Assembly (NCBI RefSeq): GCF_000173075.1
Contig: NZ_ABVL01000002.1
Coordinates: 62,001-126,000, forward strand
Length of the DNA stretch: 64,000 nt
Direction of reading: 5' to 3'
From: Chthoniobacter flavus Ellin428
GTDB lineage: Bacteria; Verrucomicrobiota; Verrucomicrobiia; Chthoniobacterales; Chthoniobacteraceae
Under the pieces are notes generated by a model that did no database searches, was not told the DNA's origin, and was given only the letters and a program-made list of their open reading frames with translations. This document shows, in pieces, positions 1 to 64,000 of the stretch. The position numbers and the translations under genes are program-made. Every line of letters begins with the position of its first letter. Within the stretch, counting starts at the first letter, position 1.

Positions 1-32
1 CCTCTCTTTTTGGGCATCGCTACGGGACGCAG

Positions 33-57
33 GGCGACTAGGAAGTCGCCCCTCCCA
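33..57. repeat. Dispersed palindromic element, copy 1
   Basis: On the minus strand this 25-mer reads TGGGAGGGGCGA, then CTTCCTA, then GTCGCC. It shares its fixed outer bases and the following CTGCGT with both arms of the inverted repeat at 9255-9351; only the central seven bases differ. Internally it contains a perfect 8-bp hairpin (GGGCGACT at 32-39 and AGTCGCCC at 44-51, 4-nt loop). I see no gene in bases 1-215, which otherwise form the upstream region of the first CDS. Confidence 0.6.
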
Positions 58-215
58 GTTGAGCCGCGGCCGACCTCTTCACTATTCCTGAAACCGACAA
101 AAAGATGTGGGTAATGCTCAGAGTCCTCTACCGCTTTGGGACACAACTTTCGAAAGCGCCAGCGGACTGGCGCGCTCCAAAACGCAAGCGACTGCCTGGC
201 GCTAGCTTTTAGCAG

Positions 216-833
216 ATGCTCCCGATGATGCGTTGCCAGCGGCGCGTGCTTGGTGAAGTAGCCGCGGAGCCGTCAGCCACGATATGGCAGGGGATCGAAG
301 CGCACCCGTTTACCCTCGCCGCAGATGGCCGCGCTCCGCAGCAGGGCACGATGGTCAAGTCGGTCTGGAATGCCGCTGAGTGGCGCGTGCTGTTTGAAGT
401 CGCCGATACGCATGTGTGGGCGACGTCGACGGAGCGCGGAGCCATGCTCTACGAGGAGGAAGTGGTCGAGGTCTTCGTCGATCCGTTCGGCGATTTGGAG
501 CACTATTTCGAGATCGAATTAAACCCTCTGAATGCCGTCCTCGAGGTCGTGGCACGGCGGAGTCGCAGCGGTTACAAAAAGGATTTTGCCTGGCGCTGTG
601 AGGACCTGCGCACGGCGGCGAGACGGACATCGACCGGTTGGTGCGGAGAACTCGCCATCCCTTTCCGCAGCCTGGTCGCCGAACCGCCTGTGGTCGGGGC
701 GAAATGGCGGGCAAACTTTTGCCGCATCGACCGTCCGCCGGGAGTGGAGCGTGAACTCACTGCATGGTCCTCACCGCGTCGCGCCAATTTTCACACCCCC
801 GAGCGATTCGGTTACGTCGAGTTTGTCGGCTAA
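216..833 (+). CDS. CBM9-like (carbohydrate-binding family 9-like) domain protein
   Basis: The 205-residue protein resembles the stand-alone CBM9-like beta-sandwich proteins. It has the pattern of an aromatic-rich strand followed by an acidic turn (VVEVFVDPFGD) and then the YFEIELNPLNAVLEV strand near residues 88-115, and it ends in a typical FHTPERFGYVEF strand. No catalytic residues are expected; the family binds sugars or is of unknown role. There is no obvious signal peptide from the ATG at 216, though ATGs at 225 and 228 are possible starts. It stands alone, about 110 bp upstream of the acetyl-CoA synthetase gene and on the same strand. The family call rests on pattern recognition only. 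Confidence 0.7.
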   Translation: MLPMMRCQRRVLGEVAAEPSATIWQGIEAHPFTLAADGRAPQQGTMVKSVWNAAEWRVLFEVADTHVWATSTERGAMLYEEEVVEVFVDPFGDLEHYFEIELNPLNAVLEVVARRSRSGYKKDFAWRCEDLRTAARRTSTGWCGELAIPFRSLVAEPPVVGAKWRANFCRIDRPPGVERELTAWSSPRRANFHTPERFGYVEFVG

Positions 834-940
834 CCAATCGGAGCGGGAAAGGGGATGTTGGTGTTGGATGTTTTTCACAAATCCTTGTCGCCCGCGCGCC
901 ACGCTGCTAGCACAGGCACTCTCTCTTTTCTCCTGACCCC

Positions 941-2890
<1,950 letters not shown>

Positions 2891-3898
2891 GTGAACTACA
2901 TCGCGCCGGGCCTGCGGGAGCTGGGCCGAATTTACAATCGCCAGTATCGCCGAGCTCGCCTCGTGCGGGAGCGGCGCAGGCTGGCGCACATGGAAAGTCA
3001 GCTCGGCCTGCTCGGCTGGCAGCAGGCCGATTTTGGCACCGACGCGCAGTTGCACGTCGATCGCCTCGCCGGCGTCGAGCGGGATCAGGTGCTCTTGACC
3101 AATGAGAGCGCCGCCCTGGGCCTTACCTTGCAGCAACTGGAAGAACGGCGCACCGCCGAGCGGGCGACCTACGAGACGCAGCGCGCGGAACGCATCGCAA
3201 CGCGCGACCCCCTCGTGCCACCGGTGGAGGAGAGCGAGAAGCTGCTAAGCGCCAGGCAGAAAGAGCGCAAGGATGCGGAGGAGCACTTGAACGCCCTGGA
3301 TCGCGAGAAGGTCACCAACGAGGAAAAGTACCGCGAGTTGCTGGCCAAGGGAAACCACACCTCGCAGCAGGAAGCCGAGGTGCAGCGCTTGCGCGCCCGC
3401 GTGATGCTGCTGCCGCAGGAGACCCATGAATGGCATCAAAAGCTCATGGCCACGCAGGTGGAGATTCCCCGGGTGGAGACGGAATTGGAACAGCGCCGGG
3501 CCATGCTCGCCGTGGAGACGGATGCATTGCGGATGCTGGAAAAGAACTTTGCCGAGAGCGACAAGGCATTCGCGGATGAGATCGCCAAACAAAAGCGCGA
3601 CAAGCAGAAGCTGGAGCAGCAGATCAATGCGCTCGAGAAGTCGAAGACGAAGCCGTACCGCGAAATCGGCAGGATCCTAGCCGACCACGGAATCGAGCCC
3701 GCCAATCAACCCGAAGCGCTGGCCGGCGTGCTTGGTCAACGCGGACACATCGCCGCGGAGGAAGCGCAGATCATCGAATCGCTCGAGGCGAGCCGGCGGG
3801 AAAATCCCGTCGAATTGTGGGGCTCATGGTCGCTGCTCTTCACCCTGCTCGTGCTGCTCTGGGGAGTACTCTGGTTCACCCTATTGAGGGGACGATGA
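2891..3898 (+). CDS. Coiled-coil protein with a C-terminal membrane anchor
   Basis: The 335-residue protein is almost entirely heptad-rich charged helix (roughly residues 25-290), followed by one hydrophobic segment at about 312-331 and a short RGR tail. This suggests a tail-anchored, cytoplasm-facing coiled coil. The GTG start directly abuts the acsA stop, suggesting translational coupling. An in-frame ATG at 2990 would remove 33 basic residues and is an alternative. I recognise no enzymatic motif. The gene is probably cotranscribed with the small membrane protein downstream. Function unknown. Confidence 0.75.
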   Translation: MNYIAPGLRELGRIYNRQYRRARLVRERRRLAHMESQLGLLGWQQADFGTDAQLHVDRLAGVERDQVLLTNESAALGLTLQQLEERRTAERATYETQRAERIATRDPLVPPVEESEKLLSARQKERKDAEEHLNALDREKVTNEEKYRELLAKGNHTSQQEAEVQRLRARVMLLPQETHEWHQKLMATQVEIPRVETELEQRRAMLAVETDALRMLEKNFAESDKAFADEIAKQKRDKQKLEQQINALEKSKTKPYREIGRILADHGIEPANQPEALAGVLGQRGHIAAEEAQIIESLEASRRENPVELWGSWSLLFTLLVLLWGVLWFTLLRGR

Positions 3899-3953
3899 GA
3901 TCAACGAGCTTGGCGTGGTGGGCCACGCTGCGGCAAGATTCCTGGGAATCGAA

Positions 3954-4433
3954 ATGAACGAAGCTCCATCCACGGAAAATGCCCCCGAGTTCACGGGCCG
4001 TCCTGCCGCCGTCTACCTCGGTAGCGCACTGCTGCTCGCGTTCTTTCTCGTCCTCGTCTTTGCCTGGCGGGATAACGGGCAGCGGAAGACTTTGGAAACG
4101 ACCGCTGAGTTAACCGCCGTCGGCGACGCACATTATTTCCCGATGCCACCGGTGCCCGCCCCTCCGGTGGAACCACCTTTTCCGGCAGTGGCGGCTTTCC
4201 ACGGCCAGTCGTTATATCTGGCCGATTATCGGAAGCACACATATCAACCTGACGACATGACCCGCGTGGGTGTGACGGACGAGGGCGGCTACATCGTCTA
4301 TCAAGCACCGAAGCGCGAAAAAGATGCCGACGAACGGAAGAAGGGAGAGATGTACTACCTCAGGCTTTCACCGTTGGAATATCTGAAGACTCGCGTGGTG
4401 AAGGCCGGGCAGGAGGAGAAGGAAGCAAAATGA
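3954..4433 (+). CDS. Single-pass membrane protein of unknown function
   Basis: From the ATG at 3954 this is a 159-residue protein with a hydrophilic N-terminus, one transmembrane segment at about residues 19-38 (YLGSALLLAFFLVLVFAW) and a proline-rich linker. A soluble, presumably extracytoplasmic domain follows and ends in a Lys/Glu-rich tail. A GTG at 3915 would add 13 residues. It follows the coiled-coil membrane protein by 55 bp and may act with it. Its TGA stop lies in the left arm of the inverted repeat at 4427-4510. No known family recognised. Confidence 0.65.
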   Translation: MNEAPSTENAPEFTGRPAAVYLGSALLLAFFLVLVFAWRDNGQRKTLETTAELTAVGDAHYFPMPPVPAPPVEPPFPAVAAFHGQSLYLADYRKHTYQPDDMTRVGVTDEGGYIVYQAPKREKDADERKKGEMYYLRLSPLEYLKTRVVKAGQEEKEAK

Positions 4434-4510
4434 CGAATGACGAATGACGATTGCGTCCGATTCGGAGCGTTTTCTCCTTAGTCCTTCGTCATTAGACCTT
4501 CGTCATTTTT
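4427..4510. terminator. Long TGACGAA-word inverted repeat between convergent genes
   Basis: The left arm (4427-4450) repeats the word TGACGAA three times and the right arm (4487-4510) carries its complement TTCGTCA twice, ending in TTTTT. The arms pair imperfectly over about 24 bp. The element lies between two convergent genes: the upstream gene's TGA is within the left arm, and the rodA stop (4510-4512) begins at the last base of the right arm. The likely role is a bidirectional terminator. The same word builds the hairpin at 6566-6626. Confidence 0.7.
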
Positions 4511-5616
4511 CAAGCCAGCGCCTTCCGGTGCACCCAGACACTGTTCACCAAGCCGAGACCGAACATCACCATCACGAGGAACGTGCCGCCGTAGCTGATC
4601 AAGGGCATGGGAATGCCGGTGATGGGCATGAGCGCGATGGTCATGCCGATGTTTTGGTAGACGTGGAAGAAGATCTGGCCGGTGAAGCCGACGGTTAAGA
4701 GCAGGCCTAATTCATCTGCCGCGACATGGGCGGTGAGCAGCATGGTGATGAGCAGCAGACCGAAGATGGAGATGAGCGTCGCCTCCCCGATAAAGCCGAA
4801 TTGCTCGCCGATCGCCGTGTTGATGTAGTCCGTGTGCACGGTGGTGCCGGGGATGAAGCCCTGCTCCACTTGCGTGCCGGTGGCCATGAAGCCCTTGCCC
4901 GAAAAGCCGCCGGAACCGATGGCGATGAGCGCCTGGTTGATCGCCCAGCCGGCGCCCAGTCGATCGATGTCCGGGTCGACGAAGGCGATGATACGCGCCC
5001 GCTGATACGGCTTGAGACCGAAGTTCATTTCCACCGGGATGGCCGCGGCGGCCATGAGCAGCAGGGCGATGATGTAACGCTTCGGCAACCCATTGAGCAT
5101 GAGCATGGCCATGATCGTCGGGATCCACACCAGCGTCATGCCGAGATCGGGTTGCTTGAGAATGAGCAACATCGGGCCGCCGACGATGGCGCCGGTGAAG
5201 ACCAGCTTCAGCATCGGGTGCATCTTGCGGAACTGGCTGAGGAAGAGCCCCACCGTGAGTACGCCGGAGATCACCGCCATCTGCGCCGGTTGGAAGGTGC
5301 CGACGCCGGGCACGCGCAGCCAGCATTTCGCGCCGCCGTGCTCTTCACCCAGGTGTGTGTAGGTGAGGATGAGGAAAAAGACACTGGCGATATACATCGG
5401 CAGCGCCGCCCATTTCACCCAGCGGTAGTCGATGAGGCTGGTCACAATGAAGATGACGATGCCTGCGATGGCCCAGATGAACTGCTTGTGCCAGTATTCA
5501 TCCGTGTGGAAAGCCGAGGCGCTGTAGACAGCGATGACCCCCAGCACACAGAGCGTGAACGCGGTGGCCAGAAGCAGCCAGTTCATGCCAAGCAGTTTTC
5601 GAATCAGTGGAGTCAT
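4510..5616 (-). CDS. rodA: Rod-shape-determining SEDS peptidoglycan polymerase RodA
   Basis: This is a 368-residue multi-spanning SEDS (FtsW/RodA/SpoVE) protein, of the usual length. The families polymerise lipid II glycan strands with a class B penicillin-binding protein during cell elongation. It shows the conserved KQPDLGMT segment with the catalytic-site aspartate, GSGGFSGKG, and the C-terminal MPITGIPMPLISYGGT signature that favours RodA over FtsW. About ten hydrophobic segments are evident. Its PBP2 partner (mrdA) and mreBCD are not seen upstream; the adjacent upstream gene is an OppF-like ATPase. The start at 5616 gives MTPLIRKLLGMNW, the expected short cytoplasmic N-terminus. Confidence 0.95.
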   Translation of the reverse strand: MTPLIRKLLGMNWLLLATAFTLCVLGVIAVYSASAFHTDEYWHKQFIWAIAGIVIFIVTSLIDYRWVKWAALPMYIASVFFLILTYTHLGEEHGGAKCWLRVPGVGTFQPAQMAVISGVLTVGLFLSQFRKMHPMLKLVFTGAIVGGPMLLILKQPDLGMTLVWIPTIMAMLMLNGLPKRYIIALLLMAAAAIPVEMNFGLKPYQRARIIAFVDPDIDRLGAGWAINQALIAIGSGGFSGKGFMATGTQVEQGFIPGTTVHTDYINTAIGEQFGFIGEATLISIFGLLLITMLLTAHVAADELGLLLTVGFTGQIFFHVYQNIGMTIALMPITGIPMPLISYGGTFLVMVMFGLGLVNSVWVHRKALA

Positions 5617-5761
5617 GCGGAAAAGAGGAGCGCCGACAGTGCGATCACCGGGGAATTAACCGTGCTCCGGGGCATTGTCGAGGGGAATGAGAATGACGAA
5701 AAGTCGGGCGAGGAGGGTGGATCGTATCATCCCAGGCGACGGATCGCAGGCCCGGGCGGAA

Positions 5762-6562
5762 TTATACCCCGATGCGGCGCAAATCGGGCACCGCCGCGAG
5801 GAGCTTTTTCGTATACTCGTGCTGCGGGTTTTCGTAGATGGCCTCCGCGGAGGCGGCTTCCACGATCTTGCCGCGATACATCACCAGCACCTGGTCGCTC
5901 ATGTGTTCCACCACCGCGAGGTCGTGGGCGATGAAGAGATAGGTGAGGCCGAGCTCTTCCTGAAGGTCCTGCAGCAAGTTGACGATCTGGGCCTGCACGC
6001 TCACGTCCAGCGCGCTGACCGGTTCGTCGCAGACGATGAACTTCGGCTTCACCGCCAAGGCACGGGCGATGCCGATACGCTGCCGCTGGCCGCCGCTGAA
6101 TTCATGCGGATAGCGCTCCATCATTTCCGGCTTGAGGCCGACCTGCTTGAGTAATTCCGCCACGCGGTCGCGCCGGGCGCTGCGGTTCATCTCCGGGAAA
6201 TGGATCTCCAGCGCCTCGCCAATGATCTGCACGATGGTATGGCGGGGGTTCAGCGAGCCGAAGGGATCCTGAAAGATCATCTGCATCTCGCGTCGCAGCG
6301 GACGGAACTCGTCCTCCGACATCGGCAGGATGTCCTTGCCTTCAAACATCACTTCGCCCGAAGTCGCCGGAATCAGTTTGAGCAGTGTCTTGCCAATGGT
6401 CGACTTACCGCTGCCGCTCTCACCCACCAGTCCTACTGTCGTGCCCTCCTCGACATCGAAGCTGACATCATCGACGGCCTTGATGTCATCGATATGGCTA
6501 CGAAAGACGCCGCCAGTGACCGGGAACCACGTGCGAAGATTGCGAACGGAGAGGAGGGGCAT
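5762..6562 (-). CDS. Oligopeptide/dipeptide ABC transporter ATP-binding protein (OppF/DppF type)
   Basis: The 266-residue ATPase has Walker [16 protein letters not shown], the Q-loop [11 protein letters not shown] (the OppF-type DPFGSLNPR variant), signature [15 protein letters not shown], Walker [13 protein letters not shown], and the H-loop IAHDL. It powers import of peptides or nickel through a two-permease, two-ATPase complex. The C-terminal oligo-binding extension found in many OppF proteins is short here. No permease or OppD partner is visible in this window, so it may be the 3' end of an operon interrupted by rearrangement, or serve transporters encoded elsewhere. A hairpin separates it from thiG upstream. 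Confidence 0.9.
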
Positions 6563-6565
6563 GGG

Positions 6566-6626
6566 AATGACGAATGACGGATGACGAATGACGAAGGAAG
6601 CCCGAATTATTCCTTCTTCGTCATAG
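6566..6626. repeat. TGACGAA-word inverted repeat between thiG and the ABC ATPase gene
   Basis: The left side (6566-6600) carries four TGACGAA/TGACGGA words ending in GACGAAGGAAG. The right side (6609-6626) carries its complement, CTTCTTCGTCAT. It shares words with the element at 4427-4510. It lies between codirectional minus-strand genes and could attenuate or terminate thiG transcription. Confidence 0.6.
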
Positions 6627-6633
6627 GATGGTT

Positions 6634-7425
6634 CTATTGGCTCAGAAACGCCGTCAACGGACTGGTCGGCGAAGCCGTATCCAGCTCCGAGCCGAGGCCG
6701 AGGAGGAACGCTTCGCGGCCCGCCTCGACTGCCATCTTGAAGGCGCGGCCCATCCGCGAAGGATCGGGTGCAATGGCGATGGCGGTATTCACCAGCACGG
6801 CATCCGCGCCCATTTCCAACGCTTCGGCCGCCTGGCTCGGGGCGCCGAGGCCCGCGTCAACCACCACCGGCACGGTCGCTTGTTCGATAATGATCTCAAT
6901 CTGCGCCCGGGTCTCGATGCCGCGGTTGCTCCCGATCGGTGAACCGAGCGGCATCACCGTAGCGGTGCCAACATCCTGCAGTCGCTTGGCCAGCACCGGG
7001 TCGGCGTTGATGTAGGGCAGCACCGTGAAGCCTTCGCGCACGAGTTGCTCGGCGGCCTTGAGCGTCTCGATGGGGTCGGGGAGCAGGTAGCGCGGGTCCG
7101 GGTGAATCTCCAGCTTCACCCATTTCGGCAATCCCGCCGCAGCAGCGAGGCGGGCGAGGCGCACCGCTTCCTCGGCGTTCAACGCGCCACTGGTATTCGG
7201 CAGGAGCAGGTATTTCTTCGGGTCAATGAAATCGAGGATGTTGGCGAAAGGATCGCCCTTGCCGGTCAGGTCCGCGCGGCGCAGGGCTACTGTAACGATC
7301 TCGCAACCACTGGCTTCCAGCGCGGAGGCCATCGCTTCATTCGATGAAAATTTGCCTGTGCCCAAGAGCAGGCGGGAATGAAATTCGCGGCCGGCGATGA
7401 GCAGGGGATCTGGCGTATTGGGCAT
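6634..7425 (-). CDS. thiG: Thiazole synthase ThiG
   Basis: ThiG forms the thiazole phosphate moiety of thiamine from deoxyxylulose 5-phosphate, dehydroglycine and ThiS-thiocarboxylate. The protein (263 residues from the ATG at 7425) is a TIM-barrel with the family's GTGKF start, the [15 protein letters not shown] segment containing the Schiff-base lysine, [12 protein letters not shown] and [30 protein letters not shown] near the phosphate site. A GTG at 7455 could add ten residues. thiS, thiF and thiH are not adjacent, and no TPP riboswitch was recognised in the 94-bp divergent gap towards yqgE. Confidence 0.95.
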
Positions 7426-7519
7426 GTCGGCGGCGACCGTAATGGAAGACCGCACGCATTTCCACTCCCGACGTAAGGAGAAAACTTGCGGATTTCTAAG
7501 GTGTTCTTAACTTTTAGTC

Positions 7520-8080
7520 GTGCGCGAATTTGCCTCATCTTCGATCAGCCTGGCGGGATCGCTGCTCATCGCGCACCCCGGATTGCTCGATCCGAATTTC
7601 CGCCGGTCGGTGCTCTTCATTTCGAGCAACGATGCGCAGGAAGGTTCCTTCGGACTCATCATCAATCGTCCCGCCAGCCGCACCGTGGCCGAATTGCTGC
7701 CGAACAAAGACCTCGGGATGCTCAGCCGCGTCCCGGTGTTCCTCGGCGGCCCCGTGGCCACGGATCAACTCGTCTTCGCCGCCTTTCAGTGGCACGAAGA
7801 AACCGAGCGGATGGTCTGCCGTCCGCATCTCGTCATCGATGAAGCCGCCGAGATCGTGCATGACGAAACCACCATCGTGCGCGCCTTTGTCGGCTATGCC
7901 GGTTGGAGCAAGGGCCAGCTCGAGGGCGAACTCGCGCAGCGCACCTGGCTGGTCCGCCCCGCCGCGCGCGATACCCTGGACCTGGAGCGTTGCCCCACGC
8001 TCTGGCGTGAAATCACCAGCACCTTTGGCCCTTGGTTCCGGCTGCTCGCCGAGGCGCCAGACGATACGACCTCGAATTAA
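7520..8080 (+). CDS. UPF0301/YqgE (AlgH-like) family protein
   Basis: This 186-residue protein matches the YqgE/AlgH (DUF179) family, with the SLLIAHPGLLDPNFRRSV opening, EGSFGLIINRPASRTV, VFLGGPVATDQL and the C-terminal AGWSKGQLEGEL motif. The family is widespread; its molecular role is unsettled. The start is a GTG at 7520. It runs divergently from thiG and ends 5 bp before the ald ATG, so the two are probably cotranscribed. Confidence 0.9.
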   Translation: MREFASSSISLAGSLLIAHPGLLDPNFRRSVLFISSNDAQEGSFGLIINRPASRTVAELLPNKDLGMLSRVPVFLGGPVATDQLVFAAFQWHEETERMVCRPHLVIDEAAEIVHDETTIVRAFVGYAGWSKGQLEGELAQRTWLVRPAARDTLDLERCPTLWREITSTFGPWFRLLAEAPDDTTSN

Positions 8081-8085
8081 AAATC

Positions 8086-9213
8086 ATGATTGTTGGCGTT
8101 CCGAAGGAGATCAAAGCGCAGGAGAACCGCGTCGGCCTGTTGCCATCCGCAATTTATCAACTCGTCCAGCGCGGACACAAGGTGCTCGCGGAGAAAAGTG
8201 CCGGGGTCGGTGCCGGTTATCCCGATGAAGAATATGTCCGGGCCGGCGCGGAACTCGTCAACAAACACGCCGAGATCTTCGAGCGCGCCGACATGGTGGT
8301 GAAAGTGAAGGAGCCGCTCCCCGAGGAATATGGACTCCTCCGCGAAGGCCAGATTCTTTTCACCTACCTGCATCTCGCCGCGAGCAAGCCGCTCACCGAG
8401 GCGCTGGTGAAATCGCGCGTTACCGCCATCGCTTACGAAACGGTGGAGGTGAATCGCCGTCTGCCATTGCTCGAGCCCATGAGTGAGATTGCCGGCCGCA
8501 TGTCCATCATCGTGGGCGGCTATTTCCTGGCGAAACATTGTGGCGGAAAAGGGGTGCTTCTCGGTGGCGTGCCGGGAGTGTTGCCGGGCAAGGTCATCGT
8601 CATTGGTGGCGGCACTGCCGGGGTGAATGCCGCCCGCATGGCCACTGGACTCGGTGCGGATGTGACCATTCTCGAGGTCGACGTGGAGCGGATGCGTTTC
8701 CTCGACATCACCATGCACACCGCGCACACGCTGTATTCCAGCCCCGCGCATGTCACCGAGCTGTTGCCCTCGGTTGACCTGCTCATCGGCGCCGTGCTCG
8801 TGCCGGGAGCGAAGGCACCGAAGCTCATCAGTCGTGACATGCTCAAGCTCATGAAACCGGGCAGCGTGCTCGTGGACATCGCCATCGACCAGGGCGGCTG
8901 CGTGGAAACTTCCCACCCGACCACGCACGAGAAGCCGACCTTCGTCGAGGAAGACGTCATCCACTATTGCGTGGCTAACATGCCCGCCGCCTACGCGCGC
9001 ACCGCCACGCAGGCGCTCACCAATGTCACCTCGCGCTATGTCGAGTTACTCGCCGACCACGGCGTCCCCGGCGCCTTCCACCGCGACCCGCACCTCCTCG
9101 GCGGCCTGAATCTCATCGATGGCCACATCACGCTCAAAGCCGTCGCCGAAGCGCACAACCTGCCGTTCATGGATTACGGTAAGGGCTCGGGCATTCCGCC
9201 GCTGCGGTTGTAA
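8086..9213 (+). CDS. ald: Alanine dehydrogenase
   Basis: The 375-residue enzyme catalyses the NAD-dependent interconversion of L-alanine with pyruvate and ammonia. It begins with the signature [20 protein letters not shown] and has [35 protein letters not shown] and a Rossmann loop [20 protein letters not shown]. The substrate-site region [19 protein letters not shown] and the C-terminal [16 protein letters not shown] follow. Length and motifs match Ald rather than pyridine-nucleotide transhydrogenase alpha. The start ATG at 8086 follows the yqgE stop by 5 bp. The gene is followed by the hairpin at 9255-9351. Confidence 0.96.
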
Positions 9214-9254
9214 AAGAAGTGTCGAAAGAATGTGGGTGCGCGGCCGCGGTTTCT

Positions 9255-9351
9255 TGGGAGGGGCGATCTCCAGGTCGCCCTGCGTTGTGTAGCAACGCCC
9301 CGAAAAATCGGGCGCTGATTTCGGTCGGCGACCTGGAGATCGCCGCTCCCA
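9255..9351. repeat. Dispersed palindromic element, copies 2 and 3 (inverted pair)
   Basis: Two 25-bp arms (9255-9279 and 9327-9351) are reverse complements with one mismatch. Each arm has the frame GGGAG-N-GGCGA, then seven bases, then TCGCC, the same frame as the copy at 33-57. The 47-bp centre contains CCCGAAAAATCGGG, another small hairpin. It lies between the convergent ald gene and the small membrane-protein gene and probably terminates both. Confidence 0.75.
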
Positions 9352-9429
9352 GAGCGCCTTCCGCAGCAGCGTTCAAGTGCCGTGAATAAAGGTCAGGGCA
9401 TTGAACCCGGTCCGACTTCTCAGTGAGGA

Positions 9430-9867
9430 CTATAGCGTGCCCGCTGGCGCCGCTACTTCCCGCACCAATTTACCTGCGATCCAGAACTTGCGTATCTCGC
9501 TGAGAACGAAGCCAATTCCGAGGATCCAAAAGAACGGAATCCAAATATGGCGATGGTGTTCCGGTGAGAGGTAAAAGCCACTGATGAAAATGAAACCGGC
9601 CCAGGTAAGAAAGATCCACAGGCCCCAGCTTCGCCAGGAAAGCGGCTTGGGCGTCGGATATCCAGGCGTCCGTTCGCACCACCTCCGCAGCAAGAGCATA
9701 GGAATGTAGGAAACGAGCAAGACGAAGGGAAAAGGCCAGTGCTGATAGTGAAGAAGAAACCAAAGTAATGCGACGATCGCGGTCAAACCAACCCACGAGA
9801 GAACGATGCGCCATCGCGCGCCACGGATGACCGCTTTTTCTTCGGCAGTGGGTTCCGGAAGTGTCAT
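9430..9867 (-). CDS. Small multi-spanning membrane protein, unknown function
   Basis: The 145-residue protein has a polar N-terminus and four predicted hydrophobic segments (about residues 21-39, 47-60, 83-100 and 109-126). Trp/Phe-rich stretches include WGLWIFLTWAGFIF. No catalytic or family motif was recognised. It is a single gene converging on ald, with its start ATG at 9867, 249 bp from the divergent dctA-like gene. Confidence 0.65.
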   Translation of the reverse strand: MTLPEPTAEEKAVIRGARWRIVLSWVGLTAIVALLWFLLHYQHWPFPFVLLVSYIPMLLLRRWCERTPGYPTPKPLSWRSWGLWIFLTWAGFIFISGFYLSPEHHRHIWIPFFWILGIGFVLSEIRKFWIAGKLVREVAAPAGTL

Positions 9868-9941
9868 TGCGTCGCCCGGAGGAATCCGGATTTTCCTTGG
9901 GGGTGCAAGCCTTCATTAGAAGGGCAGAAAGAGATGCGTTG

Positions 9942-10009
9942 GCCCGCGAATGACAGAGATGGCACGAATGAAAGGCACCCTATTCGTGTCATTTGTGTAA
10001 TTTGCGGGC
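9942..10009. repeat. Inverted repeat with CACGAAT core in a divergent gap
   Basis: GCCCGC at 9942-9947 pairs with GCGGGC at 10004-10009, and CACGAAT at 9963-9969 pairs with ATTCGTG at 9982-9988; the material between pairs partly. It resembles the other word-type hairpins here but lies between divergent genes, so a terminator role is less obvious. Confidence 0.55.
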
Positions 10010-10045
10010 GCTTTTCGCAATCTCTTGGAACCGCGGCAGGTTTTG

Positions 10046-10064
10046 TTGGTTCAAATTGAACCAA
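10046..10064. promoter_or_regulatory. Perfect palindrome upstream of the dicarboxylate carrier gene
   Basis: TTGGTTCAA-A-TTGAACCAA is a perfect 9-bp-arm palindrome around one central A, ending 52 bp before the carrier's ATG. Size and placement fit a dimeric repressor or activator operator. A related pattern (TGGTCAA / TTGACCA) precedes the GntR/LacI hybrid regulator at 22642, which makes that regulator family one candidate. No binding evidence exists. Confidence 0.6.
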
Positions 10065-10116
10065 TTAACCGCCAGCGCCATTGCCGAATGACGGCAAGTT
10101 GTTCTAGAAGACCCGG

Positions 10117-11430
10117 ATGTCTTCCCCCGCCGTGCGTCTGCCTTGGTATCGCATCCTGTATGTGCAGGTGCTCATTGGCGTGGCGTTGGGTATTCTGATC
10201 GGACACTTTTTTCCGGCCCAAGGGGTGGCGCTGCAGCCGCTGGGCGATGGGTTCATCAAGCTGGTCAAGATGATCATTGCCCCGATCATTTTCTGCACGG
10301 TGACTCATGGCATTGCCGCGATGAGCGACTTGAAGAAACTGGGGCGGATCGGCGGCAAGGCGTTGCTTTACTTCGAGGTCGTGTCGACCTTTGCATTGCT
10401 CATCGGCCTGGTGGTGGTGAATACACTGAAGCCGGGTGAAGGGTTCCAAGCGGGCGCGCTTGATCCGGCGGCGGTCGCCAAGGCGCAACATTTTGCGCAG
10501 CAGGCGCATACGCTGAATACCGTCGATTTTCTGCTGAACATCATCCCCAAGACCTTCCTTGGCGCCTTCACCGGGGACGACTTGCTGCAAGTGCTCCTCG
10601 TGGCCGTGCTCACGGCCTTTGCCATCGGGGCGATGGGAGAACGCGGCAAGCCGATCCTCCACGGCATCGAACTGGCCTCGGAGGTCTTCTTCGGGATCAT
10701 GCGCATCGTGGTGCAACTCGCCCCCATCGGCGCGATGGGCGCCATGGCCTACACCGTGGGCAGCTACGGCCTGGGTGCGCTGCGCAACCTGCTCGAGCTC
10801 ATGCTGGGCTTCTATTTCACGGCTGGCGTATTCGTCATCGTGGTCCTGGGAGCGATCGCCCGGATGTGTGGCTTCTCGATCTTCCGCTTCATCGGCTACA
10901 TCAAGGAAGAGCTGCTGCTGGTTTTGGGGACGAGTTCCTCGGAAACGGCGCTGCCCGGGATGCTGCGCAAGATGCGGGCGCTGGGCTGCGCGGAGAGCAC
11001 GGTGGGGCTGGTCATCCCCACCGGCTACAGCTTCAACCTCGACGGCACGAACATCTACATGACCATGGCCACGCTCTTCCTCGCCCAAGCGACGAATACC
11101 CATCTGAACCTGCGTCAGCAGCTCACCATTTTGGCGGTGGCGATGCTGTCCTCGAAAGGAGCCAGCGCGGTCACCGGAGCGGGCTTTATTACCTTGGCGG
11201 CAACGCTTTCCGTCGTGAAAGAGATCCCGCTCGAATCGCTGGCCATGCTGGTGGGGATCGACCGTTTCATGAGCGAATGCCGGGCCCTGACCAACCTGGT
11301 GGGCAACGGGGTCGCCACGGTGGTGATCAGCCGCTGGGAAAAAGAGGTCACGCCCGAGCAACTCCGCGAGAACCTGCAAGCCAGGCGTTCGATCGCCACA
11401 ACAGTGGAAGAAGAGCCCGCTCCTGTGTAA
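10117..11430 (+). CDS. dctA: Dicarboxylate/amino acid:cation symporter (DctA type)
   Basis: The 437-residue inner-membrane carrier belongs to the DAACS family, which imports C4-dicarboxylates or acidic amino acids with H+ or Na+. Conserved features include [21 protein letters not shown], the serine-rich re-entrant loop [44 protein letters not shown] and the [18 protein letters not shown] transport motif. DctA is favoured by overall pattern; substrate cannot be read from sequence. It is monocistronic, preceded by a palindrome at 10046-10064 that probably controls it. Confidence 0.92.
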
Positions 11431-11525
11431 AGTGTCAGCGGAGATGTGCTTGAAAACAAAATTTCACATAATTCGAACAGTGCGTAAATCTGGCACGCCG
11501 TGTGCAGCTTTTCGCACTGTTCTCC

Positions 11526-14393
11526 ATGCCCATGGCCGACCTTAAATTCTCATGCCCGGAATGCCGGCAACGCATCGCCGTCGACGATGGCGCCGCTGGT
11601 ATGCAGGTGGATTGTCCAAACTGCCGGAGCACTCTCATCATCCCACAAGCCACCGACGGACCGGTGAGTATCACCGTGCGGAGGCGCCTGGTTTCGGCCA
11701 GCGGCCATGCGGATAGCGCTTACGAAGAACTGGAACGCAAGCAGCGCGAACTCGCGGTCGCTTTGCAAGAGACGGCCAAGTGGCGGGCGGATACGGAGAA
11801 CTCGCGGGCGGAGTTGATCAAGCTGCGGGAGGATCTCGCGGCGACAGCGAGGGAACGCGATGGCTTGCGGGCCACGGGTATGGAGTTGAACCGGCTGAAG
11901 AGCGAGGAAGGCAGTGTCAGGACCAATCTGGAAAGGGCGCAGCAGGAATTGGCTACGGCCCGTGACGAACGGGAGAAGCTGGTCAAGGAACTGGCCAAGC
12001 GGGGAAGCGAGCCTCCTCCCAGCGGAACGAAACTGGGGCCGGGTCATACTGTCTTGCAGGACCGGCTCATCGAGGGGGAAAGAGAGCGCTCGGAATTGCG
12101 GGCGCAACTCGCGGATGCGTTGAAGCGCTCGGGACCCATTGGCGATGTGGATGTCCAGATCGCGCGGCTGCGGGAGCAATTGGCAGCGGTCTCCACCGAA
12201 CGGGACAGTCTGCGGCACAGCGCGGGCAAGGATGAGGATGAGCTGAAGCATTTGCGAGCTGCGGCGACCGAGATGCAGCGACTTCTGGAGGCAGAGCGCA
12301 CCAGGGCGGCGGAGGCTGCCGGGAACCTGACGGTCGCGGAGCAGAAGATCGCCAATTTCCAAACGGAATTGGAGAAGGCGCGGACGACGACCCTGGAGCA
12401 GGGGACATCGCAGGGTGAAAAGACGGGGCTGCAGAGCCAGTTGGAAACCGCGGCCGCGGAGCATGAGGAGACGCGCCGCAAACTGGGCGAGCAGCAGGCC
12501 GAGTTCAGCCGGATTTTGGAAATGCATTACACCGCGCAGGGCGAGTTGGAAGGCGAGCGGCAAAGGACAGCGGAGAAGCAGGCCGAATTGGAGCGCGTGC
12601 GGGAGTTGCACACCGCGGATCAGCGGGAACTGGAAAGCGTCCGGCAAAAGGCCGCGGATTATCAGTCCGAATTGCACAAACTGCATGACTCCCAGTCCGC
12701 GGCGCAACGCGAACTGGAAGGAGCGAAGCAGGAGCTGGCCAATTTGCGCGAGCAGCGAGGCAAGGGGACCAACGAACACGAGGAAGCGGTACGCAAGATT
12801 ACCGAGCAGCACACCGAGATCGAGCAACTGCGCGCATCCCACCAGAACGCGCAGGGTGAAATCGAAGGGCTCAATCAGCGGCTGAGCAGCATGCGCGACA
12901 GCCATGCCAAGCTCAGCGCGGATCACGAAGAGACGGAGCGCAAACTTTCCGAACAGCAGAACGACCTGAATAGCATTCGCGAGGCGCACACGACCGCGCA
13001 GCGGGAACTCGAGAGTGTGCGCCAGGAGTTCACGAATCTGCGGGACGAGCACGCGAAGGTTTCCACGGAACGCGGTGAAGCGCAGCAGAAGGCTGGCGAG
13101 CAGACGGTTGAATTGAACCGTATGCAGGAAGCGCACGGCGCCTTGCAGCGCGAGCTGGAAGGCATGCGCCAGGAACTCACGAGCCTGCGGGACGAGCACG
13201 CAAAGGTTTCCACGGAACGCGGAGAAGCACAGCAGAAGGCCGGCGAGCAGACGGCGGAATTGAATCGCGTGCAGGAAGCGCACGGCGCCTTGCAGCGCGA
13301 GCTGGAAGGCATGCGCCAGGAGTTGACCGGTCTCAAGGACGAGCACGCCAGGGTCTCCACCGAACGGGATGAAGCGCGCAAGCAGGTGACGGATCGCGAG
13401 GAAGCGTTGCGCACTGCGTCGCTCACCATGGAGGCGGCGAAGAATGAATTCGATCGCACGAAGCTGGAGACGGCGGAGGCCGTGGCGGAGCACGACCGGC
13501 TAAAGGCCGCGGTGGCCGAGGCGGAAGACGAGGCAAAGGATTTGCAGCACCGCGTGGATGGGCTGCTCGATGATTTGCATCAGCGCGAGCACGAGCTTTC
13601 CGAGGCGAAGAAAAAGATCGAGGTCAACAAGGTCGAGCAGGAGCAGGTCCGCCAGCAATTGGTGGCCCGGGAAAACGAGTTGCGCACCGCGCAGGAGAAG
13701 ATCGAGGCGGCGGATCGCGAGATTGAAGAACTAAAGTCGCGCACCGCGACCGATGGCGAGGCACACCAAGGGGAGGTCACGAAATCCAAAGCCCGCATCG
13801 AGGAGCTCGAGGGGCGAGTGGCGTCGTTGCTCTCCGAATTGCAGAACGCCAACAAGGATGCCGGCGACCTGCGGATGAACTGGCAGGCGGGGCGCAGCGA
13901 ACGCGAACAACTCGTCGACAAGATTTCGGGCAAGGAAGCGGAGATCCGGCAATTGCAGGGCGAACTCGAGAAGGCTCGCGAACTGGAGAAGTCGCTGCGC
14001 GCGAAGACCGAGGACGCCGTGAAGGCGATGGTCGCCGCGCAGGAGAAAGGCCAGACGCTGGGCGGCGAACGCGATCGCCTCTCCGCCAATCTCGCGAAGG
14101 TCAATACCGAGCTGGGCGTGGCGCATGAGCAATTGCGCCAGGCGCGCTCGGAGCGTGAGGTTATGCGGTCGAGTGTCGGCTCGGTTGAGATTCAGCTCGA
14201 GCAGGGGCTCGATCAATTGCATGCCGTGGAATCCGAACGCGATGCGCTCAAGACGGAACTCGAAGCGGTCAAGGCCGGTCTCGAGCGCGCCAAGCAGCAC
14301 GTGACGGTGTTGCAATCGCGGCGCGACCAGATGCGCGATGAAATCGCCAAGCTCAAGGTCGCCTTGGGTCAGGCGCCGGATGCGATTGGCTAA
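11526..14393 (+). CDS. Zinc-ribbon coiled-coil protein with 49-residue repeats
   Basis: From the ATG at 11526 the protein has about 955 residues. It begins with a zinc-ribbon-like CPEC...CPNC pair, the pattern of small FmdB/DUF-type ribbons. Residues from about 60 to the end are continuous charged coiled coil. Residues about 407-650 contain five tandem units of exactly 49 residues (seven heptads), preceded by 28-residue units. No transmembrane segment or signal peptide is seen, so it is probably cytoplasmic and filamentous. A GTG at 11502 would add eight residues. A structural or scaffold role is plausible but unproven. It is transcribed alone, ahead of an inverted repeat. Confidence 0.75.
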   Translation: MPMADLKFSCPECRQRIAVDDGAAGMQVDCPNCRSTLIIPQATDGPVSITVRRRLVSASGHADSAYEELERKQRELAVALQETAKWRADTENSRAELIKLREDLAATARERDGLRATGMELNRLKSEEGSVRTNLERAQQELATARDEREKLVKELAKRGSEPPPSGTKLGPGHTVLQDRLIEGERERSELRAQLADALKRSGPIGDVDVQIARLREQLAAVSTERDSLRHSAGKDEDELKHLRAAATEMQRLLEAERTRAAEAAGNLTVAEQKIANFQTELEKARTTTLEQGTSQGEKTGLQSQLETAAAEHEETRRKLGEQQAEFSRILEMHYTAQGELEGERQRTAEKQAELERVRELHTADQRELESVRQKAADYQSELHKLHDSQSAAQRELEGAKQELANLREQRGKGTNEHEEAVRKITEQHTEIEQLRASHQNAQGEIEGLNQRLSSMRDSHAKLSADHEETERKLSEQQNDLNSIREAHTTAQRELESVRQEFTNLRDEHAKVSTERGEAQQKAGEQTVELNRMQEAHGALQRELEGMRQELTSLRDEHAKVSTERGEAQQKAGEQTAELNRVQEAHGALQRELEGMRQELTGLKDEHARVSTERDEARKQVTDREEALRTASLTMEAAKNEFDRTKLETAEAVAEHDRLKAAVAEAEDEAKDLQHRVDGLLDDLHQREHELSEAKKKIEVNKVEQEQVRQQLVARENELRTAQEKIEAADREIEELKSRTATDGEAHQGEVTKSKARIEELEGRVASLLSELQNANKDAGDLRMNWQAGRSEREQLVDKISGKEAEIRQLQGELEKARELEKSLRAKTEDAVKAMVAAQEKGQTLGGERDRLSANLAKVNTELGVAHEQLRQARSEREVMRSSVGSVEIQLEQGLDQLHAVESERDALKTELEAVKAGLERAKQHVTVLQSRRDQMRDEIAKLKVALGQAPDAIG
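12744..13478 (+). repeat. Five tandem 147-bp coding repeats
   Basis: Units begin at 12744, 12891, 13038, 13185 and 13332, each 147 bp apart. Units 3 and 4 are nearly identical at DNA level (shared words AAGGTTTCCACGGAACGCG and AGCGCACGGCGCCTTGCAGC). Units 1, 2 and 5 are more diverged. The period equals 49 codons, or seven heptads, so copy-number change keeps the coiled coil in register. Confidence 0.85.
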
Positions 14394-14430
14394 TAGGGGG
14401 TACCGGAACTCCCTTCGAACAGAAAAATGG

Positions 14431-14501
14431 ACCACCGATTTCACGGATTACGCGGATTTTCTGGAGGCCACGGAATCCGTGAAATCCGCGTAATCCGTGG
14501 T
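14431..14501. repeat. GGATTTCAC/GGATTACGC-word inverted repeat
   Basis: The left half has CGATTTCACGGATTACGCGG and the right half its complement in shifted order, with ACCAC at 14431-14435 and GTGGT at 14497-14501 closing the stem. It fills most of the gap between the coiled-coil gene and the lipid operon and may end the former's transcript. Confidence 0.65.
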
Positions 14502-14518
14502 CAAACTCTCTTCAAGTC

Positions 14519-14866
14519 TTGAAGACGCCGCTCATCTCCATCGTCTTCTTCCTGCTGGCGGCACTCTTCGGTGCGGTTGGGCAGTTCCTTTACAAGTCCG
14601 GCGCGGAGCGGACGGGCGGGACGATCGCCGGGTATCTGTTGAATCCGCGATTGTTGGGCGGGGTGATTTGCTACGTCGCGGTGATGGTGCTCTTCGTGGC
14701 AGCTTTCAAGAAGGGCGGAGCGCTAGCCACGTTGTATCCCATCTACGCCACGACTTTCATCTTCGCCGCGCTGATTGCCCTCTGGGCTTACGGCACGCCG
14801 ATCAAACCGGTGAATGTGGGCGGCATGCTTCTGCTTGTCGCGGGGATGTATTTCATGGGACGTTAG
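14519..14866 (+). CDS. Small DMT-superfamily (EamA/SMR-like) membrane protein
   Basis: The 115-residue protein has four hydrophobic helices, with GAVGQFLYKSGAER in the first and KKGGALATLYPIYATTFIFAAL in the third. This is the layout of half-size drug/metabolite transporters such as SMR proteins and the EamA half-domain. It begins with TTG at 14519. It ends 3 bp before the CDP-alcohol phosphatidyltransferase gene, so it belongs to the lipid operon and may move a lipid precursor, substrate unknown. Confidence 0.75.
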   Translation: MKTPLISIVFFLLAALFGAVGQFLYKSGAERTGGTIAGYLLNPRLLGGVICYVAVMVLFVAAFKKGGALATLYPIYATTFIFAALIALWAYGTPIKPVNVGGMLLLVAGMYFMGR

Positions 14867-14869
14867 TTA

Positions 14870-15539
14870 ATGCCCATTGAAACATCGGGACGCCGTCCGT
14901 TAAAAACGCGCGACTGGCTGTTTTTCAAAAATCTCGCCACCTGGCTGGCGAGCCATCGGGCGACGCCGAATGCGATTTCGTTCATGAGCATCGTCTTCGG
15001 CTGTCTCGCCGGAGCATCGCTGGCGGCGACGGCGCATGTGGAAGGCTGGGCGGTGCGCGCTTGCTGGCTCGGCGCCGCGGTGGGCGTACAATTGCGGCTC
15101 ATCGCCAATTTGCTCGATGGCATGGTCGCGGTGGAGGGACGCAAAGGTGGGCCGGTTGGGGGATCTTTGGAACGAGGCGCCGGACCGCGTTTCCGATGCG
15201 GCGATTTTCATCGGTGCCGGTTATGCCGCGGGAAGTTGCCCCGCGCTGGGATTCAGCGCCGCGGTGGTTGCGCTCTTTGTCGCTTACGTTCGCGCTTTGG
15301 GTGCGAGTGTGGGCGTGGGGCAGATTTTTCTCGGTCCACAAGCCAAGCAACAACGCATGGCCGTGACCACCGGGGCGAGTGTGCTTTCCGCGCTGGTGCC
15401 CGCTGCGCAATGGGACGTGGGCGGATTTTCGCTGACCCTCATTCGCCTGGCGTTGGGCATCATCGTCCTCGGAGGGATTGTGACCGCCTGGCGTCGATTG
15501 ACTCGCGTTGCCACACTGCTGCGAGAGAAAGCTCATTGA
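14870..15539 (+). CDS. CDP-alcohol phosphatidyltransferase family protein, +1 frameshift in a G5 run
   Basis: This membrane enzyme class transfers a phosphatidyl group from a CDP-linked lipid to an alcohol. The first frame gives MPIETSGRRPLKTRDWLF... and the start of the active-site motif NLLDGMVAVEG. From 15158-15162 (GGGGG) the homologous sequence continues one frame over as LWNEAPDRVSDAAIFIGAGYA and on to the stop at 15539. Removing one G joins them into about 222 residues with the DG...D...D metal-binding pattern and several helices. As written, the first frame runs on into the next gene's reading frame. Probably a sequence error or fresh mutation. The cdsA-like gene overlaps its stop. 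Confidence 0.8.
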
Positions 15540-16513
15540 TATGTTCGGAGTTGCACCCCGTCGCTTTTTGGATTGCCGCTGGCATCGCCGCTGGACTCGC
15601 GGTCACGCCGTTGATTTTCCTCATCCTCGACAAAACCGGAAAGCTGAAGCCCGCCCTCCGCAGCGATTTGTGGACGCGCTACAAATCGTGGCTGGTGCTC
15701 GCGCCGTTGATGGTCGGCCCATTGCTCGCCGGACGGTTGGCGGCGATCATCGGGGTCGGCGTGCTTTCGCTGGCGTGTTACCGCGAGTTTGCGCGGGCCA
15801 CGGGCATGTTTCGGTATCGGGCGATCAGCGCGGTCGTCGCGCTTGGCATTCTGCTGCTCACCTTTGCCGCGGCGGATCAATGGTACGGCTTCTTCGTAGC
15901 CCTGAGTTCGTTGACTATCTCGCTCCTCGTCATCATCGCGCTCTTCGCCGATCAACCGAAAGGTTACATCCAGCGTGTGGCCCTCGGTATATTTGCCTTC
16001 TCGCTCTTCGGCGTGTGCCTGGGTCACTACGGCTATTTCGCCAATGACAAGGACGGGGCGGGGCAGGCTTTCCTCCTGGCCATCCTGCTCTGCGTCGAAC
16101 TCAACGATGTCTTCGCCTACTGCACGGGCAAGATGTTCGGCCGGCGCAAGCTGGCTCCGCAGACCAGCCCGAACAAGACCATTGGTGGGGCGCTCGGTGC
16201 GCTGATCCTGACCAGCGCGCTCTTCGCCACGCTCGTGCACGCCATCGTGCATGGCAGCGCGCTCGATCAACCCGTGCATCTCGTCGCGATGGGCATGCTC
16301 CTTTCACTCACTGGACAATGGGGCGATCTCGTGATGTCGAGCATCAAGCGCGATCTCGGGGTGAAGGATCTCGGCGTCACCATTCCCGGACACGGTGGCT
16401 TACTCGATCGGTTCGACAGCCTCATCTTCGTCGGCCCAGCCATGTTTCATTACGTGAATTACTTCCTCGGGCTCGGCCTCGATCAACCGGTCCGCGGCAT
16501 CACCGGGCATTGA
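15536..16513 (+). CDS. cdsA: Phosphatidate cytidylyltransferase (CdsA family)
   Basis: This enzyme makes CDP-diacylglycerol from phosphatidate and CTP in the inner membrane. The roughly 325-residue protein has about eight hydrophobic helices, ELNDVFAYCTGKMFGRRKLAP, and the family signature SSIKRDLGVKDLGVTIPGHGG followed by LLDRFD. I place the start at TTG 15536, which overlaps the upstream TGA and follows GAGAGAAAG; TTG at 15551 is an alternative. Because of the upstream G5 frameshift, this frame is open back to 14870, so automatic callers may fuse the two. Neighbouring CDP-alcohol transferase and PlsC genes recall the ynbAB arrangement of E. coli. Confidence 0.88.
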   Translation: MICSELHPVAFWIAAGIAAGLAVTPLIFLILDKTGKLKPALRSDLWTRYKSWLVLAPLMVGPLLAGRLAAIIGVGVLSLACYREFARATGMFRYRAISAVVALGILLLTFAAADQWYGFFVALSSLTISLLVIIALFADQPKGYIQRVALGIFAFSLFGVCLGHYGYFANDKDGAGQAFLLAILLCVELNDVFAYCTGKMFGRRKLAPQTSPNKTIGGALGALILTSALFATLVHAIVHGSALDQPVHLVAMGMLLSLTGQWGDLVMSSIKRDLGVKDLGVTIPGHGGLLDRFDSLIFVGPAMFHYVNYFLGLGLDQPVRGITGH

Positions 16514-17235
16514 TGGACGACTGGCAATACAAACCGGCGGGGGACCACGGTCTCAAGCACGAGGAGAGCTTCAAAAGCTTGCGCCGCGAGGTGGGGCTCC
16601 TCGGCACGATCACGCAAACGGCGTGGCGCCTGGCGGTGCGCGGTTATTTGCGCGGCTATCATCGGCTGCGAGTGGATGGCGTGGAGCATGTGCCGGCGAA
16701 GCCTTCATTTGTCATGGTGGCGAATCACACCAGCCATCTCGATGCGCTCACCCTGGCGGCGGCGTTGCCGTGGCCGTTGCGGCGCTTCGCGTTTCCCATC
16801 GCGGCGGGCGATGTGTTTTTCGAGACGCCGGCGGTGGCGCTCTTTTCCGCGATGATGCTCAATGCGCTGCCCATGTGGCGGAAGAGTTGCGGCCCGCATG
16901 CCATGCAGCAACTCCGCGATCGTCTCCTCAGCGAACCGACGATCTATGTGCTCTTTCCCGAAGGGACGCGCAGCCGCGACGGCAGCCTGGGTCGTTTCAA
17001 GCCTGGCCTTGGGATGATCGTCGCCGAGAGCGAAGTGCCGGTGGTGCCTTGCTACCTGCACGGCGCCCATGCGGCCTGTCCGGCGAATCGGAAAATGCCG
17101 CTGCCGCTACCGCTTCACCTGCGGATCGGAGCGCCGTTGACGTTTGGGGCGGTCAAGAACGAGCGCGCCGGTTGGCAGGAGATCGCAGCCAAGCTCGAAG
17201 CCGCGGTGAGTGCCTTGCGTGACGCCGGGCAATAG
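16513..17235 (+). CDS. plsC: 1-acyl-sn-glycerol-3-phosphate acyltransferase (PlsC family)
   Basis: The 240-residue acyltransferase has the catalytic NHTSHLDAL (HX4D) motif and the substrate-binding FPEGTRSRDG motif. It also has VPVVPCYLHGA, the usual fourth block. It would acylate lysophosphatidate to phosphatidate, the substrate of the upstream CdsA. The ATG at 16513 overlaps the cdsA TGA (ATGA-type junction), indicating coupling. Its stop codon TAG lies in the left arm of the inverted repeat at 17230-17299. Confidence 0.92.
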   Translation: MDDWQYKPAGDHGLKHEESFKSLRREVGLLGTITQTAWRLAVRGYLRGYHRLRVDGVEHVPAKPSFVMVANHTSHLDALTLAAALPWPLRRFAFPIAAGDVFFETPAVALFSAMMLNALPMWRKSCGPHAMQQLRDRLLSEPTIYVLFPEGTRSRDGSLGRFKPGLGMIVAESEVPVVPCYLHGAHAACPANRKMPLPLPLHLRIGAPLTFGAVKNERAGWQEIAAKLEAAVSALRDAGQ

Positions 17236-17299
17236 GAGAACAGGAAGGATAGGCGCGATAGGAGTCCTATATCTCCTATTCCTCCCATACCTCCTATTG
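17230..17299. terminator. TCCTAT-word inverted repeat containing both convergent stop codons
   Basis: CAATAGGAG at 17230-17238 and its complement at 17291-17299 form the perfect ends of a stem; between them lie several AGGAT/ATCCT-type words. The plsC stop (17233-17235) and the stop of the convergent small gene (17294-17296) both fall in these ends, so both proteins end in Gln-stop from the same nine bases. The element at 29703-29766 uses the same words. Confidence 0.7.
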
Positions 17300-17620
17300 A
17301 TTGTCCGGCGGCTTGTCCGCGGAAGAGCCGTCCGTCTTCTGGCGAAAATCGCCCCGCAAACCGCTGACCAACAACCCGACCCCCGTGCCGACAAGCGCGC
17401 CGAAGGGCCCGAAGAAGACCGCGCAAACGACCACCCGGGTGATCTTGGCGCTCACCGGAGGTGGTGTCCCCGCGGGGATCCCCGGCGCTTCGGCCAGCGG
17501 AGGAGCGGGCAACGGCGCCCGCTCGTGCCCATAGCCTCCGAGGACGGTGAAGAGCATGTAGATCTCCGCGAGGATAAATCCGGCGATGGCGAAAGGTTTG
17601 GCAAGGTTACGGCCCGGCAT
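17294..17620 (-). CDS. Small membrane protein, unknown function
   Basis: The 108-residue protein has two hydrophobic segments (about residues 9-27 and 61-84) separated by a Pro/Ala-rich linker, ending in a polar tail. The ATG at 17620 is the first available. Codon use looks ordinary and it sits convergent to plsC. No family recognised. Confidence 0.6.
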   Translation of the reverse strand: MPGRNLAKPFAIAGFILAEIYMLFTVLGGYGHERAPLPAPPLAEAPGIPAGTPPPVSAKITRVVVCAVFFGPFGALVGTGVGLLVSGLRGDFRQKTDGSSADKPPDNQ

Positions 17621-17714
17621 GGGTGCGAACTAGAGCCTCGAGGTGGTCCTGTGTCGAGAATGTGACGAAGAAAATTGAGCCAATAGGCAAAGTTCGTGCT
17701 ATTTCGTATTTGCA

Positions 17715-18159
17715 ATGAATATGACTTTTCGCCCCTTGAACTGCGCCACCGTGATGACGGGCCTCGCGCTGGCTTTGGGAGCGTGCGGCCATGTGCAACT
17801 CACCCACGTTCCACCCGGCGAATCCCTCGGGGGTCGCCATGGCTCGGAAGCCGGATCTGGTCCGTCTGCCGGCGCCGCCGCCTGGAGCCGTCGTCCAACA
17901 AGCATCTGCCTCCAATCCCAACGCCGGGATGCGGGAAGGCGACAGGATCTCCCACGTGGCGGACGCTTATTCCCGCGGCGAATTCTGCATGAACGCGGGC
18001 AAAGACGACGAGGCCATCGCGGCTTTCCAGGAAGCGGTGAAAATCGACCCCACTTTTACGGATGCCTGGGCGCGTCTCGCCGCTCTTTACGAGAAGAAGG
18101 GCGATAACAAGAAGGCCATCGACGCCTTCCGTCGTTCGAAGAAAGTCGCCAAGGGGTAA
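17715..18159 (+). CDS. TPR lipoprotein, +1 frameshift in a G5 run
   Basis: The first frame encodes a lipoprotein signal peptide with lipobox LGAC (Cys24), followed by GHVQLTHVPPGESLG. At GGGGG (17829-17833) homologous-looking sequence continues one frame over: VAMARKPDLVRLP, a Pro/Gln linker, and a tetratricopeptide pair (KDDEAIAAFQEAVKIDP and KKAIDAFRRSKKV). Removing one G gives about 147 residues of a plausible outer-membrane TPR lipoprotein. It may act as a protein-interaction module. The shifted second frame alone (ATG-like start at 17791) lacks a signal peptide, which is why I favour the joined version. Confidence 0.7.
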
Positions 18160-18173
18160 GCCCGCGATCGGAG

Positions 18174-18623
18174 TCAGACCTCGCGTAAGGCGCGTTCCAC
18201 CGCCGTGGGGAGCGCCATCGCGCCATCACCACCCAGCGAGCGGTCGATGTCTTCCAGCCGGCGAATGAGGTCGACGACCTCGCCGCGCGCGTACGGGCCA
18301 CCGGCGGCCGCGCAAAAGTGGGTGCGGCATCCGAATGGACGCCCTTCGTAGATGAGACAACGCCCCGTGGCGTGATTGAGCAGGGGGCAGGCGCCCTCGA
18401 TGCTCTCCGGCATTTGCTTGCGCCCGGATGCCCGCACCGCTTTTGCCGCGACGAGCGCTTCGCCCTTGGTGAGAAAGGGAGTGCGGCCGGTGAGCCGGAA
18501 GCGGCAGCATTCGGTGCGCTGGACGCACTGGCGCTCGATGGGGCGCTCCGCCAATTCACGATAGATCGCCTTCACGGCCTCCACGGCGGAAGAGGGAGTC
18601 AGCGGAGCAGTGCGGCGTTTCAT
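18174..18623 (-). CDS. YkgJ-family cysteine cluster protein
   Basis: From the ATG at 18623 the protein has 149 residues with the Cys pattern of the YkgJ/UPF0153 zinc-or-iron-binding family: QCVQRTECCRF, ACPLLNHATGRCLIYEGRP and FGCRTHFC. The molecular role of the family is unknown. It converges on the TPR lipoprotein gene with only 14 bp between stops, and follows the BaiN-like gene by 5 bp on the same strand, so it is probably cotranscribed with it. Confidence 0.85.
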   Translation of the reverse strand: MKRRTAPLTPSSAVEAVKAIYRELAERPIERQCVQRTECCRFRLTGRTPFLTKGEALVAAKAVRASGRKQMPESIEGACPLLNHATGRCLIYEGRPFGCRTHFCAAAGGPYARGEVVDLIRRLEDIDRSLGGDGAMALPTAVERALREV

Positions 18624-18628
18624 GGATT

Positions 18629-19807
18629 TCAAACGAACTGGCCGGCGGCATTGCCGGAGGCCCAGGCCCACTGGAAGTTATACCCGCCCAGCCAGCCCGT
18701 CACATCCACGACTTCGCCGATAAAAAAGAGTCCCGGCACCTGGCGCGCTTCCATCGTCTTCGAGGAGAGCGCAGCCGTATCGACGCCACCGAGGGTCACT
18801 TCCGCTTTCGCATAACCCTCGGTGCCTGGAAACGTGACCGGCCACGCATTCAAGGCCGAGGCGAGGTCCTTCAACTCATGCGCGTTGAGATGGGGCAGCT
18901 TCTTCGCCGGCGCATAGCGGGCGCACCACGTTTCGGCAAACCGTCGCGGCCAGAACCGGCTCAACAATGCCTCCGGTTCAATTGACTCGCGGCGCGCTTC
19001 GGCCAGCACCTGCGCGGCCTGCCTGCCCGGCAATAGATCAAACGCCACGGCTTCCCCCTCACGCCAGAATGAGGAAATTTGCAGCACCGCCGGTCCACTC
19101 ACACCACGGTGCGTGAAGAGCAGGTTCTCCTCGAAAGACGTGCCATTGCTGCGCGCGACGACGGGCACCGAGACGCCGCTCAAATCACCCAGGCGCGAGT
19201 CTCCCGAGGCGAAGGTGAGGGGAACCAGCCCCGGCCGAATTTCCGTGAGCGGCAAGCCAAACTGCCGCGCCAGGCGATAGCCAAAATCGGTCGCTCCCAA
19301 TTTGGGAAACGACAGCCCTCCGGTGGCGATGACCAGCGAATGACACTCCAGCGTGCCGGTGTTGGTGGCCAGGGAAAAGCGGTCCGCCTTCCGCACCTCG
19401 TTCACCCGGCAATTCAACCGAATCTCCACGCCCACCTGTTCACATTCCGTGAGCAGCAGATTGATGATTTCTCGCGAGCTACTGTCGCAGAACTGCTGGC
19501 CCAGCTTCTTCTCGTGGTAGGCAATCCCGTGCTTCTCCACCAGCGCCACGAAATCCCACGGCGTGAACCGGGCCAACGCCGACTTACAGAAGTCCGGCTG
19601 GCGTGACAGATAGTTTCCCGGCCCGGCGTTGAGATTGGTGAAGTTGCAGCGGCCGCCACCGGAAATGGTGATCTTCTTGCCTACGCGGTCGTTGTGCTCG
19701 ATCACGGTGACACGCCGGCCGCGTTTGCCCGCCTGGATGGCACACATCAGCCCGGCCGCACCCGCCCCGAGGACGATCACATCGCGAAATTCCGGTTCAG
19801 TGCTCAC
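18629..19807 (-). CDS. NAD(P)/FAD-dependent oxidoreductase, BaiN/HI0933 family
   Basis: This is a flavoprotein of about 392 residues. It has the dinucleotide-binding VIVLGAGAAGLMCAIQAGKRG and the family-specific NDRVGKKITISGGGRCNFTN. LVIATGGLSFPKLGATDFGY follows, and the C-terminal GEVVDVTGWLGGYNFQWAW closes the FAD site. The substrate is unknown for most of the family. The likely start is GTG at 19807, which overlaps the TGA of the DUF309 gene (GTGA junction); an ATG-like alternative at 19849 would extend into that gene. Confidence 0.92.
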   Translation of the reverse strand: MSTEPEFRDVIVLGAGAAGLMCAIQAGKRGRRVTVIEHNDRVGKKITISGGGRCNFTNLNAGPGNYLSRQPDFCKSALARFTPWDFVALVEKHGIAYHEKKLGQQFCDSSSREIINLLLTECEQVGVEIRLNCRVNEVRKADRFSLATNTGTLECHSLVIATGGLSFPKLGATDFGYRLARQFGLPLTEIRPGLVPLTFASGDSRLGDLSGVSVPVVARSNGTSFEENLLFTHRGVSGPAVLQISSFWREGEAVAFDLLPGRQAAQVLAEARRESIEPEALLSRFWPRRFAETWCARYAPAKKLPHLNAHELKDLASALNAWPVTFPGTEGYAKAEVTLGGVDTAALSSKTMEARQVPGLFFIGEVVDVTGWLGGYNFQWAWASGNAAGQFV

Positions 19808-20262
19808 TCGGAAAGAAGATCGATCTGCGGAGCATGGGTCGGCTTCCACGGGTTGCGTTCGTATTCACCGGCAATGATCTCCGCGCTTTGCCGCTCGCAC
19901 AGTCGCAATACCGCGGCGACGTCCAGTTGCAGATGCCGCGGGGCGAAGGCGCCGAGGTTTTTTGCCGCCAGCTGAAAGAGCCGCACCGCCGGCCGCAAGC
20001 GCCGCCCATGCTTGGGATGCGTCGGATGCAGGAACTGCTTCTGCAGATGGACAAAGGCGCCCGCGACTTGGATCAGGCCTTTGAAAAACGGGTAATTTTC
20101 GTCGCGCCGCTCCAGCCACAGATTCTCCAGCACATCGTGGGCTTCGTAGTATTGTTGCTCGTTGAAACACGTAAAAAAGCCCTGGTAACGCGGGTCGAGC
20201 GCCAGCGCCGGGTTGGCGCCGAGCTGCTGGACAAAGGCGGAAATGCGTTCGTTTTTTTTCAT
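19804..20262 (-). CDS. DUF309 domain-containing protein
   Basis: The 152-residue helical protein contains the DUF309 core CFNEQQYYEAHDVLENLWLE followed by FFKGLIQVAGAFVHLQ. Conserved His/Glu residues in EAHDVLE are the family hallmark; the function is unknown. The start ATG at 20262 lies 90 bp from the divergent CNNM/CorC gene. Its stop overlaps the start of the BaiN-like gene, so the three minus-strand genes form an operon. Confidence 0.88.
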   Translation of the reverse strand: MKKNERISAFVQQLGANPALALDPRYQGFFTCFNEQQYYEAHDVLENLWLERRDENYPFFKGLIQVAGAFVHLQKQFLHPTHPKHGRRLRPAVRLFQLAAKNLGAFAPRHLQLDVAAVLRLCERQSAEIIAGEYERNPWKPTHAPQIDLLSE

Positions 20263-20352
20263 CGCGCGGGCGGAGGGGCGAACTATTCTGTGTGGTCTTG
20301 TGTCTAGCAAGTTGCGATTGATTATAGAGGTGTCCTTCTCGGATGCGCCACG

Positions 20353-21636
20353 ATGACCACGGGCGCGCTGGTAGTCATCGTCATTATCCTGCTCATCCTC
20401 GTCGCCGCCTCCGCGGTGTTCTCGGCTATTGAGACGGCGCTCTTTTCGCTGCAGCCCTATCACGTCGAGCGCCTGCGGAAACGCCGGGCGGATTTCGCCG
20501 CGGCTCTCGCTGAACTGCTGGAAAACCCGCGTCGCCTCCTCAGCGTCATCCTGCTCTGCGATGCGCTCAGTAATTTTCCGCTGATCCTCCTGTGCCTTTT
20601 TCTGTTGCGCGGGATGGAGGGGGCGGTCGTGCCGTTCTGGGTCGCGGCGCTCCTCATCTTCACCCTCGTCGTCTTCGTCTGCGACCTGGTTCCGAAGGTC
20701 GCCGCGCTGGTCGATCCCTATCGCTTTACCCGCATCGGCGTGCGGATCCTGCTTCCGCTCATGCCGGTCGTCGACCCAATCTCTCGCGTGCTGCAGCGCA
20801 TCAGCGAGAAAATCGCCGAGGCCATCACGCCTGCGCCGCTCAAGACCGCCCACTATCTCAGTGAAGAAGAACTCGGCACCCTCGTGGACCTGAGTACGGA
20901 ACAGGGGGCGCTGCACGAGACCGAGAGCGAAATGATCCATGAAATCATCAAGCTCGGCGACAAGACAGCGCGGGATTGCATGACGCCGCGCGTCGATACT
21001 TTTAACCTGCCCGACGACCTGACCAACGAGGAACTCATCCCGCGTCTCCGCGCCAAGCGTTATCGCCGCGTCCCGGTCTACGGCGAAACGCCCGATGACA
21101 TCGTTGGCATTCTCGATGCCCGCGATTTCCTGCTCGATCCCAGCGCGCCCTATACCGAGCGGCTCCTCCCTCCGTCGTTTGTACCGGAGACGATGAAAGC
21201 CCTCGATCTGCTACGCAACTTCCTCAATCACCCGCAGGGCATCGCCATTGTGGTGGATGAACACGGGGGCACCGAGGGCGTGGTCACGCTGGCCGACATC
21301 GTCGAGGAAATCATCAGCGACGCCGTGCCCCTCGCCGAGCACGGGCTCTACATCGAGGCCATCGGTGACGGGCAACTCATCGTCAATGGCAGCGCGCGTC
21401 TGGAGGACATCAATGAAATGCTCGGTTCGGAGTTGTACGAGGAAGGTATCGATACCATTGGCGGTCTCATCTTTAATCGACTCGCCAGCCTGCCGCGTCC
21501 GGGCACGCAACTTGACATCGACGGCTTGAAAATCACCGTGCGCCGCACCTCGCGCAAGCGCGTGGAGGAAGTGCTCATCGTCCGCGAGACGCCGTCCGAA
21601 GGCAAAGTGACGGCGGAAGAGGAGGAGGGCAAATGA
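20353..21636 (+). CDS. Hemolysin/CNNM-CorC family membrane protein with CBS pair
   Basis: The 427-residue protein has the full CorB/CorC layout. A DUF21 transmembrane domain spans about residues 1-180. A tandem CBS pair follows, with MTPRVDTFNLP at about 215 and IAIVVDEHGGTEGVVTLADIVEEI at about 298. The C-terminal CorC_HlyC domain contains NGSARLEDINEMLG. The family is linked to magnesium or cobalt efflux and to nucleotide sensing by the CBS domains. It overlaps the next paralogue by 4 bp (ATGA). Confidence 0.92.
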   Translation: MTTGALVVIVIILLILVAASAVFSAIETALFSLQPYHVERLRKRRADFAAALAELLENPRRLLSVILLCDALSNFPLILLCLFLLRGMEGAVVPFWVAALLIFTLVVFVCDLVPKVAALVDPYRFTRIGVRILLPLMPVVDPISRVLQRISEKIAEAITPAPLKTAHYLSEEELGTLVDLSTEQGALHETESEMIHEIIKLGDKTARDCMTPRVDTFNLPDDLTNEELIPRLRAKRYRRVPVYGETPDDIVGILDARDFLLDPSAPYTERLLPPSFVPETMKALDLLRNFLNHPQGIAIVVDEHGGTEGVVTLADIVEEIISDAVPLAEHGLYIEAIGDGQLIVNGSARLEDINEMLGSELYEEGIDTIGGLIFNRLASLPRPGTQLDIDGLKITVRRTSRKRVEEVLIVRETPSEGKVTAEEEEGK

Positions 21637-22586
21637 TCTGGCTCGCGGTGTTGATTTGCTTTGTTGTCTCGTTCTGCTTTTCCGGCATCGAGGCTGGCCT
21701 GCTTTCCGTGAACCGCGTGCGCCTCAAGCACCGGATGAAACACCGCGACAAAGCGGCGATTACGCTCAACCGGCTGCTCGAGCAACCGGAACGCCTGCTC
21801 GTGACCGTGCTGCTGGTGACGAACCTGATGAACATCTTCGCCATGACCCTGGCGACGCAGCAGTTCGTCGAGCACTTCGGCAATGCCGGCTATTTCATCG
21901 CTCTAGTCGTCTTCCTGCCCATTTACCTCATCGGTCTGGAGCTATTGCCGAAATCGCTCTTCCGCCGTTTTCCCTATCGCTCGCTGGCGGCGATCAGCGG
22001 TCCCTTGCGCCTGGCCGACTTGATTCTTTCGCCTTTCCATTTCGTTGGCTGGCAAATGTCGAAAATGCTGCTCGGTGAGCGGGCCGGAGAAAGGCAAAAG
22101 CTCTTCGTCGCCCGCGAGGATTTCAAATATCTGACGATCGAAAGCGAGCGGCAAGGTGCCATCGGCAAGGACGAGCGCCAGATGATTCACAACGTCGTCG
22201 ACTTCCGCGCCATCAAGGCATCCGACGTCATGCTGCCACTGGCCAATGTGCAAACCATTGCTGCCAGCGTTCCCGTTTCGGAACTCACCGAGCGGAGCCG
22301 CCGCTGCAACACCGACCGCTGGCCGGTGACCAATGAAGCTGGTGAGATCGTCGGCCTCATCAACGTGCTCGACATTGCTCTCGATGGCCGCTCCCAGAGC
22401 ATGATCGAGTCGTATCAACGCCGCATCGTGAAAGTGAACTTCGACGAACCTGCCTACAGCATCGTGCGCAAGCTGCGCGCCGCTCGCGTGACCATGGCCG
22501 TCGTCCTCGACGCCACCGGCAAACAGATCGGTGTGGTGACGTGGGAGGATCTGATCCGCCGATTGGTGACGGTTGCCGTGGCGTAG
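21633..22586 (+). CDS. CNNM-type DUF21/CBS membrane protein lacking the CorC domain
   Basis: The 317-residue paralogue has DUF21 (FSGIEAGLLSVNRVRLKHR, then three more helices), a conserved acidic linker IGKDERQMIHNVVDF, and a CBS pair starting at VMLPLANVQTIAASV and ending in VTWEDLIRRLV. The CorC_HlyC domain is absent. Overlap with the preceding gene suggests a heteromeric cation transporter of two CNNM subunits; this is an inference from gene order. Confidence 0.88.
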   Translation: MIWLAVLICFVVSFCFSGIEAGLLSVNRVRLKHRMKHRDKAAITLNRLLEQPERLLVTVLLVTNLMNIFAMTLATQQFVEHFGNAGYFIALVVFLPIYLIGLELLPKSLFRRFPYRSLAAISGPLRLADLILSPFHFVGWQMSKMLLGERAGERQKLFVAREDFKYLTIESERQGAIGKDERQMIHNVVDFRAIKASDVMLPLANVQTIAASVPVSELTERSRRCNTDRWPVTNEAGEIVGLINVLDIALDGRSQSMIESYQRRIVKVNFDEPAYSIVRKLRAARVTMAVVLDATGKQIGVVTWEDLIRRLVTVAVA

Positions 22587-22591
22587 GGACA

Positions 22592-22612
22592 CTGGTCAAG
22601 TGAATTGACCAG
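22592..22612. promoter_or_regulatory. Palindrome upstream of the GntR/LacI hybrid regulator
   Basis: CTGGTCAA (22592-22599) and TTGACCAG (22605-22612) are perfect 8-bp arms around GTGAA, 29 bp before the regulator's GTG start. The position fits an autoregulatory operator. It could instead act as a weak terminator for the upstream CNNM operon, though no T-run follows. Confidence 0.55.
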
Positions 22613-22641
22613 GCGACGGAGGAAGCGCATGATGCTTCGCC

Positions 22642-23733
22642 GTGAGCCTGGCCATTCCACGTCCCTCCCTGGTTGAGCAAGCGGCGGAGACGTTGCGCCG
22701 GGCGTTGCGCGAGGGCGTGTGGGTGGAACGGATGCCGGGTGAGCGGGAACTGAGCCGGCAGCTCAACGTCAGCCGGCCAACGCTCCGCGCGGCGCTGGAG
22801 GTCTTGCACACGGAGGGCTGGGTGAAGGTGGCGCAGGGGCGGCAGCGCCAGATCGTCGGCCGGGCGAAGGGTGCGGCGGTGGAGCGGTTGCGCACGGTCG
22901 GTGTGCTCACGCCGTTACCGCTGCAGGAGATACCGCCTTTTGCACTGTGCTGGATGGATCGGCTGCGCGAATTGCTGGCCCAGGCGGGGCTGCAACTCGA
23001 AATCCACAGCGGACGCCGCTGGTATTCGCGCCGGCCGGAAAAAGACCTCGCGGCGTTGACCCAGCAGGCGCCGGCGGGAGCGTGGCTGTTGCTCATGACG
23101 AACGAGCGCATGCAGCGCTGGTTTATGAAGAGCGATCTGCCGGCGGTGCTTCTAGGTTCGACGTATCCGGGAATCGAACTGGCGTCGGTGGATTTCGACT
23201 ACCGGGCGGTGTGTCGACACGCCGCCGGGCAATTTTTGCAACGGGGTCATCGTCGGATCGTGCTGTTGATGGAAAGCGAGGAAGGAGCGGGGGATCGCGA
23301 GAGCGCCGCGGGGTTTCTGGAAGCCTTTCAAACCAGGACAGGCAGGGTGGCGACGCCGATAATCGTGCATCACGCCGGCACGCCGGAGAGCATTCGACAT
23401 CATTTGCAGCGGCTCTTCTCGGCCACCGAAACCCCCACGGCATTTTTGGTCGCGCGTTCGATGCCGGCGCTGATGACGGCCAGTGAATTGATGCGACGAG
23501 GTCTGCGCGTGCCGCGCGACGTCGCGGTCATCTCTCGCGACAGCGACTACTTTCAAGAATACTTTTCACCACAACTCGCCCGCTACAACGCTGACCCGGA
23601 AATCCACGCCCGCCGTCTCTCGCGCATTGTCTGCAAGATGGTCACGGGAGATACGAGCCGCTCGAATTGCGTGCGCATCATGCCCCGCTTTTTTCCCGGC
23701 GAATCGCTTGGCGAAGTGAGACGCGGCGCATGA
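22642..23733 (+). CDS. Transcriptional regulator, GntR-type HTH with LacI-type sensor domain
   Basis: The 363-residue protein begins with a winged helix (residues about 8-75; ERELSRQLNVSRPTLRAALEVLHTEGWV) of GntR type. It continues with a periplasmic-binding-protein-like ligand domain of LacI/GalR type (VDFDYRAVCRHAAGQFLQRGHRRIVLL; RGLRVPRDVAVISRDS). This architecture is frequent in Verrucomicrobiota. The ligand is probably a sugar. The GTG start is supported by a clean N-terminus. The palindrome at 22592-22612 may be its own operator. No sugar catabolic genes lie beside it. Confidence 0.88.
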   Translation: MSLAIPRPSLVEQAAETLRRALREGVWVERMPGERELSRQLNVSRPTLRAALEVLHTEGWVKVAQGRQRQIVGRAKGAAVERLRTVGVLTPLPLQEIPPFALCWMDRLRELLAQAGLQLEIHSGRRWYSRRPEKDLAALTQQAPAGAWLLLMTNERMQRWFMKSDLPAVLLGSTYPGIELASVDFDYRAVCRHAAGQFLQRGHRRIVLLMESEEGAGDRESAAGFLEAFQTRTGRVATPIIVHHAGTPESIRHHLQRLFSATETPTAFLVARSMPALMTASELMRRGLRVPRDVAVISRDSDYFQEYFSPQLARYNADPEIHARRLSRIVCKMVTGDTSRSNCVRIMPRFFPGESLGEVRRGA

Positions 23734-23935
23734 TATCGCATTGAATGTGCAGCTTCCCCCAGAACCCATGAGACAAGCTAATTTTCGCTCCGCTTCCGTC
23801 ACGAATCCGACCAGCGAGGCGAGCAACTATTGTTTACATCCTGTATGTGGTGAATGACGGCAGGAGATTTTTTTCATTGTTCCGTGAAGAAGTTCACCGT
23901 ACGGGAAAGGGCGAGATTTAAAGCCTAGGTATTTC

Positions 23936-26611
23936 ATGGATCAAAGTCCTCCCAAGACGGTGCGCCGGAGAGAGACGACGAATGGAGTCATCGCCGTCAT
24001 CTTAATTGCCTTGATCCTCCTCGTCGCTGGTTTCGCGTTCTGGAGCACCTCGCGCATGCTCGACACACTGCAATGGGTGGACCGCACGCGGGAAGTGCGC
24101 CTGGAGTTGGAACGCGCCACCGTCCAGATCGTCGACGCGGAAACCGCCGAGCGCGGTTTTCTACTCACCGGCAAGGCGGACTTTCTCGAGACGTTCGAGC
24201 CGAGTTTGCAGGCGGCGCACGCCTCGCTGGAGAGGTTGCGGACGTTGACCACGGACAATCCGGAGCAGGTGAAACATTTGGATCATCTGCAGCCTTTGCT
24301 GGAGCAAAGGATTACGCGGCTGCGAGACCAGATCAAAGCACGGGAATCGGGTGGACCGGACGCCGCAGTCGGCATGGTCGGAGGGTCGGAGGGACGTCAA
24401 CTCATGCAACAAGTTCGCGAGGAGATCCGGCAGATGGGCGACGTTGAGGAAATACTGCTCGCCAAACAATCGGAGGCGACACGTTGGGCTTCGCGCACGA
24501 CGCTCACCGCCGTGGTGCTGGGCAGCGCGGCGATGGTCGTTCTGATGCTGGTGTCGGTGATCACCACCCGCCGTGAATTGCGGGCGCGAAAGACGTCCAC
24601 GCAGTTGCAGCAAGCGGCCCGGGACTATGCCGAAAGCATTGTGGACACGGTGCGGGAGCCTCTCGTGGTGCTCGATCGGGACATGCGGATCGAGCGCGCC
24701 AATCGCGCTTACTACGGCACCTTTGGCTCCAACCCGGAAGAGACGGAACATCACCTCCTGGTCGAAGTTGGCAGTGGTCAATGGAATGGACCGGAACTCG
24801 GGAAACTGCTGCAGGAGGCCTTGAAGTTCGACAAGCGCTTCGACGATCTGGAGTGGGAATATCAGCACGCCGACGGCAGCCATAGGACGATGTTGCTCAA
24901 TGGCTGCAAGCTCTCCCGGCCTGAGAGTCAAAGCGAGGCCGTGCTGCTGGCGATGGAGGACATCACCGTGCGCAAAAAGGCCGAGCAGGAATTGCGGACG
25001 AGCGAGGAGCGCTATCGCACGATCGTGGATTCGGTGACCGGCTACGCCATTTTCATGCTTGATCCCGACGGCAAGGTGGCCAACTGGAGCCGCGGCGCTG
25101 AGCGCATCAAGGGTTACAAATCGACGGAGATTATCGGGCGCCACTTCTCCCGATTCTATCCGGCGGAAGATGTTGCCGCCGGCAAACCGGAACGCGAACT
25201 GACTGAGGCGCGGGAAAAGGGGCGCGTGGAAGATGAAGGCTGGCGCGTGCGCAAGGATGGGACGCGCTTCTTTGCCAATGCGATCATCTCCGCGGTGCGC
25301 GACGCCAATGGACAATTGAAGGGCTTCGTGAAACTCGTCCGCGACGTCACCGAGCGCCACCGCATCGAGCAGATGCACGTGCATTTCCGTGCACTGTTCG
25401 ATTCGTTGCCGGGGCTCTACGTCGTGCTCACGCCCGATTTCGGCATCGTCGCGGTGAGCGATGCCTTTTTGAAAGCGACCATGACGGAGCGCGAGGGGCT
25501 TCTCGGTCACAAGTTCTTCGACGTCTTCCCGGATAATCCGAACGATCCGAACGCCACCGGTGAGACCAATTTGCGGGCGTCATTGAATCGGGTATTGAAG
25601 AGCCACCGCTCCGAGACGATGGCCATCCAGAAATACGATATCCGGAGGCCCGACGGAACCTTCGAGGAGCGTTACTGGAGTCCGGTGAATTCGCCGGTCC
25701 TGGGCGCGGACCGGCGCATCGAGTACCTCATCCACCGCGTCGAGGATGTCACGGATTTCGTGAAGCAGAAACGGGAGGCGGGACAGAACGTGGAAATCAA
25801 GAATCGGCTCGATAACATGGAAGCCGAGGTATTCCGCAGTTCCCAACGCGTGCAGGCGGCGAATAACCAGTTACGGGCGGCCAATTCGGAATTGGAAGCT
25901 TTCTCTTACTCGGTATCACATGACTTACGGGCGCCGCTGAGACATATCGATGGCTTCGCCGACTTACTCGGTAACCATGCGGGCTCGACCTTGGATGACA
26001 AAGGAAAGCGCTATCTCAAGACGATCTCCGATTCGGCCAAGCGAATGGGGGCGCTGATTGACGACCTGCTCGTATTCTCACGCATCGGTCGCGCGGAGAT
26101 GAAGCGGACAAACGTTAATTTGAATGCGCTCGTCGACGAAGTCATACAGGAGCTGCGTATCGAAACCAGTGCTCGCAATGTCGTCTGGAAGCGACAGGAA
26201 TTACCCGCTGCAGATGCCGATCCCGCCTTGTTGCGCCAGGTCCTTGTCAATCTTTTGGCCAACGCGGTAAAATATACACGTCCAAAAGACCCTGCCGTGA
26301 TCGAAGTAGGATATGTGAAAAAAGGTGATGAAGATGCGCTGTACGTTCGCGATAACGGCGTTGGGTTTGATATGACGTACGTGGGGAAGCTTTTTGGTGT
26401 TTTTCAACGGTTACATCGGGCGGAAGAATTCGAAGGCACCGGCATTGGTCTCGCAAATGTCCAGCGGATCATCGTCCGACATGGGGGCCGGGTATGGGCG
26501 GAAAGTCAGCTGGGAGAGGGAGCTACCTTTTATTTCACCTTGCCAATTGCGAGCGGCTCTAATTTATCCATTGCCGAACCAGTTACTTCATCACATGACA
26601 GCCAAAGTTAA
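23936..26611 (+). CDS. CHASE3/PAS sensor histidine kinase
   Basis: The 891-residue membrane kinase has TM1 at about 19-38 and a CHASE3-like periplasmic domain to about 185 (AERGFLLTGKADFLETFEP). TM2 lies at about 188-207, and three PAS domains span about 225-615 (the second with YAIFMLDPDGKVANWSRGAERIKGY). The HisKA domain has phosphoacceptor His662 (SYSVSHDLRAPLRHI), and the HATPase has N box NLLANAVKYT, DNGVGFDM and GTGIGLANVQRII. The H-box type resembles phytochrome-like kinases whose partner is a short Rcp1-like regulator. That regulator is the overlapping next gene. About 200 bp upstream are non-coding. Confidence 0.92.
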   Translation: MDQSPPKTVRRRETTNGVIAVILIALILLVAGFAFWSTSRMLDTLQWVDRTREVRLELERATVQIVDAETAERGFLLTGKADFLETFEPSLQAAHASLERLRTLTTDNPEQVKHLDHLQPLLEQRITRLRDQIKARESGGPDAAVGMVGGSEGRQLMQQVREEIRQMGDVEEILLAKQSEATRWASRTTLTAVVLGSAAMVVLMLVSVITTRRELRARKTSTQLQQAARDYAESIVDTVREPLVVLDRDMRIERANRAYYGTFGSNPEETEHHLLVEVGSGQWNGPELGKLLQEALKFDKRFDDLEWEYQHADGSHRTMLLNGCKLSRPESQSEAVLLAMEDITVRKKAEQELRTSEERYRTIVDSVTGYAIFMLDPDGKVANWSRGAERIKGYKSTEIIGRHFSRFYPAEDVAAGKPERELTEAREKGRVEDEGWRVRKDGTRFFANAIISAVRDANGQLKGFVKLVRDVTERHRIEQMHVHFRALFDSLPGLYVVLTPDFGIVAVSDAFLKATMTEREGLLGHKFFDVFPDNPNDPNATGETNLRASLNRVLKSHRSETMAIQKYDIRRPDGTFEERYWSPVNSPVLGADRRIEYLIHRVEDVTDFVKQKREAGQNVEIKNRLDNMEAEVFRSSQRVQAANNQLRAANSELEAFSYSVSHDLRAPLRHIDGFADLLGNHAGSTLDDKGKRYLKTISDSAKRMGALIDDLLVFSRIGRAEMKRTNVNLNALVDEVIQELRIETSARNVVWKRQELPAADADPALLRQVLVNLLANAVKYTRPKDPAVIEVGYVKKGDEDALYVRDNGVGFDMTYVGKLFGVFQRLHRAEEFEGTGIGLANVQRIIVRHGGRVWAESQLGEGATFYFTLPIASGSNLSIAEPVTSSHDSQS

Positions 26612-27050
26612 GCGTATTCTCCTGGTCGAAGATAGCGAGCATGACATCGAGCTGACCCTTGCGGCACTCGAGACCCACAATGTAGCCAATGAAGTGGACA
26701 CCGCGCGCGATGGAGCTGAAGCGCTGGATTACCTATATCGACGCGGCAAGTTTGCGGATCGCCCCAACGATCTTCCCGTCGTGGTCCTGCTGGATTTGAA
26801 AATGCCGAAGGTCGATGGCCTGGAAGTCCTGCGGCAGATCAAGGCCGATCCGGATATGAAAAGGATTCCGGTGGTGATGCTGACGTCCTCGCGGGAGGAG
26901 CAGGATTTGGTGCGCAGTTACGAACTGGGGGTGAACGCTTATGTGGTGAAACCCGTGAACTTCACGCAGTTCATGGACTCCGTAAAGCAGCTCGGGTGCT
27001 TCTGGGCGGTCATCAATGAACCGCCTCCCGTGACGCCGGTGATTGCATGA
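26595..27050 (+). CDS. Single-domain response regulator (Rcp1-like)
   Basis: The 151-residue receiver domain has the acidic pocket LVEDSEHD, phosphoacceptor Asp67 in VVLLDLKMPKVDG, the TS of VVMLTSSREE, and Lys in AYVVKPVNF. It has no output domain. The long loop between beta-3 and alpha-3 is typical of Rcp1/CheY-like partners of bacteriophytochrome-type kinases. The ATG at 26595 lies inside the kinase gene, and its end overlaps the next gene by 4 bp, so all three are translationally coupled. Confidence 0.92.
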   Translation: MTAKVKRILLVEDSEHDIELTLAALETHNVANEVDTARDGAEALDYLYRRGKFADRPNDLPVVVLLDLKMPKVDGLEVLRQIKADPDMKRIPVVMLTSSREEQDLVRSYELGVNAYVVKPVNFTQFMDSVKQLGCFWAVINEPPPVTPVIA

Positions 27051-29695
27051 ACTCGTCGCAGCCAGCAGGGGACGGAATTCGCCGAGTGCGGATTATCCAT
27101 CTTGAGGACAATCTGCTGGATCGGGAATTGGTAGCGGCGATGCTGGAAAACAACGGCATCGATTGTGAGATGGTTTACGCGCAGGATCGCGAGACCTTTC
27201 AAACGCTCCTCGAAAAAGAAGAAGCGGACCTGATCATTTCGGATTTCTCGTTGCCGGGATACGACGGCGGCCGGGCCTTGGAACTCGCGCGTGAAATGCG
27301 CGAGGAAGTTCCGTTCATCTTCTTTTCCGGCACGCTCGGTGAGGAAGCCGCCGTCGAAAGCCTGCGGAATGGCGCGACGGATTACATCCTGAAACAGCGC
27401 CCCGAGCGTCTGGTCGCCGCCGTGCGGCGCGCCCTGAAGGATGCCGCCGCCCGCCGGGCTCGCGAACGCATGGTCGAAGAGTTGCACGAGCGCGATGGGC
27501 TCCTGCGCAACATCATGGAGAATGTGGAAGACCTCGTGTCGGTGGTGGACCTTCAGGGCCGTGTGGTGTTGAGCAGTCCGTCGCATCGCAAGCTTTTCGG
27601 CATGGCCACACCGGCGATCGGGAGCGATTTCCTGGCCCACGTTCACCCCATCGACCAGGATCGGATCAAGGGCGTTTTCGAGCGCACGATCGAAGAAGGC
27701 TCCGGCCGCGCCGTTGAATATCGCATGCTGCTTCCGGACGGAGGCGTCCGCTTTCTCGAAGCGCGCGGAAAGACCATGTCCGACCCGGGCGGGGGCAAGC
27801 AAAGCGTGCTGTGGGTGGCTCGGGATATCACCGAGCGGCGACTGGCGGAACAGCAAATCCTCGAGCAGGCGGCTTTGCTCGACGAAGCGCGTGACGCCAT
27901 CTGCGTGAACGATTTGGATCAGCGCATTCTCTTTTGGAACAAGAGCGCGGAGCGTCTCTACGGATGGAATGCCAACGAGGCACTGGGCCGCAATGCCAAC
28001 CAATTGCTCTGTCAGGACCGGGTGGCCCTGATGGCGCTCAAGACCCTGATCCAAAAAGGGGAATGGCATGGCGAGTTGCATCAGTCGACCCGCGCCGGCA
28101 TGCATCTGGTGGTGGCGAGTCGATGGACCTTGATCCGCGACGAAATCGGAGCGCCGAAATCCATTCTCGTCATCAATACGGACATCACCGAAAGCAAAAA
28201 AGCCGAGCAGAAAATCGAGGAGCAAGCCGCCCTGCTCGACAAGGCACGCGACGCCATTCTGGTGTGCGACCTGAACCAAAGCATCGTTTACTGGAACGAA
28301 GGGGCGAGCCGCCTTTACGGCTGGGCGCCCGAGGAAGCGGTGGGCCGGCAGGTGCATGAAATCCTTTTCGGCAAGGAGCCGGCTGACTGGACAGGCATCC
28401 GCCGTGCAGTGAAAGAAAAGGGCGAGTGGATCGGCGAATTGCGCCAGCAGACGCGGCAGGGTCGTGAACTCGTCGTGCAATGCCGCCAGACTCTGGTGCT
28501 CGATGCCTCGGGCCTGCCCACGTCGGTGCTTTACATCAACAGTGACATCACCGAGCAGAAAAAGATGGAGGCGCAATTCCTCCGCACGCAGCGCATGGAG
28601 AGCATCGGCGCGCTGGCCGGAGGCATCGCTCACGATTTGAACAACGTCCTCGGCCCGATCATGATGGCGGTGGAGGTCATCCAGAATGATCCGCGCAATC
28701 CCGGCAACAAGGGTTTGCTGGAACTGGTGGGCACCAGCGCGAAGCGCGGCTCTGAGTTGGTGAAGCAAATTCTTTCCTTTGCCCGCGGTATCGATGGGGA
28801 GAAGACCATTCTCAAGATGCCGCAGCTCGTGAGCGAAGTGGTGAAACTGGCGAGCGACACTTTCCCGCGCGACATCACCGTGCGCTCGAAGGTGGCCGAG
28901 AATTTGCCGCAAGTGGAAGGCGACGCCACGCAGATGCACCAGATTTTGCTCAACCTTTTCGTCAACGCGCGGGACGCGATGACCAGGGGCGGAAGCATCA
29001 GTATCGATGTGGGTGCCGTAACGCTGGACCGGCGGCTGACCAAATTTTATCGCGACCCGGTCTCCGGCCAGTTCGTGGAGATCAAGGTTTCCGATACCGG
29101 CAGTGGCATTCCGGCCGATGTCCTGCCGAAAATCTTCGAGCCATTTTTCACCACGAAAGAGGCCGGCAAAGGGACGGGCCTCGGCTTGTCCACTGTCCTG
29201 GGCATCGTGAAGGCGCATGGGGGCTTCTTGGAAGTGGCGAGCGAAGCCGGGAAGGGGACGACCTTCTTCATTTACCTGCCCGCCACGGGGATCAAGACGC
29301 CGGCAGACGCACAGGATGAAGGGCCGGAATCCCTGCATGGCCACAACGAAGAAATCCTGATCGTGGATGATGAGTCGGCGATTCTCGAAATCACGCGGGA
29401 AACGCTGGCCGCTTACAACTATCGCGTGCTCGCCACGAACAGCGGCGACGAAGCCGTTTCGCTCTTTGCGCAGCACCAGACGGAGATCGATCTCGTCATC
29501 ACCGACATCCTCATGCCGGGAATGGATGGCCCCGCGCTGATCCATGCGCTCCGCCGGATGAAGCCGGATGTGCGACTCATTGCCGTGAGTGGCGTGCCCT
29601 CGAATGCGCAGCGGGCGGAAGTGCAGACCTTTCTGAAAAAGCCGTATAACACCGCGACCCTGCTGAAGGCGGTGCGCACGGTGCTGGATTCCTGA
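27047..29695 (+). CDS. Hybrid sensor kinase (REC-PAS3-HisKA-HATPase-REC)
   Basis: The 882-residue soluble protein starts with a receiver domain (Asp66 in LIISDFSLPGYDGG). Three PAS domains follow (around 155, 285 and 410; each pair ends with DITE). The HisKA domain has His529 in the NtrB-like GGIAHDLNNVLGPI, and the HATPase has NLFVNARDAM, DTGSGIP and GTGLGLSTVLGIV. A second receiver has Asp820 in VITDILMPGMDG. No transmembrane segment is present. It probably sits above or below the preceding kinase and regulator in one phosphorelay. Output is unknown because no DNA-binding partner lies nearby. Confidence 0.92.
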   Translation: MNSSQPAGDGIRRVRIIHLEDNLLDRELVAAMLENNGIDCEMVYAQDRETFQTLLEKEEADLIISDFSLPGYDGGRALELAREMREEVPFIFFSGTLGEEAAVESLRNGATDYILKQRPERLVAAVRRALKDAAARRARERMVEELHERDGLLRNIMENVEDLVSVVDLQGRVVLSSPSHRKLFGMATPAIGSDFLAHVHPIDQDRIKGVFERTIEEGSGRAVEYRMLLPDGGVRFLEARGKTMSDPGGGKQSVLWVARDITERRLAEQQILEQAALLDEARDAICVNDLDQRILFWNKSAERLYGWNANEALGRNANQLLCQDRVALMALKTLIQKGEWHGELHQSTRAGMHLVVASRWTLIRDEIGAPKSILVINTDITESKKAEQKIEEQAALLDKARDAILVCDLNQSIVYWNEGASRLYGWAPEEAVGRQVHEILFGKEPADWTGIRRAVKEKGEWIGELRQQTRQGRELVVQCRQTLVLDASGLPTSVLYINSDITEQKKMEAQFLRTQRMESIGALAGGIAHDLNNVLGPIMMAVEVIQNDPRNPGNKGLLELVGTSAKRGSELVKQILSFARGIDGEKTILKMPQLVSEVVKLASDTFPRDITVRSKVAENLPQVEGDATQMHQILLNLFVNARDAMTRGGSISIDVGAVTLDRRLTKFYRDPVSGQFVEIKVSDTGSGIPADVLPKIFEPFFTTKEAGKGTGLGLSTVLGIVKAHGGFLEVASEAGKGTTFFIYLPATGIKTPADAQDEGPESLHGHNEEILIVDDESAILEITRETLAAYNYRVLATNSGDEAVSLFAQHQTEIDLVITDILMPGMDGPALIHALRRMKPDVRLIAVSGVPSNAQRAEVQTFLKKPYNTATLLKAVRTVLDS

Positions 29696-29702
29696 GATAA
29701 GA

Positions 29703-29766
29703 AGAATAGGAGCGATAGGAAGAAGAGGACGCCCATACCTCCTATCCTTCCTATCGCTCCCATCTT
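29703..29766. repeat. TCCTAT-word inverted repeat after the hybrid kinase gene
   Basis: Left arm 29703-29729 and right arm 29740-29766 pair with a perfect 14-bp core (GGAGCGATAGGAAG). The words match the element at 17230-17299. It begins within 10 bp of the kinase stop. Confidence 0.65.
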
Positions 29767-29782
29767 CCTCGCCCCAAAAAGC

Positions 29783-29812
29783 GAAGGCGCTCTCCTGACG
29801 GAAAGCGCCTTC
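29783..29812. terminator. Bidirectional intrinsic terminator between the kinase operon and rnpB
   Basis: GAAGGCGCT (29783-29791) pairs with AGCGCCTTC (29804-29812) around 12 nt. On the plus strand the stem is followed by ATTTT. On the minus strand it is followed by GCTTTTT, directly past the rnpB 3' end, the stronger of the two signals. Confidence 0.75.
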
Positions 29813-29815
29813 ATT

Positions 29816-30240
29816 TTGGCGGCGATAAGCCGAATTCTGTTCCGGCACAGTTGCCCGCGCCGGTGACGATCATTTCTCTCGACCCGCTTGCGCGGATCGC
29901 CGCACGCCTTGCGACGTGCTGGTGCGACTATTACCCGGGAGTGGCTCTACCCAAGGCTTTCGCCCGAGGTAGAGCCGGGCAGGCGGCCCAGCTCCCTGTT
30001 TTGCCTTGCACCGCATGGGGTTTGTCGTGCCCCGGGGCTTGCGCACCGGGCGGTGGGCTTTTACCCCGCCTTTTCACCCTTACCCGCGACTTGCGCCGCG
30101 GGCGGTTTGTTTTCTGTGACACTTTCCATCGCGCCAGGCTTGGGCCCGGCGCCTCCGCGTGTTTTACGCGGCATGCTGCCTTGTGGTGTTCGGACTTTCC
30201 TCTGCCAGCTCGCGCCGACAGCGATCATCTGCCACCGCTT
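29816..30240 (-). ncRNA. rnpB: RNase P RNA (bacterial type)
   Basis: Read on the minus strand, the RNA has the universal 5' conserved block GAGGAAAGTCCG (near 30195-30206) and the 3' conserved block ACAGAATTCGGCTTAT (near 29823-29838). Terminal GGTGGC / GCCGCC close helix P1. The roughly 425-nt length fits bacterial RNase P RNA. It is the catalytic RNA that removes 5' leaders from tRNA precursors with the RnpA protein. The exact ends are estimated from P1 pairing. Long open frames across this region are spurious. Confidence 0.93.
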
Positions 30241-30393
30241 GGACTATGCCGTGAAGGCATGCTTTCGGCAAAGGCAATTTATCCTCCAAGGGGGGAATGG
30301 CCACAAAGAGGCATAAAAGACACAAAAGTTTTACCGTCCGGATCCTTTTGAAATTGAGGCGACACGCGGGCAAAGTTACATCTCGCCGTTCCT

Positions 30394-31044
30394 ATGGCCG
30401 AAAACGATCCTTCGAAGACTTCCACACCGTCTTCCGGCGGCGCAGGCATGTTTCTGTTTTTCGCCGTGGGGCTGGCGCTGATGTTCGTTGCGGTCGTGAT
30501 TGGCTGGAAGCTGAGCCGGCCCAAACTGGACTCGAAGCCGATCGTGGCTGCCACGCCGACACCGGCGCCCGAGGCGCCGCCGGAAAAGCCCTCCGTGACG
30601 AGCGCGGAGCGGCAGGAGGTGCTCAAGCGCATCGACCGGATGCCAAACGTCACCGCCGAGAACAAGGAGCGACTCTACGCCTACGTGGAACGTGCGCAGA
30701 ATCTGCAGCGTCTGCTCACCGTATCCTTCGAAACGGGCCGCACCCGTGTTTCGGAGAAGGAGACGGCGCGGGTGGTGAAAGCAAGCAAGCAAGCGTCGTT
30801 CACCGCGATGGCGCGGGATGCTGCGGCGATCTTCGTCGTGCTCGGTTACGCAGACCAGCACGGCGATGAGAAGAAGAACCTGCAACTCTCCACCGAACGC
30901 GCGACGAGTGTGATGGACCTATTGCGCAAGCAATGCGGCGTGCACAACGTCATTCAGACAGTGCCGATGGGCAGCCCGCTGCTCTTCGATCCGAAGAACC
31001 CCGGCGAGAATCGGGTCGCGGAGATCTGGACGCTGGTGCCGTAG
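30394..31044 (+). CDS. OmpA-family C-terminal domain protein with an N-terminal anchor
   Basis: The 216-residue protein has one transmembrane helix (about residues 17-39), a Pro/Ala-rich linker and an OmpA/MotB-like domain. Characteristic elements are IFVVLGYADQHGDEKKNLQLSTERA and the downstream helix VMDLLRKQCG. The canonical ALSxxRAxxV-type motif is a variant here. The family usually binds peptidoglycan from the periplasm. It lies after rnpB in divergent orientation and converges on the GH18-deacetylase-GT2 gene. Confidence 0.75.
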   Translation: MAENDPSKTSTPSSGGAGMFLFFAVGLALMFVAVVIGWKLSRPKLDSKPIVAATPTPAPEAPPEKPSVTSAERQEVLKRIDRMPNVTAENKERLYAYVERAQNLQRLLTVSFETGRTRVSEKETARVVKASKQASFTAMARDAAAIFVVLGYADQHGDEKKNLQLSTERATSVMDLLRKQCGVHNVIQTVPMGSPLLFDPKNPGENRVAEIWTLVP

Positions 31045-31045
31045 C

Positions 31046-31138
31046 ATTCCTTAATCCTTAATTTTTGATCTTTAATCGTTAATCCTTAATCCGGCCTGCG
31101 AGATTAAGGATTAAGGATCAAAGATTACGATTAAGAGT
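31046..31138. terminator. TTAATC-word inverted repeat between convergent genes
   Basis: The left part (31046-31092) holds five TTAATC words and the right part (31101-31138) their complements GATTAA, pairing imperfectly along about 38 bp. It starts directly after the OmpA-like stop and ends 5 bp before the convergent stop. The element at 48108-48185 uses the same words. Confidence 0.7.
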
Positions 31139-31143
31139 CATGC

Positions 31144-34100
31144 TCATGCCGTGCTTCCTCCCGAAGACGTCGGTTCCAATGTCACCGTGCCGCGGCGCTC
31201 GAGTTTTCCCCAACCGGTGCGCTCCCCGAGGAAGGCGCGGAGGACGGCTTTCCAAAGCACGGCGTACATGAGCTGCCGGTAAAAGAAGCGTTGCAGGAAG
31301 AGCCACGGGAGCAGGCGCCAGCCATCCCGATCGATGGCCACGGCCACGGCAGCGCCGGCGAGCTCGACGGCGTAGAAGAGTGCGTAGAAAAGCAACGTCT
31401 GCTGGAGCAATGCGCCCGGTGGAGTGGCCGCCTGGTTCACGATGCCGAGGTAGTGCTCCGAGAACCACGACGAACCAAAGGACCAGAGCGAATACAGTAC
31501 CTGCAAATCGACCAGCGGCGCGATGACCTGGAAGAGAATCTGAAACAGCCACAGCGTGGGCAGTCCCACCCAGCCAAACCACCCGTAGCGGAAGAGCGCG
31601 CGGCGGTGCTTCCACAAGCATTGCAGTGTGCCGAAGCTCCAGCGAAAGCGCTGCTTGAAAAAGGCCTGTGTGGTGGCCGGCGCTTCGGTGAGCGCGACCG
31701 CCCCAGCCTCGGTCTCGATCTTCCAGCCCTTGCGGCGGATGCGCCACGTGAGGTCCATGTCCTCGGCCAGCGTGTCGGTGAGATAGCCGCCGACCTCATC
31801 GAGAGCAGTGCGCCGCCAGGCCCCGATCGCGCCGGGCACTACGGTGACCGCGTTGAGCTGCGCATAGGCGAGGCGATCCACGTTCTGGCTGGTGATGTAT
31901 TCCAGCGCCTGCCAGCGCGTGATGAGATTGATGCGGTTGCCGACTTTGACATTGCCGGCCACGGCGCCCACCCGTGGATCGCGGAAGTGCCGGATAAGCC
32001 GCGTGATCGTCTCCTTGCGGAACTGCGTATCCGCGTCGAGCCCCACGATGATCTCACCCTTCGAGACGAGGATACCGTGATTCAAGGCCGACGCCTTGCC
32101 GCCGTTGACCTGGCGGACCACCCGCACCTTTTCGTGGCCGGCGAATTCCTGCTCCACGGCGTCGGCGGTGCCATCGGTCGAACCGTCGTCGACAAAGATG
32201 ATCTCCATGTGGGGATAATCATTGGCGAGCACGCTGCGGATCGTGCGACCGACCACGGACTGTTCGTTGTAGGCGGGAATGATGATGCTGACGAGTGGCG
32301 GATTTTCAATTGGCCGACCGCGGGGCTTGGAGCGGAAATAGACCCAGATGGCGAGCGACGTGACAAACGCCACGCGAGCAATGCCCAGCGCAATGGCGAC
32401 GACAAATGCGATGCTGAGAAATCGCAGGATGCCAAAGATCAGCGCGAACATCAGCCGGTCGATGGAAGTGATGAGCTTCTCGCTCGTGGTCAGCGAGGGC
32501 ATCACCTGCTCACGGGTGGCGCCGGCGAGATCGGACACGCGCACGAATTGGTAACCCTGCGTCCGAAGCTTCGGCACAAAAATGGAGAGCGCCTTGACTG
32601 TCGCGGAGCGATCGCCACCCGCATCGTGGAGCAGGATGATATTCGCCTTGAGGCTGCCCACCTGGTCGATCACCGACTTGGCGATATCCTCGGGCGTCCG
32701 GCGGGTCTGGTAACCGAGTTCGCCCTGCCACAGGTTCCAATCCTGCGGATCGATGAGTTCGCCGACCATCGCATAACCGAGGTGCGCAGCGGTCACGATC
32801 GGCCGCACCTCTTCCGCGCTCGTGGGCTCCGCATCAGCCTGATAAGGCGGGCGAAACCAAATGGTGGACCGGCCGAGGATCCCTTGCAGCGCGCGCTTGG
32901 TGCCGTTGATTTCCAGCACTTCGCGGTCGGTGCTGACCACAGCGAGATTCGGATGCGTGAAAGTGTGGTTGCCGATTTCGTGACCGTCCTGCCAGATCTG
33001 CTGCACGAGCCCCGGATACGTCGCCGCATTCTGGCCGATGACGAAAAAGGTCGCAGGAATTTGTTGCTCGCGGAGGGCCTGCAAAATCGGCGGCGTAAAC
33101 TCCGCGCTTGGGCCGTCATCGAAAGTGATGGCCAGTTTCTTCGGCTGATATCCCCGGCGCTGGATGACATAGCACGAGGGGAAATGCTGGTACTGCACGT
33201 CGGTGCACAGGCCGCTCTTCTCATCGAAGGTCAGCTTGCGACTGCCGGGACTGGGCTCCGCGACCACGGAGAGGATCTCGCCTTCGCCGGTGAATTCGAC
33301 GGCATAGGGGAAGCTGATGTTTTCGAGAGCAGCGCCGTTCGCTTCCTTCATCAGGACATGGCGATCGAGCACCGACCACACCGTCGGATCTTCCGAGCCG
33401 AGCAGCCACAATGCTGCGCCGCGCACATTGGCCTGCCGGCCGAGCGACCATTGATTGAAAGCGGTGACACCATCGAGGAACCACACCTTATGCTTCACGC
33501 CTTTCTCGTCGGCATACTCGAAGCGCGGGTTCAGACTGTCGCTATCCAGGCGGACGACCTGCTCGGCCTGTCCCGCCGGACCGTAGTCTCGGGCGCGCAA
33601 TAGTGCATTGTGATAGGTGATGTCCTCGGCGGTCTTCTGCCCGTCCGTCCAATCGTAGCCGTAGGCGCCGATGCCGAGCACGAGCTTGTTTCGCGGGACG
33701 ACCTTGATCGCGTCGAGGAGGAGCTTCGACGTCCAACCCACCGAGGCGATCGGCCCAGGAGCCGCGCTGGAATCGTGCTCGTCGTAGGCCATGAGTACGA
33801 TGAAGTCGTTGGCTTTGACGTAGACCGGCATCGCCTTGCTCTTCAAACGCTCAGCCTCGAGATCCATGCTCAGGCCGAGTTTGGCGGCGTGCAGCGTATC
33901 GCCGAGCAGCTTCACGAAATCGCCGAGCTTGAGGTAATCGGCTTCCTGCAAATTTTCGAAGTCGAGGTTCAGTCCCTGGTAGCCCTGCTGCACGAGCCAG
34001 TCGCGGAGAGCGGCGGCGACTTTCTGCTGATTCGCCGGGCTTTGCAGGAGCTTGTGGGCGCGAGCGGGATCGAAATTCGGATCGCTGTAATTGTTCAGGC

Positions 34101-34689
34101 TCGGCCAGATCTGCAGCGCGTGTTGTTGGGCAATCTGCTTGACCTCCACGGAGCGCGAACTTTCGGGCACCTGCCAGTCGGTGAGATCAAGCGCGGCGCC
34201 ATCCGCCGAGAGGTGCACCCAGTCGGGAATGACGTGCGTAATGCGGTCGGCGTTATTGCGCAGTGAGTTGAGCCCGGTTTCCTGCCACGGAGCGTAGAAG
34301 CCGACCACGATCTTGGGCAACTCAGGTTGGCCGATGGGGGGCGTGACTTCCAGGGTCGACGCGGCCTTGGCGCCCGCCTTTTTGGCGGTTTGCTGCTTCT
34401 CGGCTTTCTCGATCGCCGCGAGGGAGTCCTGGCGGTAGCTCTCGAGCAATTGATTGCTCACCGGTGCGCGCCGCGTGGAGTAAATGATCGGCGATGTGCC
34501 CGGCTTGGGCGCGACCGGCGCGGTGGTATCGAGAATGGCGAGATTGGCCCGGCCGCCGGTGCGATTGCGCAGGCTGAAGAAGAACGCCGAGGCGATGACC
34601 ACCAGCAGGAAGAGGAGCACTGTGGCCAGCAGGCCGATGAGCAGCTTTCGGCGACCGGTGGGATCGGAAAATATCTGCGGAGTATTCAA
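31144..34689 (-). CDS. GH18-like / polysaccharide deacetylase / GT2 fusion protein
   Basis: The 1181-residue membrane protein has TM1 at about 15-38, followed by a GH18-type hydrolase domain (about 110-470) with the active-site DFE of GLNLDFENLQ (Asp243, Glu245). A NodB/CE4 deacetylase follows (ITFDDGPS at about 521-528; NHTFTHPN). Membrane segments near 750-790 lead to a GT2 synthase (VDDGSTDGT, GLDADT, TLAEDMDLTW with Asp977, QRFRW) and C-terminal helices. One chain could thus polymerise, deacetylate and trim a beta-linked GlcNAc polymer, like PgaC plus PgaB. Similar fusions are known in other phyla. All three catalytic motifs look intact. It appears monocistronic. Confidence 0.9.
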   Translation of the reverse strand: MNTPQIFSDPTGRRKLLIGLLATVLLFLLVVIASAFFFSLRNRTGGRANLAILDTTAPVAPKPGTSPIIYSTRRAPVSNQLLESYRQDSLAAIEKAEKQQTAKKAGAKAASTLEVTPPIGQPELPKIVVGFYAPWQETGLNSLRNNADRITHVIPDWVHLSADGAALDLTDWQVPESSRSVEVKQIAQQHALQIWPSLNNYSDPNFDPARAHKLLQSPANQQKVAAALRDWLVQQGYQGLNLDFENLQEADYLKLGDFVKLLGDTLHAAKLGLSMDLEAERLKSKAMPVYVKANDFIVLMAYDEHDSSAAPGPIASVGWTSKLLLDAIKVVPRNKLVLGIGAYGYDWTDGQKTAEDITYHNALLRARDYGPAGQAEQVVRLDSDSLNPRFEYADEKGVKHKVWFLDGVTAFNQWSLGRQANVRGAALWLLGSEDPTVWSVLDRHVLMKEANGAALENISFPYAVEFTGEGEILSVVAEPSPGSRKLTFDEKSGLCTDVQYQHFPSCYVIQRRGYQPKKLAITFDDGPSAEFTPPILQALREQQIPATFFVIGQNAATYPGLVQQIWQDGHEIGNHTFTHPNLAVVSTDREVLEINGTKRALQGILGRSTIWFRPPYQADAEPTSAEEVRPIVTAAHLGYAMVGELIDPQDWNLWQGELGYQTRRTPEDIAKSVIDQVGSLKANIILLHDAGGDRSATVKALSIFVPKLRTQGYQFVRVSDLAGATREQVMPSLTTSEKLITSIDRLMFALIFGILRFLSIAFVVAIALGIARVAFVTSLAIWVYFRSKPRGRPIENPPLVSIIIPAYNEQSVVGRTIRSVLANDYPHMEIIFVDDGSTDGTADAVEQEFAGHEKVRVVRQVNGGKASALNHGILVSKGEIIVGLDADTQFRKETITRLIRHFRDPRVGAVAGNVKVGNRINLITRWQALEYITSQNVDRLAYAQLNAVTVVPGAIGAWRRTALDEVGGYLTDTLAEDMDLTWRIRRKGWKIETEAGAVALTEAPATTQAFFKQRFRWSFGTLQCLWKHRRALFRYGWFGWVGLPTLWLFQILFQVIAPLVDLQVLYSLWSFGSSWFSEHYLGIVNQAATPPGALLQQTLLFYALFYAVELAGAAVAVAIDRDGWRLLPWLFLQRFFYRQLMYAVLWKAVLRAFLGERTGWGKLERRGTVTLEPTSSGGSTA

Positions 34690-34826
34690 GGACGACGGCT
34701 CTTTTTACCTCGAGTCTGGCTCGGATGTTTCTGCGGTGAAAATGGCGGTCGCCTGGGGGAGGACGATCGGGAAGGAATTCGTAGCGGGCAGGGGGTGGAG
34801 TGTCGAGCGTGGAGGGTGCGGTGATG

Positions 34827-34881
34827 AGTAAGCAGTAATCAGTGAGGTTCGACTGATACTAAATACTAAATACTGATCACT
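34827..34881. repeat. CAGTATT/ACTGAT-word partial inverted repeat
   Basis: AGTAAGCAGTAATCAGT (34827-34843) and the complement of 34865-34881 match at 13 of 17 positions; the right part also repeats TACTAAA. It is in the otherwise empty 238-bp gap upstream of the GH18-fusion gene. The pairing is weak. Confidence 0.4.
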
Positions 34882-34927
34882 CTGCAGGGCCGCCCCCGAT
34901 TCCGCAGTCGTAAAATCTCAACACAGC

Positions 34928-35989
34928 TCAACCGATCACCTCGACGACTTTGCCCTCGGTATCCTTGATTTCGCTCTTTACGACCTGAACGACAAAATTG
35001 GGAAATTGAGAAATCATGTAGGTGCCTTGTTTGGGTATCACGGTTCGGACCAGCGCGTGTGCTGCGGCGGCAGTGAGATGAACAACCAGTTCTTCCTCGC
35101 CCATCGCATTCCACGCGCATTCGTCTGCGGGAGCGAAGTGGACACGTCCTTCCCTGGAGGCCACGTCCAGCGATCGACCAAACGGGATACGGTTGGGGAG
35201 CACGGTTACGAAATTACGGACACCATTGGCCCCCAGCGTGAGGACCAAGCGTTCGCTGCGCAGCAACGGGCGCTCGAGTTTCCAGCTTGTCGCGCCCACG
35301 AAAAGAAAGGCGGTCGACGAGCCATCCCGTTCGATGCCCGCCTGAATTGTGCACGCGATTGAAAGGTCATCGGTGAAAGACGACCGCGTCAGATCCGTGA
35401 TCCACAATGGTAAATGCGGCTGGATGGTTTCGAGTAGTCGGCTTGTGTCCCACGCTTTGGCAGTGAAGAGCTCGTCGAGCGTAATGCCGACGACTTGCAG
35501 AAAAGTGAGCTCGCCGTTGGGCGTCTGGATTCGGCCCAATTCGGAATCCTGGGCGATGGCGATGGCACGAATCTTCGTCTCCACGCCCAAGGCAATCGGA
35601 CCATTGAGATCCATGTAATGCCCGGCATCGAAGACATTCCCTGACGAGAAAACATAGCGCGCTAGATTCTGCAGAAAGTTCAGCACCCAAGTCGAAGGCG
35701 GCTCATCGAAAGTCTCGGTGCGCAGGCGAAAAGTAAGCTCAAAGCCGTATCCGCTGCATTCCGTATCCTCCGCTTCTTTCGCGTAGAGCTCGGAAAAACC
35801 GAAGGTCACGAAATGCCAGTGTGGGACGGGATCCGTCCGTCGATAGGCCGAAATTCCATCGAGCGGATCATTCCCCCCAAGAGAAAAGCGCATGATCGTT
35901 CCCCAATGCAGCGGCTCCTGCTCGCCGTAGATTGGCTTCAATGTGCGGTTGATTGCGTCCCAACCGGGGGTGGCATCGTCGTTACTCAT
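34928..35989 (-). CDS. Suppressor-of-fused (SUFU) domain protein
   Basis: The 353-residue protein (ATG at 35989) matches bacterial SUFU-domain proteins. It has the opening GWDAINRTLKPIYGEQEPLHWGT, HWHFVTFGFSELY, ECSGYGFELTFRL, WVLNFLQNLARYVFSSG and the ITLDELFTAKAWDTSRLLE segment. In other bacteria such proteins often occur as immunity proteins to polymorphic toxins, but no toxin lies next to it. It has a C-terminal extension of about 150 residues after the core. It sits 63 bp after the winged-helix/TPR regulator on the same strand, so the two may be one transcript. Confidence 0.85.
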   Translation of the reverse strand: MSNDDATPGWDAINRTLKPIYGEQEPLHWGTIMRFSLGGNDPLDGISAYRRTDPVPHWHFVTFGFSELYAKEAEDTECSGYGFELTFRLRTETFDEPPSTWVLNFLQNLARYVFSSGNVFDAGHYMDLNGPIALGVETKIRAIAIAQDSELGRIQTPNGELTFLQVVGITLDELFTAKAWDTSRLLETIQPHLPLWITDLTRSSFTDDLSIACTIQAGIERDGSSTAFLFVGATSWKLERPLLRSERLVLTLGANGVRNFVTVLPNRIPFGRSLDVASREGRVHFAPADECAWNAMGEEELVVHLTAAAAHALVRTVIPKQGTYMISQFPNFVVQVVKSEIKDTEGKVVEVIG

Positions 35990-36052
35990 GTCTTCAGCGA
36001 GTACGAGGAGACTCTCGCAATTCAATCTCGAAGTGCGCCGTCGCCGATTTGT

Positions 36053-37849
36053 TCAAGAGCTCACTGTCTGCGCCGCCGAGGCGAGGCCAAGATGCGCCTG
36101 CAACTTGCCGCAGAGGACGATCCAGCCTTCGGCGCCGCAGCGGCGGAAGATGGCGTGAGCGGCGTTGAGTTCCAGCGCGGCGGCATCGCGGTCTCCTTCG
36201 GCGGCGAGGAGCATGGCGAGGCGCATGCGCGTGTGAGCGGCGGCGATGGGGACTTCCACTTCCGTCCAGGCGCGCAAGGCGGCGCGCAACAGCGTGAGGC
36301 CTTCGGCACGATTTCCTTCGGCGAGGGCGAGTTCGCCGCGAGCTTGAGTCGCGTAGGCTTGCAACGCGGCGGTCGAGGCGAGATCGGGATCGCGCTCGAG
36401 CTCGGCGATGGCATTGCGCGCTTCGTCGAGCCGGCCGGAGGTGGCCGCGGCGATGCAATACTGGGCCAGCGTGCGACCGCGGCGCGAACGAACGGACCAG
36501 GCATTCTCCGCCAGCGTGCGTGAGAGCAAACTGGCGGCGCCATGGGCATCGCCTTCGACCATGCGGAGCAGGGCGTGATCGAATTGCGAATCCCAGCCGA
36601 GCTCGGTGGCGTGCGCGAGTGCTTTGCGTGCTTCCTCGAATTCGCCTTTGGCGAGCAGGATCTGGCCGAGCACGCGCCAGCCTTCTCCTTCAGCCCACGG
36701 CGCATCCTGGGCGAGCATTTCGCAGGTCGCGCGGATTTCCTTTTCCGCCTGCCGCAGTTCGCCGCGGGCGGAGAGCAGTTCCGCACGATGAATCTGGCAC
36801 AGCCCCGGGTAAGCGGTGATGCCTTTGTCGCGACTCCAGCGGGTGAATTGCACGGTCCAATGACCGGCGCGCTGCCAGTCGGCCCGCGTGATGCACGAGT
36901 AGATCGCGCCGCAATAGATCAGCCCGCCGGCCCAGGGGCTGAGGTCATTCGCCGCCACGGAGGCACCGGCCTCGTCGATCGCCGCCAAGCCATCGTGGAT
37001 GCGGCCGAGGAAAAGACGCGCCATGCCGATGTAGACCAATCCAAGGCTCTCGAGATCGGAGTCTTCGAAGCGTTCGCCGACTTCGCGTGCGCTTTCCGCC
37101 AATTTCAGGGCTTGTTCGACATTGTTCTGATACAACACCATGCGGCAGCCGAGCAGCGCGAGGTAACCCTGCTCGCGGCAGGGCGGCTCGTTTTCCAGCA
37201 GGCGTGCGGCGCGTTGATACCAGCCATTCGCGAGGATCGGCTCGCGCCATTCCAGGCGCAGTTGACCGAGGTGAATGGCCACCCAGGCGGCGCGCACTTT
37301 GTCGCCGATCTTCGTGTAAGCGGCTACGGCGCGTTCGAGTGGCGGGATGGCATTGCGGGATTGCCCGGCGTGTTGCGCGGCTTGTGCCCAGAAGTGCAAA
37401 TCGTCGGCGCTGAGGCTCGCGATCTCGTCCATTTCCTCAAACGCCGCCACGGCCGACGCCCAATCGAAGCGACGGCAGGCGTCGTGTGCCCGCTCCAAGG
37501 CAGTGCGCGCGGCGGGATGCTCCGTTTCGGTTTCCGCTTCGCCGCAATCCGCATGTTCATCGCAAAAGCGGTAGCCCTTGCGAGCGTAGGTGCGGATCAT
37601 ATCGGCCGCATCCGCTTCGGCCAGAGCCGTCCGGGCGAGGCTGATCGCGCGTTGCAGCGAGCCGTCGGCGACGGTCACATCCGCCCAGAGCGTATCCAGC
37701 AGCTCATCCTTCGAGACGACCCGATCGCGGTTCTTCACCAGGTAGACCAGCAGGTCGAAGACGCGGGGCTGTAGGGGCAGCACGCGGTTTCCAGTTCGCA
37801 ATTCACGCGCCGGTTCGTCGATCTCGAAAGATGGGAAACGGTGCACCAT
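36053..37849 (-). CDS. Winged-helix (OmpR/CadC-type) regulator with TPR-like repeats
   Basis: The 598-residue protein starts with a Trans_reg_C winged helix (residues about 5-98; LQPRVFDLLVYLVKNRDRVVSK, then DELLDTLWADVTVADGSLQRA and IRTYARKGYRF). The rest is helical TPR-like repeat up to about 580. There is no receiver domain and no transmembrane helix, so it is a cytoplasmic one-component regulator whose signal probably binds the repeats. It is divergent from the FAD oxidase at 37997 with a 147-bp gap, the usual arrangement for a regulator and its target. Confidence 0.87.
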   Translation of the reverse strand: MVHRFPSFEIDEPARELRTGNRVLPLQPRVFDLLVYLVKNRDRVVSKDELLDTLWADVTVADGSLQRAISLARTALAEADAADMIRTYARKGYRFCDEHADCGEAETETEHPAARTALERAHDACRRFDWASAVAAFEEMDEIASLSADDLHFWAQAAQHAGQSRNAIPPLERAVAAYTKIGDKVRAAWVAIHLGQLRLEWREPILANGWYQRAARLLENEPPCREQGYLALLGCRMVLYQNNVEQALKLAESAREVGERFEDSDLESLGLVYIGMARLFLGRIHDGLAAIDEAGASVAANDLSPWAGGLIYCGAIYSCITRADWQRAGHWTVQFTRWSRDKGITAYPGLCQIHRAELLSARGELRQAEKEIRATCEMLAQDAPWAEGEGWRVLGQILLAKGEFEEARKALAHATELGWDSQFDHALLRMVEGDAHGAASLLSRTLAENAWSVRSRRGRTLAQYCIAAATSGRLDEARNAIAELERDPDLASTAALQAYATQARGELALAEGNRAEGLTLLRAALRAWTEVEVPIAAAHTRMRLAMLLAAEGDRDAAALELNAAHAIFRRCGAEGWIVLCGKLQAHLGLASAAQTVSS

Positions 37850-37996
37850 GGCGTGATTGTTTCGCCCGGTTTCAAGAGCGAATCATTACAGATAAGGAAA
37901 TAATCAGGTCTTGAAAAGGACTTTGCGCAAACCGTCAGCGACGGTGTGGCACACGACGCCCTCCAGGCGTCAGACAAAAAACACCGAGACAACGAC

Positions 37997-39386
37997 ATGA
38001 CTACAGCCACCCTGAAGAACCTCGAAACCCTGCACCAATGTCTCAGCGGCGACGTCCTCCTTCCCGGAGACCTCGCTTACGACGAGGCTCGCGCCGTTTG
38101 GAACCGCATGGTCGACCGCCGACCCGCCGCCATCGTCCGTTGCCGGACTGAGGCCGACGTCGTGCAGGCGGTGAATTATGCCCGCGAAAATCGGCTCAAG
38201 GTTTCGATCCGGGGCGGAGGACACAACATCGCCGGTTTCGCGGTCTGCGAAGACGGGCTGATGATCGACCTTTCGCCGATGAAGAGTGTGCGGGTCGATG
38301 CCGGCGGACGCCGCGCGTCGGTGCAACCAGGCTGCACGCTGGCCGACGTGGATCGCGCCACGCAAGTGCACGGCCTCGCCACGCCCACGGGGATCAATTC
38401 CACGACGGGCATTGCCGGCCTCGCCTTGGGCGGCGGTCTCGGCTGGCTCAGCCGCAAATACGGCCTCACCTCGGACAATCTCATCTCGGCGCGGATTGTC
38501 ACGGCGGACGGTCGCACGCTGCACGCCGGAGCCGGTTCCCACTCGGACTTGTTCTGGGCCTTGCGCGGCGGCGGTGGAAATTTCGGTGTCGTCACTGAGT
38601 TCGAATTTGCCCTGCATCCGGTCGGGCCCGAGGTGCTCGCCGGATTGATCGTCTACTCCCGCGCCGAAGCCGGCGCCGTGCTGCGGAAGTATCGTGAATT
38701 CATTGCCACCGCTCCCGAAGACCTGAGCGCGTGGGTCGTGCTGCGCAAAGCGCCGCCGCTGCCCTTTCTCCCGCCTGGGGGCGCACGGCCGCGATATCCT
38801 GGCCATTGCCCTCTGCTACCTCGGGCGAGAGGGAAAGCGGCCGCAGGATCATTGCCCCGCTCTCGAATCTCGGCACCGTTCTGGGCGAACACGTCGGGCA
38901 TGGTGCCCTTCACCCGCGTGGCAGCAGGCCTTCGATCCGCAACTCACTGCCGGCGCACGCAATTACTGGAAGTCGCACAACTTCACCGAGCTGAAGGATG
39001 GCTTCTTCGACCAGATCGTCGACCTGGCGGGAGAATTGCCCTCGCCGGAATGCGAGATCTTCATCGCCCAACTCGGTGGCCAGGCCGGGCGCGTGCCGGT
39101 GAATGCGACCGCCTACGGAAATCGCGACGCTCATTTCATGATGAACGTGCACGGTCGCTGGACCTCGCGCAGTGATGATCTTTCGTGCATCGCCTGGACG
39201 CGGGAAGTGTTTATGGCCACGCTGCCGTACTCCAACGGGGGCGCCTACGCCAACTTCCTCACCGCCGAGGAGACGGATCGCGTGAAGTGGGCCTTCGGTG
39301 CGAACTACACGCGCCTGGCGAAGATCAAGCGGACCTACGACCCGGAGAATTTCTTCCGACAAAACCAAAACATCCGACCCGAGTGA
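37997..39386 (+). pseudogene. FAD-binding (BBE-type) oxidoreductase, four +1 frameshifts
   Basis: The N-terminal part (from ATG 37997) is a typical FAD-linked oxidase: SIRGGGHNIAGFAVCEDGLMIDLS carries the His that attaches FAD, followed by GLALGGGLGWLSRKYGLTSDNL and ALRGGGGNFGVV. After LPFLPP the homology jumps frame four times: at G5 38777-38781 (to AHGRDILAIALCYLG), at about 38826 (to ERESGRRIIAPLSNLG), at about 38899 (to MVPFTR) and at about 38918 (to WQQAFDPQLTAGARNYWKS). The BBE C-terminus YDPENFFRQNQNIRP ends at 39386. Each jump is explained by one inserted base. As written it cannot make a full-length enzyme. Confidence 0.85.
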
Positions 39387-39565
39387 ACCCAACCGAGGCG
39401 GTGATCCGCGCCGCCTTACCCAACCAACACACCCAGCGGCGGGCACAGCCATCTCCGCATTTCCGGGCTTCGACATCGTTTGCTACCCGGCAGGATGAGA
39501 TGGTTCGGCACCATGCCTGCCGCAAACGGGCCTTGGGACGCATGAGATAGCCAACCAAGGCAAAA

Positions 39566-39649
39566 ACTGTAGGGCGTCCTGCGCGGCGCCGGGAAAGACT
39601 GACTTGGAGCGGTCTTTTCCCACCGCACCCAAAGCAGGCGCCCTGCAGT
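39566..39649. repeat. Nested inverted repeat in a 368-bp gap between convergent genes
   Basis: The outer arms ACTGTAGGGCGTCCTGC (39566-39582) and its near-complement (39634-39649) enclose an inner stem GGGAAAGAC / GTCTTTTCCC (39591-39599 and 39612-39621). Nothing else recognisable was seen in 39387-39754. It may be a REP-like or MITE-like element, or a terminator. Confidence 0.6.
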
Positions 39650-39754
39650 CCGGTCGGCGGGCTATCGTTGTGGCGCAGCTTTCGTCGAGTGAAATAGAAG
39701 CCGCTGATGCACCACGCCAGAGCAATGCTCAGTGCGAGGAAGAGGAGAATGGCT

Positions 39755-40102
39755 TTATCCTACTTGTGCTTGGGCGTGATGTTCGTGGTAGCGCTCGACG
39801 TTCTTTCGCGCTTTCTCCGCCCAGACTTCATGGGTCGGCTTGACTAAAAATGTGCCCGTCAAACCTTGAGTGCCGATCTCGATACCGCGCTGGCGGCTAA
39901 TCTGGTGCCCGTAGTAGAGAGCAAGGATGAATGAAAGGATTGCGATTGCCACCACTGTCCAGGAAGCAATGTCATCCCTGATGCGGACATAGGGGTCGGC
40001 CACGGCCCAAAGGAGGAAAAACATCGGAAGGAGCAACATGGAAATCCATTGGCGGATGCTCAAGCGACGTAAATCGCGAAAATGCTGTTTTTCTACATAC
40101 AT
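39755..40102 (-). CDS. Small two-helix membrane protein
   Basis: The 115-residue protein (ATG at 40102) has a basic N-terminus, two hydrophobic helices (about residues 20-36 and 49-63) and a His-rich C-terminal stretch (ERYHEHHAQAQ). It lies 85 bp downstream of the giant permease gene on the same strand and might be its last operon member. No family recognised. Frames extending further upstream overlap the permease's end and are unlikely. Confidence 0.6.
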   Translation of the reverse strand: MYVEKQHFRDLRRLSIRQWISMLLLPMFFLLWAVADPYVRIRDDIASWTVVAIAILSFILALYYGHQISRQRGIEIGTQGLTGTFLVKPTHEVWAEKARKNVERYHEHHAQAQVG

Positions 40103-40187
40103 AAAAGGGCAGTTAGGATCCCAGGCATTCCGAGGAAATGTTCCGACTCTCCTTTGCCGGGCTCTAGAGTTGCTCGCGAACAGCGAT

Positions 40188-42227
40188 TTAACCAATCGGA
40201 CCCGCGAAAATCTCCGTGCCGCTGGTTTTCGGTGGCGGCCAAGCCTGATGGCACGCCGGGCATTCCTCCGTTTCGATGGGGCGCTTGCGAGAACAACTGG
40301 GGCAGGGTACTCGCGTCGGCCACGGCGCGGCGAGACGGAACGCGACCAGGCCGGGCAGGCTGAAGAGGAAGACAAAGAGGGTCCAGTGGATGGCTTCCCT
40401 TTTCGCCAGGCCAGCGCGGCGGGCCCACCAAAAGGTAATGGCCGCACAGGCCGCACTCAGTGCCGTCACCAGTCCCAAGAAAGATTTCGACGATGCCGCC
40501 CGACCCAAGTCGGAGAGAATGCTCGGAATGGTGTCATATGCTTCCGGGTGCCTGCCTCCACTGGCGGTATAAAGCGCACTCACGAAAGGCGGCACCAAGC
40601 CCAGGTAGAGGCTCCCATTCGATTCTGGCGGGGAGGCTTCTTGCGTCACGGCACTGTCGCTGCGCACCACTCGTCCCTGAAGATCGATCTCGTCGACGAA
40701 GGATGGCAGGGATGGATTTCCCGGCTTCATCTCGCGTTGGAAATTGGGATCGTAGAGGATGAAGACGCGCTCGCCGCCGGGAACCGTCGCCACAAAAAGA
40801 CCGGGCCAGATGGCGGGATCATGTCCGTAGGGAGCGGTAGCCAGTGGCTTGCCGTGCAGGTCGAGAATTTGCACGGCATTTTCAAACGCGAGTAACAAAT
40901 ACACCGGGGTCTCGCCTGCACAGACCGGGGCGCTCGCGTAAATCCTGCCCAAGGGCGCCGTGTAGAGCAGCTTCATGGTGCGGTCGCCGAAATCCAGACT
41001 GTAGAGCTGATTGCCGCTCCAATAGTAGTACGGCGCGGACCGGCTGAAGATGGGATGCTCCAGGCGAATGGGAAAAGGTTTCGGCGCCGCATCCGCGGAG
41101 TGGAATCCCTCGACATCGCAGATCGCCACGCGACGGCGGGTGAGCTTGTCGTAACCGGCGAAATAGTTTTTCCGGACGAGATAATACCAATATTCCGCTC
41201 CATTGTCGTTGTTGCCCGCGGCGACTTGGAGATAACGGTCTCTTCGGAGCGGATCTTCGGCGAGAGCGGCATCAAAAGCGGCTTGCCAGTTTTTCAAATT
41301 CCAACCCACTGGAAAAAATTGCGCGAACCGATACGACGTCGCGTTTTCAATATAATTCTTGTCGGTAAACGGGCTGCCATCCGGATAAGTTAAATGAAGC
41401 CCCCCGTCATAACTAGACAGCAGCGGCTGGCCATCCTTCGTGAGCACGAAACGCCGGGGACTTCCCGATGACGGTGGGTTACTGGAATTCGGTTGCAGCG
41501 CGACCCACAGTACCAACAGCAACACCATCAGAACACCCATGAAAATCTCCGCGCCGGCAAACATGGCGAACGCCAGACTCCAGCGCGCGGCTGGGAAAGC
41601 GTGGCTGGCCGAACCATTGCCACACATGGCGCCGTAGGCGGCGGTGAGCAGGATCAGGGACATCCCGAGAGCTGGCAGGAAAATCCAGTCTGTCCCGAGC
41701 TGGAAAAAGAACAACGGCAGGACGGACAGCGCGAGCAGCGCACGTCGCCCATACCAGCGGCCGTGCGTCAAGGAAACGAGCAGGGCGCCGGCGTAAAAGA
41801 CGATACCGAAGATGACATTGCTCGCCGCCGGTACGGCCATCGCGGGAAAGAATGGGGCCGCGACCAGGCCAGGCAGTGAGACGAAAAGCACGCTGGCCAG
41901 GAATGGCAGGCCCGCGGCCAGTGCATAAAGCAGCAATCCGGCGGTGACTTTACCAAGAAAGAGGGTCGAGCGCGGCACGGGCCGGTGCAGCAACGCGGCC
42001 CAGCGATCGCGATTGAGCTCGGGAAGGATTTGGATCGCTCCCAACGCGGCACCGGCCAGGGCGCAGCCAAACAGAAAAGTGATATGGGTGTTGCGATTGA
42101 TGATCACATCCGGCTGCACATGCAGGACGTAAATTTGCGCGACAGTCAGGACGGCGGCAGCGAGTGCGGCCCACTTGAAGTTTTCGCGCAGTTCCTTCCA
42201 AAGGATCGTCTTAAAGGGTGTCGCCAT
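40188..42227 (-). CDS. Giant ABC-2-type permease with C-terminal zinc ribbon (paralogue B)
   Basis: The 679-residue protein (ATG at 42227) begins with the permease motif LLKEL-like ILWKELRENFKWA and ILPELNRDRWAALLHRP, then about six helices (residues 20-265). A roughly 320-residue soluble insert of beta-propeller-like short strands (YLLLAFENAVQILDLHGKPL) follows, then two helices, and a four-Cys ribbon CPSCSRKRPIETEECPACHQ near the end. It shares this layout and the final GTEIF with the upstream paralogue, whose stop it overlaps by 17 bp. The transported substrate is unknown. The ATPase upstream probably powers both. Confidence 0.8.
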   Translation of the reverse strand: MATPFKTILWKELRENFKWAALAAAVLTVAQIYVLHVQPDVIINRNTHITFLFGCALAGAALGAIQILPELNRDRWAALLHRPVPRSTLFLGKVTAGLLLYALAAGLPFLASVLFVSLPGLVAAPFFPAMAVPAASNVIFGIVFYAGALLVSLTHGRWYGRRALLALSVLPLFFFQLGTDWIFLPALGMSLILLTAAYGAMCGNGSASHAFPAARWSLAFAMFAGAEIFMGVLMVLLLVLWVALQPNSSNPPSSGSPRRFVLTKDGQPLLSSYDGGLHLTYPDGSPFTDKNYIENATSYRFAQFFPVGWNLKNWQAAFDAALAEDPLRRDRYLQVAAGNNDNGAEYWYYLVRKNYFAGYDKLTRRRVAICDVEGFHSADAAPKPFPIRLEHPIFSRSAPYYYWSGNQLYSLDFGDRTMKLLYTAPLGRIYASAPVCAGETPVYLLLAFENAVQILDLHGKPLATAPYGHDPAIWPGLFVATVPGGERVFILYDPNFQREMKPGNPSLPSFVDEIDLQGRVVRSDSAVTQEASPPESNGSLYLGLVPPFVSALYTASGGRHPEAYDTIPSILSDLGRAASSKSFLGLVTALSAACAAITFWWARRAGLAKREAIHWTLFVFLFSLPGLVAFRLAAPWPTRVPCPSCSRKRPIETEECPACHQAWPPPKTSGTEIFAGPIG

Positions 42228-44313
42228 ATTTACCGGGGGGGCAGGATGAAAAGGAAAGCGCTTCGTGATCGAAAATCTCCGTGCCGGTGGCGGCGGCCGG
42301 AGGCCAGTCGTCCGCGCAATGAGGGCAGGTTTGCCGGCTGACGGGGCGCGGTCGCTGACAGGTCGCGCACGGAACCACCTGGGGCCAATCGGCCACAGTG
42401 AGGAAGAGCAAGAGGCCGGCGATATTGAAGACCAGGGCCACGCCCGCCCATAGTGCCGCCTGCGACCAGGAAAAGTGCAGGCGGCGGGCACCCGCCAGGG
42501 TTGCACCGGCGCACAGCAACGAACAGACCAGGATGAGCACCGCCGTCTCCCGAACCGCATGCGCGTTGCTTCCCATCCGCGCCTCAAACACGTCTTGAAG
42601 CTTTTGATTGCCCAGCAGTACCCCAAGCTTTTGATAAAGCAGGGTGCCGAAGAAAAACACCGGGCTTCGGAGTCCCTCGATAAGGTATCCCGCGGGCGTC
42701 GGCTTCGCCGGAGTGACCGGCAACGGCGGCAGCGTGTAGGAATGCTCGACCTTCCCCTGACGACTCATGACATCGACGTAGCTGGGCATCACCGCGCTCT
42801 CCTGCCAGGGAATCCAGACGCTGGGTTCATACTGGAGATAGAAGCGATCACCGGCGACATTCACCCCGACAGAGATTTGCCCCCAGCGCTCGACATCATG
42901 GTGGTAGGGTAGCGTGGCCAGCAGGTGCCAGTCTTTTTGATCGTAGATCGCCAGAGAACCGCGCAGCGCAACCGCCGAAATCTCGATTTGCTCCAATTCG
43001 TTGGCATTCCACGCATTGGCGACGCCGTGGATCGGCGGTGACGCCGGCAACGGGATTTCGGTGACGCTCCGTCCGGCAAAGTCGGCGACGCGCAAGCTCT
43101 CTCGCTGGAATTGCAGCAGCCGGTCGTGTGCCACCGTATCGAACACGACATCAACCGGAAATGGAACCGGCCGGTTTCCGGGCGGCTGGAAACCGTGTAA
43201 GTCGAGGATCGCTGCGACGGTCTTTCGATGTAGCGAAATGCCGACGAGGATCTTCGGTTGTCGGAGCAAAAACCAGCTCTCCGGCTGCGGCAGGTGATGG
43301 GTGCCCGCGGGCACGATATAGGTATGGGAGAGCCGATAGCGCTGCTCATGCTCCACGCGCGGATGATAGTGGTGAGAATCGCCGATGTAGGCAGTAGCTT
43401 CGTTCAAATAGACGGTGTGCGAGCGAACGCGGTCCCGCTTGTATTTCGCTTCGCTGGGCGCGCTGCCGTCCAATTCCTCGACGGAAATAATGGTGCCGCT
43501 CCGATAAATGATCTTCAACGGACGGCCTTCCTCGTTGACCCGGTATTCCGGGCGATCCGAGTTGTACCACCGGTCGGGCTTCCAGACGAAGAGGGCGAAC
43601 TCGGCGAAGCCACAACACCCGTAAAAGGCGACGAGGAACAGAGCGAGCCGGCCGAACCAAGGCCGCCCGCGCAGCCGATCACGACGATAGATGGCACCCC
43701 AGCCCGCGAGAGAAAGCACCAGCGTCATCCCCAACACCGCCCACGCGGCATCGCTAAAATCGTCCGCCCTCTGGACGAAGGACGTAAGATACACCGCGGC
43801 CAGCAACGGCAACACCCGCCAGGCGATCCGGCCACCCTGCAGCGCGATGAGGAGCGCGGCAAAATAATAAGCGAGCCCGGTGGCGGTGTCCGCGATTCCG
43901 GCGAGAGCGAGACCCGGGACGAAAGGGCTGGCGAAATGGCCGGGCGTAGCCGTCTGCCAGACGCATACGAGGAGCGGAATCACCGCCGCGATGATATAAA
44001 GAAGCACGCCGGCCACCGCCTTCGCCCAGAAAAGTGCGCCCCAGGAGATCGGCCGGTGCAAAAGGGCCGCCCAGCGATCGCGATTTAACTCCGGCAGAAT
44101 CTGGAGGAAACCGAGAAGAAGACCGATGGCCGGCGGCCCGAAAGTGGTGAGAATGAGAAACGCAGCGTGGCAAAGCGTGATGCCGTTATTGAATGAGTAA
44201 TCTGCATCGGCCTCCGTGTACAGCGCGAGGAGTTCCGCCGCGCCGAGAGCGAACATGGCGAGCAGCGCCCATTTGAAATTCTCCCGTAATTCTTTCCAGA
44301 GGAGCGTGCTCAT
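42211..44313 (-). CDS. Giant ABC-2-type permease with C-terminal zinc ribbon (paralogue A)
   Basis: The 700-residue protein starts MSTLLWKELRENFKW (ATG at 44313, overlapping the ATPase stop). It has the same plan as paralogue B: N-terminal helices with LQILPELNRDRWAALLHRP, a large soluble insert (about residues 260-590) and late helices. The Cys ribbon CATCQRPRPVSRQTCPHC and GTEIF follow. The insert of such length between helices is unlike ordinary YtrC/ABC-2 permeases. Together the two probably make a heterodimeric channel. Confidence 0.82.
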   Translation of the reverse strand: MSTLLWKELRENFKWALLAMFALGAAELLALYTEADADYSFNNGITLCHAAFLILTTFGPPAIGLLLGFLQILPELNRDRWAALLHRPISWGALFWAKAVAGVLLYIIAAVIPLLVCVWQTATPGHFASPFVPGLALAGIADTATGLAYYFAALLIALQGGRIAWRVLPLLAAVYLTSFVQRADDFSDAAWAVLGMTLVLSLAGWGAIYRRDRLRGRPWFGRLALFLVAFYGCCGFAEFALFVWKPDRWYNSDRPEYRVNEEGRPLKIIYRSGTIISVEELDGSAPSEAKYKRDRVRSHTVYLNEATAYIGDSHHYHPRVEHEQRYRLSHTYIVPAGTHHLPQPESWFLLRQPKILVGISLHRKTVAAILDLHGFQPPGNRPVPFPVDVVFDTVAHDRLLQFQRESLRVADFAGRSVTEIPLPASPPIHGVANAWNANELEQIEISAVALRGSLAIYDQKDWHLLATLPYHHDVERWGQISVGVNVAGDRFYLQYEPSVWIPWQESAVMPSYVDVMSRQGKVEHSYTLPPLPVTPAKPTPAGYLIEGLRSPVFFFGTLLYQKLGVLLGNQKLQDVFEARMGSNAHAVRETAVLILVCSLLCAGATLAGARRLHFSWSQAALWAGVALVFNIAGLLLFLTVADWPQVVPCATCQRPRPVSRQTCPHCADDWPPAAATGTEIFDHEALSFSSCPPGKYGDTL

Positions 44314-45236
44314 TTGTGCTCGAGGTCGCGCATGAAGAAGGTTTTTTCGCCGCGTTCGCCAACGTAGCTGACGAAGGCGTCTTCGAGGGTCATCTGCACC
44401 GGCTCGATGTCGGCCGGCTGAAGCCGCGCGAGTTGCGCCTCGGTGTCGGAAGTGGCATTGGCGAAGGTCAGGGCGAGCTCGCGGTCGGTGCGGAAGCTTT
44501 CGAGCAGGCCGGGAATGGCTGGAGCGGGTGGGGGAGTATCGTCGAATTTCAGGACATAGTGTCGCAGGCTTTCGCGGAAGCGTTCGACGGTGCAATCGGC
44601 GCGCAAAGCGCCCCCATCGAGGACGGCAATGCGGTCCGCCACGCGTTCGACATCGGAGAGCAGATGCGACGAGAAAAGGATGGTGCGATTTGGCTGGCGC
44701 GTGACGTAGAGCATTGATTGCAGCAGGCTGCGCCGGGCCACGGGATCGAGACCGAGCGCGGGATCATCGAGAACGAGCAGCTCGGGCTCGGGCGCGAGGG
44801 TCATTGCGAGGCAGAGCCCGGCGCGCTGTCCACGCGAGAGATGACCGGCTTTCATTTTCGGCTCGAGGCGGAAGTGGGTGATGACGGCTTCGAAAATGTC
44901 CTGGTTCCACTTCGGAAAGAAGCTCGCCTGGAAGCGGCCGCATTCTTTGACTGTCATCCATCCATAGACATGGTGGCCTTCGGGCAGATAGCCAATCCGG
45001 GCGCGCGTCTCGGGCGAAAGTGACTGGGAATCCTGGCCGAAGACCCGGGTGCCGCCGCGGGTGGGATCCTCGAACCCAAGGAGGATGCGAATCGTCGTCG
45101 TCTTGCCCATGCCGTTGCGACCGAGAAAGCCATAGATGGTGCCGGCGGGCACTTTCAAGCTCAGGTCGCGAACGATTTCGCGGGTGCCGTAATACTTCGT
45201 GAGACGGTCGATTTCGATAACCGGTGACGTGTTCAT
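44310..45236 (-). CDS. ABC transporter ATP-binding protein (YtrB-like)
   Basis: The 308-residue ATPase has Walker A GFLGRNGMGKTTTIR, a Q-loop region, the variant signature LSRGQRAGLCLAMTL (LSRGQ instead of LSGGQ), Walker B LLVLDDPALGLD, and the H-loop FSSHLL. Asp-Asp in LDDPALG replaces the usual Asp-Glu, so the catalytic glutamate is changed. This variant is common in YtrB-type ATPases, which may be slow. The C-terminal domain ends MRDLEHK, overlapping the permease start (ATGA). Upstream it overlaps the GntR gene. Confidence 0.9.
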   Translation of the reverse strand: MNTSPVIEIDRLTKYYGTREIVRDLSLKVPAGTIYGFLGRNGMGKTTTIRILLGFEDPTRGGTRVFGQDSQSLSPETRARIGYLPEGHHVYGWMTVKECGRFQASFFPKWNQDIFEAVITHFRLEPKMKAGHLSRGQRAGLCLAMTLAPEPELLVLDDPALGLDPVARRSLLQSMLYVTRQPNRTILFSSHLLSDVERVADRIAVLDGGALRADCTVERFRESLRHYVLKFDDTPPPAPAIPGLLESFRTDRELALTFANATSDTEAQLARLQPADIEPVQMTLEDAFVSYVGERGEKTFFMRDLEHK

Positions 45237-45660
45237 GAGTGGGCTCCTTTGGCGTCGGGGGATTTCGCGGCGACGGCCTTCCTCAGGCCGGACCAGGTTT
45301 CGTCGAGGGTGGCGTGGATTTGGGAGAGATCGAAATCGAGGAGGATGGCCTCGTGGCAGAGCTGCTCGGTGGCCAGGCGCAGACGGCGTTCGCGTTCTGC
45401 GTCGGCGAAAACCTGACGTTTTTGCGACACGAAGACTCCGCGGCCCGAGCGGCTTTCGAGGACGCCATCGCGGATCATGTCCTGATACGCGCGGGCGACG
45501 GTATTGGGGTTGATGACCAGCGTTTCGGCAAGAACCCGGATGGCCGGAAGCTGGTCGCCTACCTGTAGCCGACCGAGGGCCACCGCCTGCTGCACCTGCT
45601 GAACGATTTGCCGAAAATGGGGATATCGCTGGCTGGAGCGATGGAAATTCCGAGCGACAT
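45233..45660 (-). CDS. GntR/YtrA-family regulator with a frameshift near its N-terminus
   Basis: The frame from 45595 gives the YtrA-type winged helix (AIRVLAETLVINPNTVARAYQDMIRDGVLESRSGRG) and a short C-terminal domain. Codons from the ATG at 45660 (MSLGISIAPASDIPIF) continue the family's N-terminus in another frame. One missing base around 45612 would join them into about 142 residues. If the frameshift is real, translation from the GTG at 45595 lacks the first helix. It lies directly before the ABC operon, with its own likely operator at 45663-45684. Confidence 0.82.
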
Positions 45661-45662
45661 GA

Positions 45663-45684
45663 GTGTATTAATTAACTAATACAC
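45663..45684. promoter_or_regulatory. Perfect palindrome overlapping the leader of the YtrA-type operon
   Basis: GTGTATTA (45663-45670) and TAATACAC (45677-45684) flank a 6-bp AT-rich spacer, 2 bp from the regulator's ATG. YtrA-type GntR proteins bind such palindromes and repress their own operons, so this is the likely operator. The leader would be very short. Confidence 0.7.
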
Positions 45685-45798
45685 ACAGTATGGCAAGACG
45701 TCTTTTGCGAAATATTTTCAAAAACTGTAAAAAAGTACCAGCAAAAGGGACGCAGCCTGATTATCTACACCGAAGTCCACCTCCAGAATCCCACCACA

Positions 45799-46356
45799 AT
45801 GTTTGGCAATAAACAGAAAAAGAAAGCCGCTTGGGTCCAGAGTGCCCTCGAACGTTACGAACGCCCGCTCTTGCAGTATGCGATGAGCATCGTGGGCGAG
45901 ATCGAACGGGCGCGGGATGTGGTGCAGGAGACCTTCATGCGCCTGCACAACCAGGAGCAGGAGAATATCGAGGGGCATCTTTCGCAGTGGCTCTTCACGG
46001 TGTGCCGCAATTGCGCGCTGAAGTCGCTGAAGAAAGAGGATCGTTACATTTACGTCGAAGCGCAGGAGTTTGAGACCAAGCGCTGCGAAGGCCTGACGCC
46101 GCTGATGGAGCTCGAGCGCAAGGAACGCGTGGAGCGCCTCATGGAGCTGGTGAAAGAGCTGCCGAAGAACCAATACGAAGTCGTCCGTCTGCGGTTCCAC
46201 CATCACCATTCCTACCAGGAGATCAGCGAGATCACCGGGTTGAGCGTGGGCAATGTGGGCTTCCTGCTGAACGCGGCCATGCGCAATCTGCGCGGGAAGA
46301 TGGATCGCGACGACAAGGACGAGAAGATTATTTACCTGAAGAAAGGGGTGGCTTGA
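45799..46356 (+). CDS. ECF-type RNA polymerase sigma factor
   Basis: The 185-residue protein has sigma-2 (about residues 20-85; YAMSIVGEIERARDVVQETFMRLH) and sigma-4 (about 118-170; LPKNQYEVVRLRFHHHHSYQEI then SEITGLSVGNVGFLLNAAMRNL). It directs transcription of a regulon that the sequence does not reveal. A likely promoter lies in the AT-rich gap 45685-45798. It overlaps the next gene by 4 bp, the usual sigma/anti-sigma arrangement. Confidence 0.92.
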   Translation: MFGNKQKKKAAWVQSALERYERPLLQYAMSIVGEIERARDVVQETFMRLHNQEQENIEGHLSQWLFTVCRNCALKSLKKEDRYIYVEAQEFETKRCEGLTPLMELERKERVERLMELVKELPKNQYEVVRLRFHHHHSYQEISEITGLSVGNVGFLLNAAMRNLRGKMDRDDKDEKIIYLKKGVA

Positions 46357-46913
46357 TCGTGAGAGGAAAACTGTCAGACCAAGACCTGACGGATTACGCG
46401 CTGAATGAGCTCGGTCCTGAGGAGCGCTTGTATGTCGAATCGATGCTCGCCGTTTCGGAAGAGTGCCGGGAAGACGTTTACAAGACGATCGACCTTGGGC
46501 TGATGATCGAGGAAGCGTTTGAACGCAGAGAGGGCGACGTTCCGCTTTCCCTCACCGATGAGCAGCACGTCAAGTTGCTCGATGTCCACGTGCCGAATCG
46601 TTTTCTGCACCGCTCCGTGCGTGTGCTCGCGGCCGCCGCCGCGGTGGCGCTGGCTTTCGTGAGCAAGGATGTGTGGCTGCCGAAGGCGGCGGTGGATCAT
46701 GTGACGCGCGTTTCCAGCCAGGTGAACACTTCGGTCATGCAAGCCACGGCCGAGGGCGAAGATTTTGTCAGTCAGTTGGCGAACTTCCGTAAGCTCACTG
46801 AGGATCCCGGCAAGTGGCTGCCCTCGCAGCCGCCCGCTGGCGCCGCGGTGTTTGGTCCGCCGGCTTCCTTCAACGTGGAAGCGCCTCACGCGGGTTTGGA
46901 ATTCACGCCATAA
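46353..46913 (+). CDS. Anti-sigma-like single-pass membrane protein
   Basis: The 186-residue protein has an N-terminal ASD-like helical part (LSDQDLTDYALNELGPEERLYVESMLAVSEECREDV), one weakly hydrophobic segment (about residues 88-106) and a C-terminal extracytoplasmic tail. The N-terminus resembles that of verrucomicrobial anti-sigma proteins, which often carry a von Willebrand domain that is absent here. The TTG at 46353 overlaps the sigma stop; a GTG at 46359 is an alternative start with better Shine-Dalgarno spacing. It is followed by a terminator. Confidence 0.72.
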   Translation: MIVRGKLSDQDLTDYALNELGPEERLYVESMLAVSEECREDVYKTIDLGLMIEEAFERREGDVPLSLTDEQHVKLLDVHVPNRFLHRSVRVLAAAAAVALAFVSKDVWLPKAAVDHVTRVSSQVNTSVMQATAEGEDFVSQLANFRKLTEDPGKWLPSQPPAGAAVFGPPASFNVEAPHAGLEFTP

Positions 46914-46945
46914 TTTGCCCGCGAGTGCATTTCCGCACGCCCTTC

Positions 46946-46983
46946 ACGCCGTTCGTCGCATTTCTTGCCGAACGGCGTTTTAG
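46946..46983 (+). terminator. Intrinsic terminator of the sigma/anti-sigma operon
   Basis: ACGCCGTTCG (46946-46955) and CGAACGGCGT (46969-46978) form a perfect 10-bp stem with a 13-nt loop, followed by TTTAGTTT. It lies 33 bp after the anti-sigma stop. Confidence 0.85.
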
Positions 46984-47010
46984 TTTCTAGAAACACTCTC
47001 TCTTCTTCCC

Positions 47011-48072
47011 ATGTCCACCCGAACGCCCTCCAGTGCCGAAAGGCCCGCACCCGCGGCTAGTGCTCCCATCGATGACAAAGCCGCTGCGACCATGCTCGTG
47101 GACGCATACAAAAAGATCGTCGACGAAATGGGGAAATTCATCGTCGGCCAGCAGGACGTCATCGAGCAACTCGTCATCGCGGTGCTCGCAGGCGGTCACT
47201 GCCTGCTCGAAGGCGTCCCCGGGCTGGCCAAGACGGCGATGATCCGCTCGCTGTCGCGGACGATGGATCTTTCCTTCCGCCGCATTCAGTTTACGCCCGA
47301 TCTCATGCCGGCGGACATCACCGGCACGGACATCATCCAGGAAGATCCGGCCACCGGCCGCCGACAGTTTATTTTCCAACGCGGGCCCATCTTCACCCAG
47401 ATGCTGCTCGCGGACGAAATCAACCGCACGCCACCGAAGACGCAAGCCGCGCTGCTCGAAGCGATGCAAGAGCACTCGGTGACGGTCGGCGGTCACACGC
47501 TGAAACTCGAGGAACCTTTCTTCGTGCTCGCGACGCAAAACCCGATCGAGCAGGAAGGGACCTATCCGTTGCCCGAGGCGCAGAAGGACCGCTTCATCTT
47601 CCTCGTGAAGGTTGACTATCCGGAGCGGGAGCATGAGCGGCAGATTATCGCACGGACTACGGGCACTTTCGAGGCGGACCTCCAGCCGGTCATTCACGGC
47701 CAGCAGATCCAGGAATTGCAGCGCGTGGTGCGCAAGGTGCCGGTGCCCGATCACGTCATGGATTTCGTGCTCGATCTCGTGCGTTTCACGCGGCCGAACA
47801 ATCCCGATGCCCCGGCGTGGGTGAAGGATCTCGTCGATTGGGGGGCCGGCCCGCGGGCCTGCCAGAACATCGTCCTCGCGGCGAAAGTGCGCGCGGTGTT
47901 GCGCGGACGCTTCCACGTCACCGATGATGATATCGAGGCGCTCGCGCTGCCGGTGTTGCGACATCGCGTCGTGCCGACTTTCAACGCCGAAGCCGAGGGC
48001 ATCAAGGTGGACGACATCATCTCGCGCATCGTCAAGGCGGTGCCGCGCGGCGAATCGAAACGCGTGCTCTAA
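47011..48072 (+). CDS. moxR: MoxR-family AAA+ ATPase
   Basis: The 353-residue ATPase has Walker [12 protein letters not shown], Walker [31 protein letters not shown], sensor-1 [23 protein letters not shown] and a lid domain. MoxR ATPases act as chaperones that load or mature DUF58/von Willebrand-domain proteins, often in envelope stress or aerotolerance. It is the first gene of a 13.7-kb operon encoding just such proteins. A word-type hairpin at 48108-48185 lies between it and the next gene. Confidence 0.94.
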
Positions 48073-48107
48073 ACCGTATCCTCGGAACCAATGACCGCCG
48101 ATTAGCT

Positions 48108-48185
48108 CTTAATCTTAATCCTAATCTTAATCGTAATCTGCTCCGGACGTCCGGGAGTAAGATTAAGATTAGGATTAAGATTAAG
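48108..48185. repeat. TTAATC-word inverted repeat with perfect 25-bp arms
   Basis: Left arm 48108-48132 and right arm 48161-48185 are exact reverse complements, made of CTTAAT/CCTAAT words. The loop has its own palindrome CCGGACGTCCGG (48143-48154). It lies between moxR and the DUF58 gene (codirectional), so it may attenuate operon expression or set stoichiometry. Confidence 0.8.
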
Positions 48186-48210
48186 AAGCAGAGCCCGATG
48201 AGCCCCCCGC

Positions 48211-49107
48211 ATGGCGCACGTCTCGGATTTTCTTACACCGGCTGATCTGCAAAAGATCAGCAACCTGCAGGTCGTCGCCCGGCAGGTCGTCGAAGGCTTT
48301 TGCTCGGGCATGCACCGCTCGCCGCACAAGGGCTTCAGTGTCGAGTTCAAGCAGCACCGGCAATATGTGCCCGGCGACGAAATCCGGCACATCGACTGGC
48401 GCGTCTTCGGTCGGTCAGATCGCTTTTACATTCGCGAATACGAGGAGGAGACGAACCTCCGCGCGACGATCCTGCTCGATATGAGCGGCTCGATGAATTA
48501 TGGGCGCAACGGGCTTACCAAATACCATTACGCCACGCGACTGGCGGCTTCGCTGGCTTACCTGATGATCGGCCAGCAGGACAGCGTGGGCATGGTCACG
48601 TTCGACACGAAGATCCGGAAATACATTCCGCCGCGGTCGCGCGTCTCGCACCTACGGGTGCTCATCGACGAGTTGCAGCGCAGCGAACCGGGCGGCGAAA
48701 CGGAACTCGGCGACGTCTTCCACGATCTCGTGCCGAAGCTGCACCGCCGCGGCTTGCTCGTGATCCTGTCCGATTGCTTCGGCGATGTGCCGTCGCTGCT
48801 CAAGGCGCTTGCCCACTTCCGCCACGCGCATCACGAGATCCTCATTTTCCAAATCTGGGATCGTGACGAACTTGAATTCCCGTTCAAGCAATGGACGCAA
48901 TTCGAATCGCTCGAAACCGCGGGCGTGAAGCACTTGCTCGACCCAGTGCTGTTGCGCGAGGCGTACCTCGAGAACCTGGAAAAATTCCGCGCCGAACTGC
49001 TCCGCGGCTGCCGGCGACATAAGATCGATCTGGTGCCATTTGTCACGGACCAACCCTACGCGGAGGCTCTCGCGGCGTATATCAGCCGCCGGAGGACGCG
49101 GGGATGA
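48211..49107 (+). CDS. DUF58 domain protein (vWA-like, MoxR partner)
   Basis: The 298-residue protein has the DUF58 core [20 protein letters not shown], then [24 protein letters not shown]. It has a MIDAS-like motif [11 protein letters not shown], then [20 protein letters not shown] and a vWA-like [10 protein letters not shown]. It is soluble and probably engages MoxR directly. Its stop overlaps the next gene by 4 bp (ATGA). Confidence 0.92.
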
Positions 49108-51337
49108 GTCTGCCATTCGGCTTCATCAACGGCGCCTTGCTCGCCGGCGCCTTCGCGCTGGCGATTCCGATCATCATTCATCTCTTTCACAAGAGCCGTT
49201 TCCAGATCGTCAAATGGGGCGCGATGCATTTGCTGGAAGCGGTCATCCGCACCAATCAGCGGCGCATCAAGATCGAGCAGATCATCCTCCTGATCATCCG
49301 CGCGGCGATTCCGCTGATCCTCGCGCTCTGCATGGCGCGGCCGGTGTGGAAAGGGGTCCGCAAGTTGATGGGCGAAACGCGCACCTCGACGATCATCCTG
49401 CTCGATAACAGCTACTCCATGGCCGCCAGTCGCGCGGGAACTTCGAACATCTCGCTGGCCAAGGACGAGGCCGAGCGGATTCTGAACGAGGTGCCGCGCG
49501 GTTCGGATGCGCAGGTTGTCTTGATGGGCGAGGGCGGCGCGCCGTTGCTCGATGAACCAACCTATGACCTGGCCCGGCTTACCCAATCACTGAAGCCCCT
49601 CGAAGCCACCTACGGCACGGCGACCGTGCCGGCGGGTCTGGACTTCGCGGCGAATGTCTTCGGGCAGATGCACGAGTCGACGCGCAATCTGATCGTCATG
49701 ACGGATTTTCAGCGGGTCAGCTTCGAGGCGACCGAAGACGCCGAAGTCGGACAAATGCTCGACCGTCTGCACAAGCTGACCATCCCGCCGGAAGTCACCT
49801 TTTTCGACGTGGGCACCGAGGTGAAAGACAACGTGGCCATCGAGTCGCTCGATTACTCGCGGCTCATGGTTGGCATCGGACAAAAAATCCAGATCCGCGC
49901 GAACCTGCGGAACTTCGGCGACGCACCGTATCAGGACCTGCGCGTGTATTTCAAAGCGGACGGAAAGGAGCGCTCGATGGCCCAGATCCGCCTCGGCCCG
50001 CACGAAAAAGGGCAGGTGCTTTTCACTCACGCCTTCGATACCGCCGGCTCGCACGTGGTCGAAATCGTCGCGGATGCCGATCCGCTCAAAGCGGACAACA
50101 GCTATCTGGCAAGTATTCCGGTGCGCGACAAAATCCCCGTGCTGCTGGTGAATGGCGACCCGAGCGCGGAACCGCTCAAAGGCGAGACCGATTTCGCCGA
50201 GATCGCGCTGCAGCCCTACAGCAGCACCGGCCGTGTGGCCTTGGCCGATCTCATTTCCACCAAAGTCATCCGCACAGAAAATCTCGATGCGAAGGATATC
50301 AACGCGTCCGCGGTGGTGATGCTGGCGAACGTGCGTCAGCTCGATGCGGGACAACTCAAGGCGCTGGAAGACTTCGTGCGCAATGGCGGCGGCCTGCTCA
50401 TCTTCCCGGGAAATCGCGTGGATGCTTCGTGGGCGAATGCCTCACTGTTCAAGGATGGCAAGGGCCTGCTACCGCTGGGCTATGGCGCGCTGGCCGGCGA
50501 TCTGAAAGAAGGTGCGCCTTCAGTGGGTATCGTCTCGCAGCGCTTCGACCATCCCGCGCTCGATCTCTTCAACGACCCGCGCAACGGGACCGTCTCGGAC
50601 GCGGCGATCAAGATGTGGTACCGCATGAAGGAACCGGCGAGCGCGAGTGCGAATGCACCGACGATCATCGCCCGATTGACCAGCGGTGATCCCTTCCTCG
50701 TGGAGAAGCAATTCGGCGAAGGCCGCGTCATCCAATGCGCGATCCCGTGCGACGCCGATTGGAGCAACCTACCGATGCGCCCGTTTTATCTGCCGATGAT
50801 GCAGCGCCTCTCGATCTACCTGGCTTCCACGGTTTTTCCACCGCGCAATCTCGAGGTGAGCAAGCCGCTCGTCGCCTTCCTGCCAGCCGGCGATGCCGGA
50901 AAGAAGGCGTCGCTCTCCCTGCCCGACGGCACGGCGCGCGAAGTACCGGTGGTCAAGAAAGGCGAGCGCGGTGTGATCGAGTACCCGAAGACGCAACAGC
51001 CCGGTCTCTACACGCTCACTTCGCCGAGCGGCACAGCCACCCATTTCGTGGTGACACCTCGCGACGCGAATCGGATTTGCAAAAGCTGAGCGACGCCGAG
51101 ATCGCGGATTTCGCGAAATCGCACGGCGTGTCGGTGGTCCACTCCGGCGCGGAATACAAGCAAATGGATCACTCCCGGCGTTTCGGCAGTGAGTTCTGGC
51201 GTTCGCTGCTCTGGTTGTTGCTGGCGCTGATTTTCGCCGAGCTTTTCCTCCAGCAGCGCTTCTCGCGGGTGCGCCGCGTGACGACCAATGAGGGCCTGCC
51301 AAAAGGTGTGCCGAGCAGGCAGGGAGTGCGCACATGA
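49104..51337 (+). CDS. BatA-like N-terminal-domain / vWA membrane protein, frameshifted near its end
   Basis: The first frame encodes about 661 residues. It has a BatA-type N-terminus with two membrane helices (residues 10-22 and 60-75; [20 protein letters not shown]), a vWA domain with MIDAS-like LLDNSYSM at about 98, and a long periplasmic part with [10 protein letters not shown] and a glutamine-amidotransferase-like fold. After VVTPRDA the frame ends at 51089. The expected continuation ([15 protein letters not shown]...) runs in another frame to a final transmembrane helix ([18 protein letters not shown]), stopping at 51337. One missing base near 51068 explains it. The joined stop overlaps the next start (ATGA). 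Confidence 0.8.
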
Positions 51338-54099
51338 GCCCGGAACACGTGCAGACATCGCTGCGTTTCGTCGGCGACTGGCCCTGGTATGTGGCCTTCG
51401 GTATCGCAATCCTGCTCGGCGCCGCGGCCTGGTTTCTCTACCGGCGCGAGATGCATGGGCGTTCGTGGTGGGTGCAATGGCTCCTGCCGCTGCTGCGCTC
51501 GCTGACCGTGCTGATGATCGTCGTCATGCTTTGCGGTCCAGTCCTGCATCACCGCAAAATCATCGGCCAGCTTTCCCGGTTGCTCCTCTTTGTCGATGGT
51601 TCGAAAAGCATGAGCCTCACCGATACCTCGATGAGCACCGGGCGGAAAATCCTTATCCTGCAGCGGCTCGGCCTGTGGCGTTCCGATGCGGTGAAGATGG
51701 ATCTGCCGCAGGCCGGCGAAGCGCTGGCCGAAGCCCAATCACTCGCGACGAAAGGCCACGACAGCGGCGCTACCAACGCCGATGCCTGGAAGGCGCTGAC
51801 TCACGATTTCGAAGCGAAGATCGGCGTAGCGCGCGATGCCCTCACCCGGGCCGGTTTCGATGCCGAACGACTGGACGCTTTTGTCCGCGAACTCGGCGTC
51901 GCGTCGCGGGAGTTGGCCAGCCGGGAGCTGAAGCAACTCGACGATCGCAATCGCGCCGCCCAGGACCTCGGGCACCTGGGTGAAGCGGCCGCCCGCTGGC
52001 AGCGGGAAGTGAACGCGCGCTTCGATCAGAATTTGCAGGCGATTGCGCCGGGCGAGAATTCGCCGCTGAAAACCGCGCTGTCGAAATTCGATGGCCTGCA
52101 GCGCATTCACCGGCTGCAATCGCTCCTCCTTGAAGGCGAGAAGGAAAAGCTGCTCGGCAAGTTGAGCGAGAAGTTCGATGTCCGCTTGATCGAGATCCTC
52201 AATGCCGAGGCCAGGAATCTCTGGCAGCCGACGAGCCGCGATTCGACGCTGCCCACCAGCCTGCCGCAGCCCGAGGGCGAGATCACCAATCTCGCGACCG
52301 CGCTCAAGAACTCCGCGAGCGGCGACACGAAAGAGCAACAGCGCGGCGCCGTGGTGCTCTTCAGCGACGGCCAGCATAATGAAGGCGAGTCGCCCCTGGA
52401 AGTAGCCAAGATTCTCGCTGCTCGCGGCCTGCCGATCTACACCGTGGGCTTCGGCAGCGACATCCGCCCGCGCGATCTCGCCGTGGTGAAGATCGACGCG
52501 CCCGACGCGGTGTTTTTCGAGGACCGCGTCCAGGGACAGATCACGATCAAGGACGACCTGCCCGTGGGCCTTCCTTTCACCGTCACGGTGCGGGATGGGG
52601 ACAAGATCCTATGGCAGCAGCAGCTCGTTTCCGAAGGCAGCAACCTGCGCAAAATTCCATTCTCCGCGCCGCTCAGCGAAACCGTGCAGGAGCGATTGAA
52701 GAACAAATCGCCCGACATGCAGCTCACGTCGGTGCCGCTGGAGTTGAAGGCCAGCGTCTCGAATGTCGAGGGCGACAGCGAGCCGGGCAACAATACGATG
52801 AACCTGCGCGTGCGAGCGCTCACGCAGAAGCGGCGCATCTTGATTCTCGATGGACGTCCGCGCTGGGAGACACGTTACCTGCGCAATATGTTCGACCGCG
52901 ACGAGCAGTGGCAGGTGAATAGCGTGATCGCGGGCACCACTGCCGGCGATCCTGGCTTTCCTCGCGGGGAAAAGGACGGGCAATTTCCGAATGATCCCGC
53001 GGTCCTGCAGCCCTACGACCTGATCGTTTTTGGCGAAGTGCCGCGGGCGCTTTTCAAGGACGAGGAGCTGAAATGGATTCGCGATTTCGTCGCGAATCGC
53101 GGGGGCGCGCTGGTCTTCATCGATGGACCGCGCGGGCGGCTGAAAGAATACGCGGGCACCGCACTGGCGCCGCTGTTTCCCGTGGAGTGGAAGAATGCTC
53201 CAGCGCGCGAGCCGGGCATGAAGCTTTCGCTCAGCGAGCGGGCCGCGACGATGGCGCCATTCTCGCTGGCGCCGGAGAAATCGCAGAACGCTGAAGTATG
53301 GGCAAACCTGCATCCGCCGCACTGGCTGTCGAACGCCACGGCGCTGCCCGGCGCAGAGACGCTGGTCGAGGCGAGTGTCAGCGGCAAGAAAGTGCCGGCA
53401 GTAGTGATGCGATCTTTCGGCGCGGGCAAGGTGTTGTATCAGGCCTTCGATGACTCCTGGCGCTGGCGCTATGATGTCGCCGACGAGTATCACGTCCGCT
53501 ATTGGAACCAGATTGCCAATTACATGGCAGAATTGCCGTTCGCGGTGCGCGACAAACTCATCTCGCTGGATGCCGGCGCGTTGGTCTATCGGCCCGGCGA
53601 TTCGGCCGATCTGCGGGTGCGCTTGCGGGACGGGCAGGGGCGGCCGGTGACAAATGCCGCCGTGGATGCCGTGCTCTACCGCGATGGCCGGCGTGTGGCG
53701 ACGATTCGGCTTTCGCCCGAGGACAATGCCGGCGGCCTCTTGCGCGGACGCACCGCGGCGCTGGAGCCGGGCAGTTACGAGGTGGCGGTGGAGTCTCCGG
53801 CCATCGCCGAGCGCGATTCCAAAGCGCGGACGAGCTTCAAGGTCGAGCCGTTGGAGACCGGTGAATTGACCCAGCTGAACCTCAACGAAGAGCTGCTGCG
53901 GCAGATGTCGGCGTTGACCGGTGGCGAGTATTTGCGCGAGGAAAACATCGACCGGCTCGTGGACCTGCTGGCCCCGATGAGCCAGGGGCGGGTCGTCGAG
54001 AGCGACACCGTGCTCTGGCAGAGCTACTGGTGGTTCGTGCCCATCGTCCTACTGCTCACCGTGGAATGGATCATCCGCAAACGCGTGGGGATGCTGTGA
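51334..54099 (+). CDS. Large vWA / glutamine-amidotransferase-like membrane protein
   Basis: The 921-residue protein starts with two helices (about residues 22-39 and 53-70). A vWA domain follows with MIDAS residues in LLFVDGSKSMSLTD and, after an inserted coiled region, VVLFSDGQHNEGES. A class I glutamine-amidotransferase-like domain (about 510-720; RRILILDGRPRWETRYLRN; VVMRSFGAGKVLYQAFDDSW) lacks a visible catalytic triad, so it is probably structural. A final helix near 902-917 ends the protein. It overlaps both neighbours (ATGA at each end). It fits the BatA/BatB-like partner group of MoxR. Confidence 0.87.
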   Translation: MSPEHVQTSLRFVGDWPWYVAFGIAILLGAAAWFLYRREMHGRSWWVQWLLPLLRSLTVLMIVVMLCGPVLHHRKIIGQLSRLLLFVDGSKSMSLTDTSMSTGRKILILQRLGLWRSDAVKMDLPQAGEALAEAQSLATKGHDSGATNADAWKALTHDFEAKIGVARDALTRAGFDAERLDAFVRELGVASRELASRELKQLDDRNRAAQDLGHLGEAAARWQREVNARFDQNLQAIAPGENSPLKTALSKFDGLQRIHRLQSLLLEGEKEKLLGKLSEKFDVRLIEILNAEARNLWQPTSRDSTLPTSLPQPEGEITNLATALKNSASGDTKEQQRGAVVLFSDGQHNEGESPLEVAKILAARGLPIYTVGFGSDIRPRDLAVVKIDAPDAVFFEDRVQGQITIKDDLPVGLPFTVTVRDGDKILWQQQLVSEGSNLRKIPFSAPLSETVQERLKNKSPDMQLTSVPLELKASVSNVEGDSEPGNNTMNLRVRALTQKRRILILDGRPRWETRYLRNMFDRDEQWQVNSVIAGTTAGDPGFPRGEKDGQFPNDPAVLQPYDLIVFGEVPRALFKDEELKWIRDFVANRGGALVFIDGPRGRLKEYAGTALAPLFPVEWKNAPAREPGMKLSLSERAATMAPFSLAPEKSQNAEVWANLHPPHWLSNATALPGAETLVEASVSGKKVPAVVMRSFGAGKVLYQAFDDSWRWRYDVADEYHVRYWNQIANYMAELPFAVRDKLISLDAGALVYRPGDSADLRVRLRDGQGRPVTNAAVDAVLYRDGRRVATIRLSPEDNAGGLLRGRTAALEPGSYEVAVESPAIAERDSKARTSFKVEPLETGELTQLNLNEELLRQMSALTGGEYLREENIDRLVDLLAPMSQGRVVESDTVLWQSYWWFVPIVLLLTVEWIIRKRVGML

Positions 54100-54308
54100 T
54101 GGCGCAGGCTCCTGAAATCGACAAATCCGTCGAACTGGGTAGGCTTCGGCTTCCCATGGATTTGGCCGACAAATTAACAGGGCTAATAGTGGAGAACATT
54201 CGCTCCGCGCTTGCGACGTGCCCAGCCAACTTCGGCCCGACAAAGAATTCCGTTGGAGAAGAGTTAAACCATTGGGAACATCTACCGTTCCTCTTGCGCC
54301 ATGCCTGA
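54099..54308 (+). CDS. Small protein of unknown function coupled within the MoxR operon
   Basis: The 69-residue protein (MAQAPEIDKSVELGRLRLPM...) has no hydrophobic segment or known motif. Its ATG overlaps the upstream TGA (54097-54099), and its own TGA (54306-54308) overlaps the next ATG at 54301. Two overlapping junctions support a real gene. Base composition is lower in G+C than the neighbours. Confidence 0.5.
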   Translation: MAQAPEIDKSVELGRLRLPMDLADKLTGLIVENIRSALATCPANFGPTKNSVGEELNHWEHLPFLLRHA

Positions 54309-57300
54309 ACTACTGACCCCCGCCAGTACCAAGATTGACCCGCTCATTCTGCGGAAGCTGCAGGCCTTTGCCGACCGGCGCCGCAAACTCATCGTGCGCC
54401 GCGGCATCTATGCCGCCGTCGCCACGCTGCTCGTAGCCATGATGGTGGTGGCGGCGATCGATTACATTTTCGTCCTGCCGGATGCCTTGCGCTGGACGTT
54501 CAGCGGCGCCGCGTACCTGGCCATCATCATCGTCGAATGGCGCTCCTGCTGGCGGCTGCTTTTGAAAGCACCGGGGTCGCGGCAACTGGCCCGTCTTGTC
54601 GAGCACGCGGAACCGAAACTGCGCGAAGATCTGCTCTCCGCGGTGGAGCTCGGCGACGAGGGGCCGAACCAGGTTTTTGATTCCGAACAATTCCGCGCGC
54701 TGGTCCAGAGCGATGTGGCGGCCCGCGTGGAGAAGCTGGACATGGAGGAATTGCTCCCGGCCAAACTCCTGCGGCGCTATTCGATGATCGCCGCCGGCAT
54801 CGGTGTGGCCTGTCTCGTGGCGTTTACCCTCACCGGCTTCCAGTTCGGCACGTTGATGATGCGCGCGTTGCTGCCCATGGCTAATTTCGCCCGGGTCTCG
54901 AAGGTGAAGGTCAAGATCGTCGAGCCCTTCCCGGCGGAGATGCGCGTCGCTCAGGGCGATACCTTGCCGCTGATCATCGAGCTTTCCGGCCAATCGATGA
55001 ACAAGGCGACGCTGGAGACTTTTACCCCGAGCGGCGGCCGCGAAGTCGTGCCGATGACGCCGCTGGCCCGCGATCGCTTTTCCGCCACGATCCAGGTCGG
55101 CCGCGAAAATGTCTATTACCGCGTGCGGGCCGGCGATGCGCTGACTAAAAAGTATCTGCTCGAAGCGGTGGCCCGCCCGGCCGTGGTCGATTTCCAAAAG
55201 GCCTACACCTATCCCTCATACTCGAAGCTCGAGCCGAAGACGGTGACCGAGGAGAACGGCGACCTGTCTGCATTGGAGGGCTCGCAAGTCCTGCTCCGCC
55301 TGCACACCAACCAAAAGGTGAAGGACGCGGAATTGCGGATCGAACAGGGGAAGAAGAACACCGTCGTGCCGCTGGTCACGCAGGGCGATGCGCTGGTGGC
55401 GAAATTGCCGATCGATGCCTCGGGCATTTATCGCGTGCACCTCGTGGGCGCGGACAGTGGGTTCGAAAACAAATTCAGCCCCGAATACGAATTGCGCGCC
55501 GAGCCGGATCTCGTGCCGCAGGTCACGCTGGACCTGCCGAAGCAGGACCTCATCCTGCCCTCGAACGAAATCGTGGACGTGCAGGGTTCGGCCTCGGACG
55601 ACTTCGCTCTGGCGAAGGTGTCGCAGATGGTCAAGATCAACGACGGCAACTGGAAGGAAACGGTGCTTTCCAAGGAACCGGGTGCGAAGACCCAGGTGGA
55701 GCGCCGCTGGGATTTATTCGACCAGGGCGTGAAACCCGGCGACCTGGTGACGACGAAGCTGGTCGCTGTCGACTTGAAGGGCAACCGCGCCGAATCGCGT
55801 CCGCTGCAGGTCACGATCACCGCCGCCGGTTTTGAAACCAAGCGGTTGCAGGCGCTGAACGCCTACAAGCAATTGCTCGAGGTGATCAAGGCTGCGGAAA
55901 CAGCGTCGGCCGCGCTGGTCAAGCAGACCAATGATGCCCGGCAGCAGTTCGACCGCCTGGGCGAGGGTGATCCGCAGCGCAAGCAAGTGCTCATGCCGGT
56001 CTCGGCAAGCATCACCGATCTCCTGCAAAAAAATTCGGACGTGATGAAGCAACTGGCGACGGTCTTGCGCGACGCGACGCCGGGTCATGAAAGCGGCGAC
56101 CTGGCCTTCATCGGGCGCGCTCTCTCGCGGGAGCAGACTTATGGCGTCGAAAAGGCGCGAGGCCTGGTGGAGGTGCTTTCGGCCAACCCTGCGTTGCCCA
56201 CGGCGCACGATCTTCTTGGCGAAGCGCTGAACAGTATTGGCCGAACGGAGCAGATCCTGCGTCAGGCGACGGATAGTTGCCGGACGACGCTCAACGCGGA
56301 GGAGATCGATGTGCTCAACGAAAACCTTCAGGTGGTGGACGTCGAGCAGCAGCGTCTGCTGACGCTCGCGCACCAGAGCGGCACCAGCGCCGAAAAATGG
56401 GCGCCGGTGGCCAATCGATTGCGCGTGGTGCTGGCGGAATTACGCGGACTCGAGGAACTGTCGGGCGGCGCCGCGGATCATGGCATTCGGGCGGTGGCTG
56501 ATCGGATGCGCAATATCCAGAAGCTGATCAATAAGCGGCGCACCGCGCTGGAGACGGCGCTCGGCGGCCCGCTGGGCGCGGAATTGCTGGGGCCAACGAT
56601 GGAGCTCTCGCAGGCCGTCACGGACGTGAGCCATCAGGCGCTGGACATGGCGCGCGACATGCGCGGGCAGACGATGGCGATGCTGCGCGTGATGACCCGC
56701 GAAGTGGAGGCGACGCACAGCAGCTTCGAGCAACTGCGTGCGGAGAACGAACGATTGGTGCGCAACGATAAGCTGCCGGTAGAGGTCGCCAACGTGCTGC
56801 TCGATGGACGTTGGGCGGCGCATCTCGATGCCTGGAAGCTGCGTGGCGACATCGAGGAATGGCGGCCGGATGCGGACAGCTATTTTGTCAATGACATGCG
56901 GCTCACGACGCGGGTGCTCCAGGCGTTGCGCGATCGCGTGGCCGGGGAACGTTCGGAAAAGTGGGCGAAGGATTTGCACGATATCGAACTGAATTTCCGC
57001 GTGTTGGAATGCGGGCACTTGCTCACCGAACTCGTCGGGCAAGTGGAGCATCTGTCGACCGAGGAGCGCTGGGAGATTTACAATGCGAAGTCGCGGACAA
57101 CGAGCCCGCATGATTGGGCGTGGCTCAGCGAGCGTCTGCGGACGACGCCGGAGGAAGTTGGCCGGGCGCTGGATTTTCCCGAACGCCGCCCCCTCGGGCA
57201 GGCGGTGCAGAAGATCCTGTGGGATGCCCAGAACCAGGAGTTCACGCATCAGCTCCAGCGGGAGATGGACGATCGCTTCAACATCAGCCGCATGCCGGTG

Positions 57301-59622
57301 ACGGCGAAAGACCAGGCGGATCAATTGGCGGACTATTTGCGCCAGGCGCTCGATCTTCTCCGCGAGCCGATGGAGCAGTCGCGCGAGAGCCTCTCGAAGC
57401 TCACGCCGTCGCTGGCCCAGACGATGAAGCAACTCGCGAAGAAGACGGAAGAACTGCGGGACAAAACGTCGAACCAGGCGCAACAGGTGAGCGAGAAGCT
57501 GACGGATGAAGCGAAGGCCGATGCCCGCCAGGCGCTGGCCGATCAGCAGCGGTTGAATCAGCAGGTGGAGTCCCTCAAGGATGCGTTGCGCGCAGATGCG
57601 AACCAGCAGGACATTTTGAGCAAGGAAGGCCGCGAGCGGGCGCGCGATGCGGACGACGCCGTGGCCATGCTGCGCGAACCGCCACAGCGGGCGCAGGAAG
57701 ATCTCGAACTGGCCGCGAAGAGCGACAAATCGCAGACGCAGGAACAGGCACTCAATCAAGCGGTCGAGCAGCAGCAGAAGTTGACGCAGGCGCTGCAGCA
57801 GATGTCGGAGCATTACGCCGCGCTGGACGCGGGCAAGCCGGAGGACACCCGGCAGGCCATGCGCGCCACCGAGCAGGCCAATGGTGTCAAGGATCAGCTC
57901 GACCAGGATTACGCCAAGGCCGAGCAGATGGCGAAGCTGGCGCAATCCACGCCGGAGGAAATGCTCAAGCAACTCGAGAAGGCCTTGCCACAGAATCCGC
58001 AGATGCAGAAGGAACTGAGCGGGATTTCGCAGAATGCGTTGAAGGGTGCGGCCGAGCAGCTCAAGCAGGCCAGCGCGCAGGAAAATAACGTCGCGCAGAG
58101 CGTGCAGAAGATGGCCAAGGACGAACAGGCCCAGGCGGAAGCCGCGGCGCTGGTGGCGAAGCAGAATGCGGCGCAAGCACAAGCGCAGGCTCAGGCCAAT
58201 CCTGCGAACGCGCAGAGCAATCCGCCAAACAACGCGAACCCGGCGAATGCCCAGCAACCGAACGGGCAGCAGCAACAGGCCAACGCGCAATCGCCGCAGA
58301 ATGGACAGCAGGGGAATCCGCAGCAACAGGCGCAGCAGCCGGGGCAAGCCAATCCACAGAATCAGCAGCCGAATCAAAATAATGCCGCGCTGGCGCAGGA
58401 CGCGAAGGAGCAGACGCCGATTGGCAAAACGGCGGAGCAGGCGGCGGACGATGTGATGCGTGCTGGGCGCCACGAGATGCGACTGGAGAACAAAGTGGCC
58501 GGTGAGCAATTGGATCGGCTCGGAAAACAGATCGAAGCCAACGCCCAGCAGCAGGTGCCGAATGCCCAGCAGTCGTTGCAGAAGGCGCAGCAGGCCATGC
58601 AGGCTCAACCGGCGGTGAACGACGCCAATACCGGATTGCAGAAGTCGCTGCAGAAACTCAACGCGATGGCTAATCCCGCGCAGGCGGAAGCGGACGCCGC
58701 GGCCGAGGGCCAGCCCAATAAACCGGCTGCCGCACAGCAGGCCGATGCCGCTGGACAGCAAGCGCAGGCCGCTCAGATGCCGAATCAGGCGGCGCAGGCC
58801 GCGCCGCAAAGTGGCCAGCAGCAGGCGAATGCCCAGCAGGGGAATACCCCACAGGCCACGGGAAAACAGGCCCACATGGACCAGGCCAGCGGACAGGAGG
58901 CCATGCAGTCACAAACGGCGCAGACGGGGGCAAAGGGGCAACCGAAGGGTCCACAGGGGTCGGCCGCCGAAGCGCAGAATAGTCAGGCCGCTCAGAATGG
59001 CCAGACCCAGCAAGCTCCGCAGGAAGCCGAGCCCAACGCCATGACCGCGGCAACTCCGGCTTCACCGCAGGAACAAGTCTGGATGGCCCGCACCCTCGAC
59101 GCGCTCGATGCCGCGCTGCATGCGCATGCCGGTGACGAGGAGCAGGAGGGCAAAAACGGTGGCCAGCAGCAGCAGGCCGGGCAAAACAATCAGGGCGCAC
59201 AACAGGCGGCGAATCAGCAAGCACAGCAGCAACGTTCGCAAAACGCACAGCAAGCTTCCGCCGCCGGCGGGAAGCCTTCGCAGCAATCGAGCGCCGCGGC
59301 AAAAGCTCAGGCCGCGATGGCCCAGGCGGCCGCGAGTGCCGCGAAATCGGCGCGTTCGGAAACTGGATCGCCAAATCAATCCGGCGAGCCGCAGCAGGGT
59401 AGTTTGCAGGCCATGTCCAAAGGGGGGGCGCAAGCACAAGGCGCCAATGGCCCACACGGGACTTTGGGTGATGCGAAGCTCAAGGCGGGTGACTGGGGCA
59501 AGCTGCCGAAGCAGATGGCCGAGCAATTGACCCAGGGACAGCAGGAAGGCATCGCCGGTGAATATCGCAACCAGGTCGAAACCTACTATCGTGTGATCGC
59601 GGAGAAATCGAAGAAGCCTTAA
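54301..59622 (+). CDS. DUF4175-like membrane protein with a long Gln/Ala/Asn-rich C-terminus
   Basis: The 1773-residue protein has hydrophobic segments at about 36-57, 60-76 and 160-178, then Ig/beta-type sequence to about 510 (LPSNEIVDVQGSASDDFALAKV resembles DUF4175 proteins). A long coiled-coil region to about 1280 follows, and a roughly 420-residue low-complexity tail (58150-59400) of Gln, Ala, Asn, Pro and Gly. A short ordered C-terminus follows (AEQLTQGQQEGIAGEYRNQVETYYRVIAE). It is fully open without frameshift. Its neighbours suggest it works with the vWA proteins and MoxR in the envelope. Exact role unknown. Confidence 0.82.
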   Translation: MPELLTPASTKIDPLILRKLQAFADRRRKLIVRRGIYAAVATLLVAMMVVAAIDYIFVLPDALRWTFSGAAYLAIIIVEWRSCWRLLLKAPGSRQLARLVEHAEPKLREDLLSAVELGDEGPNQVFDSEQFRALVQSDVAARVEKLDMEELLPAKLLRRYSMIAAGIGVACLVAFTLTGFQFGTLMMRALLPMANFARVSKVKVKIVEPFPAEMRVAQGDTLPLIIELSGQSMNKATLETFTPSGGREVVPMTPLARDRFSATIQVGRENVYYRVRAGDALTKKYLLEAVARPAVVDFQKAYTYPSYSKLEPKTVTEENGDLSALEGSQVLLRLHTNQKVKDAELRIEQGKKNTVVPLVTQGDALVAKLPIDASGIYRVHLVGADSGFENKFSPEYELRAEPDLVPQVTLDLPKQDLILPSNEIVDVQGSASDDFALAKVSQMVKINDGNWKETVLSKEPGAKTQVERRWDLFDQGVKPGDLVTTKLVAVDLKGNRAESRPLQVTITAAGFETKRLQALNAYKQLLEVIKAAETASAALVKQTNDARQQFDRLGEGDPQRKQVLMPVSASITDLLQKNSDVMKQLATVLRDATPGHESGDLAFIGRALSREQTYGVEKARGLVEVLSANPALPTAHDLLGEALNSIGRTEQILRQATDSCRTTLNAEEIDVLNENLQVVDVEQQRLLTLAHQSGTSAEKWAPVANRLRVVLAELRGLEELSGGAADHGIRAVADRMRNIQKLINKRRTALETALGGPLGAELLGPTMELSQAVTDVSHQALDMARDMRGQTMAMLRVMTREVEATHSSFEQLRAENERLVRNDKLPVEVANVLLDGRWAAHLDAWKLRGDIEEWRPDADSYFVNDMRLTTRVLQALRDRVAGERSEKWAKDLHDIELNFRVLECGHLLTELVGQVEHLSTEERWEIYNAKSRTTSPHDWAWLSERLRTTPEEVGRALDFPERRPLGQAVQKILWDAQNQEFTHQLQREMDDRFNISRMPVTAKDQADQLADYLRQALDLLREPMEQSRESLSKLTPSLAQTMKQLAKKTEELRDKTSNQAQQVSEKLTDEAKADARQALADQQRLNQQVESLKDALRADANQQDILSKEGRERARDADDAVAMLREPPQRAQEDLELAAKSDKSQTQEQALNQAVEQQQKLTQALQQMSEHYAALDAGKPEDTRQAMRATEQANGVKDQLDQDYAKAEQMAKLAQSTPEEMLKQLEKALPQNPQMQKELSGISQNALKGAAEQLKQASAQENNVAQSVQKMAKDEQAQAEAAALVAKQNAAQAQAQAQANPANAQSNPPNNANPANAQQPNGQQQQANAQSPQNGQQGNPQQQAQQPGQANPQNQQPNQNNAALAQDAKEQTPIGKTAEQAADDVMRAGRHEMRLENKVAGEQLDRLGKQIEANAQQQVPNAQQSLQKAQQAMQAQPAVNDANTGLQKSLQKLNAMANPAQAEADAAAEGQPNKPAAAQQADAAGQQAQAAQMPNQAAQAAPQSGQQQANAQQGNTPQATGKQAHMDQASGQEAMQSQTAQTGAKGQPKGPQGSAAEAQNSQAAQNGQTQQAPQEAEPNAMTAATPASPQEQVWMARTLDALDAALHAHAGDEEQEGKNGGQQQQAGQNNQGAQQAANQQAQQQRSQNAQQASAAGGKPSQQSSAAAKAQAAMAQAAASAAKSARSETGSPNQSGEPQQGSLQAMSKGGAQAQGANGPHGTLGDAKLKAGDWGKLPKQMAEQLTQGQQEGIAGEYRNQVETYYRVIAEKSKKP

Positions 59623-60719
59623 TGGAACTGCGAAATCACTTAGGAAGGATGAACTGGAAGACCATCGCCAGTCGGGTCGTAGCCACCGTGTTGGTTGGCC
59701 TTGTGCTGGTCCTATCGGTGACATCGGCGCAGGCCGAAGACAAAGTCGATGAGGCGATGGCCAGGGCGACGCAGTATCTCATGTCCGTGCAGGACCCCAC
59801 GACGGGCGGCATTCACAACAAGATGCGACACGAGACAGCGATGACCTCGCTGGCCATCCTGGCCATGGCGGCCTGTGGGCATCAACCGGCCGATCCCACG
59901 CCGGAGGGACAAGCGATGCGCAAGGCGCTGGCCTTTGTGTTGCGGCCGGAAGCGCAGGAGCAGGACGGCTATTTCGGCCAGAACGACGGCTCGCGCATGT
60001 ATGGGCACGGCATCACGACGCTGATGCTTTCGGAGATGCTCGGCATGGGCGGAGATGCGGCGCAGGACGAGGTGATCCGCAATAAATGCCGCCTGGCGAT
60101 CGATCTCATTTTGCGGTCACAGAAGGTCTCGAAGAACGACAGCAACCGCGGTGGCTGGCGCTACTCGCCGGATTCGGGCGATTCGGATATGTCGGTGACG
60201 GTGTGGCAGACGATGGCGCTTCGTGCGGCGAAGAACGCCGGACTCGATGTACCGAGGGAGGCGATCGACAATGCGGTGAGTTACATCCGCCGGTTGTATC
60301 AGCCGGACAGCGAGGCTCGCGGTGTTTCCAAAATGGGCGGCTTCGGTTACCAGACCAAGGGCCGGGAAATTTCGACGACGGCCGAGGGTCTGCTGGCCAT
60401 GCAGGTCTGCGGACAATACGATTCCGACGAAGTGAAAGGCGCCTCGGATCGGTTGCTCAAGGACGGTATCCGGCAGGGCGAACGCTGGTTTTTCTACACG
60501 ACCTATTACTACGCGCAGGGGATGTATCAGCGCGGTGGCAAGCACGCGGATGAAGCCAAGCGGACGGTCGCGGACTTGCTGTTGCCGCTGCAGTCGCGCG
60601 AGGGTTGGTGGGAAGGCATCAACGGTGAAGAACGGCAGGGCGGAAAGGTCTATGCCACCGCAATGGCCGTACTGAGCCTCTCGGTGAAGAACCACTTCCT
60701 CCCGATCTATCAGCGGTAG
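59622..60719 (+). CDS. Secreted prenyltransferase/terpene-cyclase-like (alpha/alpha toroid) protein
   Basis: The 365-residue protein has a signal peptide (hydrophobic 18-37, AQA cleavage near 40) and repeats of the squalene-cyclase/prenyltransferase toroid type. These include TGGIHNKMRHETAMTSLAILAM, GGWRYSPDSGDSDMSVTVWQTMALRAAK and GGKVYATAMAVLSLSV. The catalytic DxDD of real cyclases is not seen, so it is probably a binding or scaffold toroid in the periplasm. Its ATG overlaps the TAA of the upstream gene (TAATG). It ends the MoxR operon. Confidence 0.8.
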   Translation: MELRNHLGRMNWKTIASRVVATVLVGLVLVLSVTSAQAEDKVDEAMARATQYLMSVQDPTTGGIHNKMRHETAMTSLAILAMAACGHQPADPTPEGQAMRKALAFVLRPEAQEQDGYFGQNDGSRMYGHGITTLMLSEMLGMGGDAAQDEVIRNKCRLAIDLILRSQKVSKNDSNRGGWRYSPDSGDSDMSVTVWQTMALRAAKNAGLDVPREAIDNAVSYIRRLYQPDSEARGVSKMGGFGYQTKGREISTTAEGLLAMQVCGQYDSDEVKGASDRLLKDGIRQGERWFFYTTYYYAQGMYQRGGKHADEAKRTVADLLLPLQSREGWWEGINGEERQGGKVYATAMAVLSLSVKNHFLPIYQR

Positions 60720-60854
60720 GCGGCGTCGATTCCTGGAGTGCGTTTCCAAATTGGGGACTGAAGGGAAGCGCTCCGTCGCTCTTTGGTTGGAACGTCTTCC
60801 CCGGCACCGCCGGAGCGGCGCCCTCCGGTTCCGCTGCGAAAACGAGATCCTGGC

Positions 60855-61289
60855 TCAGCGCTTCTTTTGCAGCGGACGTCCTTCGTCGGCGTCGATGTAA
60901 TCGAAGAAGGTCTGGACATCGTCGCGCTTCTCCAGACCGCTTTCGCGTTTGCGCATGAGCAGGCGTTCGGAAGACTCGTCGTTCCAACCGCGCTTGCGCA
61001 TGAAGTCGTTCCAGATGTCAATTTCCTCCGCGCTCGGTTGATGGCCCTGCACAAATGCCCACTCGAGGATATCCTCATCCGTGCCGCCCTGCTTCACGCG
61101 TTCGACGAGAGCGGGATACTCGATCCAGAGAAAGCTCACGGTGCGGCCGTCGAAGCCGCCACCGAGGTTGGCGTGATAGTCCTGGGGCAATTTGCCGGCG
61201 GCATGCAGACGGATTTTGTCGAGCATGCGGGGGATGTAATAGATACCGCCGGTTTGAACATAAGGGCTGCGCAGATCGGGCACGTTCAT
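60855..61289 (-). CDS. DUF5069 domain-containing protein
   Basis: The 144-residue protein (ATG at 61289) begins MNVPDLRSPYVQTGGIYYIPRM, then DKIRLHAAGKLPQDYHANLGG, the DUF5069 hallmark, followed by GTDEDILEWAF. The family is of unknown function and is frequent in PVC-group genomes. It is divergent from the response regulator gene (165-bp gap) and convergent with the toroid gene; the 135-bp convergent gap carries a small CCGGAG/CTCCGG hairpin at 60810-60828. Confidence 0.85.
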   Translation of the reverse strand: MNVPDLRSPYVQTGGIYYIPRMLDKIRLHAAGKLPQDYHANLGGGFDGRTVSFLWIEYPALVERVKQGGTDEDILEWAFVQGHQPSAEEIDIWNDFMRKRGWNDESSERLLMRKRESGLEKRDDVQTFFDYIDADEGRPLQKKR

Positions 61290-61453
61290 GAGCGGGAAAG
61301 TAAAGGGTGGCTTTTCACCGGACAAGTCAGATGCCGCCCTGATTAAAAAGGAGACTCGACGAAACCCCGTATTTTCCCTTTCTCTAGCTTGCATATCCGC
61401 CACGAGGCGGGCATCCCTATCTCCACAACGCTGTAATCCTCCGGCATTCCCAG

Positions 61454-62778
61454 ATGAAGACGATCCTTCTGATCGATGATGATGAGATTTGCCGCAAGCC
61501 GGCAGCGGAAGCACTGCGGCGATCGGACTGGCAGGTGATCGAAGCGGCGGACGGCGACGAGGGCGTGGAGCTCGCGGTCAAGCATCGGCCGGATGTGATC
61601 CTGTGCGATTTGCTGATGCCGAAGAGTAACGGTTACCACGTATGTCGCACGGTGCGGGAGAATCCCGAGCTCAAGGACACGCGCATCATCGTGATCAGTG
61701 GACGCGATTTTGCGTCGGATCGGCAGAGCGCGGCGGAAGCGGGAGCGGACGATTTTCTGGTCAAGCCGATCGAACTTGGGCAGTTGCACGAGGCATTGCA
61801 GCGGACGACTTCGATTCGCGGCGAAACCAAGGCGGCGCCGACGCCATCGACGGTGCCCAGCGCGAAGCCAACGTCCGATCAAAAGACCGTAGTGAAATTC
61901 TGGGGCGTGCGCGGCTCGATCCCGACGCCGGGACAGACGACGGTTTTCTTTGGTGGCAATACCTCCTGCGTGGAGGTTCGCGCGGATGGGGAGATCATCA
62001 TTCTCGACGCGGGGTCAGGCATTCGGCCGCTGGGCGAGGCGTTGGCTGCCGAGTTCAATGGCAAGCCGATCGAGATCACGCTGCTCATCACGCACACCCA
62101 CTGGGATCACATCCAGGGCTTCCCGTTTTTCCTGCCGGCCTACGACGCGCGCAACCGCGTGCACATCCTCGGTTACGAGGGGGCCCGCGATGGCCTGGCG
62201 GCGACGCTCGCCGGGCAGATGGAGAGCCCGTATTTCCCGATCGCGCTCAAACAGATGCCGGGGAATATCGTGATCGAGGACTGCGGGAGATGACGTTCAC
62301 ATCGGCAAGGTACGCGTGGAAGCGTGCTTCTCGAATCACCCGGGGGTGTGCGTCGGTTACAAGCTCTACACTTCCAGCGGAACGATCGTCTATCTGCCGG
62401 ACAACGAGTCCTTCAACGAGAACACGAAGAAGGTGCACGGCGGAGCGTTGCCGCGGAATATCGAGGAGAACATCGCCGGGTTCATCCGCGAGGTGGACAT
62501 GCTGATCCTCGATTCCCAATACAGCGTCGACGAATACAAGACGCACGTCGGCTGGGGGCATGGCTGCGTCGACGACGTTGTTCCGGCTCGCGCTCGACAA
62601 CGGCGTGAAGCGGCTCTTTCTCTTCCACCACGACCCGGCGCACGACGATCGTTCCATCTCGAACATGCTCATGCATGCGCGCGAGGTCGCGCAGAAAGAT
62701 GGCTCCAATCTGCGAGTGGATGCCGCCCGCGAAGGCGAGCAATTAGTGCTCGGTCCGCGGGCGATTAACGGGATGTGA
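61454..62778 (+). CDS. Response regulator fused to metallo-beta-lactamase-fold domain, with three frameshifts
   Basis: The N-terminal receiver (LLIDDDE at 4-10; VILCDLLMPKSNG with the phosphoacceptor Asp at about 53) is joined by a short linker to an MBL domain. The metal motif is THTHWDHIQG (HxHxDH), followed by a NHPGVCVGYKL strand with a metal His. HVGWGHGCVDDVV and FHHDPAHDD follow. Frame changes occur at about 62281 and 62296 (two missing bases restore ...EDLREM.FHIGKVRVEA) and at about 62583 (one extra T). The joined length is about 441 residues. A phosphorylation-gated hydrolase is plausible. Confidence 0.8.
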
Positions 62779-62784
62779 CCGATG

Positions 62785-62871
62785 GACGGAGAGACGCGCG
62801 CCTGCGCGCTTCCCAAAATTACCCTCCGCCCGGCCAAAGATGGGGAACATGCAGGAGCGTGTCCCTCCGTC
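62785..62871. repeat. Inverted repeat with GACGGAG arms between convergent genes
   Basis: GACGGAGAGACGCG (62785-62798) pairs with CGTGTCCCTCCGTC (62858-62871) with two mismatches, enclosing GCGCGCCTGCGCGC as a second stem. It starts 7 bp after the stop of the response-regulator fusion and ends before the small lipoprotein's stop, a terminator-like position. Confidence 0.6.
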
Positions 62872-62889
62872 GTCGCCGCCGCGCTCCGT

Positions 62890-63063
62890 CTAGTTCTTCT
62901 TCTTCTTGCTCGTCGTCACGTGGCACTGCGCGTCACCGGCGGAACACGTTGAGGCACTGCTCTTGGAAGCGCTGCAGCAGTCGGCTTTCTTCGGCGAATG
63001 AGCGCAGGCGGGGACGAGCATGGCTACGGCGGCGATGGCGAGAAGGCGGGGGAGAATTTGCAT
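62890..63063 (-). CDS. Tiny Cys-rich lipoprotein
   Basis: This 57-residue protein has a lipoprotein signal peptide (MQILPRLLAIAAVAM, lipobox VPAC with Cys20). The mature part is rich in Cys, Ser and Lys (DCCSASKSSASTC, SAGDAQC) and ends KKKKN. The spacing recalls a metal-binding or redox peptide, but it matches no family I know. A clear ATG, signal and stop support it. It ends 112 bp after the convergent gene's stop and lies upstream-divergent of nothing else; the gap to the dehydrogenase gene is 52 bp on the same strand. Confidence 0.65.
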   Translation of the reverse strand: MQILPRLLAIAAVAMLVPACAHSPKKADCCSASKSSASTCSAGDAQCHVTTSKKKKN

Positions 63064-63115
63064 GGCAGGGAGAAAAGATGGAGCGATGGAATCGGTCGAG
63101 TGAAATCGATTCCGC

Positions 63116-64000
63116 CTATGACGCTGGGATCTGGTTCAGTGTGTAATAGGCGTCGGGATGCAGGATCGATTCGCCGCCGGCGGATTTCACGCCGGGCAGG
63201 TGAATCTCGTGCACGTGGCCTTCCATGAGGCCATCGATGACGAGCCGGGCGCTCATGCCGTCGGGCGACACGGTCACGCTTTTGATCGTTGGTGTAGTCT
63301 CGTCGACCTTCGGGCTGCCGTAGCTGGACTGGAAGATCGTGGTGTAAGTCTTGATCGTGTACGACGCGGGGTTGCCGGCGGTTTGCGGGTCGAGCGGCTT
63401 GGTGAAGGTGAATTCGAAGCCATCGGGCTTGGCGCGCATCTCGTGAATTTCGAAAGGCACCTTGCCGGTCCACACGAGCCGCTGGAGGGCGTAGGGATGT
63501 CCACCGCGGGCGCCCCAGCCACGATCGGTGCCGTAGACGAAGAGCGAGCCGTCGTCGCCCCATTCGACGCTGAGATTGCCGGAATCGAATCCCTGGCGGA
63601 AGGGGAAGCAGGCCCCCTGATAGCGATCGTTCACCTTCTCGAGAAAAACGCGCATGACCGTGCTGTGCGACTGGTCGCAGACGAAGAGTTGCTTTTGAAA
63701 CGGCCCGAATTTTCCGCCGGTGGTGTCGGGGATGAAGCCGCTCGCCGATTGCCCCATCTCGGGATAGGGGAACATAATCGCTGGCGGCATGTATTCGGGA
63801 ATCCGTTTCGCTTCCTTGTAAATGCGGCTGCCGCTCTCGGGTTCCTGCGGCTTCCTGAGGCCCGCCTTGGCGATGGCGTCCTTGGTCGCCGGATCGTCGA
63901 ACCATTTCAGCCCCGCCGGATGCCCCATGAAGTAGCCGGGCCGCAATTCCTTGAGCCCGTCGGCGCCATTCCACGGCCCTTGGTTATCGGTGAAAAACAT
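63116..64000 (-). CDS. C-terminal part of a large PVC-type sugar-dehydrogenase-like protein (runs off the window)
   Basis: The 294 residues seen are an open frame to the window edge and the real start is beyond base 64000. The sequence [48 protein letters not shown] and [24 protein letters not shown] is typical of the PQQ-type six-bladed beta-propeller domain (sorbosone/glucose dehydrogenase-like) of large secreted proteins abundant in Planctomycetes and Verrucomicrobia. A C-terminal Ig-like region ends at 63116. It may use a heme domain further on, which is not visible. Confidence 0.78.

Follow-up and report, generated by a model that had tools for sequence, protein, structure and literature searches.

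What kind of transporter is encoded where a YtrA-type GntR regulator and an ABC ATPase stand beside two giant permeases? The locus lies in a window of 64,000 nucleotides from Chthoniobacter flavus Ellin428 (contig NZ_ABVL01000002.1), in which positions 40188-45684 of the minus strand carry, as one compact set, the genes of a short GntR regulator and of an ABC ATPase, followed by those of two paralogous ABC-2 permeases (Table 1). A preliminary description had recognised a YtrA-like regulator paired with an ABC-2 system and two paralogous giant permeases. This is supported. The two permeases are 31% identical, and the coordinates and content that it gave hold except at the regulator: the GntR gene starts not at 45684 but probably with the ATG at 45660, and bases 45663-45684 form a palindromic operator-like site. 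Permease 2 is neighboured by an unrelated FAD-binding oxidoreductase gene, while sigma and MoxR/DUF58 genes lie beyond the regulator. Downstream, 40102-39755 encodes a 115-aa two-helix protein that is not counted as a component, since it is missing from every other locus examined.

Table 1. Features of the operon, with positions counted along the window
Feature	Position	Strand	Evidence or remark
Permease 2, 679 aa	40188..42227	-	ABC2_membrane_4 E=8.5e-6; 17 bp overlap with 3' end of permease 1
Permease 2 GTEIF, residues 670-674	40206..40220	-	family conservation
Permease 2 ribbon CPSC-x10-CPAC, residues 642-659	40251..40304	-	invariant Cys; tail profile resembles zinc ribbons
Permease 2 insert, beta-rich, residues 243-578	40494..41501	-	strands 259-526 in AF2 model
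Permease 1, 700 aa	42211..44313	-	ABC2_membrane_4 E=7.5e-5, residues 9-156, below Pfam cut-off
Permease 1 GTEIF, residues 677-681	42271..42285	-	family conservation
Permease 1 ribbon CATC-x10-CPHC, residues 649-666	42316..42369	-	Cys invariant in 21/21
Permease 1 insert, beta-rich, residues 245-587	42553..43581	-	AF2 pLDDT 77, pTM 0.72
ABC ATPase, 308 aa	44310..45236	-	PF00005 E=1.1e-23
YtrA-type GntR regulator	45233..45660	-	PF00392 E=1.4e-11; apparent one-base frameshift
Palindromic operator-like site GTGTATTA-N6-TAATACAC	45663..45684		2 bp upstream of probable GntR start

The regulator is, on sequence grounds, a member of the YtrA subfamily of GntR regulators. Its winged helix-turn-helix lies at the N-terminus (PF00392 also matches the homologue in locus L011, at E=7.7e-21), and the lengths of the proteins in L011 and L014 (129-133 aa) fit the short C-terminal part of the YtrA type, with a total of about 120-135 aa. 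In the window, only 45595-45233 (120 aa) reads through without interruption after a start codon because of an apparent single-base frameshift near 45605-45617, which leaves the N-terminal 15-16 codons in a different frame; homologues maintain a single frame across the corresponding PIF/RQIVQQ junction. Elsewhere in the genome, a second YtrA-type operon of the ordinary kind encodes a membrane protein of 285 aa. Autoregulation is expected of the subfamily, as are operators that are long palindromes, typically of 24 bp (PMC6746942). A chance origin of the palindrome in the window is rejected by an expectation of 0 in shuffles of the window and by a single occurrence of its core, GTAYTA-N6/7-TARTAC, in the 7.85-Mb genome. 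This core stands at the 5' end of the GntR gene in strict form in 11 of 19 related loci and in relaxed form in 3 more, and the palindromes of 18-27 bp that span the regulator start across loci are candidate operators.

The transporter is a conserved bacterial family found mainly in Verrucomicrobiota and Planctomycetota. A profile search of genome contigs, with a seven-member alignment as the query, found 20 further loci, mostly in these two phyla; a single-protein query (P0002) gave no match against the contigs. The order GntR–ATPase–permease is kept wherever the flanks are covered. Counting those of the window, 21 permeases could be aligned and 22 distinct ATPases could be read, and as the features described here recur in these proteins they are not due to chance. 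Permease number varies, with one in some genomes and two in others following several duplications, and in one genome both are fused in a single 1478-aa frame. Permease 1 clusters with L016:5899-8004 (clade support 100/100) and permease 2 with L016:8010-10118 (100/99). Since genomes variously carry one permease, two or a fused pair, the permeases probably pair as a dimer.

All of the motifs expected of an ABC ATPase (Walker A, signature, Walker B and H-loop) are present in the ATPase, which is related to NosF and the ABCA group. Its signature reads LSRGQ and its Walker B LDDPALGLDP, in which Asp158 (codon 44763-44765) replaces the catalytic Glu, as the preliminary description had pointed out. 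An Asp occupies this position in 22/22 distinct readable family ATPases, as against a Glu in 26/26 readable Walker B motifs from other ABC ATPases of the same genome.

ABC2_membrane_4 (PF12730) matches 16 of the 21 permeases at E<=0.1, with the two in the window scoring below the gathering cut-off. An AlphaFold2 model of permease 2 (pLDDT 81, pTM 0.81) has nine membrane helices by its helix list, and a Foldseek search places its core nearest to NosY (7o12_E; TM-score 0.52 of target, 22% identity, E=0.02). Each permease carries a soluble insert of ~340 residues that is rich in beta structure, as had been proposed. Foldseek returned 137 PDB matches at E<=1e-3 for the permease 1 insert; among the matches listed nearly all are beta-propellers, with TM-scores of only 0.1-0.3. 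The permease 2 insert also matches beta-propellers, at E values of 2e-3 and worse. Two separate models predict a beta-propeller-like insert. The strand list suggests four blades clearly and a fifth in part, though with TM-scores this low a closed ring and a blade count are tentative.

The tail holds four Cys in a CxxC-x10-CxxC arrangement in all 21 aligned permeases and ends in GTEIF, of which G, E and I are each conserved in 20/21. DZR and Zn_ribbon models match the tails weakly in 4-6 of the 21 members, the permease 2 model has strands 639-641 and 648-650 at the ribbon, and the tail profile resembles the zinc ribbons of L40e, PriA and anti-TRAP. The tail is predicted to be a zinc-ribbon-like module of the metal-binding type. 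It is common to other Verrucomicrobiota and extends beyond the phylum. Use of the ribbon and GTEIF as a module elsewhere was considered and rejected: full-length matches, in 16 genomes, are confined to these permeases and fragments of them; beyond these, a 78-aa frame in genome G489 matches in part, and all other matches are generic partial ribbons. The constituent parts resemble familiar folds, a beta-propeller and a zinc ribbon, but no described exporter family was found to carry them. The claim that no named family has this plan holds against Pfam, NCBIfam and solved structures, none of which yielded an ABC-2 core with insert and ribbon, and literature searches yielded nothing relevant to the architecture.

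On which side of the membrane do the insert and ribbon lie? Across the 21 members loop charge alternates regularly, with about 1.7-3.0 K/R per 10 residues in inside loops and 0.3-0.7 in outside loops; the insert has 1.1. No loop in the protein is more basic than TM8-TM9, at 3.0 K/R per 10, and that between TM6 and TM7 is basic as well, at 2.0. Because the charge rule places the TM8-TM9 loop inside, the insert and ribbon are both predicted to lie outside, and the cytosolic ribbon of the preliminary description is not supported. A cytosolic insert, ribbon or both, with the ribbon sensing metal or binding a cytosolic partner as that description proposed, would agree with the likeness to L40e, PriA and anti-TRAP, as such ribbons in the PDB belong mostly to cytosolic or nuclear proteins. 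It would also agree with the fairly basic segment directly after TM9 (2.45 K/R per 10) and with a further hydrophobic segment that some members, chiefly Planctomycetota, have ahead of TM8 and that could be an additional helix, leaving the ribbon inside in those members. However, two members with this segment, L031 and L032, keep strongly basic TM8-TM9 loops, and together with the family-wide charges this makes a cytosolic location unlikely.

Our results are consistent with an autoregulated, type V-like ABC-2 system of the envelope that works as an exporter or a mechanotransmitter and has its own extracytoplasmic domain built in, a reading to which we give about even chances. Models and family statistics suggest that each membrane subunit would consist of a six-helix ABC-2 core, a seventh helix bearing the beta-propeller-like domain outside, two more helices and the C-terminal zinc-ribbon-like module, also outside. 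Two permeases, as a hetero- or homodimer, would sit on an ATPase homodimer, and the regulator would repress the operon until relieved by an envelope cue. ATP turnover by the Asp-substituted, probably slow, ATPase may move the core helices. This would either push a substrate, hydrophobic or linked to lipid, out past the propeller or pass force to a propeller-bound partner, in the way that NosDFY acts on its partner in the periplasm. For the ribbon, the most likely role is to steady the C-terminus or to hold a metal or partner. More tentatively, the locus may represent an undescribed Planctomycetota-Verrucomicrobiota ABC-2 family, with core, extracytoplasmic propeller and zinc ribbon in one chain and an Asp-type ATPase, that is a mechanotransmitter on envelope partners and not a simple pump.

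It is doubtful that the complex is instead a sensor or signalling device, in which a ligand from the envelope would bind to the propeller and the slow Asp-type ATPase would pass the signal to the inside while transporting little. The invariant Asp, the large predicted extracytoplasmic domain and the adjoining regulator gene would suit such a device, but YtrA-type regulators have been regarded as lacking a ligand pocket (PMC6746942), no kinase or receiver is linked to the locus, and the ATPase keeps an intact Walker A, signature and H-loop. An ordinary small-exporter operon of the YtrA type, whose permeases merely gained an unimportant insertion, is very unlikely: the ABC-2-like core, the ordinary short GntR regulator and the ordinary operon elsewhere in this genome fit it, yet members from different phyla share insert, four Cys and GTEIF end although their overall identity is 19-37%, and invariant Cys would not be expected in an unimportant tail.

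Four known systems come closest. NosDFY has an ABC-2 membrane core (NosY) similar in fold to the one predicted here and a related ATPase (NosF), and it too couples extracytoplasmic protein to its core; the NosY chain in the PDB, however, has about 250 residues and lacks such an insert or ribbon, NosD is a protein of its own, and no nos genes or NosD partner were seen beside the operon. Ytr and Pmt permeases are small. As here, the gene of a YtrA-subfamily repressor precedes those of an ATPase of the ABC-2 type and of a pair of membrane proteins in Bacillus subtilis YtrGABCDEF and Staphylococcus aureus PmtR-PmtABCD (PMC8060467, PMC12772383), and the NCBIfam PmtA and PmtR models match window proteins below cut-off. 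Those systems have two ATPase genes against one here and no propeller or ribbon, and YtrF, with its MacB-like domain, is a protein in its own right. Likeness to ABC2_membrane_4 is limited to the N-terminal 150 or so residues, with TM7-TM9, insert and tail outside the model. In BceB/MacB-type permeases, which are linked to envelope stress, a large domain outside the membrane is set between transmembrane helices, as is predicted here, but neither FtsX nor MacB is among the Pfam matches of family members. The family is an unnamed one of unusual build, in which an ABC-2 core bears both a metal-ribbon module and a domain resembling a propeller, and the ATPase always has Asp for the catalytic Glu. 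Its phyla have poorly understood envelopes, and the natural one-gene, two-gene and fused versions make the dimer question directly testable. If our reading is true, the family would join NosDFY and MacB among the ABC machines that act on extracytoplasmic partners.

The genes on the minus strand encode, in order, a GntR regulator of small size, an ABC ATPase and a pair of permeases of 700 and 679 residues, and they overlap by a few bases (Table). The permeases are 31% identical over their length, soluble insert, four Cys and GTEIF included. The features claimed for this operon in a preliminary description (two giant permeases, inserts, four Cys, GTEIF, LSRGQ and LDDPALG) are all present in the sequence. 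The span then proposed, 40188-45684, does hold the operon, but its upper end is a palindrome edge and not a gene edge. The upstream neighbours are a sigma-factor gene and the MoxR/DUF58/VWA cluster, and the downstream one is an FAD-binding oxidoreductase gene; none of them offers a hint of the substrate.

Features of the operon, its surroundings and related loci (window positions unless a locus is named)
Feature	Position (strand)	Observation
Palindrome	45663-45684	GTGTATTA-N6-TAATACAC
GntR regulator	45233-45660 (-)	probable start, ATG at 45660
Apparent one-base frameshift	45605-45617	just past codons for PIF
ATPase	44310-45236 (-)	LSRGQ; LDDPALGLDP
Permease 1	42211-44313 (-)	insert, residues 245-587
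Permease 2	40188-42227 (-)	insert, residues 243-578
Small protein, 115 aa	39755-40102 (-)	two hydrophobic stretches; not found at other loci compared
FAD-binding oxidoreductase	37946-39386	seemingly split over two frames: 37946-39175, FAD-binding half; 39036-39386, looks C-terminal half
Aerotolerance-like cluster	45799-54099 (+)	divergent from operon; sigma-70-type factor, then MoxR-like ATPase, DUF58, BatA/VWA proteins
Possible partner of sigma-70-type factor	46353-46913	without Pfam match
Open frame, 1773 aa	54301-59622 (+)	without Pfam match at E<=0.001
Toroid protein	59622-60719	directly after 1773-aa frame; weakly prenyltransferase/squalene-cyclase-like
Ordinary YtrA-type operon, same genome	L075:1488-3666 (G000:C28)	13-bp-arm palindrome; 285-aa membrane protein
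ATPase of closest relative	L016:4964-5902	in-frame stop exactly at Q of LSRGQ (LSRG*RAG)
ATPase frame of related locus	L024:6072-6074	also broken by in-frame stop
Fused permeases	L033:1510-5946	single 1478-aa open frame, ribbon in each half
Tandem permeases	L014 (G171):5001-9149	two; ends AIFEP and REIFA

The permease family is conserved across loci yet sporadic in occurrence. Permease 2 as query retrieved relatives from three genomes belonging to its own order, and both permeases together retrieved one more in the same class; a seven-member profile found 20 loci in genome contigs, labelled Verrucomicrobiota, Planctomycetota, Armatimonadetes and one Blastochloris, although such metagenome labels may be wrong. 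Where the flank was covered, the permease was always preceded by the ATPase, with the GntR regulator beyond it. Among 388 sampled genomes of the window's phylum, a two-sequence profile detected the family in 2, Chthoniobacter flavus included; it occurs in 8 of 294 genomes of the Rhodopirellula phylum, a few of these matches being partial.

The CxxC-x10-CxxC spacing of the C-terminal ribbon was present in 21/21 aligned permeases, and G, E and I of the end motif GTEIF were each conserved in 20/21. The tail profile resembles zinc ribbons. Its full-length matches, spread over 16 genomes, fell within these permeases or fragments of them, with a single exception, a partial match to a 78-aa frame (G489). 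Because the L014 permeases, which are without all four ribbon Cys, still end near IF, the end motif may have a role separate from the metal site. Modelling supports an ABC-2 core, a propeller-like insert and a ribbon. In an AlphaFold2 model of permease 2 built from 21 sequences (pLDDT 81, pTM 0.81), nine helices, one of them in two pieces, are of membrane-spanning length and residues 259-526 are rich in beta strands; the model also has a short ribbon. In Foldseek searches of the PDB, its core resembled NosY, the permease of NosDFY (TM-score 0.52 of target, 22% identity, E=0.02), and its insert resembled beta-propellers. The permease 1 insert, modelled alone with AlphaFold2 (pLDDT 77, pTM 0.72), had 137 Foldseek matches at E<=1e-3, and among the matches listed nearly all were propellers (WIPI2, Lp49, WD40 and others); from its strand list, four blades of four strands each are clear and a fifth is partial. 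As TM-scores were only 0.1-0.3, we term the insert propeller-like and claim no closed ring.

Along the permease, basic and non-basic loops alternate across the 21 members (K/R per 10 residues: N-terminus 2.1, L12 0.7, L23 1.7, L34 0.5, L45 2.1, L56 0.3, L67 2.0, insert 1.1, L89 3.0, where L12 is the loop between TM helices 1 and 2, and so on). By the positive-inside rule, the N-terminus and TM8-TM9 loop are predicted to be inside and the insert is probably outside. The ribbon, previously thought cytosolic, is placed outside by the same charges, somewhat less surely. Caution is due for the stretch just after TM9, which is also basic (2.45), and for an extra hydrophobic segment ahead of TM8 in some members.

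Permease 1 groups in the tree with one permease of L016 and permease 2 with the other; therefore, that duplication predates the split of these lineages. L025, L033 and L014 have permease pairs of their own, less surely for the latter two owing to long branches. These pairs and the L033 fusion are best explained by a permease dimer, hetero- or homodimeric.

Asp at the catalytic Glu position usually slows hydrolysis in ABC proteins. It occupies this position in 22/22 distinct readable family ATPases, and ATP turnover may be slow. Glu was present in all 26 other readable Walker B motifs among ABC ATPases fetched from the same genome, one of them from the ordinary YtrA-type operon, used here as the control within the genome. 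Among solved structures, the family ATPase is nearest to ABCA-type ATPases and NosF.

By chance, no such palindrome would be expected in the window, and nowhere else in the genome does its core recur. One copy of this core lies at the regulator 5' end in 11 of 19 loci with that DNA covered, and a relaxed form in three further loci; in the control operon the palindrome differs. YtrA operators in bacteria are long palindromes (PMC6746942). This pattern fits a local, autoregulating YtrA-type repressor, and the GntR protein would repress the operon. Its frame is interrupted, MSLGISIAPASDIPIF being in frame with the ATG and RQIVQQVQQAVALG... following in a different one, while homologous regulators have a single uninterrupted frame across this stretch. 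A sequencing error may underlie the frameshift; the downstream oxidoreductase gene also seems frame-split, which makes local errors in base calling possible.

That no named family has this plan was borne out in Pfam, NCBIfam, solved proteins and the literature searched. Pfam covers only the first 150 permease residues, and the window's proteins score below its cut-off; the plan is represented by no NCBIfam model, the permease has no significant sequence match among solved proteins, and the literature search found no comparable architecture named. Structure prediction did reveal resemblance to known folds in core and insert, but no described family combining them was found in these searches. 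The transporter may act on an envelope substrate or partner, with insert and ribbon predicted outside the membrane. We do not assign the operon to NosDFY or to Ytr; it is predicted to work as ABC-2 systems do and is classed as a variant of that kind.
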